This document shows positions 1 through 64,000 of a DNA stretch of 64,000 nucleotides, in pieces. Both the position numbers and the translations under genes were made by a program. Location: positions 105,235,812-105,299,811 of the forward strand of contig CM034546.1 in the NCBI GenBank assembly GCA_020055645.1, given 5' to 3'. This stretch comes from Tomocerus qinae. Taxonomy: Eukaryota > Arthropoda > Collembola > Entomobryomorpha > Tomoceridae. The stretch's first letter is position 1, and every line of letters begins with the position of its first letter. The notes under the pieces were generated by a model that was not told where the DNA came from, did not search any database, and worked only from the letters and a program-made list of their open reading frames with translations.

Positions 1-3000
1 TGTAGTAGAGTCATAATCAGAATCCAAACAATTGGAAATTAGAAATATTTTTAAAATTCAGATAGGATATTTATATCCATCCTTTGTCCAATGCCCATAG
101 CCCAAATAGATTACATATTCACCATTACAATAAATTATAACAGATTTTTTTGTAAAATGTGACTAAAATATTAAAATGTGTTCTCTGGGTAGACATTTAT
201 AGCTGTTGTGTGTGAAATAATTTCGATGGTCACATAGGGCAGAATAATCTTGAACGTTTTACTATGTGCATAATGCAAATCTGGATGTGAGAAGTAATGG
301 GAGAAAAGTCAGCAGGTGAGTTAATAATCATTTAAGCTGCAAAATCTTCTATGAAGACTTAAGTGGAAGTAAAAATAGATTGTTAAGTCAATTCAAGGTA
401 TTCTTCAGATAAATCTTATCGTCCTGTTAGAGAGTTTTCAGGATTTTTTTCATTCAAACAGTTTTATTTACATTTTTGCTTATTATGCTACATCAGATTA
501 CAAAATGCATGAAAGCCTAAACAAACATTCGTGGCTGCAAATATAGTGCTATTCAACTTGCAATGTATTTGCATATGTCCACAGCTCATTGTCATTTTAT
601 TTTCACATTCATCACCCTTCTCTACACGTGTGGTTATGCAATTTGTGAAATTCTATTATGGGAAGCTTTTAGTTCACATTGTATAAATAAAACATGTTTA
701 TTTTGGTTGTTTCTGTTGATGATATATGATTACAGAGATGAGATGTTACTGTTCAGCTTAAAAAGGCGTTATCACAAGTCTATTGATTTTCATTCATTAC
801 TATTTCCATTCTGAATGTGATAATTCTATTTCTTCAAATCCACTCAAGTATCTATTTGTACTAATTAGATTAATGGCTAATTCAAAAGCTGTTTAACCTA
901 AAATTGCAATGAATTCATTAATGTATACTATTCTTTCAGATGGTTTAAAATCTTATAAATTGTTTCAAATTAAAATTTTATAGATTGAAATTATCACGGT
1001 CGATATTTCTTCTACTAAAACCATTTAGTTAATGTTTTAATTAGTACTTGCCTTACTTCGAGAGGGTATCCATGTTAAATTGGGCTAATTCGGGTTACTT
1101 ACTACTGCTTGACTACCTGACACTTTCACATTCATTAGGAAGCATTACGAATTAATTATGAATAAACATTACAGCATGATATGTAAATTGAAATTAGCAT
1201 ATACAGTTAGAGGGATAGTAGGGATACCGTTATATAATATGATAAATATGCAAAGATGAAATTATAAATTCTGCAGTAATAATATGGAGATTGGGAGAGT
1301 TGAAACTCACAAGCACTCAAACGACTCGGTGGAATGAAAAGTGAATAATAATTTGAGTCGACTCCCTTTGATGATATGAGTTGATTACATACGGTGCTTG
1401 CAGACCAGAATAAATATGTGAATTGGAAAAGGAAGAACGGTGTTATGTGGCAGGCCACCTAATCTATCAAAATATCCCAATTCTTACACTAAGAACGATA
1501 GAGATGGTTGGAACGAGTTCAGAAGACAGCTCAATTTGTAGACATACATAATGGTATAGAAGGATGTTGTTTCACTTCCTCCTTCTGTGCACATGGGAAA
1601 TTCTCCTGCTTGACTTCTCCAATCATTCACTAATGTCCATACACATAACATTATAATAATGTTGAATATTACACACATTCAAGTAGGATGCGCTGTAGAA
1701 TAATTGGAGCCAAAGCAATTTTCTAAGGGAGATGAGATATATAATGAAATCCTTAGCTATATAGTCCTATATAAAATGAAAATTACAGTCTTTATTTACA
1801 ACCGAAATATATCAATCAGATCTTCCACTTGTTTATTAAATGTAGGTTGTAAAGTGGTAACGAGCGAGAGGAAAGAAACTTGGGCTGCGGTTAAATATCC
1901 TGAGGAGAGTCAAAAGATTGTGAATCACTCTGAACCGTAGCATGATTTGACAACTGACCTTTTATGGAAGACGCTAGAAAATACAATCCAATGCTAGAAT
2001 TATAAATCATAATGTAACAACGACCATTTATATTGTTAAGATTACTTTTTACTCAGAGCACCAGCGTCCATTTAACAATGCGCAATAAACAATACGTAAG
2101 TGCTTATGCTAAGCTTATCCGCATGCCACCGCCACACAAACCACGGCAGTGACTCGTAAATGCTCAACAGACGTTTATTGCCGATTGTCAAAGTGTACAA
2201 AGGATTGGTTTCAGCTTTAGACACTTTTCTCTTACCATCTCTGACAACAAACCTCTCAACAACATAGAAATTCTGAAATTAATGATAGAAACAGGGGAGA
2301 TTCCATTGCGGATTAAAAAACAAAAAAATGTCAAGCCCCACTTTACATTCCCTTTCTTAGAATCTACAGTTCCTTATAGACAGGATGTAAATCCTAGTAA
2401 ACTTTTGTGCTTGTAACCTGTATGGATATTTTAATTGTCTTTTCATTATTAATTCAATAGATAAATACAGAATGTAAATTTTATAATGCAAATAATATTC
2501 TTCGACTTCAACATCGGGTTTCTGTTTCCACGAATTTATCAAGTTGTTCAGGATCTTTGTCTATGCTGGTATAATTGATGGTTACTAGTCTTAGAGATTC
2601 TGTAAATCAAAGGATCACCTTTAGCAAAGGGTAATGTTAAAAATTATTGTTAAATGACATTAATACGCATGCAAGTGCATTATGTGAGGGAAGATTATTT
2701 ATTTCTTTTGCTCATCTCCATTGTAAGGTAATAATCTAACGGTACAAAAGCTATTATCCATGTACGTAGGGCATAGTAGTATAAATATTACGTGTAGTCA
2801 TGTAGCTTACTGTAAAGATAAATACAAAGCTTAAAAGGGCAGCCGAGTAAGCTGAACCTAAATCCCTAGCTAACTAAGCCTGGCCTGGTTAGGTTACGAA
2901 TAGACAGATTATGGATTGATGGCAAGTTTTGCACAGGTAGTCATTCAGCTGTAAAAGGAATCTTTCTCTCAACCATTTGGCTACAACTAAGGTAGTGTCT

Positions 3001-6000
3001 GAGTAACAAACCTCAGATTCCCTAAGTTTATCCCAACCACAAAAAATATAGCAAATTAACACAATTTACGGAAGATGGGGATTGAGAAACATGCAATAAA
3101 CTGTTAAACAATTCCAGTTTGCCTTTACCCAATATGTTAATTTTTTATCAACCCCCAGACACAAACTCTACAAATTAAGTTGAACATTTATGTACTGTAA
3201 TAGTGCATTGCACTACCTATTTGTTTATTTTTCACTGTTAACCCATGAACACGCAAGCAGAAAAGAGCAAAAACTTTCTATGCGTTTCCAATGCACATTT
3301 AGATTAGATTAGGATATTTTTACTCCAAGTCGATTAGATTTAGCAATTGCAATGCATGTGAAAATAAATGAGCTAATGCACTTTTATCTCGAAAAAGTTA
3401 TTATATCTGCACATTTCTGAAAAATGCAATTAAAAGGGATATTAAAAAGTTTTGTGCTCGTATAAATGAATATGTTGATAACATGTGTCATCATGTCTCT
3501 TGTAATTACATGCATTTTTAGAGAAAATTCACGACACAATTTTAAGAAATGCATTCAACCATTCAGTCGCCGGCGCCGTTGCTTCGTATCTCATAATTAC
3601 ATTGTCATGTCACTCATTTTGACAAGAAATCTCACAGGTAAAAAGATTATTCATAGAAGTGAAGTGGTGAAGAGGAGACAGACAGATGAGATACTTAACA
3701 GCAGTTGCTCTTTGTGAAAACAGAAGAGGCATGTTGGTAGTACTTCACGATATTATATTTCGCAGAAAACAATTTGCACAAAAGTTATATTCATGTAAAA
3801 TATTAAAATATGCTATAGGCTTTGTAATACGTTGATAGATATAGAAGAAAACATTAAAACGATGAAACTTGGTACAATTAGTAATATATTATGAATTTCT
3901 TGGCAGATTATGGGATTTCTAAGTAGATAATTATTTACGCTGGGTAAAAAAGCGGAAGAAGGTAACGGAAGAAGGATGTAAAAAGTTGTACATATTTTCT
4001 TGTTGCATTTTTCCACACATTTTTGTATTTTCATTACGGTGTATGTCGTTTGCACGTATTTACCTGACGTTGATGGCAATAAAATTGCATTGTCATGAGG
4101 TTTGGTCTTCACAAAGACTTTGATAGGTCGTAAAGAGTCAATAAAATAGCCTTCAAAGGATTTGTTATACATAAATACAGGTAATATTTTTATAGTCAGC
4201 TGTGAGTTGAAGTACAAAAATCATGTAAGGTACTAGGACAAAAGGCAACTTTCAATTTATAATAATAATTGTTTCATCATTAATAACTCTTTTTATAGAT
4301 ACGCTCCTGCTGCGAATTGTGTGAATTGTAATCTTAGCTAATTCTTGTCTAGGTGTAGTTAGTATTTCTCAATTAAATGCATTTTTAAAAATTCCCTTCT
4401 CACCAAACATTACAATAGGTTCGCAACATTAATAATAAACTTGGTGAAATGCATTGGCATTGTTTGTTATGTTTCTGTGACTAATGCCAAGTCTTTTCTC
4501 TTGCGTAGGCGATTAATTGCTTGTGTTTCAGGTATATTTACACACATTCAACCTTTACGTGTCATAAATCACACATGGTTCACAGCAGCAATTCAACCTT
4601 TGCTCAATTTCACAATTTTCTAGATGATATTATTATTTTCATAATGAACAATGCAGTAATAAACAGAAGTCATCATTTACTGTTTTAGCTGTACCTGTAG
4701 TATATAGTAGATGTTACAGTGCATTGTGTTATTTATTTTCTATTGTATAATGTGACGCAAAAGGATGAGCATTTGACATGAGAGACTTATAGTACGAGGG
4801 AGAATAACTTTACGATAGTTTTATCTAGTAAATAACGTAATACCATAAGTAATCGACAAGATTTAACCGATATGAAGTGCAATGCAATATCACAATCCTA
4901 CATAACACCTCACTCGTCAAATGTTCTCTATATTTCACCATCAATTAATTATTATAATCATAGCCTTTAGTATATTAGTACTAAAACTAGAGAAAATACA
5001 ATAAAAGTTTTATTGGTAGGAAATCATTTTCTAATAAACTTTTTGTTAAATTAACTACTCTATACAAAAAGTGGATTAACAATTCAATAAGACACAATTA
5101 AACGCAAGAATTGTCTTGTGTGCCAATAATATTGAAAAGAGTTTTGATTGCAAAGGTAGATTCAACAATGCTCAAGACGTAGGTGTGTAACTTAAATAAT
5201 TGCGTTTAAAAAAAGGGTTAGACATTGTATGTGGTCATAATGCTTCTGTTTTGTTATTGTTTCTTTTCTGTGTAATGTGAACTTTGTACTTTATCTAAGT
5301 AAAGGCTAAGCATATTGAACTTTACAACGAGAGAGATTGAAGCGTAGCGAATTTCATTACATTATTACATTGTCTGAACCATCCTCTCTGCTGTAGTGCA
5401 ATAATCTAAATTATTTCAATGTGAGGTAAGCCAAAAAGAACTCGACCATTTCCGCACGACTCCCTTTACTTCAATTCAGTTGGTGTTGATTTTCAACGGG
5501 ATTCCATTCAGATATACTCCAACGCAAGTTAATTGGAAGGAGAAACGAAAAAGAACAGATGGAGATCCTATATAGAGTCATTACCAGAATAAACTTACTT
5601 TATCTTAGAAAACATCAATTTATGTAGGCTTGATTCTTCTCAAAATTTCTAGGTTAACATTTGTTATCATACTGGACTAACTAATGATAACTTATTTATT
5701 TACTGCTCACCACTATATGAACACGAGAGACCAGACGACAAAATCAAAGTGAATTATTCCCTTGCGGTTTTGTTTTGCTATCAAAATAATTCTGCTTTGA
5801 TTTGCTACTAATAACAAAAGAGTTATGATCTCAAGTTTTACAAGTATCAGTTAAGATAGTTCTATATAGTTGTAGGAAAAGGAGATAAAAGTAGGACCAA
5901 GCATGCAGGACCTGTTGCTAAAATCATGCCGAATTGAAAGCCGTAGGCGGTTGCACACTTCACTTATTTACTACTATGTACACACAACAGTGTTACTCCA

Positions 6001-9000
6001 ATCACACAGACAGACATCTCAGGCTGAAGAATACCAATTCAAACTGTTATACTATCAACTGCCCACTCGTCCACTCGACGAATATGTTACTGATAGAAAT
6101 CCCAGATAAAGTTCACTAACACATGAGATTACGATAGCTTCAAATACCTACATAAATATACAACTTCAACTCAACGCATCGTGCTTTAACCAATCTTCTA
6201 GTTTCTTTTTACAATACGTCAACAATATGATGTGCATAATACAAGAATCACAAAAACTACATGACAATCAAGACTAGTCAAACCAAAAGAGTGTGATGAT
6301 GACGTGACGTTGCGTTGACGTCGTTTTCAATACAGGTGTGCGTAGGCACACTTTACCGTAATCTGTAAACACTCAACCCAATAAAACATCAGAGTAAATA
6401 GACACTGGTAACCTGTAAATTCTTCCTGAATTAAATATTGATACTTTTAGTGTTTTATCAAACGGATTTTAAGAGCTTTAATTTTGGATTTTGTTTTTTG
6501 TTTTTTCCTATTCTATGTTAATTTTCTGAGGAAATGTGAACATTACTGATTGGGTAATGTTTTTATGGTCGAACAGAAAGTAGCACCAAGAATGTAGAGT
6601 GTAAAGCAGGGAAGATAAATTAGTCGGCAGGATTTCTGTTGTATCTAGAATGGAAGGGAATTTATAAAGAGAGGATCTACTTTAAAACGGAGGTAAATTA
6701 GCATTGATTTTTAGATTCTGCAGATGTGCACAGCTGATAAATTGCGAGTTTGCGAGTGTAATGTATTGCTAATAAATTAACAGGTATTTGGGAAATTGTT
6801 TTAAGTAATAAATCTCAAGGTGTTAGGAGCTACAACGAGCTGTCATCATTTAAGGTGTGAAGTTGCTAGTCACGTTGAAGTAAATGCAGCAAGTAATTCG
6901 CTAATGAGTTTCATTTAGGAATTGGTTTTCAGTATACGAATCATGTTAGTTAGATTTTACACTATTTTAATGTATTCTGCGTGAGGAGATCCTTGCTCTG
7001 AAACTATGTTTATGGTTGGGTATGTAAATTGTATGTAAACGTGTGGAAGAAACGTATGTTCTTAGAACAGCTCTGTCATTTACAATCTGTCGGTACAGAT
7101 TCAATCGAATTTCTATAGACAAGGAGAATTTATTTAAATGATTCAGATAAGGAAAGCCAATAGTCAGAAATAAAACTTGTAGGAATGTAAACACTGAACT
7201 CATATGAAATGAGTGAGGTCAAAAGTTCATAGAAACTCCCATCGAAAGATCTAATCGAGAGCAGTCTAACAAACTCATGTTCAATTCAAGTTTAACGTAT
7301 AAATTTAAGTTCAATAAATAAGCTCAGCAGTGAATTTGCATACAATTCATTTGAGTAGAGAGAAGACAGGTGTACCAATATGGATCTCATCTTTTCCATT
7401 ACATTAGGTAGAGTCATGCGTTTGTATATCTCGTGGAATAATGCAAATTATACAAGGACGACTCGCCATTATGAGAATTTAGTTGGCAAATAAAATTCTA
7501 AATTATACTATTCAATGTCTAAGATCCCAATCCTTAATGTCATTCTCAGAGTGTAATGGTTTCAAATTTCACATTCCAACTGTCTCCCAAGAAGAAACTG
7601 GCTTATAGCTGTAGTAATTTGCTTACTTATTACATTGCCGTACTAGTATCAACAATTTCCTTACCTATAGCTTTTCGGGTCAAAACCGAACAGTAGGACA
7701 TCCAATTGCCCTTTAGCAATCAAACCCAAAAATTTCTCTCGTATATATAACCATTATAACTCACGCAACAAGACATGGCTCCTTTTTGACTGGCATTTTT
7801 CAAATCTATTGTCATACAAATCAACGTAGACCATTTGTTAACTTGCTCATAGTCCTTTATTGCAATTTAATTCAGAAAGTACTGAAAATTGATCATTTTC
7901 ATAATCTGCTTATGAAAACACTAATGAACTTTAGCCTATGTAGTACAAGGCAGTTTATTATGTTACCTGTAGACAAGACTACAGACAAGACACCTTGTCT
8001 TTGAACTTGTACACATCTAATTACCTCTCTGCACTTGTGTCTGAATAAATTCCAAGCCTAGCCCAGTTAAGTCATCTTTGAGCACACATAAATATACAAT
8101 AAAATAATATAGCTGCGTAGACGCATGATTATTCGGATTGGACACGAGGAAAGGAAACATTAGCTCAGCTCTAGGCTCAATGAATTACATAGATCCATGT
8201 CTCTGTGTACATTGTGCGATTTAGTAAATTGAAAACATAATCTGATGATGTAGAATGAATGAAGGGGAACGGGCATAACACTAAAGTATCAAAGATCAAA
8301 AGCAATTAGCCCAACCCTTCGTACACTTTTCTCACACATCGCAACAGTCTGGCCAAAGTGTAGAAAAACATTATGGTAATTGCTCATGGATCCTCTAAAC
8401 CTTGTTAATGACTTTCATTTACATATTTGGCCTAATGGCTATCTATGCACAGCTTGTCTCCCACTGAAACTTAAATTGGTCCAAAACATGCACATGAATA
8501 TCATTACTATTATTTATCTACTCTATAAACTGCACATATACCATGATATATCTCTATATTTTCAATATCAGCCTGTAATTCATTATAAATCTCTTTCTAA
8601 TCTTAATAACATAGTACACTGCTTATAGTAATCTTACTCGTGAGTGTGATAATGTTTATTTAGGGAAAATTCATTTAATTTCATGAATCATTCTAATTCT
8701 CGGGATCCTTTGTTTGTATAAACGGAACATTAGAAAATAGTTAATCATAATAACTACTTCAGGCCTTTTGTCAAGAATCTATTTCTATAAAAAGTTAAGT
8801 GTTTACTCACATAAGTGATAAGTAATAACATGATGAGGCTCAATTTCCTTACACTTTCTCTGCTACAACTCCTACAAACAATTTTTCTGTAATTATGGAT
8901 TTTGTTTTAAGGATGTTATAGTAGATGAATGTCCCAGGCAATGTACAATTTAGTAGTATTTAAATACTTTCTATAAATATACAAGATTCCCCACTATGTC

Positions 9001-9282
9001 ACTCAATTTTGAAAGATAATGTAAGCATCCAGTGACCCAAATTTTAGGAATTCGGTCCAATTCCATCTCCAAATCGTCTTCATTTTGAATATTGCTATGT
9101 TACTTATAGTTTAGTGGGGTTTATTTTTATGTGTAAGAAATACGCTAGCGCATTGAGTTTTTGGTACACTATTTATGTCATACAACAACACCAATCTCTT
9201 GTAGAACACGTACGGTTATTTATATGAATGAATATTAACACAGGTTAATTTTATAACTACAACGGTTTATTTTATTAATTTC
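1..9282. other. Gene-poor AT-rich stretch, no supported gene
   Basis: No segment here shows a recognisable protein domain, a tRNA or a chain of phase-compatible exons. Open frames are short and poor in CpG. The longest is 134 codons on the minus strand at 3813-4217, with no recognisable motif and a length not far beyond chance in DNA with about 65% A+T. Near 6296-6326 there is a small cluster of TGACG/CGTCA motifs resembling CREB/AP-1 sites, which could be regulatory but is unsupported otherwise. The stretch may be intergenic or part of a long 5' intron of the downstream mwh gene. Confidence 0.5.
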
Positions 9283-9360
9283 AGGAAAAGGATTCCGCGC
9301 ATAACGTTGGAGTTGCTTATTCTTGAGTACGAATTCGGAAACCACAACCATTTTTATCAA
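9283..9360 (+). other. Candidate exon of unassigned gene or mwh leader
   Basis: A pyrimidine-rich tract ending in TTTCAG at 9277-9282 precedes a 78-bp segment that is richer in CpG than its surroundings. A potential donor (CAA followed by GTACGA) begins at 9361. In the frame that skips the first base it is open throughout, with a hydrophobic and charged peptide containing ITLELLILEYEFGNHNHFYQ. The frame ends in phase 0 and could join in phase to the candidate exon at 18383. I do not recognise the peptide. It could be the 3' part of an unidentified gene or a non-coding leader exon of mwh. Confidence 0.3.
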
Positions 9361-9548
9361 GTACGAATTTTCTTTTTAGTTTTGATGATATGAAGTGAAG
9401 TTACGCTTTGGGATGTGTTGCATTTAACGTCAGAAGTCTCAAAAGTGAATTGTATTTAAGTAGAAAACAGATTTAATTGAAATTGTAAAGTCGAATAGTA
9501 ATTGTTTTTGTCAGAAATATATCGTTTTATAATAAGACTATAGGTAGC

Positions 9549-9850
9549 ACATGTGGCTTGCGTGGTAGAGTGTCAATCTCTATGGCGAGTGGTCACAGCT
9601 TCGATGCTTGGCGATATTGGTGTTTGGATACGGTTTTTTCCACCGCTGATGTATTTAGCAGTTACGGCTGTTACTAATTATGCATCATGCAATGGTTTTC
9701 CCGCTTCTGTAACTCCGAATGGAGAAATACCTTAACATTTCTTCGTACTACTCAACGCAACATTTAAAAGAAAGTGAGATATGTTCAACTGGTGTAATTG
9801 GTTTCTAAGGAAACAAACCAGTGGTGTATGAGCTTTTTTTTTTTTTTTTT
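9549..9850 (+). repeat. tRNA-like SINE candidate ending in poly-T
   Basis: The segment at about 9551-9620 resembles a degenerate tRNA. An A-box-like stretch (TGGCTTGCGTGGTAGAGTG) is followed about 30 bases later by a B-box-like stretch (GCTTCGATGCT). About 210 bp downstream the block ends in a run of 17 T at 9834-9850. A tRNA-like head plus a terminal homopolymer is the layout of a tRNA-derived SINE, although most carry A-rich rather than T-rich tails. No clear target-site duplication was found. It is not a functional tRNA: the acceptor stem and T-arm do not pair. Confidence 0.3.
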
Positions 9851-12800
9851 ATAGGTTTCTCGACAATATAAATGTCTTCATTTGGAACACCGTAAAAGTA
9901 GAAGCATAGAATTCCTTTAAATATGTACTGTTTCGGTAAATAATGAAACAGAATGAATTACTGCATATAGTAGAAAATAGTACAATCTAGCATATGTATA
10001 GTCTATAAACACCTAACTCGACTGTAAACAATTTTCGTCTATATTTTAACAAGGAGCTGGAAGCCTTGATGTGTCATGTCACTCACGTCACGTCACTCTT
10101 GCTGAATATGTATTTTTATTACACATGTAAACCATGCAATAACAATCACTAAATTCAATGCAGTGATTGTTAATTAATGGGCAGTTAATGAAAAGTAAGC
10201 CCGTAGTTCGTGTACATCTAACCTCATTTGGAAACATGAGCAGAACAAGTCTACTGTCAATGTTAATTTGTATTTAAAATCTCTGTTGTAAATGACCCTT
10301 TGTGTCATGTTCGTGTCAGATGCAATGCAATTAATTTTGTCAATGACTAACCATAAGAGTAAAAGTACATTTGTTTTGTATCGGATTATTCCACTACGGC
10401 TATGTAGTCAATGTCTATTGTCTATCAATCTTGTCCAACGAGTAATTAATAGATTTTTTGGTAGATTTATATTTAACAACAAAAAATTCCAATACCAAGT
10501 TTGCCATATTTTGCCTTTTTAATTAAACCTATTATTTTCCTCATGCAAACTTTCCTATTTTCTAAAATGCCTTTGTTTGCAATTCGTGCAGATTATCTAA
10601 CGTGTCTAGATTTTACAGAGACAAGGTGTGGTGTAAGCAATTTGCTTGTCTGCTGCAGCAAATATAGCATATACAGCTGACTCATAGTTTATTTTGCATA
10701 GTTTATTATGGGTACCTGATGGGAAAGGCAATTAAATTAGATTATTTTTGTATCAAACTATCACTGTGAGTGAACTTGCAGATAATAGAATTTGTGACCT
10801 GCACATGAAACTAGAGTTTAGCATATTGGTAAACAGAATATGCAGAAATCATTACAAAATTACGAAAATGCTACTGAAAATTAATTTGAATATTTTAAGC
10901 GATCCAGCCATTCAGAAACTATACAGAGTTAAATTATTATTTCATGAAAATGATAATTTAGATCATTCGTGACCCAGCTTGCCATTTTCGTACATTTAAA
11001 GATCAAATTACCTAATGCGAAATATATCTAAGATCATTATTTCATGAAATTGATGAATTCGCATTGTTGGGTAATCTCCTGTAATTTCTAACAGGAAATA
11101 AGTGCCAGGAGGACGTATCATTTAAATATAAATCACATTTGACTTGATGTACTGTGGTTAATGTTCCGTACTAATTCTTTAGCTGCTTAAATACAGCTCT
11201 GCTTACATACGAAATGGATTGACAAATTGACATTGTATTTTAAATAGGCTGTAGTCGTTTGTTATTTGGAATCTGTTCCTAACATTGAAATAATGTGCCA
11301 GGTACCCGCGATGTAAATTGTCCGTCAGTTTGACTTTGACCGTCAATGACAAATATTACAATGTACAATAGAAAGTAAAATGTAAAATAGTGTTTAATTG
11401 GATTTAAGTATATAGTACAGGACACCTTGTCGATAAAAAGTGGAAATCTCTAAATCACATTAGGTATGTAAATATTGTGTACCTAAAGCAAGGCACGTCA
11501 GTCTTAAATCTCTTGAAAACAAATAAATTGCTCATTTCCATTAGATGGTATTTGATTACATTCGCATAAAGTTTACGATGATAGTGTATTGAATATGTTT
11601 TCACACAGTGTGAATAATATTTAAATCAGAATTTGCAATTACGAAGCTGAATCTCGATTTCGATCAAAGATAACACCCATTTACACATAGCATTATTATT
11701 CTACTAGTTTGATTCCACGGAGGTTGAGCTGATGCAATGGAAGAAGAGACAGGGAATGAATTTAGTGAGACGAACTAGACGTTAACTAATGCCATTGCTA
11801 TTTTACGATTCAGCTCAACTATGTAGAACCTCTGTGGTAATTTGAACCCAATGTGATTTCCGAGATAAAAAAAGTGCGTTTGCCTTTACTTAGGTATAAA
11901 AAAGGAGTTCGCAGTGGAACGAACTGGGAAAACTGACAGAGGAATTGAATTCTAGTAGTATTAGAAAAATGTGTATTCGTTCTTCATTAACTTTAGTTAT
12001 CTTTGGTCTGGGCTTTGACGAGGTGTTACATTGTACTCTGTTGTGATTGTGGTTTATATGTGCATGTTGCGAATTCCTTTCGTAGCTAATTTAGTGACAC
12101 AGAAAAACATTCCTGTCTACTTATGCCCATAGGTATATAAAAAAAATTTTTTTTTATTAGAATATAGAAAAGTAAAGCAAAACATGAATATTTTCATTAA
12201 AATGCTATACCAATAAGTAAGTAGGATTATTTATCACAGAAGTAGACAAGTGCAACGATGAAATGTGATGTAAATCTGACTAGTAAAATAGTCAATATAT
12301 CAGTGTGGGAAGGATTTTTGTATACATAAGAATGGAGTACATGAAGCAAAAGGAGCCAAACCAAACTAAATGATTTGCCAAAAAGAACATTTACTATAAG
12401 TATATAGATGACACGTGCCCATACTTTTTCACCTCTTTGGCACACTTGAGTTCAATTCAATTTATTTCAGGATCTTCATTTTCTCACTGAATTAAATGTC
12501 TCATTCACAACGTCGTGCATCACCCTCTTGTTATTTCCGCCGAATAGAAATCGCTACATTGGCATCAAACAACAAAATTTCTTCTTATGCATCAACTTCT
12601 GATATTGAACGATCTATTCTTTCCCATACTCTAAATAACATCACACAAAATCAAACGAATATAATTTATGTTCGAGAAAATCACTTATCCATAGCGCAAA
12701 CCTATTTATTTATTTTATTACTAATGTCTTTTTCTCATGCTGATTAAACCTATTTGCGTATAGAGCAATAAGGATGTCGAAAACTTGAGGGCAGGTCAAC

Positions 12801-15465
12801 ATAGTTTAACAAGTCACTACCGATCTACTTAGATGTGTACCTATGTACTTGGTATGTAAATGTCTTGTTAAATTGCACAGTACAATGTACTTAAGTTTAA
12901 AAAATCTTTGTCTGCAAAAGTAAATACTACTGTAAACTGTGTAAAGTAAACCTTGGCTACACCTATGTACAATGCAAATGGCCTAGCTATTGTATTTCCT
13001 ATCAGATCCCGGAAAATCACAACAATTATTTACTTTTGCTTGTGTAAATTCCTTGATAAAAATACGCAGATAACTATAAACACTTTTTCTCTCTCGGGTC
13101 GCTCTATACCTTTTTAATCTCGGCTCACTTTCAAATTTCTCTGCTTTAAACAATTTATACATAGGTACTTATGCGTATATCTTATACTTATTACTTGTTT
13201 CTACTCGTAGCTACATGTTTACCTACTTAATAGTTAGTTCCCTTATGTAGAAATAAATTATAATGCCTAATTATATATTCCCCTTGAGTAAAGTCGTTGG
13301 ATTAGCTATAAAATGTTGAGATGTAAGTTTTTGATTAAAAATGGATAAGAAAATTTTGTATCTGCACCCTTTTCAACTCACACGGTATAAACTAGAGCTT
13401 TGCCACTGTAGAATAATTCTTAAAGGTTGTACTCTTGTGCTAATTGCATTCAAACCGATAGCTCTCAGTTTGAAGGCTCATTAAAGATGCCCAACCCGCA
13501 CTGGATATCAGTATGCTAATCATGATGATAAGTTATACTCTTAAGTAGCTAGTAGTAGTAGGAAAAAATTGTAGAGAGTGTATTACGAATCTTCCGCTTT
13601 TATTTTAAAAAAATGATTCGTTAACTGAAGCAAATCTCTTATCTCGGATAGCTAATCTCTTTTGGGTATTGATTCATTCATTCTATCAACTTTTTTCAGA
13701 TGAACTAACTAGAATTTATAGTGCAGCTGTTTCATTGTTATTTTATAGCGTATTGTATCATATATTATGTAGCCATTATTACTGAGGTCTGTAGAAATGC
13801 ATTTTCCGTGCATCTTTAACAACACCGGTCTCAAGTCCCTATAGAGTTGTTAGTTATTCATGCATTAAAAGTGCTTGTAATACGCATAAAAGAATGTAAA
13901 TAAAGCGAGTGTAGTTTATAGTGATGGAGTAAGAATGAGAGTTTCATTTAAGTATACTAAGTATGGTTTTTTCCCGTATTTTTATTATCTTTAGATAGAC
14001 AACCAGTGCTATTGGATTTCTTTACGCATTACCAGTTAAGTCAGTGTTTTTTTTCCTCGGGACTGTTTTTACAGAAAATGATCATCAACTTCCCAAACAA
14101 CTTGCACTTTACTTTAAATAATGAATCAGTCATTCTACTCTACTTCACGGTTCTCTACTCTTGTCGATATATGTCTTACACAATACAAAGACATGAACTA
14201 ACTAATCATTGCCATGCAATGCCGTACTTTGCTCGACAATAGCTAACATTGTATTTCTACCCCGTTCATTGAATCTTTAGAATACTTCCTGTAAGAATTA
14301 CTACCTTTGGAGCACAATACGGATGATATAAATCCACATTTTATACCCAGGTTAATAAAGAGTAGTCTTATTTACTGTTTGCGAAAAAGTAAACTTGAGA
14401 AAACTAAACTAAAAGGTAGACATTGCTCATAAGCTTTAAAGTATCACGAAAAGTAAAGCAGAAACCGGACGGGACGGGGTTTTAAGGGCATTGGCATTGG
14501 CTCATTGGCATTTACCTTCCTGCTCCGAACATTCTCAATTCACTCATATACACTCTACCTATCTACATACAACTATCCTCCACTTGACTTCTGTTCACTT
14601 GTCTTTGTGTACTTGGGGAAACACATATCTACATACAAATAACAATCAAAACGACTTGTCTCGTGTCTTTTTATTATTTCTTAATAACCCTCCACTATTC
14701 CCACTTCCTCTACCACCTACGACCATATTGGAAGGATAAATTACTATTTTACCTGTTTTGCCTTTTTATATTATCTCTAGCTACATATCACTTTCTTATA
14801 GTTCACTTAGTCAATTAGACTTATCCTCTATAGACTCAGGAATGCTTAATGAAAATTTAATTACATCTAGCTATAACACTTTTAAATGTTTATTATTATG
14901 GGAAATCCTTATCTCCTATCTCATTGCACATATTTAACCACTTGTTAAGAAAATCTCTGATTAACTAAAGCATTCCCACAACAGCGGCAGCTCTCAGAAC
15001 GCAACCGCCATGTTTTCAATACATTTACATGAGCATAAAATGTTGCAATTGCAGTCTAAGTATGAATTATAGAGATATGCAGGTCCATATCATTATAATA
15101 AATACTGCTACGAGTAGCGTTTTGATTGTGAGAAAAAGGAAATGTTCACCTGTTACGATTTTCTGTCGTATGTAGTCCAATAGGAATTAATTCGATACAC
15201 TGTAGCATAATCAACGGGTATTAGCTACACTTACTACTACTAATTGATGTGAGTCAGAGTTAGGATTGAGATGATACTATTGGAAATGTTTATTAATAAG
15301 CTGCCCATGTGATAATAATCAGATGCGGGTTAGTATCAGCATGGACTACGGAACTTATTGTAGTTACTCATATTATAATTTAGATATGTTGGGCAACAAT
15401 CATTTCAGAGTGAGCTGCAATAATTCATCTAACGGGATGTCGACTTTTTAATATTCACTGCAGGT
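9851..15465. other. Gene-poor stretch, no supported gene
   Basis: I see no recognisable coding exon, RNA gene or mobile element. A perfect 10-bp hairpin (AACAATCACT / AGTGATTGTT) lies at about 10141-10171, and a partial inverted repeat around 11715-11835 pairs the GAGCTGA region with TCAGCTC. Both are weak. Open frames are short and composed of AT-rich codons. Confidence 0.5.
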
Positions 15466-15621
15466 ATTCCTTATCAGTCAGACAACCTGGCTCTCTCGCT
15501 TGTCAAGTTACAATGCATTGCAAGACAAACTCAACGGACACATAAGCAAGGCTGGCTAATCTTCAATAGAAGTTCTAGTCCAGTCCAGTCAGACAAAACC
15601 AGTCAAATTACTGTTACTGCA
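15466..15621 (+). other. Candidate exon flanked by consensus splice sites
   Basis: An acceptor-like ACTGCAG ends at 15465 and a consensus donor GTAAGT begins at 15622. Between them one frame (after skipping two bases) is open for 51 codons, ending ITVTA in phase 0, which could join in phase to the segment at 18383. The peptide has no motif I recognise. Open length alone is only mildly unusual in this base composition, so a non-coding leader exon or chance are both possible. Confidence 0.25.
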
Positions 15622-16205
15622 GTAAGTACTGTACTATGCCAAATTGAATACCTAGATACATCTTTTACATACACAAACCACACTAGGTGACTTACCAGAG
15701 GAAAAGTACACTTTCCTACTGAACAATAACTTACATCCCTCAAATATCATATATTCCTATTCACTGTACCTACATCAGTAACGCTTAAAATACTTACCTA
15801 CTCTAATTTTGACATTTTCAAAGAAAATATTTTGGGTTTGTTTTTAAGAATTTTAACAGATAATTTACATTACAGTATTTGTAGGTTCACAGTGCAGAAA
15901 TGGAACTAATTTATTACTTCCCCAGAACAGAATACAGGTTTTGGTATAATCTGAATATATATATATCAATTAAAAATTTCTTGGATAAAAAATAATGACA
16001 ACCGTTAAAACTCAGTAATAAATTCAAAGTAGGAAAATAATAATAATTGATCTAAAAATGATCATGCAGATTAGAAGACGATATTATTGCATTACAACGT
16101 ATTTATTGTTACATCGCAATGTTTCAGTTTCTGCATTTTTATTTATTGTTATGATTGTAAGGAATTCCTTGTGAAGATACTGCAAAGTGATTTGAATGTT
16201 TCCAG

Positions 16206-16366
16206 GGCTCCGCCCTCAGGGACAAAGTGACGACATGCTCCAGAAAACTGGTTTCCCCCAACCAGTTCTCCAAATCGAAATCGGGGGTTAAGTAGTTGGA
16301 AAGAACTGGTTGGGGGAAACCAGTTTTCTGGAGCATGTCGTCACCTTGCCCCTGAGAGGCGTAGCC
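16206..16366. repeat. Near-perfect 160-bp palindromic element (MITE-like)
   Basis: Two arms, 16206-16268 and 16302-16366, are reverse complements. The inner 41 bp (16228-16268 against 16302-16342) match perfectly and the outer 20 bp or so imperfectly, around a loop of about 33 bp. The arms contain CTGGTTTCCCCCAACCAG-type sequence and are more GC-rich than the surroundings. The structure fits a short non-autonomous foldback element. No convincing target-site duplication was found. Confidence 0.7.
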
Positions 16367-18382
16367 ATGAGACCAATCAAGGCATCTTGAGATACTGGAT
16401 AGCGCAAATAAAAAGGTATTAAGTGATATAATGCGAAACGTATGAAGAAGTAGTAAGCATTATATTGGCAATTAGTCCACATGTTGCAGAAGGTGTGATC
16501 TGTAATTAGTGAAATCTTAAGTATAGAAAAAAGGAGATCGAGTAGCCGTAGTTAGTTTGTGCATTGAATTGCTCTAGATTTCCATTCAACTTTCAAATGT
16601 AAGCTGTTACAACATCCTACGAGAATAAAAGAGTTCGAAAGGTTATGTTATACGTTATGTAGCAATAAATTGTTAACAGACGCAGATATCTCTAGGCCAG
16701 ACGATAGTTGTTCATGTTACTACATAATTTACTCTATAGGAGCCAAGATATAGCTGATAGTACTTGTAGCTATAGAAGAAATACTATTATTTATCAGAGT
16801 AAGAAATACGTTATAGAATGGTTAAACTGAAACTGTGTTTAGTAATATTGTAGGTAGACTACAAGTAAAAGAATAGTAGAATGAATAGTAAATATCTCTA
16901 TTACAATTCTATAGTATGAAATGCAGAATTGTTTATAGAGAAGATTTTCTCAATAGACTTGCTTTAGTTTTCCAAATCTCACCACAAAGATTCCGTAAGA
17001 AGCTATTAAAAGCTAACGAGGAGGTTTTTAGTAGATAAATTAGATAAAGTCCGTTGTTGTTCTGTTGCAGTGCTTATATAAATATATCTGTGTGTATATA
17101 GTTTACGTAGGAAGAAGTACGTGCGTGTGTGTGCGGTTGGCTTTTCGGTTGATAACTATGTAGTTAGCAAAATCTGTCACTTTACTTGTAAATTGTTACG
17201 TTCCACGTTACTTTGTGTACATGATGCATGAATTCTGAAACATGTACTACGGGACACTGACTTTTATGCGATGACAAGCAAGATGTACTTAGAGAACTCC
17301 TCTCTCGCATCCCTTGTTTTCAAGAGCACGACAGATTTGCCAAAATGCTACCTACCTATCTAATTACAGTCTGCAGAGTTTATGTACAAACCATTAAACG
17401 AGAAAATTTTACATTAAGTAACATCAACTGGTAGAGCAAAACTAATTTTCTGATTAGCAAGACAATTTATTCTTCTTCATTTATCTATCCAAGTCCTTCT
17501 TTGGGTTTTTATAGCTTTCTCTCATTTCATCCCTGTCCCCATACTACAAAGTTTAATGTGTTGTTTTTTAGAGTAGCTAATAACGTACATGATATGTTAG
17601 TGCAAATGTGTAAGAAAAATATCCTTATGTTAATGAAGTCTGGCTTGTCCTATTTCAAAGGTTGATTACAATAAGTTTCTCCATTTACGCTCTTGAAAAG
17701 CTAGAACCACAAAATTAAAGTGCGTACCGTTTGGCACATCTATATAAATAATAGAGCTATTTAATTTTTTCCCATCATCTATGTGAAATCAGTCTCGCTA
17801 AAAAAGAGTTAACTGTGTACCTATGTAAATAAACTTGGGTAAATCCTATATAAGTAGTGCATATATTATGTGTGTAGCAATACATGCATAATTGAGCAGA
17901 ATTTCCAACAGCGAGATTTTACAACGTAATCAGAGAAACTACCTCAACGAAATGTAGTTTTGCAGTCGGAAGTAAATAGTTGTGGTTTCGTCTCGTCTGG
18001 CAAAGTAAAAAGTTGCCGTATCTAATGATGATGAGTATATATACGTGTAAATAAATATATTTGTATAAGGACTGCAAATACTGTTGTTTTATTATGTCAG
18101 AAAAATATCTGAAACCTGCAACATATACTCAATGAGTTGAAAAGTACTTTTGTAAAGACTAGGATAGGACAGAAAATAATGATCAAAAATGGTATTCTAT
18201 ACTTGTTTTGGTTTAGGTAGTAAGGTAGTAGTAAGTAGTCGGTTAACTACAGTGAAAGGTTTACATAGGATACTGTTACTCTTTTATTGTCCGTCTGTTG
18301 TACCTACTGTAAATGTTTACGAATGAATGTACTGAATCTTTGTTGTTAATAATTCAATACGTTTTTTTTTGTTGTTTTACAG

Positions 18383-18479
18383 AAACCCATAAGAATAGCC
18401 AGGGAAGTAAAAGCAACTTTTCAATTGGAACATCCAGTACTCTATTGCAGTTTAGCATCATTTGGTTAGTGAACAGAAG
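18383..18479 (+). other. Candidate exon after a strong splice acceptor
   Basis: A long pyrimidine tract (TTTTTTTTGTTGTTTTACAG) ends at 18382 and a potential donor (AAG followed by GTATAT) begins at 18480. Frame 1 is open for 28 codons, starting KPIRIAREVKATFQ, and ends at a stop near 18467. It could therefore be a terminal coding exon of an unrecognised upstream gene. It lies only 1.1 kb upstream of the first coding exon of mwh, so a non-coding leader exon of mwh is an equally good reading. Confidence 0.35.
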
Positions 18480-19708
18480 GTATATATGAGCAAAGAACCA
18501 TCAAATATAAACAAGACAGGATTTCTAACAGGACACATCAGCTGAAAAATTCAAGTGCAAGTCAAACCGGAATTAAACCCAATGCAATACATCGGAATCA
18601 TCCTATTAGAAAACAACTTTGCACGATCTGTAGTGATATAGTAGTTGATAATAGTGTGTTGGGTATCAAACGCATGAAAACGGACCAGTTAATAGAGACT
18701 CTCAATAATGTAATCCCCGCGGAGCAAAAAATCAAGTAGCTCATCTCATCCTCTCTCTCTACATCAACTGTACTTGTCTTGTTTTGTCTTTCTTATCTTC
18801 AATAGACAACAGATCCATTAGTACACATTCTACTACTATTACTCCTACTACTAACTATACTCAGATTAATTCAAACATCATCCCTATTCATTAGATAGAT
18901 GCAGTCGTTGATGAAAGCCCCGTAATTCCCGTTTCTCTCCCATCTACAGCTATTCCCATATAAACCTTTAAATTTAAATAAATTACTGTACTAATGCATT
19001 AATACTAATCACTAACCTGTAACCTACAACTTTATCTGCAGTACATATTCGTGACACAACACATTATAATACGCACAAGTTGCATCAATGATAATTACTT
19101 TTGATTCAACTGCAGTCAACTGAAACTCATATTATGATGCACAGTCTATTACGTGACTCAATAGTGTCTTTATAACTGCACATAACTGAACTGCATATTG
19201 AAATTGAATTCAACAAGCAAAAGTGATTTCATTTCTTTAACTGGATTCCACTTCCATAAACCTAGTCTTTCAAGAATTACTCACTCAGCCAGATTCTCTC
19301 AACACTTTTCAATATCGTACAGTACATTTCATGCAACTTAATACCTACAATTCCACTATTTAACAAAAAACATAATATAATATGCCAATGAGAGTTTTTA
19401 CAATTTGCAAAAAGGGATGAGAAGGAAATTGAGAGTTAGCATTCTTGCAGTAGGTACTATTGGATCTGTTGTATGCATAGAGTAGTGCAATATGTAATAA
19501 TGACGCTTCCAATATTCGTGATGTTTATCTTATTCAATAAACCATAAAACCATTCGATTACAGAGAGCACATTGTTGGATTCCCCAGAGAACTTCAACCA
19601 ACTACAAAGGCTCTACAACCGCTTTCAACAGAACTTAAGAAAATAAACTATTGCGAATTACAAATAAACAACAAATAAACAATTCCTTGAGAAATTGAGG
19701 GGATCAAA

Positions 19709-22700
19709 ATGCCGCCAGAGTGGGAAGAAGATTTCTGGCATGAAAATTCTGCTCAGGCACCATTCGAGGTTTGATTCAATTATTTGTCTGTATACCCATG
19801 CCTATTACACCAGTAATATTTTATGCAATTATTATGATAGTGTCAGATTTATTTGATATTATGGTAAATAGTTTCTTCAGTCATTTTGTATACATCCTTT
19901 CCAAAGCTTACTATTAGTTAAATGTTTATGGAATGAGAAAACTAAAGATCCAGATCAATTCTCCTGCGAATTTCTGTTTAGAATTAATTGCAAAATTAGT
20001 AGAATTAAATTGATACAATTTAATTTTCATGTTCAAATTCCAGTAAATTGTTTTACAGCATTTTTATCCCTAACCTACAAGGTATAGGAATTTGTATTAA
20101 ATTAAAGATTTTCTACATCGTAAATGTAATGTGTATGACGGTCAGTTAAAGTGGTTTCCCACATTTATCTGGATCACTTAATAGAATATAGACTTGAACA
20201 TTTTTAAAGGACTAGACGTTTTTTTCAGAAGTATCAAAAAGTAGACGTAGCTAAGGTGTATTGTATGATTAACAACCATATGTTTATCGGTAAAGTACAA
20301 GTAGCTAGTTAGTGTAGCTTGGTAAAAATCTCCACGCTACTCTCATAAACTTATATCTAAGGAATGTAGAAGAACTCTTGAAAAATGGGGTCTCGCAGCA
20401 TCACAAACGGTCATTATGTTAAACGTGACGTTTGGAGTTAACTCGTATTACTTATTGTATAAGTTTGTTAGGAATTTTTGTTATTCTGAAGCTTGCCTTT
20501 AACATTTATGAGTCGACAAAGTAAAATAAATCTAGTTCAGTTTGATATTATGAAGTATTATGAGTAAGTTACAGCTTGGTGGTTTCAACTACACGTAGTT
20601 ATGTACACTGCTCTGTTTTTTGAATGACACGAAGAGTCCTTTGCTCTTCTCGTGCATTAGCTAACTAAAACTCTCATGACATGCCTAACATAAAGGTTTG
20701 TAATTCAGTTTCTTTCCCAAGACGAAATATCTTGAGAACCAGCAACTCCAATTTGCTTAGCAAAGTAAAGAACCTCACCTAACTACTACACTCTTTTTCT
20801 ATCTGCGTAAATCACACATTTTATATTTTATCAAACCGTATCAGACACTCTACCTATCTGTATACGCATAACTTTGTTTTTTCATGACTCACTACTTATA
20901 TTTAAGTGCTACATATTATCCTTAGAAGACAAACCAAAAGAAGTTGACCAAAGTCACCTTACAATGATACAAAGGTTCGGTTTTATTCTGTAAATTGCAA
21001 GTGCTACTGTAAAAACGTGGCCATTAGGTACTTAAGCTTTTTTACATTGATACCTGCAAAACTGACTTCAAGAAATAAATAATGTTTTATAGACAAGTAA
21101 ATGTGTTAGCTACAAATGTAATAGACAAGCCACCCAAGGCAGAGTAGTTTTTTGCTATACCAATCTATGGACTTAGTATACAAGTTCTAGTAATTGTCTA
21201 AGAAAAATTGAAAAAGTATTTTAATAACAATCAATATCAAGGCCATTTTAATGGAAAATACTAGCTACGTAACTCTATGAGAGTTTTATTCGATTCCAAA
21301 ATGAAAATTTCTTAACAATAATTAAATTAGAATATATCAGTATTAGATTGCAAACTTGGGTGATAAATACCTTTCTTTACCGTTCTCCTTGGTTAAAAAA
21401 TGTTATACTAGCAATAGCAATTTATGTCTCCTTTTTACAAAGCTGCATAGAGATTTAAAAATTAAACAGCATGTAGGGACATATCTGACTGAATATTAAT
21501 TTGTAATAATGTAATGGATATTCATATTAATTTGATGCATTTCACCATTCCTAAAAGTACAACCAAATTACGTGTTGGATGGACAAGGATCTAATTTATA
21601 ATATCCAGCAATAAGTAAATTGATGGGATAAATAGAGAAATGACTTCAAGGAAAGACGTATTTTAAGTTACTTCTTTCAAAACACTACGTAATGGAATGT
21701 TTACATTAAATCAAGAGAATTTTGCATTAGTTCCATAAAAATCCTTTTTGCATTTAAATGTTTTTGTACTCAAAATCGTCCATTCACAGAGGTAATAATA
21801 TGTTAATGTATGCGTATCGACCTTAATCTTTGAGAAAAATATTCACCCAGTTTACCGATACGTTTCCATATAGGAGGTAATTTATAGTAAGTTCTATGTA
21901 GGACTTGAATAAACACAGAATGTGTTATAGTGCTGTTTGTGCATGGCAAATAGAATTGGAAGCGGAGAACGAAATGTTTCCTGCATACTTCAACTTGAGA
22001 GTCATAGTCGTAATAATGACAGATTGTGTTTTGTTTGCAGAAATGGTAGACAATAAATCCAAACTTGAATATTGTTATTTTTGACTATATTTTATCTTCC
22101 TGAAAGAAACGGAAAGGAAGTCAAGGTGAATAGAGGATAAAGCAGACACACTTTAAATAAACAGAGCACATTATAAGTACATTTGTACAAATACGTGTAT
22201 CATTCATATTATATGAATATTCATTTTATTGCTACAAGGAAAACATTTTGCTGTTCACCAAAACCTAATGGCTGGTTTGTAGACAGGCATAAAATTAAAA
22301 GATACAGAAGTACAAAACTGCCAAAGAGTGTTTAGCGATAATAACCCAACCCAAATGCATAAAAATGTTCGTAGTGAAATCAAAATGATTTTCAGATAGG
22401 TACATTAACTGCAATTCTTTTATTTGTCCTCCATAAGCTAAAGTATATGCAAATGCGCAAAGAATGTTCATTCTACTTTTTTGCACTAGGATTCAACAAA
22501 ATAAACAGATAAGTTAGATAGAACTGTGTTTATATTCCACGAAATTCAAAGATCTCATAACCTTAGTACACAATCCATTAGTTATAATTTATGGTAGAGT
22601 CGCGTCAGATTAGTTTATTTAGCCTAGTTCTCAGCTCACAACTATCATCATAAATTCACGGCAGGCCCATTAGCTTTTAGTTTTAAGTTTACTCTCTTCT

Positions 22701-25700
22701 TTTCTGCTTTCATATACTTAGCTTAGACTTATAACTTCACTTCAGACCAAATTCTCAAATTGACGGAAGTTATAAGCGTTTTGAAGCTTAAGGTGACTCT
22801 GCAAAAAGTCGAACAGCACGAACGAATTATAATAGGATATAGCTATTCACATGCAAATGCTACATATCCTATAAATGTGCATTGTGCGTAGAAGGTTTTA
22901 GCAATAGCCAATAGCTTAAAATTCTATGAACACTATCAAAAGATCTTTGTATATGTATATAGCAAGTATTTTATAGGAGATATTGAGATATTCTACCTAT
23001 TCATCTGCATAACTTAAATATACGTTGATATAGTATAAGATAGAGTAGCAGTGTAATATTAAGTACAAATTGGCATGTTTAGTTTAGTTTAAGTGGTAAC
23101 CTGATTGGGTCTAAGCTCAGAGCGCTTTTAAAAGATTTAGGCTGATCTTTAGATATTATTTATTCCTTCATGCAATTTTTAACTCAAGTTTCGGGGATAA
23201 CATAAATCAGATGCCAATAGAGAATTGGAGAGTAAAATTGGATTGATTTTGACTTACGCACAAAGTTTCGAATTTTCCCTGTAGATATGGTTTTCCCTTT
23301 AAGCAATGTGCATGAGAAAGATAATATGCAGATCTATTATGTTATGCTAATAAAGCAAATATTGTAATACTAATTAGAGTAATAAATCCTAAGATTGTGT
23401 GACTTATTGATTGTATATTGTTTGCAGGCCAAGAGCAACAAAGGCAGAGGTGGACCCACACTTCGACCCCCATTGTACAATGCAGAAGACTATACGGCAG
23501 CCCTGAAACAGCTTTTCAACTCTGGGCACCATTTTCATCACCACTTACCAAATATTTCCCCAAGTTCGGTTTTGATTGAACATTCGAGCAATGGACCACT
23601 TCCAGGAAAAGGTTTGGCAGAGATGCACAATAATGCGGGGAGTAGCGGAGGAAATACGAATACTCCAGAGATGAGTATGAAAAAGTTTCTAAATGGAAGC
23701 GAGTTGCTTTTCAAGTTAGAAGCGGATTTACGACATGCCTACCCGACATTCGTTCAAGAATTTGTTTCAGGACAATGTGAAGGGGTCGGCTGCATTCTCG
23801 AAGCGTTGAAGACGATTCAACATGCTCTAGATGACTGCAGTGGACTGAGGGAACAGCGAAAACTTATTTTGGACGAACAAAAATGTCTTCAATGTGTAAA
23901 ACTTGCGTTGCGGTATGTTTCTTTTCCACAATAGAATATTTCTTGCCCTACAAACTACAATTCGTTCGTGAAATTACATATCTCACCTGACCAGGTAGTA
24001 ATAATAAATAATAGCCCTTTCAGTTAGGAAAATATGGAAATACGGAACTTTAATGTGCTCCATAAAATATTTTGTTTTCTTGTCGCCATTCTTTACTCCA
24101 ATGGAATGTCTAAAACGGTTATCTTTTTGCAGTCGTTGTCATTTTATGCTAGCAATGTCATTTTCGAGTCTAAATTCTCTCATTTTTGCTCTAATTTTAT
24201 CGTTGAGGAACTACAATTTCCATTGTCCTGTCCTACCTATTAGAACAGATCACAAAACATGAATTCCTCATCTGTGAAATCCATGAATGTTTGCAAGCAA
24301 CGCGAGGCAAATAAGTCTTTGTTATTTTAACTTACCAAACTATATGCATGCTTCACGAAGATGTACAGAAGTGATTTACAAAAATGGAATTTATTGCTTT
24401 TCGCTCTATGAATCTCATTTTTATATCATTAGAATAGTGAAGATCAATTTCTCATAGCTATGCACTGTAGATTCAATTCTTCAATCATCCTAGATCTTTG
24501 TACAATAAAATAATAACAATATGCCTATACGATAATAACAATAGTATCAAACAGCAGACCATCTTAATAACAATGGAGAAGAGAAGATGCCCCGATACAA
24601 GTCATTAATTATAATTGTACTATAAGCATTGCATTATTATAACGATGATGCGATATGGATGAACAGAAGATAATGCATTTAACATCTTCGGAGAAGTACT
24701 TCTTAAATACACTTGCAATGTAACAGTAATGTTTACTAATACAGAAAATGCCAGAATTCCTAACAATGCACTTTTAGGGTCTAAATCCTTATTGTAAGGT
24801 CCATTTTCAAATGATAAATCTATATTGGTCTTTACAGCAACATCGAAGCTGTTTCTAAGTTGGCAAGTTACCCAGGTGGCTTATATCCTTTGGCCGCTGC
24901 TATGATTAGTACGGTTACAGCTACAAGAATCATCGCTCTCGAGGTATAAACACAATTCCATTAATTTAAAGTTACTTCAGAAGAATGCTTTGTTTGACAA
25001 AAGGTTTTAACTCTCTACTTCAAAATTTTCAGATTTTGACGTGTATTTCCTCTGAAGGAGGTGCAGAGGGACATTACAAAGTATCAGAAGCTATATCCAC
25101 TCTCAGACTGAGAATGGGTGAACCGATTCGGTGTAAACTCCTTGTTGGTGCAATTTCAAGTGCACCTCCAGGAACCTTCCAAGCAAAAGGCATCAAGTTT
25201 TTAACAGCTTGGGTTGCTTCCGCACCCAGCCCTAAACACAAGGTTCATATTCAATGTGAGCTTGAAGAAGCTGGATTCAATGCAGCAGCTTTGAGAAAGG
25301 TAACATTTAACACATTATTATGCATTTCTGAGCAATGCAAGGTAACAGACTTGCACGAAACGAATCTAGCTAAGAACCCCTGTAAATTCATTGTTCAGAA
25401 CATTAATCAAAATAGCATGCAGGAATTCCAACAAATATTCGATTAATATTACTAACTATCCCTTACTATTGGTTAGTGTCATAGAATAAACATTAATTCT
25501 TAACAATTTGCATTTTTGCAATGTTCAATGATATTAGACACCTTTACCAATACCTTTCAATAGTGCATATAGAATAGTGCATGACACTGAAAATCTTAAG
25601 GACAGAAATGATCATTGCAAAAACTTACAGGTAAAGAAATAAACACTTAAAAGAGAATCGCTGATTACAAGTATAAAAATTACAAGCAACAAATGATTTT

Positions 25701-28700
25701 CTGTGTTCATAAGTATATTTAGATAGAATGCAATACGCTATTCTACTCTATCACGGATAATAGTATCGTTTGTATCTTGTTTTGTCACGGAGCAATTTGC
25801 ATAACAATAGGAGATATTCTTTGTTGAGAAGTGGCATGTTGAGGCAATGCTGATTATGAGATTTTAGTGATGCTAAGATTAAAGAGGTACGTTGATACGC
25901 ATAAAGTATGACACTAATATACTTCCCTTCCTAGTAGCGTACTATTAAGTAGTAACCAGTGGTTTGAATTAAAACCATGCAGAAAATTGATGCACAATAT
26001 TAGGTACGACTATTTGTGAGTTTATGACATTATTACTATGTGCAAGATGCTCGGTCAGATTTACACCATTATAGTTTTACCTGCGTAACAAATTAAAAAT
26101 TGAACATTGTTGTCTTCCGAAAGAATTTTATGCCTGGATGAATATGTGACAAGATCTTTGGAAATGCTTTTTCATAATATTATACCTAACTAGCAAATGA
26201 TTTTTTTATATGCAGGGTGCGGATCTTGGAGGAGCTCGAGAATCACGAGAAGTGCAGACAGAGCTGGACGAATGGGACAGAGTTGCCATTGACGTTGACA
26301 CGCTGACCAGACAAAATTGTCAGCTACGAAACAGCGTTGCTACTCTTCAACAGGAATTGGCCACTTTGAAGGATAAACTAAAAGTATGCACCTTTTAACA
26401 ATGTTTTGGGTAGAGCTACAAAATGCTTATTTGTTGAACCACTATACAACTAATACAGTCCAGCTGAAGTTAATAGCTATTTAATTCATAATATAACTGT
26501 GATAAAATACAAAATGGATGGTAATATATAAATATAGCACTTGCTGATTTAGGTAGGAATAGGGCATGTTACAAAGTTAAATTGAGAGATTCTTGCTTTA
26601 TCCGGTTCCATTATGTTGCATTAATCACTTCGTATCGAAACTTCATTTCCTGTAAGCAGATCATAACACTTTGAACGTCTCTAAAGTTGCGGAAGAGATC
26701 CATGGATTTAGTGGTATATTCAAAGGCCAAAGCCCAGTTACACATCGGTCCAAGTTTGAACTCGATCGCGCCGAGGCTCTGGACAACATCTGCAAAGTCT
26801 CCATATTTCTCTCTAATTGCAGATAGCTGCTGCAACATTTCAAGCAATCTTTTTACGTCTGCTGTTAAAAGTAGGGCCTTCTCCCCGTCCCCAAATCCCA
26901 TCATTCTTGTTATCATCTTGCGGGGATCTTTACTTTGTACTTGTTCAATCTTCTTTTTTACACTTTTTAAAGTAGCATCATTTTGATTTTCGCTCAAGGC
27001 AATAGGACTTCTCAAAACATAGTCTAAAAGGTAATAGCAGTAGTCAACGTCGAATTTAGGTTCCAGCTTTAGCAATGCTGGTAGCTCATCTCCTCTGGTT
27101 CCATCCACGACATACTGAATCGGGCAAAAATTGAAGAATCCCGCAAAGTACACTGCTGTTTGATACAAAACATTCGATTCCCCAGGTGGACACAGCTTCA
27201 ATGCTTTTTCATATTGAGATTTGGCTATTGGATAATGCCTGAAATCTTCAAAGAAAATTTTTCCTTGATGGAAATAGGAATCACAGTTTTCTTCCCATAA
27301 ATCCAGAGATTTTTTAAAACGTTCAAAAATTATGTTAATATCAGCTTCTGTACTATTCCTATATTCCATCCAACGTTGACAATACAAAGCCCATTTAACG
27401 GCAGCTGAACTTCTCATCTGATTGGTGATATGCGCATCCTGCGAATTCATCACTTTTAGAAAATCCTCTTCACATTTTGTTCCATAACCCCAAAGGAATC
27501 TAAATGTCCCACGGAGCAAGTAAGCTTCGGCGTATTCCTTGCTACACTCAACGTCATCAGCAAGTTCCTCGTCACAGAAGCCGATGATTTTATCGTAATC
27601 TCGTTCTTGTAAAGCTTTTACTGCTGCCTTAAACCCTGTTGCCGTTGTATCTGATTCAGATGGAAGCCGGACAGGCCATTTCCCTTTCCACATTAAAGAA
27701 ATCGGGTCGACAACAAACCAACTTAAATATTCTTCTATTTCGATAAGTAACGGTTTGATGGGATTGTTTTCAGTTTCAATTTTCTTCAAAAATTCAGCCG
27801 CTCTCGGTTTAGCCGTTGCTGCGTTCACTTTCTTCCACAATTTTGAAATAGTATCATCGAAATCCAAAAGATTTTTCCGACAAAAAATATGACCCTTAAC
27901 TAGTGCTTTTCTGGCGTTATCATAATCCTCAATTGCTACGCACAGTTTTGCCATTCGTTTCATAGCCCTGAAGTGATCCGGGTCCAATCGAATAGATTCT
28001 TCATAATGAAATATTGCGTTTGTAGTGTCTTTCATGGCTTCGTAAGCCATACCCTTGTTACTGTGGATCATAGCCATTTCCTTGGGAGTACTGGCTTTCG
28101 TTAAAGCTTCGTCATACTTTTTTAACGCAGCTGAGTAATTTTTGTCTTTTATGAACAAATTGTTTCCTTCCGCCTTCAATTCCAAAAACTCCTTCATGTT
28201 TTTCACTTTGATATTATTGTTGAGAATATTAAGTTTTTCTCCAGTATCAGTGTTTGTATCTTCTTACCAGTTCCAGTGGCCTCCGCCAACCGCTCTAAAC
28301 TCCGAGTAGATGTAGCCAATCTAGTGTGAAGATCTCCACGTTACATTAGGTTGTCCCACCAAGCTCAAAGTAAACTATTTTCTGGACACACTGTGGGCCA
28401 ACTGCTCTGATTTATAGTAGAGATGTGTACAGAAAGATGTATTGTTTACTTTGAGTGGCGCGGCAGTGCTATGGTTTTAATAAACTTTGATATCCTATTT
28501 TCTTTACTGAAAGCGATATTGATATTGATGCCGTCATATAACTTTACTCCACTTTACTTACTCCACTTTACTCCACTATGGCGAAATATCTAATCCAATT
28601 AAGGTGATTGTGTATACGATTTGGGAAACTCAGGTGACTATCAAATTACATGTTAAAATTTTTTGCCATTTTTGTTTCAACTTCCTCAGTTTTACTCCGA

Positions 28701-31700
28701 TTTTCTAATGAAGTACATTTTTGGAAAGGTAAAAACATTGACTAGGATTTGGATTGGGAAAACTTTTGATTTTTTTGATCATTTAGGAGTAGCAATGGTT
28801 CAAAATTTTAACTGAATTTCTATCCAGAAGTCAACATAAAGTGTGAACTGTATATAAACTGAGACAATAATCGAAAATTTTCCCAATCCAAATCCTAGCC
28901 AATGTTTTTACCTTTCCGAAAATGTACTTCATTAGAAAATCGGAGTAAAACTCAGGAAGTTGAAACAAAAATAGCAAAGAGAGTTGCATGAAATGTAAAC
29001 TGCCCTATACTTGACCGGATTTGCAGGTCATGAATATCCGACAGATTGAAGCGATGGACTAACATAAGACAGAGCATTGAGCTTTTTTCTATGCCAACGC
29101 TGGTGTAGTCAATTTGCCCTGCGAATTTCCATTGTGTAACAAAATTACTTATATCACAGTACAGTAATTCGATCCCATGGTTACGGATTACTGTCTCAAG
29201 AGATGTAGCAGTGCAATACGACAATACTCGAAATAACACTACATGAGTGCAAATGTACACTAGTGTTGTCATTGGCCAAGTCAGCCTTTTTCTGCAGCCT
29301 TTTTGATTGAAGTCTAGCTGGGTGCATGCATTCAGCTAAAATCTTTGTCAGCTTATTTGTGTAATTATTCGGTACGCTGCAGTCAACAAACTATACTGTA
29401 ATGGCTCTGGCGGCAAAGGTTCAAAATTACCATGAAAAGGTCTCAGAAGAAATAACTGCCTTTCGAAATTTGCAACGAATGATTTTGGGGGAGAGTAAGT
29501 TTGTGGAAGAGACGCCTATTACAGCTTCGGCCATGGGGGATATGTATGTATGAAAAGGTGAACATGTACAGTCTAGTAGTAATGTGTTTTATCATATTAT
29601 CACGAATTATTTCTTGAATAATCGAATTGAATTATATTGATGATGTAGATAATAAAAATAAAAGATATATGCAGATAATATAAATTGCTAGCTGTCACTG
29701 TGTGCATTTGTTTATCACTAATGCACTAAATTATCTTGTCGGTTTGGAGGGGTTGGGTTTCGGCTACCATTAGGAACATATTTTTTAATTCGTATTTCGA
29801 AATATTTTTTTTGGTTATCAGGGGAACAGCCCCCTTAAAGATCATGAACTCTGAAGAGCAATTCTGGCAACACAGCGGAAACGGATTTTTCGTCAAGAAT
29901 GAGTCGAAAATGGCCTAAAATCTAATTATTTGTTAAATGAATACCATCTTTATTACTTGGAATTTTGAGGAAGGAGGGGAAGGTACTCCTCGACCTCAAT
30001 ACATGGAAGTGAGATATATCTCCATGAAATGACATAGTAGTTCCTAATATTTGATATTTGAGACTTGTTTTATAATCTTTAATCTTGTCGGAATCTCCTC
30101 GAATTTAAGGATTAGTATGTATGTTTTGTCATGTAAAATTCATGACATGGGAATGGGATGAATGAATGAATGAAAGTATAATATACAAACTATTGTAATA
30201 TATTATAGTCCATGTAATTGGGAACGAAAGGGGCAGATGAGACGGGAAAATGCGTGATGATTGGATGGTGATATCAATAAGTACAATCGATAGTGATTAG
30301 TGATATGGTAAAAAGCTATTAAGGTAGTAGCTATATTGAATTGGCTACATTGTTACGTTACCTAAATATATACAGGTAAATCGGAATTAATTTGTACAGC
30401 AATGCCTGAAAATATTTTGTGGTATGTGACAGTGAGAACATTCCTAAGCTGAGGGTTAATGTTTATTTACTTTGTTAATGATCTCAAGTGGTTGTAATTT
30501 ACGTGCTTCAAATTACAGAGTGGGCTGATTACACCAGATAGTGATAATGCATCTAGTGACATCGCTATATGACAAAGTTAAAATATTCTTTCCTGTATAA
30601 AAAGTATGATTGATTACTCATTGAATAAATCGTCATTATCACCACGCACAATGTAATCACAAAAATTGGGAGAATGTGTAATGGTTGGTTATGCTCACTC
30701 GATTTATTCATTTTTAGTCAGCCGGTGAGCCCCATAGCCATAACTAACAACCTGAAGACGAGCCTAATATTAGTTAGTCGAAATCTCTTTTACATGTAAA
30801 AAGTAGTAGTCTTATTAATTTAGTTTAACAAATCGATTTCATTTGTTGTGACTTGTAGAGGATGGATGTACCACAAAAGTCCGAGGAATCCCGGAAGCGT
30901 TCTTCTCGTCCAAAGCGTACAGAGGAAATGGTAACAACCCCAGTGGATTCGGAGGAAGAGGCTGAACAGATTCATCAGATTTTGGAAGATCTAAATAACA
31001 TCGTAAATTCTGAGATGCATATTCAACAGAAGCAAAGCAAAAAGGAAAAAGATATCGTTCCCGTTCATTTGGTAAAGTCGCCACCAAAAAAGGGTGCAGG
31101 GAACCCTTCGCCAGTTATGCCACGTCCTTGGCCGGGTTCATCAGCAAGCGATGATGACGATTCAGATATTGTGGAAATGCTGGAAAGGGATGCAAATGAC
31201 CGGTCTGCGGAAAGTAAAAATCCTAATGTGCGCCGCGTTGTAGAACAGTTGGAGAATATGGAAAAATCCGCCCCTAAATTTTACCCAAAGAATCATTACA
31301 AGTTGCAGAATTTCCCAACTTCAATGCCGAAAAGTCACAGTGTAAGTCCAACGGAGCCAAAACCAGATTACACTCTCCCAAATTTTCACAAGCAGAATCA
31401 TATGGCCAGTAAGTTTGCTAATTTCAAGAGTTCAAAGTTGTACTCTTCAAGTCCAGATAATTCGAATGCTTCAAGCAAAAACAACTTTTCCAGTGGAAGT
31501 TACGCGGAAGTTTATGACAAAGCTGGAGGGAGCGGACATTCACAACAAGGCCAAAGTACAAGATACAATTTCGCTCCGAGATTTTCTCCGAATTTAGATG
31601 TGATGCCGAAGAAAAAGGCTCCAACACCAACAGGACTCCGTCGTTCTGAGTCTCTTCACGCAAGCTTAGCATCAATTGAGATTATTTCTAGCTCTGACAG

Positions 31701-32253
31701 ATTGTTTTCCGAACAGGCTTCGGGAAAGGCTGGAAAATCTCCAAATGGTGTATACTCTTCGGCAGACAAATGGAAATCAATGGAAAACCTTGATGGCCGT
31801 GATGACAATTTTACACTTCGATGGCGTTATCCTCAACCACAAATCAAACCTCAGGATTCTGTCAACCTCAGTCCTAGTACCCCCAGTCCAAAGTCCAGTA
31901 GTAAAACTGCCAAACTCGCCGCTAAGAATATGCTTAGTGTTCAGAGTCAAAAGGCAGCTGCTGGAGAACTTTGTGCCGACTACAGACAAAATCGTTTTAC
32001 GAAAAATTCTAAATCAACTGCAGTTACGAATGCTGTCAGCTCCATGAATATTTTCTCCAGGTACACCAAAAAGTCTTCTTCTTCTTCTGACAAACACCAG
32101 CAGCAGCAACAGTCAGGAAATCGAAACAATATCGACTTCAGTCACCAGAAAGATAAAGAAAATATGAAAATGTTTTCCCTACCACCCATTTTGATGTCAC
32201 CTATCGATGCTGCCAATCACCGAATTTCTGATTTGCCCTCGGGTCTTTACTAA
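19709..32253 (+). CDS. mwh: Multiple wing hairs-like GBD-FH3 protein
   Basis: Six coding exons join in phase: 19709-19768, 23428-23912, 24838-24943, 25033-25299, 26216-26383 and 30859-32253, giving about 826 aa. An in-frame stop at 19688 supports the start, and an acceptor-like CAG at 19561-19563 may begin this exon's leader. Residues 41-182 resemble a GTPase-binding region (YTAALKQLF; YPTFVQEF). Residues 182-306 form an FH3/armadillo-like region and 318-362 a coiled coil rich in Leu, Gln and Lys. Residues 363-826 are disordered, basic and Ser-rich. No FH1 or FH2 follows. A formin-type GBD-FH3 half without FH2, at about 830 aa, is the known architecture of Drosophila Mwh, the planar-polarity effector that limits actin prehair formation. 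The first donor (GTTTGA) is weak. Two AATAAA signals lie at 32997 and 33012. Alternative: another FH2-less formin relative. Confidence 0.72.
26611..28206 (-). CDS. Intronless TOM70-like TPR protein nested in mwh
   Basis: A single uninterrupted frame of 531 aa lies antisense in the last intron of mwh. Residues 5-108 are three TPR-type repeats (for example HSNKGMAYEAMKD and YEESIRLDP). Residues 192-330 match the middle of TOM70: KALQERDYDKIIGFCDEEL, then AEAYLLRGTF, then SYFHQGKIFFEDF. The end (GAIEFKLGPM...ALAFEYTTKSMDL) aligns in order with the last TPRs of TOM70. TOM70 is the outer-membrane receptor for mitochondrial preproteins and an Hsp70/Hsp90 docking site. Here the N-terminal membrane anchor is absent, because the protein begins almost at the first TPR. 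The lack of introns, the nested position and the divergence suggest a retroposed paralogue. The frame is intact over 1.6 kb, so it is probably still selected. Function, including mitochondrial location, is not shown by the sequence. Confidence 0.75.
   Translation of the reverse strand: MKNMKEFLELKAEGNNLFIKDKNYSAALKKYDEALTKASTPKEMAMIHSNKGMAYEAMKDTTNAIFHYEESIRLDPDHFRAMKRMAKLCVAIEDYDNARKALVKGHIFCRKNLLDFDDTISKLWKKVNAATAKPRAAEFLKKIETENNPIKPLLIEIEEYLSWFVVDPISLMWKGKWPVRLPSESDTTATGFKAAVKALQERDYDKIIGFCDEELADDVECSKEYAEAYLLRGTFRFLWGYGTKCEEDFLKVMNSQDAHITNQMRSSAAVKWALYCQRWMEYRNSTEADINIIFERFKKSLDLWEENCDSYFHQGKIFFEDFRHYPIAKSQYEKALKLCPPGESNVLYQTAVYFAGFFNFCPIQYVVDGTRGDELPALLKLEPKFDVDYCYYLLDYVLRSPIALSENQNDATLKSVKKKIEQVQSKDPRKMITRMMGFGDGEKALLLTADVKRLLEMLQQLSAIREKYGDFADVVQSLGAIEFKLGPMCNWALAFEYTTKSMDLFRNFRDVQSVMICLQEMKFRYEVINAT
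28662..28978. repeat. Foldback element in mwh intron
   Basis: The arm at 28662-28764 is the reverse complement of 28873-28978 over about 100 bp with few differences (both carry GATTTTCTAATGAAGTACAT or its complement), around a loop of about 110 bp. It lies 450 bp upstream of the start of the antisense TOM70-like gene. The structure is that of a non-autonomous foldback/MITE element; no target-site duplication could be assigned. Confidence 0.75.
29401..29555 (+). CDS. Small ORF or gene fragment in mwh intron
   Basis: An ATG at 29404 opens a short frame beginning MALAAKVQNYHEKVSEEITA that is more GC-rich than its flanks and predicted helical. The helix resembles the first coiled-coil arm of prefoldin-type proteins, but the match is too short to name. 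A consensus donor (GTAAGT) occurs inside it near 29494. An acceptor-like segment (GGTTATCAG) ends near 29819, followed by a 30-codon open stretch, but the phases do not match cleanly. It may be a small nested gene, a decayed copy or chance. Confidence 0.25.
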
Positions 32254-34698
32254 CACTACTTCAATTTGCACTAAAATAGTGAACAAAAATCTCTAGTGAA
32301 ATACGAATAGAAATTGTAGTTATGCTATAACTGCACATATAATGGGTATCTGTTCAAATTACGAATAATGATACCGTAGTATTTATCAGCTAGACGCACA
32401 CAGTTGTAAATTTTGTAAAAATATCTGAAGTTATCTCCGTCCATTTTCCAGCGACGGAAAAGTATATTATATTTATATTAGCTATGTGAACAATCTTTTA
32501 AAAATGTACCTATAAGTTTGTTTTAATTCTAATCTAACACATTACATACATTCCAAGTTGGAATTTCCAACTAATTAACTTTTCGTTGATTAATTTCATA
32601 ATCGCTATCTGCTAATTTTGTAGCTAACTTTAATTGAAAGTAGTTTAGGAGAAACTAATGATTAAATATTGAGAAATAGATAAGGTATTATGAAAACAAT
32701 TCAAAAAATACATTATTGCTGAGTTCATTGTCCATCGTTATGCAAAACGTTACACTAAACTAAATAATTTAACAAAATTTTAACACAACTTACCCGTTTT
32801 GATAAGTACCAGTTATGTCAAATTATATATTATATCGTTAGGCAAGTAAAAATTATTCCTATTCCCAAACTAAACCATAGTTTTTCATATTTTTAACATA
32901 TATAGTGTACATATACATTACATTAGACTAGAAATTGAGTAGAGTTTTGATGTTTATTTTGTTTGATTGATTCTAAATGAGCTGTTTGTATCAACGAATA
33001 AATGACAACGAATAAAAAATTTATTATTAATAAAAAACATTATCTTTGGCTCCCCTAATCAAGGGTCGTTTATTTCCTATAATCAGACATGCATTATATC
33101 GTTAAGACTCATAATTTATGATTAATATCAATATCTTGGTTTTGGAAACATAAAATTACATTATTAACGATTATCATAACCTTGTCCACATATATTAACA
33201 ATTTCTGCACAGTACATTCATACTTCCTAATCAGTTTCCTTCGATAACGCAAATCTATAATACGACCCTTTATATTAGAAAGATAAGAGAAACTAATCCA
33301 ATTGAAGCATTTACGTCAAAAGTACAAAAAATTACCCGGAAAAATGCAGCTTTGGAATAATCAAAGAGTTTTAAGTTATGTTAATTTCCGCCTATTGAGC
33401 TATGCCTACAACAGAACACACTCTCTAAAGCAGAGATGGTTAATTTTGACCAAGTAAAAATGACATCCTAATTACCAACGTGCAAAACAGTCATGAATAA
33501 TAAAATGTTGCCGCTTCTTAACGAGCTAACAATAAATAATAACAAGTCAATAATGACAATTAATGAATATGGATATGTTCCGTAATAAAAGTTATATACT
33601 TAATACACATTACACATCATCATACATTTTATATACAATTTCCCCTCCAATAATATACAATTAGTATGTAGAACTACCGACACAATTATTACATTAAATA
33701 GCTACTATTAATAGCATGCTCCATTACTCCAAATAGTGTTTATAACACAAAACTAGCTTACAGACTGCACAGCTATTATTAACAATAATCGTGTTTGTTT
33801 AGGTCATGCATGACCACAATAAATAAATTCCCATCACAGATAAAAGTTTCCTAACTTACATCTTATTGCTACCAATAATTTATGATTAGCATCATTCGAA
33901 TATCAAACTTTCTTACATCCAAACGAATAAATTAATTAAAGTTATTTTTTATTGCACACAAGTGCGCAAAATTAAATTAATAATAGCACCAAAATAAATG
34001 AGAATTGTCACAATGCGTGCACCAAATGTGCAAGTTAACAAAATCTCCATGTTTTAAATGCAGTCATCTTAGTCATACCTTCATCTTAACAAATGACTAA
34101 CTGAAGCTACTATCTTAGTAGATTAACGGATTAATTATTAGTCACAAGTTTCAAAACATTCGGCTACATGGGTGCCTACTTGTATCCCGAATTATTTTTC
34201 CTGGCTCACAGAATTTCTTCTCAAAGAATAAAGAAGTTAAGAATTTATGGAAAGAAATTACAGTAGTAGCAGTTGGATCGGAACAGGTATTCATTCGATA
34301 TTGCCATTCATGACAAGACCTCATGAGTTTTTATTTACTACTCATTTACAAAAATAATTGAACATATTTTTGTAGTTCATCAAAATCACTACCAACAGCT
34401 GGGATTCTAGTATAACTATTGGCCATTTAACAAAAAATTATTTATCTAGTCCAAAACTGTGACGAAGCAACTACATGCCCCCAAAGGTAAAATAATCCGG
34501 GATTTATTCAATTTATTTCTAGGGCATAATTCAGCATTACTAATTACTACCATATGCATTTATATTTCAAAAGTTCAGACTTATTTTGTATTTTGTTGCA
34601 TCAACAATAATTTTCATTCGTATATGTTGGTATAATTAATTGAACATACTATTTTATTACTATAACGAGCCTACGATATTAGCTTGATGAATAAAACT
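32254..34698. other. mwh 3' UTR and convergent intergenic stretch
   Basis: The first 750 bp is probably the mwh 3' untranslated region, ending after AATAAA at 32997-33002 or 33012-33017. The rest separates the convergent mwh (+) and TXNDC11 (-) genes. It is very AT-rich, and I see no coding segment, RNA gene or repeat in it. Confidence 0.55.
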
Positions 34699-37600
34699 CT
34701 ACAAAGTATCTAGTGTCAGTCTCATGGATCGTAAATGGTCTAACAATTCATTCCTCCAAGCACTCGACACTGAATTTATACTGATGTAATCCGAATTAGA
34801 ATCAAATTGATTATAGCTACTTTCACCATTCTCTACGCCTTCTATGGGCAAATGTCTAATTTCAAAATCTACCCGCAATTGTTGTAGAATGGAATGAATT
34901 TTATTTGTTACGAAAGCTTTGTTTTTATCGATGCACAGTTTATCTTTAGGATTTACATTAGAATCTATTGAATGATTGCTCTTACAGGCTGGACTGAGTA
35001 GACTCAATTGGATCCTCGTTTTAGGGTCAAGCTCTGATAGAAGAAACCGAAGTAACGTTTTTGAATTGATTTCTTCTCCCATTGGAAATATTCGACTATC
35101 ACCTCGGCTAAATTAATGAATAATATATTAGAAAATGAAATGTTTCCTTAATAATTGCAAAAGGGAAATGTAACTTACTTTTTTGAGGGAAAAAAGACGA
35201 TAGACGGTATATGGTTCGGGCTCAATTCTATTGGTAGTGAATTTTTTAACGTGTCTATTTTTGCAAAAGTGATATTAATGTCTTGTTTGTAGTAGAACTC
35301 GGAAAGAAAAACAGACAAGCTGATCATATGGGCCAGAGCAACGCTGCAGAATCCACAGTAAGTCGCAGTGTAAAGCAATAGCAGTGGGCTTTCTTGTTCA
35401 AAAGGATGGGTTTTATTAACGAATCGAAGTAAATCATCGGATGTTAACTTCCTTAGCCGATTCTTTTCCTCATGCACCTGAATTTGTTTTTGAACTGGAG
35501 GCAAAACTGCTTCTCCTCTTTCACCACAAAGAACTTTGATAGGACTAGACTCTTCTTCTTCAATTATTTCTTGTTGTTTAGGCGGTAGCAATTTTTCTAC
35601 CCATCGCTGACTAGAAGAAGCGAATTTTGGACCATTTCCATCTTCTATACTGTCGGTAAAGTTTTTAATTGTGCTCGCAATATCAGAAATATTGAAGGTT
35701 GTAAACGGCAAAATAATCTCGTTCTGTAAATAGAAAAATAAATTTATAACCACATCTGAATTCTATACCTTCTTATCACATAAAGTGCAAGTTTTTCCTA
35801 CCTTAGCATCAATAATAAATGCTAGTGGATCACTATTTTCAGTAGCACCAAGTCCTCCAAGTCCTAAGCTAATGAAATGTGGAACATCCACAGGATCGAC
35901 AGTTAAAAATCGGAATTTCCGTTGAGATGTGCAGCTGGAGCCGGTAAAATTCATTGAAGCGGAAACATTTTCATAATGAGCTAAAGATTCTTTTCTAAAT
36001 ATGACTTCTTTTTGTTCCCAATGTTTTAATTGATCTCCTAAAATCTCACAGTTCGGTGACGCCTTTTTAGACATCCGGCAAATTTTTCTTATTTGCTTCC
36101 ACAAAGACATCCATTCTACAATAATACCAAACGTTTACAATTTCGTAAAATTTACGATATTTCAATTTCACATAATATGATATACATATATTTAACTAAT
36201 AGCTGTATAGACAACTATATAGGCGTAAAACAAATGCATTACCCGCATTAATTTTGTGGGTAAAGCGTCTTAACTTTGTCACATTTATGCTTTTGTTGCA
36301 GTTAAAGTAGTCAAGAGCTACCTCCTTAACTTGAGCGTAGAACGGAGAATAAGCAGAAGGAAAATACCGCCTAGTTATTAGAAGAAATAATGGGCCTCGG
36401 TTAAGCTCGTTTGCAAAATCATTGGATCCTAAAGAAATGGGTCGATTTGCAAATCCATTCCTGTAAATTTGTAGATTAGTTAGTTACTACATTAGTCTTC
36501 ATTATTTAATATTGCTTTCTATTAAATTATTATTAAGTGTTATTTTAATATTTAATCCTACCTAATACGATATGCCCATGTGATAGGAGTGTGTCTTGTC
36601 CTCTCAGTAATCCAATCCACGACTTGACCAACAGGGCCTTTAAGGCCAGCTGAAATTGGAACCAAATGATTTAGAAAGTCAAAAAAAGCACACAAAATGA
36701 TTAATGCATGTTATGACATATCAATGCAAATGCAACCTTTAGTTTTGTTGATTCCATGCCATTTCGCAGTGTGAATTTCATTGAATAATACTAGAGATAT
36801 GGAATTAGCTGAAGTTAAGAAAAACTTTTCTCCCAAGTTCGGTTTTAAAAAGATTCCAAACCCAACTTGGCCAAAAGGATCTGCTTCAAAGTTGCGTAAC
36901 GCCATTTGTAGGTACGTTTCATAAGCTTCCGGTGTCTCAGGCTCACTGAAGTTAAAAGATGCCAGCATGATTGCCTGAAACGCATTTCAATTATCTCCTA
37001 ATGTTATTACTGAACAAGAAATAACCTTTTAAAATGTAGAAATCTACATAACTCAGAAAACATAAATTTCAACATAAGAAATAAGAATCTACTATCAGAA
37101 AACATCATTGTTTACGCGAATCAAATTAGCAATAAACTATTATTCAATCATTAACTAACGTCATGCTGGGTTCGAAATCTCCACAGCTCTTCTTCGTTAT
37201 CCAGTCGAGTAATTGGCTTTAAAACGGATTCCATGAACTTTATCATTAGTTCTTCTCTAATGGGACCACTATATATAATGCCCTATACAAAATATAATTT
37301 CTTTAGAATATTAACAATTCTCAAATTAAATGGCTAGCTTTTGGTGTTGCATAACTTACAGACTGGGTTCCAATATGTGCAACAAAAATAGGATAATGGG
37401 ACAAATTCTTATAATTTTGTCGGCATTGGCCTTCCGGCCACCAGCAGTTTACTGCAAAAAATCTTATTTGGCCAGCTCTTGTCGAATGAAAATATTGAGC
37501 AACGCGGAAAAATACTGATCTTGCAGCAACAGATTCTGAATCCCAAGGAGCATAGTAAAAGACAAACGAAGGAGTCATTGGAATACTTCTTTGAACGAGA

Positions 37601-38341
37601 TCGACATACTCTCCCTTGTAGTTATCTTGCAAGTAAGGGGATGCATATGCAGGAAAAAATGGTTGAGGTGTTTGAACTGTACGAGTTTTTGGTGGTCTAA
37701 AGGAAAAAAAATAAGGATACAAATATTTAGTTTAGGTCTATTTAGTAAGGTTTATTTTAATTGTGAGGATAAAAAGGCTATAATAGTTACCCGCTTCGAA
37801 GGGCTGCAAACGCACTAGCAATAAGTAGGAATGCGACACACAGTTCTTTATGATATCGAGCCAGAAGGTAGCACATAGTGTTGGAGCAACGATCAAATTT
37901 CTTAATGGCTTCTTTCGGTTTATTTATTTCAGGTGAATTGTTTTTTACTATATCGTATGGGCGCTGAATAAGTTTCGACCTTGTTCTTTTGGTCACTTGG
38001 TCTTCACTTTTATTTTTTTCTTCTTCCTTCCCTGAGTTTTGACAATTATTTTCGTCCTCACCACTATCCTGGCTGTCACTGTCGCTAAAGTCGTCGTTTT
38101 CTGTAGCCTCCGCGTCCGCACCTTCGCTGCCTTCTTGGCATTCGCTGTTATCGGTGGAATTGTTAGTGTGATTGGATTGAGACTCCTCTGAATGGGAATA
38201 AGATTGCGAATTATCGGATGTTGATCTAGAATATGAACGAGAAGTTTTCGAGCTTTCCGAGTCATCAGCTTCGGGATCGTCTAGGGTATTGCAAGGAAGT
38301 TGGAGCGTTTCGACTATCTTGTCTTTATTTGGTTGGCTCAT
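34699..38341 (-). CDS. TXNDC11: Thioredoxin domain-containing protein 11 orthologue
   Basis: Nine minus-strand exons join in phase: 38341-37791, 37696-37360, 37282-37160, 36974-36737, 36649-36562, 36460-36243, 36115-35802, 35723-35179 and 35107-34699, giving about 940 aa (human about 960-985). Residues 1-150 are acidic, Ser-rich and disordered. A transmembrane segment (LCVAFLLIASAFAAL) lies at about 166-181. The first thioredoxin-like domain has FVFYYAPWDSES near 228-239 and a conserved NCWWPEGQC stretch. VKEVALDYFNC and a second domain with TYCGFC (CxxC at 746-749) follow, then FFPS...NSKTLLRFLL. TXNDC11 is an ER membrane oxidoreductase-like protein reported to act with DUOX maturation factors and EDEM proteins. 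Here the first active site reads DSES and has lost both cysteines; the second keeps CGFC. Introns are short (about 74-360 bp). Confidence 0.9.
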
Positions 38342-40200
38342 TTCCTTATTTGCGTATCATACGTGGAAACCATGTCCATAGAAAACGTACCATAATAATT
38401 CCTTAATGTATGTTCGTTCTATAATCCGACATTTAGTTTAGATTCAAAGAATTTCGCTCAAGAAAAGCTGCGCCAGTCCTGCAAATAAATAATTTATTTA
38501 TTCCTTTTCACTTCGATGGAATACTTACCACCTTCAGATTCATATATAGTACGTTTACTGTTGGTATTGAATGTACGGTAATGGAAACTATTACTATCTA
38601 TTTATCAACATACTTAAATTATAATCTTCCGTGCGTGACAAAGAAATCGAACTACTTGAATGTGAAGTAAACGATCAATAGAACCGTCATTCGTCATGAC
38701 AAAACCAACAAATACAACTGCGTATAAATAGCATGGGTCGTCGTAAAGTTCGCAAGTATAGATGGGAATTATTGAATTATGTTCAGGCACATTATCAAGA
38801 GACAATAGACCTGGTTATTTAACTTTGTAATATGTAATTTCTAAAATATAGCATGATGTGTAGTACTGTATAGCTGATGTTCTATCTATCGTAAATTAAA
38901 ACATACCACGTGCCACGTACACTCTTCTAACTTCAAACAGTATGCTATGCTATGCATGTCTATGTCACTCTACTACACGAAATATTAAATTAACCGTTTA
39001 TTTTCACAACCATCGCATCACTTTGTTTGGGTGAATTATAGTCTAGTATGTTAAGTTGCTAACTACTAGGTAGTCAGTTAAAATTGTGACAGATGTACAT
39101 ATAAGTCACACGTTAAAGATAAAAACCTATGCTTTTCTTATTCGCGTCCAAAACTACAATTTTGCTCCAGGTCTTGTCCTTATCCATAGAATTCTATTGC
39201 CTAATTACTTTCTATATCTTACTGCGTTTTATTTCTTTGAACCCGAAGTTAATATTGAAATTGGTTCGCTAATATATTTGCAAGGAAAATATTTAAAAAA
39301 TACTAACAAGCATAAGGAAAAGCACTTAATAACAGTTATAAATTATATAATGTATAACTCACTGACTACCTACAGACTGACTATTACTGACAGTGACAGT
39401 ATTGTATGTAAATGGCTGAAGAAAGTTGTCTATTATAACCAACTTTTCCTGGCTGATTACTCTATTATGGTAAACATTCTGGTACAGTGGTACATAAAAA
39501 GTCTGTGAAAGTAGAATAAATAGGACTCACATATAGTCAGAGACGAAAGATAATGAATATATATAGAGTCATAAAAGATCTGCCAGTGATAGACTTTACA
39601 TGCATTAATATAAATAGTTAAGGCTAATCTACTCAATCGAATAAAATATTTTGTAGCTAATTCAAAGTTGTTACGTTGTTAGTTGAGCGTATTTATACGA
39701 GACTTAACCTTAGATAACCATCTCTTCTAAGTTCACACAAATCACGCGGAACCATGTTACATTACCAACAACTATGCGACTTTTTTTTAGAATGTTTGAA
39801 ATTAATACAGATTGCAATGGCATTCATAAAATAGAGATAGTTTCATAATCACAGGACGTAAATGTGACATAGTAGGTAAAAGCACCTCTGTTTTATAGTG
39901 ATAGATAAAACTTGATAGTCCTTACTTATCAATCATTAAGCTAACAGAGCAACATGATATCGCTGACGGTAACCTAAAACCCATTTTTTGAGAGCTTCGC
40001 AAAATATTAATGTAACATAAAATCTAACATAGCCGTAGCCGCAGTACTATTGTTTTTAAATAGGACTATCTATGTATAATAAATGAGATATTGAATAGAC
40101 ATTTCTCACAACTTCAATACCTATTCATGCTGATTTGGTGATCGGCCACCAATTAACTATTTGTGATATACCTCTATATGAATGCCGTATTTCATTTATT
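38342..40200. other. Intergenic stretch, one weak ORF
   Basis: This follows the start of TXNDC11 and should contain its promoter, but I see no clear core element. A 140-codon open frame at 39086-39508 (+) begins with a plausible ATG yet has no recognisable domain, is made of AT-rich codons and has no supporting splice context. At this base composition a single frame of that length in 64 kb is close to chance expectation, so I do not call it a gene. Confidence 0.45.
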
Positions 40201-40290
40201 TTAGGTTTGGCCTTGGCACAAATATTGAATATAGATCCCTGGATTAATTATTACACTATACGGCCTACGGTGTCGTTTTGAAGAACGATA

Positions 40291-41365
40291 TACTCTAGGA
40301 ATTTTTATTACGCGAACTTGGGATTTTGAGAGGTTAGTTGAAATGGGTTGCAAAAATAATAAAATAAATAATAAAATCGCAATACTGCCCCGTTTCATTT
40401 TTATTAAAATTATCAGGTCGTCAAGGATTTAAGACATGAATTGCTAAATTCTGCAAAATGACATTTCAAAATTTAATACATGGATAAGGCCCGTATTTTT
40501 AAATAAGAAATTTCCAAAAACTCTTCCTCTCACTCATGCTTTCACTCATATTTCATATTTTAAAATGGAAAAAGGTGAACTTTTGAGAGATGTAATTTTG
40601 AAGAGTGAGAGTCCAGTTTTTGATGTAAATGAGAATGGCAACTCTTCACTGACATTTTAAATGAAATTGTTTTCACTTCACTCTCCCTCCCCATCAGAGT
40701 AATCTCTCATTTTGAAAGACAACTACTGAGCTACCTTTCAGATATTTTCTTGTAAAAAATTATTTTCATTTCGTTCAAAAACATTTAATTACAACAATAT
40801 TAGGTTATAACATTCGACAAAAATGGCGCTACAGGCCTATGAAAATTTCGTGCAAAGAGTACAGCTGTCCAACGGGGAGATTTTCCAATAGGGGAGATTT
40901 TCTAGTACGGGAGATTATCTGCTGATACCGTTTTTCTAAAGATACGGCATCTTTTATTTTAACGCTAATAAAAGATGATATTATTGCTGGAATTCATCGT
41001 GGCTTGGCTGCCAATTACCTCCGATGTACCATCTTCTAACCGCTCTCAGATTCTACGCTACATGTTCATTTCAAATTGTTGTCGGCGATTGTAATGTGCT
41101 AACCCAAGGAACAATATCAAATATTTAAAGCGTGCCTCTAAGGCAACGTGTCCTTTGTTGAGTATATCTCCCTCTCAATCCCCACTCCACTCAGGCTTTG
41201 AAGAGTGAATACCTTATCAATTTAAAAATATGGATACTCTGAGTGGAGATTTCGTTCTCTCACTCTCACTCTTTAAAATCGGACTGAGAGTGGAAATAGC
41301 TCCTCTCATTAAAAATACGGGCCTAAGGCCTGTTTCAAGTTCGCGTAATAAAAATTCCTAGAGTA
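40291..41365. repeat. Nested inverted-repeat element
   Basis: A perfect 30-bp inverted repeat pairs 40291-40320 with 41336-41365 (core TTTTTATTACGCGAACTTG). Inside it a second inverted repeat pairs AGGCCCGTATTTTTAA at about 40487-40502 with its complement at about 41309-41324. Both inner ends are followed by CTCTCACTC-rich sequence. The two pairs are not concentric: the left gap is about 166 bp and the right gap about 11 bp. One insertion inside another, or an asymmetric deletion, would explain this. No transposase frame is present. Confidence 0.6.
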
Positions 41366-42771
41366 CTATTCTGCATCTTGTTAAATGTTGAGACAATGAT
41401 CACTTGACGATAAATTATTATTTTACAACTACCATTTGGGAATTATTTCATAATTTATGCAAACCAAATATAATTTCTTCTATACTTTTCTATACATACA
41501 ACATATTATATGAGTTTCCAACATTCCAATTGCGACGTCAAATGTCTAAACCGATTAAACCGATAACCGAGTAAATAATCCTACCTGAAGATCAACCTTC
41601 CTTCTATACCATGCACAGATTACAACTACGTATGTCAAAATGTTAATTTGCAAAATATTAAAACTACAGCCACTAGTATTAAACTAACACCAACTGAACA
41701 ATTGTAAAAGTATGTAAACTTACAATGCAAATGGCGCAGCGAAGTTGTTCAAGACAAAAAATTAGGTTGTCACTTCTTGAAGTTTGTTAATTCCCAGTCA
41801 GTCATTACAGGACATATTCATTAATTGTAAATGTGAAATGTCGAGTTTTTAAGATTCACTGACATTGGCATCCAGCATGGGTCATCACATCAGTCTTGAG
41901 TTGAGTGAAGCTGACAGCTGAAGGGTCCATACGTCATATGTAGAAGAGTAACCAAATGTAATCTTTAATTTAATCCATTCATCATTAAAAAAACTTTCTT
42001 ACAACATTTGACAAAAACAGTAGAAATGAGAACATCTGTTTTTATACATTCAATTGTACCTTTTGCAATACAAGACAACTGTATTGTATGCTGTTGACTG
42101 TATACAGTTATACAGTATATATTTCTCTTTGGAACCGAACTTTATTATTATTGCGACTGTTCCCAGTTCCAACACCTATGACCTAAGGACAAAAGTTTTT
42201 ATAACATCATCAACAAACTAATAATATAAAAGCGTGTAATGTTGAATGTGTTTTAATTCTTATTTATACAATTTTATAACAATAATTGTATTAAATGTCA
42301 AAAAACCAACCTGGAGAGTTTGCAATGATGGAAATGGGACATCGTTTCTTCCCCAAAGTCTGCTGCTTTTGAATCAAATATTCTTTATCAACAAAAGGTG
42401 CACACGTGTCCGCATCTGAATGAAACGGTATAACATTATGATAATATAGAAGATAATAATATGCGATGTGAAGTGGCAAATTTAAAATTAATTAAATGAC
42501 TTCAGCAAAATCTTGCAAACACCTATAATATAAGAAAATAATACTTCTAATTCTGTACCCAGGACTAAGGACAGGACTCGAGGACCTCAGAGTACATTAC
42601 ACGACTGTGCACAGGCCGGTCACAGTTAGGATTATTTATACTGGAGTAAGTTTCATTTCAGTTGGGAGTTTGAATACTTTGGTTGGTAGTTGGTAGTGGG
42701 ATGAAGCCTTGGAGTACATGCTTTTAATAAAAAATAAATAAAAGAAAAAATAAAGAAGAAAAGAAAAATAA

Positions 42772-43475
42772 GTTGGGCGAAATGCACGCTTTTTCGGTAC
42801 ATGGACGTGCATATAGTATAGGCGACCCTACGTACTATTTGTGTATGTACCAAAGTTGCGCGAAATGTACGCTACTTCGGTACATGCACAAATAGTATAA
42901 GCGATCCTACGTACTATTTGTGTATGTACCAAAGTTGCGCGAAATGTACGCTTCTTCGGTACATGCACAAATAGTATAAGCGATCCTACGTACTATTTGT
43001 GTATGTACCAAAGTTGCGTGAAATATACGCTCGCTACTTTGGTACACACATAAATAGTATGGACGACCCAGCGACGTATTTTTTCTGTTCGGAAAAAACG
43101 AGCGTGTAAATGTACGCAACCGTGGTACATACACAAATAGCACAGGCGAACGTACGTACTATTTGTGTATGTAAAGTTTTTCAAAGTAGTGTAAATTTTA
43201 CGCAACTTTGGTACATACACTAAGAGTACGTAGGTTCGTCCATACTATAATATGTGTAAGACATATGCTTTGATAGGTTCCGATGCACTGTGTCAGCGGT
43301 ACAAGAAGTACTGGCCTACTCCGTCCGCCACGTAACCTCTTAATTGTCTTTATCTGAAAGGTTCCGATACACGGCATCAGCGGTACAAGCAGTACCTGCC
43401 TACTCCGTCAGCCACGTAACCTTTTATCTTTAAGTTTCCAAAGCACGGCACCATCATCGGTACAAGATGAATCAC
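42772..43475. repeat. Left arm of 6.6-kb inverted-repeat segment
   Basis: The outer part (42772-43250) is an array of about six units of 79 bp; spacing is exactly 79 bp between copies at 42831, 42910 and 42989, then more divergent. Each unit is itself an imperfect palindrome, with ACTATTTGTGTATGTACC near one end and its near-complement near the other. The inner part (43277-43475) has two copies and a partial third of another tandem unit of about 84 bp, starting GGTTCCGAT and ending CCACGTAACC. The whole arm reappears inverted at 48612-49345. Open frames on both strands here are by-products of the repeat. Confidence 0.9.
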
Positions 43476-43620
43476 TTGTGTTACCCAACTCTACACTACA
43501 GACAGTACCGTACATTGCATTGTAGCCTTGCATGCATTAATAATATCTTTGCTTCTCTCTGTCTCTGACTCTATGATTCTGTCTTTGACCTGTGACTCTT
43601 CGTAATTCAATTAATGTTTT

Positions 43621-43694
43621 CAATAATGTACCCCAACGCATACCTCTATGTACTAAATTTAGCACATGAAGGTATGCGTTGGGGTACATTATTG
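43621..43694. repeat. Perfect 25-bp hairpin
   Basis: Bases 43621-43645 are the exact reverse complement of 43670-43694 (core ACCCCAACGCATACCT), separated by a 24-bp loop. It lies just inside the left satellite arm. The stem is long and perfect and could form a cruciform, or a hairpin if transcribed. Confidence 0.85.
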
Positions 43695-43759
43695 AGACCA
43701 TTAAGATTCCCGGTTACCAAGTCACGTGACTTGAACTCGACTATCAAAATAGCTCTAAA

Positions 43760-44056
43760 CTTTTTTTTGGAAACTTGTAACTCCTCCGAGAATACTGCTC
43801 GTAGAAAGACAAGTTTGGACTCTAAAATTCCAGAAAAGGTTGTGTTAACCAAGTACGTTGGAATATTCAACATTTTTACTTCCGATTTTGAGATATTAAT
43901 GTTTTTGTGGAAAAAGAGGCAATATCTCGCAACCATAGGTAAAATTTTAAAATTTTCCAACGTACTTGGTTAAAACAACCTTTTCTGGAATTTTAGAGTC
44001 CAATCTTGTCTTTCTACGAGCAGTATTCTCGGAGGAGTTACAAGTTTCCCAAAAAA
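43760..44056. repeat. Foldback element with ~100-bp arms
   Basis: The arm at 43760-43862 is reverse-complementary to 43956-44056 with only a few differences (shared GGAATTTTAGAGTCCAA-type sequence), around a loop of about 93 bp that contains smaller inverted repeats. It lies inside the 6.6-kb segment and contains no gene. Open frames across it on both strands are shadows of the palindrome. Confidence 0.8.
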
Positions 44057-44159
44057 GTATTTTTCAGTATTGTCATAGAGTAAATTTCTATGCCTCTATG
44101 TACTTTTAAAACGTAGCCATAGATACTACCCCGTAACCTTTACTTGACCTTTTTTAACC

Positions 44160-44600
44160 CTTTGCCGTGGGACGATGACATAGGTCATCATCAATGTTAC
44201 TACTGTCGAAGGAAAAGTAAATAGAGCCCTGGGAGCCCGAATTTCCATAAGCGAATTTTGAAAGGTTTTCAGAAAAACGCAAAATTTTATTGGCAACTGT
44301 CTTGGCAACTACCTCTATTATCCTAGACAACCGCATAATGTCACTGTTGAATACTGTTTATTTCCATATTTATTTCGCATAAAACAACTTCAAAAATGAT
44401 AACAATGAAATTCGCGTGCCAAATAACTTACAAAGAAATCCCAGGGCTCTATTTACTTTTCCTTTTACAGTAGTGGTTTCGTGGGATGATGACATAAGTC
44501 ATCATCAAAGTTGCTAGTGGTATCGTGGAATGATGACAAAAGTCATTGTTTATATCACATGACTTTCCATGGGGTTTGATGACTTTTGTCACTGGTGAGA
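44160..44600. repeat. Clustered GATGAC/GTCATC palindromes
   Basis: Three or four copies of a short palindromic word (GATGACATAGGTCATC, GATGACATAAGTCATC, GATGACAAAAGTCAT, and a related GATGACTTTTGTCA) occur at about 44173, 44487, 44530 and 44577. A pair of inverted copies of CCAGGGCTCTATTTACTTTTCC lies at about 44212-44234 and 44442-44464. The arrangement looks like a decayed foldback element. The GTCATC palindromes also resemble bZIP-type sites, but their function is unknown. Confidence 0.5.
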
Positions 44601-44675
44601 GAAAATCACTTTCATTGTGGTTGGATCTTTCCATGTATCAAAAAATAGAGCAGTGAATCAGATTAAAGTTTTAAA

Positions 44676-44886
44676 ATGAGCAATTGTGATAGATCAAGCG
44701 GTATTAGCAGTAGCCCAACTCGCAGATATCGGATCGGAGAAACCGCATAAATAAATCCAGCAGCAACAGCCCTAGTAATAAATACCTGCAGATCAAGCAG
44801 TAATTCTCGTAGCGGCTCTCAGAGTGACTTTTGGGCAAGTTTTTTTGGCAAAACCAAAGATGAGACTTTTACTCCATTTATTTAGT
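44676..44886 (+). pseudogene. Possible decayed Ser-rich coding fragment
   Basis: An ATG near 44677 opens a frame (MSNCDRSSGISSSPTRRYRI) that ends at a TAA after about 25 codons. A continuation in the same neighbourhood reads Ser-rich and then SDFWASFFGKTKDETFTPFI before a stop at 44884-44886. The codon composition is less AT-biased than its flanks. This looks like the broken end of a coding sequence carried in the 6.6-kb segment. I cannot identify the source. Confidence 0.2.
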
Positions 44887-45775
44887 CCACATCAGAGAGC
44901 AAGCTAACGACCGCTTAATAACGATACATAAGGAAAATTGTTTACAATGGGCCGAAGCTCATGCAAAATAATAAAATATGTGAATGGCAGGACAGGATAA
45001 ACAGTAATTCATTCAAATGACATATTATGCGGACAATGGTTAATTGACATTGAAGTTGCACGGTGATCAAATCTTATATATAGGCGCATATTGATGAGAT
45101 ATCATGACTGACTGATTGACCCAGCAGCACAATGGTCAAATCACAAGAAATGTGCACACAATAGTCAAATCAAAAACTATAAAGCTCACACAGGTCATAA
45201 TACGTTTCAAAAGACCATAGTTTTCTAAAACAAGAAATAAGCAAAAGGCAATCACATGACACAGGCATACGTAATATGGTATGGTATGATCCCTGTGCGT
45301 TTTAGTCATGTGATGCAGAAATTGGGCACAGGAGCCGTTTTTTATCACTTTACGCCTAGTTCTTGCAATTTGATTACTTTGCGTCTGTGACATTTGATTT
45401 CATTACTGCGCGCATTTGTCATATGATTTGAACAACGTGCGCATTTAGCAAGGTTCAATTTCCCCGTATTTTGAAAATACCTCCTGAACCTTAATTCAAT
45501 TTAAAACGAAAAAATGTTCCGTTAGATAATATTTTCCAGATATACGGTGTACGGTCGGAGTCTGAACTGAAATAGGAAACTGATATTCAAACTAATATCA
45601 ATCTTGATTTGACGGGACGGAAGAGCCAACGCAACGTTACGGTAACCGTTAAATTGATGATTGAAGAATAATATTATACTTTATGTATAAATTATATAGT
45701 ATTTTGCAACTCTTTTGAAAACGCGTTATTACTCTTTTAGGTCAAATTAATCGTGTCCACAAATTGTGATAAAAA

Positions 45776-47043
45776 ATGCCCGTTCAAGATATTCAAAATG
45801 AAGAGGATTATGAGAAGCAACTGACAAAAGCAGGATCTAAATTGGTGGTCGTAGATTTCACAGCAAAATGGTATTGTTCTGTTCTTCAGCTTTCGATTTT
45901 TGGAATTTTACAAGCTTTATGGTAACTTCCTTAACTAGTATGAGTATTTTGTATCTTACAAGGTGTGGCCCCTGCAAAATGATAGCTCCAGTTTTCGAGA
46001 GTCTGAGCACAAAGTACAAAAGTACAGCAGTCTTTCTTAAAGTTGATGTAGATTTGTGCCAAGAAATTGCTGCATCCTGCAATGTCAAGGCGATGCCTAC
46101 GTTCATATTCTATAAGAACAAGGTGGAAGTTGACCGCGTTAGGGGTGCTGATTCCAGTACATTAGAGCTTAAAGTGAAGGAGTTAGCCGATTCGGTGTGC
46201 AGCTTTTCTGGATCCGGACAACGCCTTGGCGGAGAAGGTACTGAGGGTACCGCTACCGCTAATTCAGGACTAACTAGTTGGCTACCTGGTGTACCAAGTT
46301 TGCTTACTGGATTAATTTCAGGAACTGGACCATCCTCAACTTCCGATAATACGCAAAACAACAATCATATTGAAGATGAAGCTGCAGCGGTGAAGGCAAT
46401 GGCTGTTGACAACTCGTCCCCGGTTGCTACCATACAAATAAGACTAAACGATGGGACAAAGTAAGTCCATGACTCGAATCTACTCCAAAAGAGCAAAAAT
46501 AGGAAAAAAGATTTTTTTCGCCATTTGTAATGATAAAAACTCACTTTCCTGTGTCCTCTGAACGTAATCTTCATCAAAGTAAAATAGTATAGCAGGGAAA
46601 AGGAAAAACGTGAAAGACTTGTCGATTTTATATAATAGAAAAGCCTAATTTACATGGTAGTAAAAGTGGCGTTCCATATACTTACCTGCAATAATAATAA
46701 TAATATTATGGTTTCCACTGCTGCACTGTGGCGAGGGGTACTTCCACAGAATTAGATGAGTATTACAAATTAAATAAGACTAGAAGCAGGAACCGAGTCT
46801 TAAGATTTGTTTCTTATTTGACTAAATGAGTGTACCTGATTTATATTTAGGCTCACCCTGAAGATAAATACTAACCAGTATGTTTCCAGAATTAGAGAGT
46901 ATATATGTATTGCTCGCCCATCGCTCTCATCACGTCCGTTTACTTTGATGACAACTTTTCCAAGCAAAGAGATTACAGATGAAGATGCCACTATTTTGGA
47001 AGCAAATTTAGCCAATTCTGTGGTTGTTGTAAAGCTTAAATAA
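45776..47043 (+). CDS. Thioredoxin-UBX chimera (TXNL1-like plus p47 C-terminus)
   Basis: Three exons join in phase, 45776-45870, 45963-46460 and 46851-47043, giving 261 aa. Residues 1-107 are a complete thioredoxin fold most like TXNL1 (AGSKLVVVDFTAKWCGPC, redox CGPC at 33-36, then AVFLKVDVDLCQ, MPTFIFYKNKV and RGADS). In place of the TXNL1 PITH domain comes FSGSGQRLG (113-121), the p97-binding SHP box as found after the SEP domain of p47/NSFL1C. A Gly/Ser/Thr-rich linker and a UBX domain follow (about 186-261: TIQIRLNDGTK, RIREYICIARPS, MTTFPSKE, LANSVVVVKL), very close to p47. Family knowledge: TXNL1 associates with the 26S proteasome, and SHP and UBX bind p97/VCP. Inferred role: a p97-linked thiol reductase. 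Exon 2 runs unbroken from CGPC into UBX, so the fusion is not a modelling artefact. AATAAA lies at 47128. Confidence 0.88.
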
Positions 47044-48611
47044 AGTACCTGCCGATTGCCGTAATAATAATTTTTATGGTATTATGATCAATTTTCCCCA
47101 ATAAGATAGTCTATAACATTTGGTTAAAATAAAATTAATTATTAATATTTTTCGACACCATAATTTGCGTACTGTGTACATAGTAAAATGAATTTGGATA
47201 ATTAGGATACCTAAGATAATTCATTATTATTTGCTGAATTAATAATTGGCATTCCTGTGTTAACCAACCATTGAGCCATGTATGTTCTTGAATGTATTCA
47301 AATTTTACATCAAATATTTGAAACCTTTTATCTTGTATTGCATATTCGTTCATTGATCGCAATTCTTTGAAATTGACCTGTTTTCAAAAAGCTACATCAA
47401 GAAACAATAAATGTGATACATGATTATCAATCTCTTACTATTGTAATCTATTTTGGATAAAAAAGAGCAAGCAATTCTCTTCTGCTGTATCAAATTCATT
47501 TTTAAATGCTTGTAAAAGGTCTGACTTTGGAGAATAGAGAACAGACAAGTATGTATAATTTGAATAAAATTGTTGCGACACGAGTTTCATATAATATTAT
47601 TATGATGCATGGGAAAACAGGATATATTTTCACATTTATTGTAAATATTCTTTCTCCGTCAATGAGGATATCACCTGCTTTAAAATAATTGCCTTTTTTT
47701 GTCATTCGTCTTTATTTTTCTAAAAATTATTAAGAAAATGGTTCAAAACTGTCAAAATTGAGATATCTCTTCTTATAAGCTTAGCTCATGCGCGTTGAAT
47801 GTAACAATTTTGAAATATTATATCTCAATTCAATTTCAAATTCCACTTCAGCTTGAATCATTTCATAAGCAGTGGCAGTGGCTAGTCTGGCTAGCAGCCT
47901 ACACGAAAATAAAGATAAGAGGGTAGGCTGAAGAAATGCTACATTTTGCTCCTTCTCTTCTCAGATTGTTCCAATGTTGAATATGCACGAGTTTTGAAAT
48001 CACGTTGTCATAGTCGGTTTTTGGCATAAAATAAAATTCTTGTCACTTCACTTGTGGATATTTAAATATTTTTGGCTTCTTTTTTTGAGAAATGACATTC
48101 TATATAAAATAATATCAATTTTGCCAAATTAGATTCTACTTCTAATCATTCAATAGTGCAACATCCAAAGACTTGTTTCTTCCGGTTTGCCATGATATGA
48201 GCGATAACATTGGAAAAATAAAAGATAAGTAAGTTGACCTTAGTCATTATTTTTATAAATGGACAAAAAGATATACATAGACTGCATTTTATAAATTGAC
48301 ATTTTCATTTGTTTGGGCTTAATCTTGGTGGAAAAAACCATTTCTCACTGGTAACCGGAAAAAATTATAGCGGACTCTATAAAAAATTTCCTGATAATGT
48401 ATTTGAAAAATTCGTACTCTTTTAACTCCAAAACCGTGCTCTATGCATTATTGCACATGTATTGTGGCCGACGGAATAGGTAGATAATGTGAGATTCCGG
48501 ATCCGGACTATGTGGACTACGTAGACCTGGCTAATGGCTGTCCGGATAGTCCGGAATCACAAAACATGAACATGGATATGTATGGCATTTCCATGGTTTC
48601 ATGAACATTAG
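47044..48611. other. 3' flank of chimera inside the inverted-repeat segment
   Basis: The chimera's 3' UTR probably ends after AATAAA at 47128-47133. The rest, up to the right satellite arm, is AT-rich with no recognisable gene, RNA or transposase. A short block near 48495-48560 is rich in TCCGGA-type repeats (GGATCCGGAC, TCCGGATAGTCCGGA). Confidence 0.5.
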
Positions 48612-49345
48612 TCATCAGCTTGTACCACTGCACTGGTGCCGTGCTTTAGAAACTTAAAGATAAAAGGTTACGTGGCTGACGGAGTAGGCAGGTACTGCTT
48701 GTACCGCTGATGCCGTGTATCGGAACCTTTCAGATAAAGACAATTAAGAGGTTACGTGGCGGATGGAGTAGGCCAGTACTTCTTGTACCGCTGACACTGT
48801 ACATCGGAACCTATCAAATTTGGATATGTCTTTCACATATAGTATGGACGAACCTACGTACTCTTAGTGTATGTACCAAAGTTGCGTAAAATTTACGCTA
48901 CTTTGAAAAACTTTACATACACAAATAGTACGTACGTTCGCCTGTGCTATTTGTGTATGTACCACGGTTGCGTACATTTACACGCTCGTTTTTTCCGAAC
49001 AGAAAAAATACGTCGCTGGGTCGTCCATACTATTTGTGTGTGTACCAAAGTAGCGCGCGTATATTTCACGCAACTTTGGTACATACACAAATAGTACGTA
49101 GGTTCGCTTATACTATATGTGCATGTACCAAAGAAGCGTGCATTTCGCGCAACTTTGGTACATACACAAATAGTACGTAGGTTCGCCTATACTATTTGTG
49201 CTTGTACCGAAGTAGCGTACATTTCGCCCAACTTTGGTACATACACAAATAGTACGTAGGTTCGCCTATACTATTTGTGCTTGTATCGAAGTAGCGTACA
49301 TTTCGCCCAACTTTGGTACATACACAAATAGTACGTAGGGTCGCA
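48612..49345. repeat. Right arm of 6.6-kb inverted-repeat segment
   Basis: This is the inverted counterpart of the left arm. The 84-bp-type units come first (48612-48815, CCTACTCCGTC complements ending GGTTACGTGGC), then the 79-bp palindromic satellite (48840-49345, repeated GGTACATACACAAATAGTACG). The two arms agree over more than 600 bp in the same internal order, so they form one large inverted repeat enclosing about 5.1 kb. No target-site duplication is obvious, because both outer edges end inside repeat units. Confidence 0.9.
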
Positions 49346-49445
49346 TATACTAATGTAGATTCCAAAAGTTGCGGATCCAATAAAAGTCGGACTGATCGAT
49401 GATCCTCCGGGAGAAATTTAAGAATATTGTGTAGAACATTTTTTT

Positions 49446-49483
49446 ACATGCATTTTGATAGTCCTTTGTAGTTGCTATGCAGG
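49446..49483. repeat. Solitary copy of foldback-element end
   Basis: ACATGCATTTTGATAGTCC followed by TTTGTAGTTGCTAT is nearly identical to the outer right end of the foldback element in PI31 intron 4 (51960-51992). The copy sits between the right satellite arm and PI31 exon 1, so at least two members or fragments of this repeat family are present. Confidence 0.55.
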
Positions 49484-49600
49484 CGCACTAATAAATTGTC
49501 GCTTCCGTGTGTGTCAAGTAAAGTCAAGTTTTATTTTTTTAGAACTTTGGATTCTAACCTTGACATCTATTTAAAACCCTGCGACGCAAAAAAGTTAAAA

Positions 49601-52196
49601 ATGACAGCTAAGGACGACCTCAAACTTCCGGCAGGTCTTGAGTTGGTAAAGTCATAGCTTTTTTGTAAATTATGGTCAATAATAAACTCTGTGCTGAATG
49701 ATTGTAAATAAGTTGTGGGCTTAAAGAAATCGTACCTATACTACTAATAAATATTATGAATATAAATAAATACAGATATATCAACTGGAAAGACAAAATG
49801 TACGCAATGCCTTGGATGCTTTCGTCCTTACGTTACACTGGACAATTGTAAGGGCTGGACTACGTGTAAAATCCGAAAATACAGATAACTTTACAGAAAG
49901 ACTTCCAGCAAATTGGTCAGGGGCAGCGGTCCAGGAGACACCGACTCGTCATCTAGCTTTTGATTATTTTTTCCCCGAAAAACCAAGTACACGTTATCAA
50001 GTCAGAGTAGTTGAGCTGACACCAGAAGATCAAGTCGTTGTTACCATTAACCTCACTAATAGCGGAGAAAATGCAGCGCCTGAACCAACTACCGGCAATG
50101 AAGCAAATCAACAACAGGAGAATGCATCCTCCTCAAACAATAGCCGACAAGATAGATCAGCGTCTACGTATTTCATTGGAGATTTTATTAAGAAGTCCTT
50201 ATTTTCAGAGCAGTCCCAAGAATTAGATAGCGCAGTCAGCGTCTTCTTCAAGTGTACAGAATTAGAAAGACAAATATGGGGAGAATTGTTGGAGCCTATA
50301 AATATACGAGTGTCCGGTGTTGCACCTCTTCCTGGGCCTTATGACGATCATACTCCACGCCCACAACAATCCACGGATCAAACTGCTGCGGAGCGGGAAC
50401 GAGAACGTTTACGAAGAAGAAATCTACGTGAAGGTAGAAGTTCCCTCATTGAAGATGGACGCCGTCCGCAACCCCTTCCGATGGGACCAATCGGCGGAAT
50501 TGGACGAATGTGAGTATAATAGGGAACAATAGTCATCTCGTACGAAAATAGGCCATGTCGGATTCTGAACTTTTTGAACATGAAAAATTGTGAACACATT
50601 TATAATTAAAATCCTTTTTTATGGTTTGTAAGTGGACCACCTGTGCCTGGATTAGGTCCTCTGGGTCGGTCGGATTTAGATCCTCTTGGAGGAGTAGGAG
50701 CTGGAATGCTTGCAGATCCTCGAGGTTTTCGCAATCCTCGTGTTGGACCGGGTGGATTAAATCCGTAAGCCAATTATTTTTTAATTGCTCAATGGGCTGA
50801 ATTTAGGCAGCGGTACTTTGTTGCCACTGTCCCCGCTGTCGCCGCTGTTGCCGCTGGGAGGTTTGGGGGGTTAGCGGCGACAACATAATAGCGGAGACAG
50901 TGGCAACAGCGGCAACAGTGGCGACACGGTACAACCACTAGTGGCAACAGCGGCGACACGCAAAATCCACTAGCGGCAACAGCGGCGACACAGCTAAAAC
51001 CACTAGTTAACCTATCGTCTTTTCCATTTGCCTCCCGTCACTATTTTTGCCTCTTTTTTGACCTAACCTAATAAAAAATAAACATACTACATTATGTTTA
51101 TTTTTAATTAGGTTAGGTCAAAAAAGATGCAAAAATAGTGACGGGAGGCGAGCATTGAGCTCAGAGCAACAGTGCACTGGCTTATATTAGGTTAGCTCAT
51201 AGCAACAGAGGAAATCACATTAATGTGTCTCTGTTGCCGCTAGTGGATTTTGCGTGTCGCCGCTGTTGCCGCTAGTGGATTTTGCGTGTCGCCGCTGTTG
51301 CCACCTGTGGTTTTGGTGTGTCGCCACTGTTGCCGCTGTTGCCACTGTTTCCGCTTTTATGCTGTTGCCGCTGACCCTCTTTACCCCCTAGCGGCAACAG
51401 CGGGGACAGTGGCAACAAAGTACCGCTGCCTAAATTCAGCCGCTCAATGTTAAATGTGCTGTTGCTATTGTTATATGTACTTTATGGAAAATTGTCTTTA
51501 ACTTGCAGAGGTCAATTCCCACCTGGAGCTCGATTTGGTAAGCAAAGTAATTATTAAGGAGGATCTCCACGAACGCCTGCATAGCAAACACAACCACATT
51601 GGCCTATCTAAATGCATGTTAAAAATGTTTTACATCCGGCTTTATTCTTCCCGAAGGATAAGCCCGAATTTTATGGGACTTACATTTTTTGGAATCCAGG
51701 AATATCCAGTAACAGATTCTATAATTCTGATGTTTGATATTGTTCCTTTAAATGGTTTTAAAAAAATCAAATTCCTAAAAATGGGACAATTTAAAATTTC
51801 TTTAGGAATTTGATTTTTTTTAACTATTTAAAGGGACAATATCAATCATCAGAATTATAGAATCTGTTACTGGGTATTCCTGGATTCCAAATCTGTAAGT
51901 ACCATCATAATCAACTGCTTGGTTCGGGAGGAATTTCGTCAAATGTAACGACAGTTTTAACATGCATTTTGATACTCCCTTGTAGTTGCTATTTATTTGT
52001 GGAGTCCATACTTAAGCCAATATTCTGGATAATTAACATAATATTAAGTATCGTTAAATAACGTTATGATATATGCCTATTAGATCCATTTGGTCCTCCA
52101 AATCCTGCACGCCCTGGAGCTGGTACCGGACAATGGGCCGTACCTAATCCTGATCACGAGCAGCCTCCGCCTGGCTTTGATGACATGTTTATGTAA
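49601..52196 (+). CDS. PSMF1: Proteasome inhibitor/regulator PI31
   Basis: Five exons join in phase: 49601-49645, 49776-50509, 50633-50764, 51509-51537 and 52084-52196, giving 350 aa (human PI31 is 271). Residues 1 to about 175 are the FP domain (NALDAFVLTLHWTIV, LPANW, HLAFDYFF), which in the family mediates dimerisation and binding to Fbxo7. The C-terminal half is Pro/Gly-rich and disordered, with the typical order LDPLGG, ADPRGF, FPPGARFDPFGP and finally PNPDHEQPPPGFDDMFM. PI31 binds the 20S proteasome through this tail and acts in proteasome regulation and transport. Oddities: an Asn/Gln/Ser-rich insertion at about 111-145 accounts for part of the extra length, and the terminal HbYX-like triplet reads MFM where human has MYL. 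Introns 3 and 4 each carry a foldback or MITE insertion. Confidence 0.93.
50795..51441. mobile_element. MITE with 8-bp target duplication in PI31 intron 3
   Basis: The 647-bp element starts GGCTGAATTTAGGCAGCGG and ends with its exact complement; the terminal inverted repeat is perfect for about 45 bp and continues imperfectly. It is flanked by a perfect 8-bp direct repeat GCTCAATG (50787-50794 and 51442-51449). The interior has many CGGCAACAG/CTGTTGCCG units and a large central palindrome (51030-51082 against 51095-51150). No transposase frame is present. The 8-bp duplication is typical of hAT- and P-type transposases, so it is probably a non-autonomous member mobilised by such an enzyme. It is much more GC-rich than its surroundings. 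Confidence 0.88.
51579..51995. mobile_element. Foldback element in PI31 intron 4
   Basis: The arm at 51579-51781 is reverse-complementary to 51803-51995. The inner 95 bp (for example GATTCTATAATTCTGATG) are nearly perfect and the outer 100 bp more diverged (ATGCATGTTAAAA shared). The loop is only about 20 bp. Open frames across it are by-products. A related end occurs at 49446-49483. Confidence 0.75.
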
Positions 52197-52805
52197 TTGG
52201 TATCACAGACTTTTTCATATCTCGAGTGAAAGCCTGTAACTGCGCTAAAGTGAAGTCTCATTTTTATATTGTCTGTTCTGATTTGCCGGTGGCTCTTATG
52301 TATTGTCATTCGTTAATGGAAATAATATATGTTAGTTTTCTTAAATTGATTGTATTTCTGACTGAAGTACCTTTATAAAGTGTAATGTAACAGTACGTTA
52401 TTGTGAAAAGGAACCTAAAAGAAAATTATTGTACCTAAAACGATGTATATGGAAGAGATATTAAATTGTACTTCTACTCAAAGTCGCGAAATATATTCGT
52501 TAACATTTTCATTTTTAAATAAATTATGCGCACGCAATATATTATATACTGATGTTTGTATTATTATAATATATATTTTTTATTATAGAGATAGATACTG
52601 GTTAAGTCTTTTAGAATAATTATGTGTTTTATAGTTGTATTATCATTTTTAAGTATTTTGTTGTTTAATTTCCATAAGCTCATTCATTATGCCTGTCAAT
52701 CAGGTTGATTGATTAGGCTGAACTGAACTGCAAATTATTCAATGGCAAAATTATGATATGTGTAGTGTCATTGACAAGACAGAATATGATAACGGGATTG
52801 AAAGC

Positions 52806-52815
52806 TATATAAATA
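52806..52815 (+). promoter_or_regulatory. TATA box of the AA15 gene
   Basis: TATATAAATA lies about 95 bp upstream of the chosen ATG of the AA15 oxygenase, at a distance that allows a short leader. It is the clearest core-promoter element in the window and fits a strongly and conditionally expressed secreted enzyme. Confidence 0.5.
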
Positions 52816-52908
52816 CCTGACACTGAACTCTTCTCCTGTTTAGTTTAATTTATGGGTGTCGGTTTTATTAGTTTTGGAGATCAGGTTAGTTATTTCATTC
52901 ATAGAAAC

Positions 52909-54125
52909 ATGAAAGTCTGTGCTTTGTTAATATTAAGTCTCGGACTCCTGTCCGATGTACATGGTCACGGCAAAATGATGAGACCCATTAACAGGTCTTC
53001 AGTGTGGCGTGATCAACAGTTTAGCCACTTGAATCCTCCTCCTAACTGGAGCGACAACGAATTGTTTTGCGGAGGGTATGCGGTAATGAATTTTAATAAT
53101 AGTAAAAAGTAACACATAGGATCGAATTTTTTCTTCGTATTATTCATGATACGTTATTTCATTGTTTACCATATATAGTGCTCATAATAATATAGCATAA
53201 TGATCTATTTTCAGGTTCAACATGGACAAAATGGAGGAAGATGTGGCCCTTGTGGTGGTAATTATTATTTCAGCCTTATCTTTCCGTTTAAGTTTATCAT
53301 AAAGCTTTTAATAATGTGTTGATTTGCATATAAAATAGATCCTTGGCATGCACCCACACCCAGAGACAATGAAAACACAGGAAAATATGGTCGAAGTATC
53401 ATTGTTGCTAACTACACTTCCGGACAGGTAAACTTTCAATTCTCAAAAACAAGTGTGAACTTGGTGACAGATTGTATAAAAATCATGATATTAACACGCA
53501 ATTCTGGACCATGTCTCAAAACATTCATGTCTCAATGTCCTTCACTCAAACGATATCATTTATGCAAACAATGCAGATTTATTACTTCCGCAATTTTAAA
53601 AGCGTTTTTCCCTATGTCCTTAGTACCTACTTTTGAGCCTTTGATTAAAACGGGCTAATCTAAATGAGTTTTTAATTTTTAGGTGATGGACATCGACATT
53701 GATTTAAATGCTGCCCATTTAGGCCATTTTGAATTCCGTCTATGTGTGCTGTCCAATCCTAGTCAGCCGGAAACCAACGAATGCTTTGGAAACAATTTGT
53801 TGCAATTGTCTGATGGCTCCGGATACAAATTCCCAGTTAATCGTGGACCAGCCTGGTATTACCCTAAAGTCCGTTTACCCGCTGGTGTCCGATGCGATAG
53901 ATGTGTAGTACAATGGCACTACGAAGCAGGCAATAGCTGGGGACAATGCGAAGGTAAGTTTAATGTCAAGTTAAGTATGACTACCATTGTAACCTACGCA
54001 TTGCATTACTAATAGTACATTGTACTGATTTGCTCTATGATGCAATATATTAAGATGGATCTCAAGGACTAGGATGTGGGCCTCAAGAGAATTTTAGAGG
54101 ATGCTCTGATATTTCTATTCGCTAA
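52909..54125 (+). CDS. Secreted AA15 lytic polysaccharide monooxygenase
   Basis: Five exons join in phase: 52909-53082, 53215-53257, 53339-53427, 53683-53953 and 54055-54125, giving 215 aa. The ATG at 52909 is preferred over the in-frame one at 52852 because it gives a clean signal peptide (residues 1-19) whose cleavage exposes His20 in HGKMMRP. That N-terminal His is the first ligand of the copper histidine brace. The second is probably His114 in NAAHLGHFEF. Other family marks are FCGG, GGRCGPCGD, NSWGQCE, GCGPQENFRGCSDISI and many paired cysteines. AA15 enzymes oxidatively cleave chitin and/or cellulose and are widespread in arthropods, acting in digestion or cuticle turnover. There is no carbohydrate-binding module or GPI-type tail. 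A TATA box lies at 52806 and AATAAA at 54246. Substrate cannot be told from sequence. Confidence 0.93.
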
Positions 54126-55530
54126 ATTCTAAAAAGAAAATAATTCTGATAACAGTGCCAAATGCTCGAAAAAGTAATCAAATTAAATTACAATTGTCTA
54201 TTTGATAATGTTCTCATTAATAACAAAAGATTGTGGAGGTACCAAAATAAATAACAAAGTTGATAAACATATGAATGAACTCATAATAAACGTTATGATG
54301 TGTACTTCAATATGAAAGGACTAGACTTAATATTACCAAGCATGTTTCATGTGATAATGGGGACGCATGAATTTTCAGTGGATTACATTCTCATGATATT
54401 TACTTAGCTTATTAAACTTTTAACGCTGTTATTATCCCTTTATTGGATGAAATGCAATTAGATTTTTTGGAACCGGAGTACCACTTTGGCTTAGTGAAGA
54501 TAAGAGTGAAGTACATGCCCACAAACAAGATAGTCGTCACGTATTTTTAATTTTAATTTGCGTATATTGCGATTTACTTTAGCACTAGCAATAAATTACA
54601 TAGCACGCTGCATACAAGGGTTCTGTGGTTTATGTGCAGAAAGCACAAGTAAATATCATTTACATGATTATGTTGATTATATATTTTTGATATTGTGCGT
54701 AGGAAGGTTAATTTAATTATTCATATAACGTTGATCGTTGTGTCATTAAGATTAGACGCAATGCAATAGGTTTGATTTTGATATTTTGCTTAAATTGTTA
54801 ACTACATTTTGAATAATTTCGATTTCGACACTTTTAATTGGCCATTGAAAACTCAATGCATTACAGACGTTAAGAATTACAATTTGTAGGAAGCTTTGAG
54901 TATTTTTTACCCAGACATGACAAAAATTGAGCTTTTAACTATCGTCATGAAGTTTCTCAACTTTGGGTTCAAACCAACTTTTGTGTGTATGAGCATTGTG
55001 TATTTGGAAGCTAGGTTAATCATATAAACGTATTTTAATGCACATTATATTTGGTAAACTTGGGACTGAATACTGTAAACCTTCTATATACTTGTGTATG
55101 TAGTTTACCTGAAAAATATTAGTACTAGCGCAACGGAACTTAATACATAATGGTGTAATATATCACTCTCGCTCTCACTAATACAAAAACGAAAATTTGC
55201 AGTTGTTACAATAACTGGTTACAATATATTTCAATATTTCTTCATAAAAAATTAGTCATTAGTAAGTAGTACATATGTTTTATATATATAGAAAAACTTG
55301 CCATTTTACACATGCGAGAGACACGACACGATTACACGAATAATAATAGTAAATTGTCAAATGAACTTAACGCAAAAAAGGACGATTATCATTTTGGTAA
55401 TTGTTTGTTCTTCATATCACAGCTCCGTCCATCCAAGTTGCCTCTAAATAATTAGAGGCACTGTCTATACACATTTATGTACACATGTGATCTTCCGATC
55501 CAGATACGATTTATATTTTCTAGGCAAATC
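54126..55530. other. Convergent intergenic region, nothing further seen
   Basis: This lies between the 3' ends of the AA15 gene (+) and the formin gene (-). It probably contains both 3' UTRs (AATAAA at 54246-54251 for the AA15 gene). I see no coding segment, RNA gene or repeat. Confidence 0.55.
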
Positions 55531-58500
55531 TTAGGAATCCATCTTCTCTTTCAAACGCAATTTTTCTTTCTATAAATTATAATAACAGGAATTAATTATA
55601 TCTCAAATAACCAACATTTTTGAAAAGGAATATATTTCGTAGATTTACTTACCAGACCACCTCCTCGGGGTTTCTTAATAATTAAATTCTTTAGCCTACT
55701 ACTCTGTTTCTGTTTCACAATTTTCTCTGCTTCTTTTACTTTCTCCTTAAGAAGCCTTTGCTGTTCGTTTCTCCAAATTTCTTTGAAATCATGACAAAAA
55801 GGGCTCCAAGGAGCGAAAAAATCAAGTGCAGGGGCATCTCCGCCGGCTTTTTTCTTTGGTATGTAGTCGAAGAATTTCATTGTACATGAAAATCTGTAAC
55901 ATTCATAAAAGAATTAGCTACGGCTACTACTTCCATAATTCATGGGGCAATTATTGTTGTACAGATTATTTATCATATATCTAAGCTTACGTGTTTTTCC
56001 CTTCGTGAAAGTTTTCTTCCACATCTCGGACTTTTTCTTTTGCTATGATAAAATTGAAGACCATTATTAATTTTTTAGGAGTCTAGAGTTTAGATACAGT
56101 AGCTGATTTACATATACTTGTATTGTTTTATTTATTCTGTCCAACCTTGCTCGATAAATGAGAGCATTTTGCTTTTAAACGGTTCCACATGCTCCTCTTC
56201 AGATGTGTTTATCACTTTAGTGCTCCTCTTTTCGCACCCTGAACAGAAGTTCATTTCCCACAATAAGTTGTTGGTAATTGTAAGTGAGATTTTATTCACA
56301 TGTTCATATAATGTTTAAACAAATTACCAGAGAGATCTCCTTTGAGTTTTCTCAAATCAGACTCGATATCATCGAAATTTATTGTTGATGCTCTCTCAAT
56401 ATCACTGGGTTCTGGAACTGGAAGCTTTGCCTCTGGTGTACCTCGGTCCTCGTCGTACATCTAAAATCATGTTAAATTGAAATATCGAAATCGAGTAATT
56501 ATGAGTTCTAAATATAGTTACTGTTATTGGATTGGAAAGTAACCTTGATGTAAGATGATACGATGAAATGCAAAAATGTAAACGTGTTGTCCTTGCTTTT
56601 CACATCTCTCAATTTAGGTAAGATTTCCAAACTAAACCCATCAGCCTGACCTCTTTGCATATTTCCTCCATTCATGTAATTTCCGTAAGTAAGAATAAGA
56701 GCTAGAACTTTTTGTAGCTCTCTAGAAGACATCAGTTGCTCACAAATTAACCTTAGATTGCTTAGCTTATTTTCAATAGAAGCCAGAGATTCGAAAAAAC
56801 TGCATTGAAAAGTCAGACAAATAATCCTGTCTTCGTAGTTGGAAATTCCATTTAAGTCGTAAAGAAACCTAAAGAAATATTAAAAACGTCATAAGTGTTT
56901 GAATTGATTACAGATGATTTCCTACAAGTAATAACAGTAAATAACTAACTGGTCAGGCTTATCCAGAGGAGCTTCAGGGCAGTTTTGTACATGATCCTTC
57001 AGCAGCGATAGCTCATCAGGAGTTGCTCTCTAAAATATAATGCATACCTTCAATATTGTTTTTAACAACTCTGATCATGCATATTTTAAACGTGGGAATT
57101 AAATATAAAGTCTTACATTTTCTAATATTTTTTCCAGTGTCTCCAGATTGATAACTGACAGATCGAATTCGAATATAGCTAGAATATAATTAAAAATTTC
57201 ATTTAGAAGAAGCAAACAAATGTTTAAAAGATGTACTTTCAGCGAATTTGAAAGTTACCATTTTTAACATTTTCAATATCCAAATTGAGACTTTTGACCA
57301 GTATTCCAACATTTTGGGATCGTTTACTATCGAGAATTTTTATCGACTGCTGTTTCACAGGTTTATCTTCTACCTTCTTAACGACCTTTTTCTCAACGAC
57401 TTGTCTTGAAAAGAGGGTAGTGAAATCATCCCAATTTTCCACGGGGAGTTCCTCAAGTTTCTCCCACAGCTTTGCCTCCGGCTCGCTGCTTTCTTTAGCA
57501 CTGCCATTCTCCGCAATTTCTGGGATCACAATTGGCATCGGTATCTTTGGTTTGATTTGTATTCTTGTCCAATATAGAGGTTTCATCGGAACCTTTGGAT
57601 TAATTGGCTTCTTTCGCGATTCTACATTACCCATAGCATAACAAAAGGATATTACATATTTTGCATATTATTATGATAATCACAAATATTTTCTACAATT
57701 TCCACCACCAAAAACCCACGAAATCTGTAATCACCTGCTTTAACTTGAGTAGCCCATCCTCCCGGCGGAGGGGGAGGAAGGGAAGGAATACCTGGTCCCG
57801 ATAAAGGGGGAGGTGGAGGAATCGGACCGGCCAACCCAGGAGGCGGAGGTGGAGGCGGTGGTCCACCCATTCCTGGGGGAGGAGGAGGAGGAGGCGGACC
57901 ACCCATACCAGGCATAGGAGGTGGAGGAGGAGCACCAGGCATAGGAGGAGGCGGTGGCTCACTCATACCTGGCATAGGAGGTGGAGGTGGAGCGCCAGGC
58001 ATAGGAGGAGGAGGCGGTCCACTCATACCCGGCATAGGTGGTGGAGGCGGAGCGCCAGGCATCGGAGGAGGGGGAGGAGCATTATTGTCATTACCTGGAA
58101 ATGGAGGGGGTGGAGGAGCACCAAAGTTAGGCATAGGAGGAGGAGGCGGTGGCGGAGCTGCTATATTAGAAGAGGGCATAGGAGGTGGAAGAGGAGCTAA
58201 AGATGTGGATGAAGGAATCGACGAAGTTGATTCAACTGGAGAAGCGAAATCCCTGTTGATTTTGGCATTTAGACTCTGTAGGACAAAACATTACTCAATT
58301 TAGTTACATTCAACTATCAAAAGACACAAAGGAAATGAAATTCAAAATTCTACCTGAATTTCATTTAGAGTTTTCAACTTTTCATTTTCTTGTTCCAATT
58401 CCTGAATCCTTTTTGCATATTTTTCCAAAAGTTCGGCCGTTTCTCCACGTACAGAAAACACCTGAACCTCGTGCTCATTTTCTTTCTTGTTCAAGATTTC

Positions 58501-60982
58501 TTTGTGTTCTCGTTTAAGTCCCATTACCACTTGTTGAAATTCTGTTGTTTATTAAGAAACTAATTACTACTTGATCACACAATGAGTACAATAGATTGAA
58601 ATGAAGAACAAAGTACAGTTTTATAAGAAGACAAGTTTAGTTATGTAATAGGTACTAGGTTATTATGTAAATTGAGGCAAGTTGAGAATTATGGAAAACA
58701 AAATCATAATTGAAATGTTAACAGTATAAAAATGTCGTTATAAATTAGAAAATAATTATGTAGATCATAGAAGATATTAATAACATCGAAACCAACAGTA
58801 AAGTAAACATGAAGTATATTTAATAGAATTAGTAGAAAATGTTATAATGTAAATGGACAGTAAAATAAGTGGTATGTAAATGTTATTGGTTTTAGTAAAC
58901 AGATAAAGTGAATACAAAGCGTTAGTAATTAACAGGGACGGACCTGCACCTGGGACCTCATTTGCCTGGTCAACCCTTGTGAGGTCAATCTCACTTTCGA
59001 AGTGACTCACAGTTTTAGGCACTGTTCCCGGCTCGGGTAAGTGTTCAGGAGACAATGTTCGACTACTACATTCTGAATTTTGAGCACCACCAACACCATT
59101 TCCTTCTCCTTTTGCACATAGCAATTAAAATTTCCACAATATAACTTATTTGTACAAAAACATTAATCTCCCCACCCATATAAGCATTTTTATGAACTCT
59201 TTCTTAATAACTATCATTAGTTGAATTTAAAAAAATGGATATTCTCGGAACAAAACAGTCCAAGCAAAAATATTTCCCCCTTGTGTTATAATATTATGCT
59301 ATCTGAATACTTATTCGTAGACAAAAGCGTTAAAAGTTTTAGTTCCCAGCATCGAAAGCGATAATTCATAATTCAAACTTAAAACACAAACTAAAAACAC
59401 AATAATAAATAACAATTAGCAATATAAGGCATCTTTCTATTTTGTTATGTAAAGTCGAAGCTAAATGAGAGTGGGAGAATGATTTACTTACCAGCTTCTG
59501 TGTATTTGGCTCCATTACGAACAGGCGTAGCACTATCTTGTGTAGGAGGCCAAGAAACGGGTGGTAACTTACCAGGTACTTGGCAAGAAACAGCAGGCGA
59601 CTCAGAATGAGACCAGTAGTACATTAAATCTGGCTGAAAATGGTAATCATCCTTAATGAGTAAACAACAGATTGTAAAAAGGTTTATGAAAATTACAGGT
59701 ATAAGAAATCAGTACCCGAAAGATAGAGTCTAAAGGAATAGTTTCACTTTCTTCAATTTGTTTCAAGACACCGGCAGCTAAAAGTAAAGTACAAAACTGC
59801 GTAGCTAAAATCTTGAGGTCTTGAGCTGCAAGAATATCTTTCAAATAATGACCCTCTTGAAGAGATGAGACGAACCAATTGATGAGCATTTGACCTTAAC
59901 ACAATAAAGTAGCAATTAACTAAAGTTAATAAAAAGATAGATATTTCAAGCATATTTTTTAAAATAATATTTATAGTACCTTCAAATTTTTCATAGATAC
60001 GGAAATCCAATTTTTCTGGAACGAATTTTGGTTTAGATACGGATTTGGAGATATTGCTCTGACTCTGCTGCTCAGCCAGGGTGAGACTGGCAACCTTCCG
60101 CAAAACATTTGAATCTGGAAGAGGAACATCGGAAACTGAATTGTATCTTCTCGGTGGAGCAAATCCACCCCCGCCTGTCGACGAATCATTCTGTTCAAGT
60201 CCTAGTACATCATCATTATCATTAATTTCATCCAAATCACAATTAGAACAAGTGGAAGAATCTGGGTGAGCGTATTTCTTATGATTGCGGAGCCAATGGA
60301 TAATTGCAAGAGAATCTTGGCATTCGGTCAGCATTGTGATCCAATCATCACAACATTTACAATGTCGAAAAATATCTGTACAACGACTTTCCTCACAAAT
60401 ATCGCACGGACAATCCACACAAACACACTCGTTAAGTCTCTCATCACTACCATCAACTCCCTCCTCCTCTATTTGCATTTGAACATCAGCACTACCAATT
60501 AGTCTGTCCTTATCTTCGTCATGCTTATCAACTAATAGCTCATTTTCAGAGCTAATGCAACGGTTCAAGTCATCAGAAGAATCACCACCTGCCCTAAAAT
60601 GATTCTTATCAAATCTACCGTAGTCCTCATCCTCAGTCTCGCTCGAGTTTCCTTCCAAAGACTCCTGATTTTCGTCAGCAGAGATTTCTTCAGTAGAGAA
60701 ATCATGAGTTTCATCAATATCTAATATTTCTAGCCCTAAAAATTCTTCCTCATTAATATATTCCCCTATTGCTTCAATTTCACCTTCATGAAAATTAAAA
60801 TTACGATTTCTTCGATACAAATGAAAGAGATTACGAATCCTTCTCCATTCGTTTGCTATTCTACCGAAGACCATCGGAGTCAAAACAAGGAACATGATTG
60901 GAAGAACGATTTGAAATGTTTTAATTCCATTATCATGATGGTACAAGATGTTTTCACTGAAATCCATTCTCCACACATTCAT
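55531..60982 (-). CDS. capu: Cappuccino/FMN2-type formin
   Basis: Fifteen exons join in phase: 60982-59980, 59894-59716, 59633-59492, 59108-58950, 58541-58354, 58275-57735, 57621-57259, 57178-57117, 57029-56950, 56868-56544, 56460-56328, 56238-56146, 56042-55991, 55893-55653 and 55569-55531, giving about 1199 aa. Residues 325-430 ([13 protein letters not shown]...[16 protein letters not shown]) align with the region before FH1 in FMN2. A coiled coil lies at 495-557. FH1 (about 585-730) has many profilin-binding PPPPP runs. FH2 starts at PMKPLYWTR and includes [10 protein letters not shown]. The tail has [18 protein letters not shown] and a basic end (RLKEKMDS) like the Spire-binding FSI. Family role: actin nucleation and elongation with Spire. 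Oddities: a hydrophobic stretch at 24-40 and a Cys/His-rich block at 186-248. An in-frame TAG lies about 36-40 bp upstream of the ATG. The donor at 58950 is one of two phase-compatible choices. Confidence 0.85.
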
Positions 60983-61019
60983 TTCATGACTTGTAGTAAC
61001 AGAATATGAAACTTGTGAC

Positions 61020-63020
61020 TATCAAACTTTTATTTTCGTCTTGTTTATTTGCTCTAGATTTACAACCAACCTTTTTGGGTGGTTTTATTTATCTATTGTG
61101 AATTTGGACACAGCCGTGATGCAAGAAGCTAACCAAAAGTAAGTTAATTTGCTTTTTATGTTGCTCTAAAACATTAATCTTTGCAGATCATGTACGAATC
61201 TTTGCATTCCGAATCCCACTGAGCTAAAATATTAATTGCCGCACAATATCGCACTATAGCGTGCATTGTGTGTGAGAAAGCTATGGAAACTCTCATAAGA
61301 TCTGTGAAACGTGAGACAACAGGTGGTTCTTTATGTTCCTAAACGATTACTACCTACTACTGTTCTAATACTCATTGAAGAGGCAAATTCATGATTACAG
61401 AATCATGAAACAAAGGCACCTGCACGAAAAATGTCGAAACAAAGTCGGCAACATTTTAAATGCACATAAAATCCTTAGTTTATTTTGCTTAGCCATATGA
61501 AAATAGACTTACTTTCTTCGCTGTGGCTGTAACGGTACAAAATATCAATTTTAGCTCCCATGACACACACAACAAACCATTTCCAAGCGTATTTAGAACA
61601 AATTAACCATTAATGTTTAAAACTAGGAGCACCAAAATAAAACTAGGTCTCTTCTGCACATAGTCCCTCACGAAAGTAATTTTAGTAGAGAGACAAAATC
61701 AGATAGTGCAACAATCTTATGGAAACTTTCAGAGGTAAAACAACAATGGGTAATAAAAGCACTTAGAGGTAAGGCAAGTCACAATCACAAATAATTGCAT
61801 CCGCAGAGACACAAAATTCATTTATTAGTAGATTAACATTACCTATGCTCACCCAGGTTGAGCCTTTAATAAAACTTTACTACAGCGCACTAGGACGCTA
61901 CTTCACGTCAGTTCATAAACAAGAGCAGTTAAAAGTTAACAGGTATTTATCCTATGAGTTTCCAAACGATTCCTAAATGAAACTGAACAGAAACGGAGGA
62001 ATTTTAACAGATACACTCACAAAAGAATGTAGACATCTGCCTTGGCAAACTTGGCATTATTAAATTGGTCTAATCTCACCACAATGCTATTATACGGACT
62101 ATACTATCACTGACAATGTGCACTAAGCCTACTCAGACTCAGCAACAATGCTTTACCTCATGTTCCCTATTACCTACTAACAAAAGTACCAAACTAGCCA
62201 AACCAAAATACATTACGTGTTCAAAGAACCTAATTGCAAATAACATTGTGATGCAGTTTGCCAAGCCATAAAACAAAAGTCATTCATTCATGCAGTCTAT
62301 ACAGTCCTCATGACTCATACCTCGTACAGTTGGTGCTTAGGCTAACTTAATAATGATCTCTCTTATACACCTATATAGTATAACGCTTCATAGTTTACTA
62401 ACTTTACCATAATAAAGTACTTCATGCACACATGTAAAATAGTAGAACAAACCAAAAAGAGCACTTTTATGGTATATCTAACCATATAGCACATGTCAGC
62501 TATGTCATAGTCATGCAATGTTTATTTCTACATCCCCAATCGTAGTAAATCGTAGTAAACTAACCTAACTGAGCTACATTGTTAACATAACTAGCATTAC
62601 TCTTATTATCAACATAATATTATGCTGCGATGAGCAATTGCTTTATTGTACTCTTTATTATAACAAGGTACCAAAAAACCTTTACACAAAAGCGAAAAAA
62701 TTACTCATAACTAAAACGTAGGTGATTCACATCATCTCAGCTGAGTTAACTTTAGATTAGTTAGCACCAAAAGAGATTGCATGCCTATTTACACTTTTAG
62801 AGATGACTAATCCTGGGGACAACAGGGTCAGACCTTTTCACTCAAAATCTATATCTATTTGGATATCAAATGCATTCAGTACTAGAGTCTGCTTACTGTA
62901 AACACAGATTTGGGACTTGAGATATTCATTTGAATCTTGCATTTGAATTATATTTTCAGATTTATTTAAAGACCGAATTGGAACGAATTCGACTACATTG
63001 GACCGATTGGGGCTAAGGGC
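61020..63020. other. Upstream flank of the formin gene, no supported gene
   Basis: This should contain the capu promoter and perhaps 5' leader exons, but no core element is clear. On the plus strand a 22-codon spliced mini-frame is possible (ATG near 61120, donor near 61140, acceptor CTTTGCAG near 61187). It is far too short to call a gene. The remainder is AT-rich without recognisable features. Confidence 0.45.
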
Positions 63021-63190
63021 TAAATTGGCCCACGTTCGTCTAAATTGGTCTAAGTTGGTCTAAATTGGTCTAAATTGGTCTAAGTTTGTCTAAATTGGTC
63101 TTAGATCGTCTAAATTGGTCTAAGATCGTCTAAACTGGTCTAAGATAGTCTAAATCGCTCTGAGCGTGTCTAAATTCGTTTAAATTGGTT
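63021..63190. repeat. 10-bp tandem repeat (TCTAAATTGG)n
   Basis: About 16 tandem copies of a 10-bp unit related to TCTAAATTGG run through this block. They are least diverged in the middle (63040-63125), and some copies alternate with TCTAAGATCG and TCTAAGTTGG. It is a degenerate minisatellite whose period is close to one helical turn. No gene overlaps it. Confidence 0.85.
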
Positions 63191-64000
63191 AATAAAACTT
63201 TCCAATTCTGATTTTTATAAATACAAATGTCCTAGGATATATTATCTCCGGTGTGTACAAATGTTATTGCTATGCATTGCACGTCCGTTGCAATTTACAA
63301 GCCAAAATGCATTATTATTAGCCATATACTAGTTCAGGTGCATGCTGAAACTGATTCCATCTGATAGTGCTCTTCGTTATCTTAGCGAACGTTTACTACG
63401 TTTAGGTACTGGTACTATTGTATTGTCATAAAAATAATCATTCTTAAAGCAAGAGGCAGGCATATATAATTGTTGCGTCTAGATAACCAAACTTTTATGA
63501 GTAACTCATGCATGATGTGCACGATATGTGCATAATAATTCGCCTACGTAATACGAAGGTTTTCAGTAGCATGCAAAACTTCCTGTTTATAAAACATAAC
63601 AATTTTTACCATAATGCAATTTTTTCTGCTTAAATTTCAAGATTTTTGCATGACAATTGTAAATGTACAATTTTGAGCAACCAACTCAATAATTACTCTG
63701 TTCCGTTAAAAATACCTACGCATTTGTCTCTTGCAACTACGCAAATGTATGTAATCAGTTTAAGAAACCTGAGCAATACTCATACACTTCTAGCACTTTC
63801 AATTTTTAACTCGTAAAATTGTAAAAAGTGATAATAGTTGCACTAATAGTGCACATGAAAAATACTCAGGAAGTGTGTTGAGCATAAAACTGTAAAATAT
63901 GACCAAACATTATCTTGCACATTTTTATTTTCCAAAAAACGTCTCAAACCTTGGGAATTTTCTATATTTCGTCACAGAAAGCATTAACCATTATGAAATT
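63191..64000. other. AT-rich tail of window, nothing seen
   Basis: I find no coding segment, RNA gene or structured repeat in the last 800 bases on either strand. Confidence 0.5.

Follow-up and report, generated by a model that had tools for sequence, protein, structure and literature searches.

The locus at 45776-47043 (+) in the 64-kb stretch of Tomocerus qinae DNA analysed here (64,000 nucleotides, hereafter the window; 34.7% G+C, zero N) raises the question of whether a catalytic thioredoxin has been joined to the p97-docking end of p47 and, if so, what such a protein would do. As we read it, the gene has three exons on the + strand (45776-45870, 45963-46460 and 46851-47043), which together encode 261 residues and contain the terminal stop codon as their sole stop. 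Both introns have GT/AG borders, with GTATTG as the donor of intron 1 and GTAAGT as that of intron 2, and of the four donor/acceptor combinations that were translated just the 45776-45870/45963-46460/46851-47043 reading is without an inner stop. Exon 1 opens with the start codon, encodes residues 1-31 and breaks off two bases into the W32 codon, and it contributes the N-terminal part of the thioredoxin fold; it is matched by human TXN and by a provisional sequence of fly Txl (tblastn). Exon 2 (acceptor ACAAG, donor GTAAGT) is one open frame that holds the remaining thioredoxin, an SHP motif, a linker and the start of a UBX domain. Exon 3 (acceptor TTTAG) holds the remainder of the UBX, including its touch-turn loop FPS (residues 234-236), and the stop codon, and it matches human p47 at 49% over 63 residues (tblastn). 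A Pfam scan of the 261-aa protein listed 12 families which, beyond Thioredoxin and UBX, are thioredoxin kin or weak matches; SEP, UBA and PITH are not among them. Likewise, full-length human p47 matched exon 3 and nothing else in the window, with no SEP, and human TXNL1 and the provisional fly Txl matched the thioredoxin exons alone, with no PITH (all tblastn). No further copy of TXNL1, p47, PITH or SEP was found in the 64-kb window at E 0.1 or better when four provisional query sequences were used in tblastn. The order put forward in the original prediction, CGPC thioredoxin followed by SHP and a p47-type UBX, is borne out by this spliced reading, by Pfam, and by the PDB matches and the SHP consensus considered below.

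The original prediction also placed the join in the DNA, and on this point the evidence comes from exon 2. The CGPC, the SHP motif, the linker and the start of the UBX all lie within this single exon of 498 nt (45963-46460). Given the base composition of the window, a run of 166 codons without a stop would be expected by chance with a probability of approximately 4e-6. The linker itself has the appearance of coding sequence. Its in-frame codon score of 0.246 compares with a background mean of -0.165 (sd 0.095), and 0 of 4570 overlapping windows score as high; the two other forward frames of the linker score -0.229 and -0.474, and one reverse frame 0.079. The training set for this score was small, consisting of five ORFs from elsewhere in the window. 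Because one exon carries the protein from the CGPC to the start of the UBX through a coding-like linker, the join belongs to the assembled DNA, as had been claimed, and we regard it as confirmed at the level of sequence that the fusion is present there and is predicted to be read as one protein. This thioredoxin-SHP-UBX fusion is known from one genome. Among viral contigs, 14 stretches matched a peptide pattern and none of them (0/14) was a relative. The bacterial and archaeal genomes yielded a single relative among 108 stretches, on a bacterial contig, and its match is confined to residues 22-93 (43%), the thioredoxin part alone.

The thioredoxin half is identified with confidence by Pfam (PF00085, residues 7-101, E 2.5e-28, 98.5 bits, well above the curated cut-off), which together with the spliced reading vindicates the claim of an intact CGPC thioredoxin. 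The active site is complete (W32-C33-G34-P35-C36-K37), the CGPC itself (residues 33-36; 45964-45975, +) being read from the sequence inside the Pfam match, and residues 76-79 read MPTF, which we take to hold the usual thioredoxin cis-proline. Calling this domain TXNL1-like, as the original prediction did, is justified in part. In a maximum-likelihood tree of seven rows it groups with human TXNL1 and fly Txl (85/86), and its top identity in the tree set is 58%, to fly Txl, the sequence of which is provisional; the same provisional sequence gives the best BLASTP score for the thioredoxin half (136 bits). On the other side, the PDB scores slightly favour TXN. In BLASTP, TXN scores 113 bits and TXNL1 110, and among the best 60 of 284 PDB matches (E up to 0.001) ordinary thioredoxins lead (8ys1, 108.2 bits), with TXNL1 at 99.8 and 99.4 bits. 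With an unstarred branch and a provisional fly sequence, the tree favours a TXNL1 origin without being decisive; derivation of the domain from TXNL1 rather than from TXN is moderately supported by these comparisons.

Close behind the thioredoxin lies a putative SHP motif, VCSFSGSGQRLG (residues 110-121; 46195-46230, +). Residues 110-120 of this segment, VCSFSGSGQRL, fit the consensus h(x)1-2F/W(x)0-1GxGx2L as it is given in passages of PMC5389986. Among 20000 shuffled versions of the whole protein 65 contained the pattern, and among 20000 of residues 105-182 it was present in 75; a chance match is unlikely because the pattern is so rare in shuffled sequence. Judged from its position, the motif sits where a p47-type protein should have one. 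The p97-binding box that had been claimed here is thus borne out as a motif by consensus and shuffles, with p97 binding itself a prediction. The gap between thioredoxin and SHP is short, with 3 residues lying between the end of the phmmer match (106) and residue 110, or 8 if the Pfam end (101) is taken. Between SHP and UBX there follows a linker of 61 residues (122-182; 46231-46413, +), and the distance from the SHP leucine to IQIRL is 69 residues in the fusion, 31 longer than the 38 of human p47. The linker includes a hydrophobic stretch, LTSWLPGVPSLLTGLIS (46261-46323, +), that is absent from human p47. Its mean hydropathy of approximately 0.95 over 19 residues is no higher than that of buried parts of the thioredoxin, and it may form a loop in contact with a membrane or with a partner.

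The UBX half was predicted to be close to that of p47, and this proved correct. Pfam places UBX (PF00789) at residues 183-259 (E 2.1e-15, 57.1 bits against a curated cut-off of 21), with the part from residue 183 in exon 2 at 46414-46460 (+). When residues 115-261 were compared with the PDB (13 sequences at E up to 1), p47 was the top match (78.8 bits), followed by UBXN2B (65.3); lower down came a plant CDC48/PUX5 construct (54.9) and 6opc, 'UBX domain-containing protein 1' (29.9), and other UBX proteins scored at most 22.8 bits (UBXD4 22.8, FAF1 12.8). BLASTP aligns residues 278-369 of human p47 with 169-260 of the fusion (92 residues, 48% identity, 93.6 bits), a match that starts 14 residues ahead of the Pfam UBX start. 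It does not extend across the linker to the SHP motif, and the sole local SHP-to-SHP match found by BLASTP involves the other SHP of p47 and is not significant (E 0.18); a global alignment with human p47 sets the SHP motifs in register. As for the R...FPR touch-turn motif, R192 is present and the FPR position is occupied by FPS; p47, which is a p97 binder, reads FPN at this loop. The reading frame, the domain order, the intact active site and the docking motif are all there to be read in the sequence.

We propose that the gene encodes a p97/VCP adaptor with its own catalytic thioredoxin, which would reduce clients or partners at p97, and we put the probability of this reading at roughly 0.5. 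The SHP motif and the UBX would dock the fusion on the N domains of p97, as those of p47 and p37 do. Because the gap between thioredoxin and SHP is only 3-8 residues, the thioredoxin of a docked protein would be fixed at the N-domain ring, where it would be held near the substrate entrance, and the 61-residue linker would span to the UBX while the thioredoxin stays pinned. So tethered, it could reduce disulfides or oxidised cysteines of clients as they are threaded, and likewise cysteine-dependent partners of p97. The catalytic thioredoxin would thereby take the place of the substrate-binding parts of p47. On this reading, the simplest one, the role proposed for TXNL1 at the proteasome would have been moved to p97, the PITH dock having been swapped for a p97 dock. 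The intact W32-CGPC-K37 and the MPTF within a strong thioredoxin domain argue for a tethered reductase, and the consensus SHP and p47-type UBX argue for p97 docking, this being the pair described for bipartite p97 docking in passages of PMC5389986. In p37, SHP and UBX are reported to bridge adjacent p97 N domains (PMC9941556). TXNL1 at the proteasome offers, by analogy, an earlier case of a reductase placed next to an unfoldase: it is reported that it reduces disulfides with TrxR1 (PMC10570131) and docks on the proteasome by its PITH domain, and in the modelled complex of full-length TXNL1 with the proteasome the thioredoxin is near the motor entrance (PMC12700817). Against the proposal we count the UBX loop, which reads FPS where FPR is canonical (p47, with FPN, still binds), and the BLASTP match to p47, which was not carried through the linker to the SHP motif. 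Since the protein has neither SEP nor UBA, it would also have no known client-binding part besides the thioredoxin. We infer that the gene is expressed, and that its product binds p97, is redox active and has a target there. That this target is a p97 substrate is likewise what we infer, and a cysteine of the p97 N domain or p97-bound factors are equally possible.

The first of these other targets leads to an alternative in which the main target of the docked thioredoxin is p97: by resetting a redox-sensitive cysteine that the N domain has close to the UBX interface, it would tune adaptor choice. Passages of PMC12137173 describe such a residue in yeast Cdc48, Cys115, which is situated close to the interface with the UBX of Shp1, has been connected with oxidative stress and has been proposed as a redox switch; with serine in its place, the measured binding of Shp1 was lost. 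In yeast p47 is represented by Shp1, and the fusion has the same kind of docking parts, so that its thioredoxin, once docked, would be expected near a Cys115-type site. The idea nonetheless presupposes a matching cysteine in T. qinae p97 within reach of the tethered thioredoxin, and the passages of PMC12137173 that deal with Cys115 report no link between it and a thioredoxin. We consider this alternative, which rests on analogy with yeast, to be fairly unlikely.

The surroundings of the gene bear on another alternative, namely that the fusion is a chance chimera, either unexpressed or functionless, or an artefact of assembly. The gene is flanked by a pair of recent-looking inverted repeats (left arm 42770-43454, right arm 48632-49313), with arms of approximately 0.7 kb that stand 5.2 kb apart and are complementary over 440 nt at 97% and 185 nt at 98%. 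Tandem units of 79 nt are found at the outer ends of the pair, including that of the left arm, and these outer ends are unequal. We found no target-site duplication, there being no shared 5-mer or longer beside either repeat copy alone, and the one shared 7-mer falls inside the repeats. Since the outer ends differ and a target-site duplication was not found, the repeats could be either the two termini of a single mobile element that carries the gene or a pair of separate insertions. In the interval that separates the gene from the left repeat, two ORFs gave no transposase or other domain above the curated cut-off. In the same window a formin gene is seemingly cut in two by an inversion of approximately 32 kb, with parts at 23386-26398 (+) and 55596-58548 (-). 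The exons on the + strand resemble an FH3 and coiled-coil start (Drf_FH3 2.4e-4 on the joined pieces, below the cut-off), and the first two ORFs there found no formin in the PDB; the part on the - strand has a coiled coil, FH1 and FH2 (4.8e-34; best PDB match DAAM1). A long matching repeat at the two formin ends was not found, and the split may be a real inversion, a scaffold mis-join or two genes. Given the recent-looking repeats and the apparently split formin, the region has been rearranged or mis-joined somewhere, and the viral and bacterial/archaeal collections, neither of which is eukaryotic, yielded no relative with the full order. However, the gene presents a three-exon open frame with good splice sites, a coding-like linker and both domains intact, exon 2, apart from a match of 14 nt at chance level (E 0.32), is not repeated in the rest of the window, and the suspected formin break points are >11 kb away. 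On balance we judge a chimera of this kind unlikely. It is improbable that the protein is a p97 adaptor using its thioredoxin as a binding or chaperone module with redox chemistry secondary, as might be suggested by the report that TXNL1 chaperone activity needs no cysteines (PMC10570131) and by the UAS domains, thioredoxin-like without CxxC, of known UBX adaptors (passages of PMC8181520 and PMC9941556), because the full CGPC has been kept and a pure binding module would not need it.

Several other features of the window were recorded. Directly downstream of the fusion gene is a PI31 (PSMF1)-like gene at 49602-50513 (+), the start at 49602 being read from the sequence; the similarity to this proteasome regulator comes from ORF 49770-50513, whose Pfam match (PI31_Prot_N, E 0.0012) is below the cut-off. 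Exons at 34699-38356 (-) look like a multi-thioredoxin protein, presumably of the TXNDC11 type, with a Pfam Thioredoxin match in 35175-35762 (3.3e-4, below the cut-off) and no convincing match for 37321-37731 or 35763-36134. An intronless open frame of 550 aa at 26611-28263 (-) has tetratricopeptide repeats (TPR_2 2.1e-11), and an ORF at 53683-54012 matches LPMO_10 (9.6e-6), a family common in arthropods. More palindromic or foldback repeats occur at 43762-44056, 50795-51441, 28662-28978 and 51688-51891; their arms of 52-164 nt are 87-98% complementary and they are like small inverted-repeat elements.

If the gene is expressed and the protein docks as predicted, p97 would carry its own tethered reductase. 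To our knowledge, the field has not settled how clients that are oxidised or held by disulfides become reduced ahead of p97 threading. If nature has fused a reductase with a p97 dock, this would hint, on evolutionary grounds, at a coupling between reduction and unfolding by p97, and it would provide a small two-module protein with which to test that coupling. It would also parallel the recent finding of TXNL1 beside the proteasome motor. We entertain, tentatively, the broader idea that an animal lineage evolved a dedicated and conserved p97-docked thioredoxin, in which the proteasome dock of TXNL1 was exchanged for the p97 dock of p47 and reduction was moved upstream to the unfoldase that feeds the proteasome, possibly with p97 adaptor choice being sensitive to thioredoxin. 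Most of the remaining doubt attaches to the expression, conservation and function of the fusion.

Comparison with known proteins places the fusion between three groups. The SEP-domain p97 adaptors p47, p37 and UBXN2A share with it an SHP motif followed by a C-terminal p47-type UBX, but in the fusion SEP and UBA are missing and a catalytic thioredoxin stands in their place. The proteasome-associated TXNL1/Txl proteins have a similar N-terminal CGPC thioredoxin, with which that of the fusion groups, with moderate support, in the tree. In contrast to them, the fusion has predicted p97-docking parts instead of a PITH domain, and having no PITH it is without a known proteasome dock. Finally, FAF1, FAF2 and UBXN7 (UBA-UAS-UBX) resemble it in having a thioredoxin-fold domain ahead of the UBX in a p97 adaptor. 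Here the differences are that the fold in the fusion is a PF00085 Thioredoxin with CGPC rather than UAS, that SHP is present and that there is no UBA; the UBX of FAF1 is also far from that of the fusion, as its PDB score indicates. The function of the UBXN7 UAS domain has reportedly been the subject of a published study (PMC10080908). Passages of PMC8181520 and PMC9941556 describe the UAS domains of FAF1, FAF2, UBXN7 and plant PUX relatives as being without CxxC. The claim that no animal protein with this order has been described agrees with the open-licence full-text literature, the consulted portions of which describe no thioredoxin-UBX protein or fusion, with the reservation that unnamed relatives may exist in databases. 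Thioredoxin-like/UBX proteins with a UAS domain are therefore known, and what appears to be new, as judged from the predicted protein, is the combination of a true CGPC thioredoxin with SHP and a p47-type UBX.
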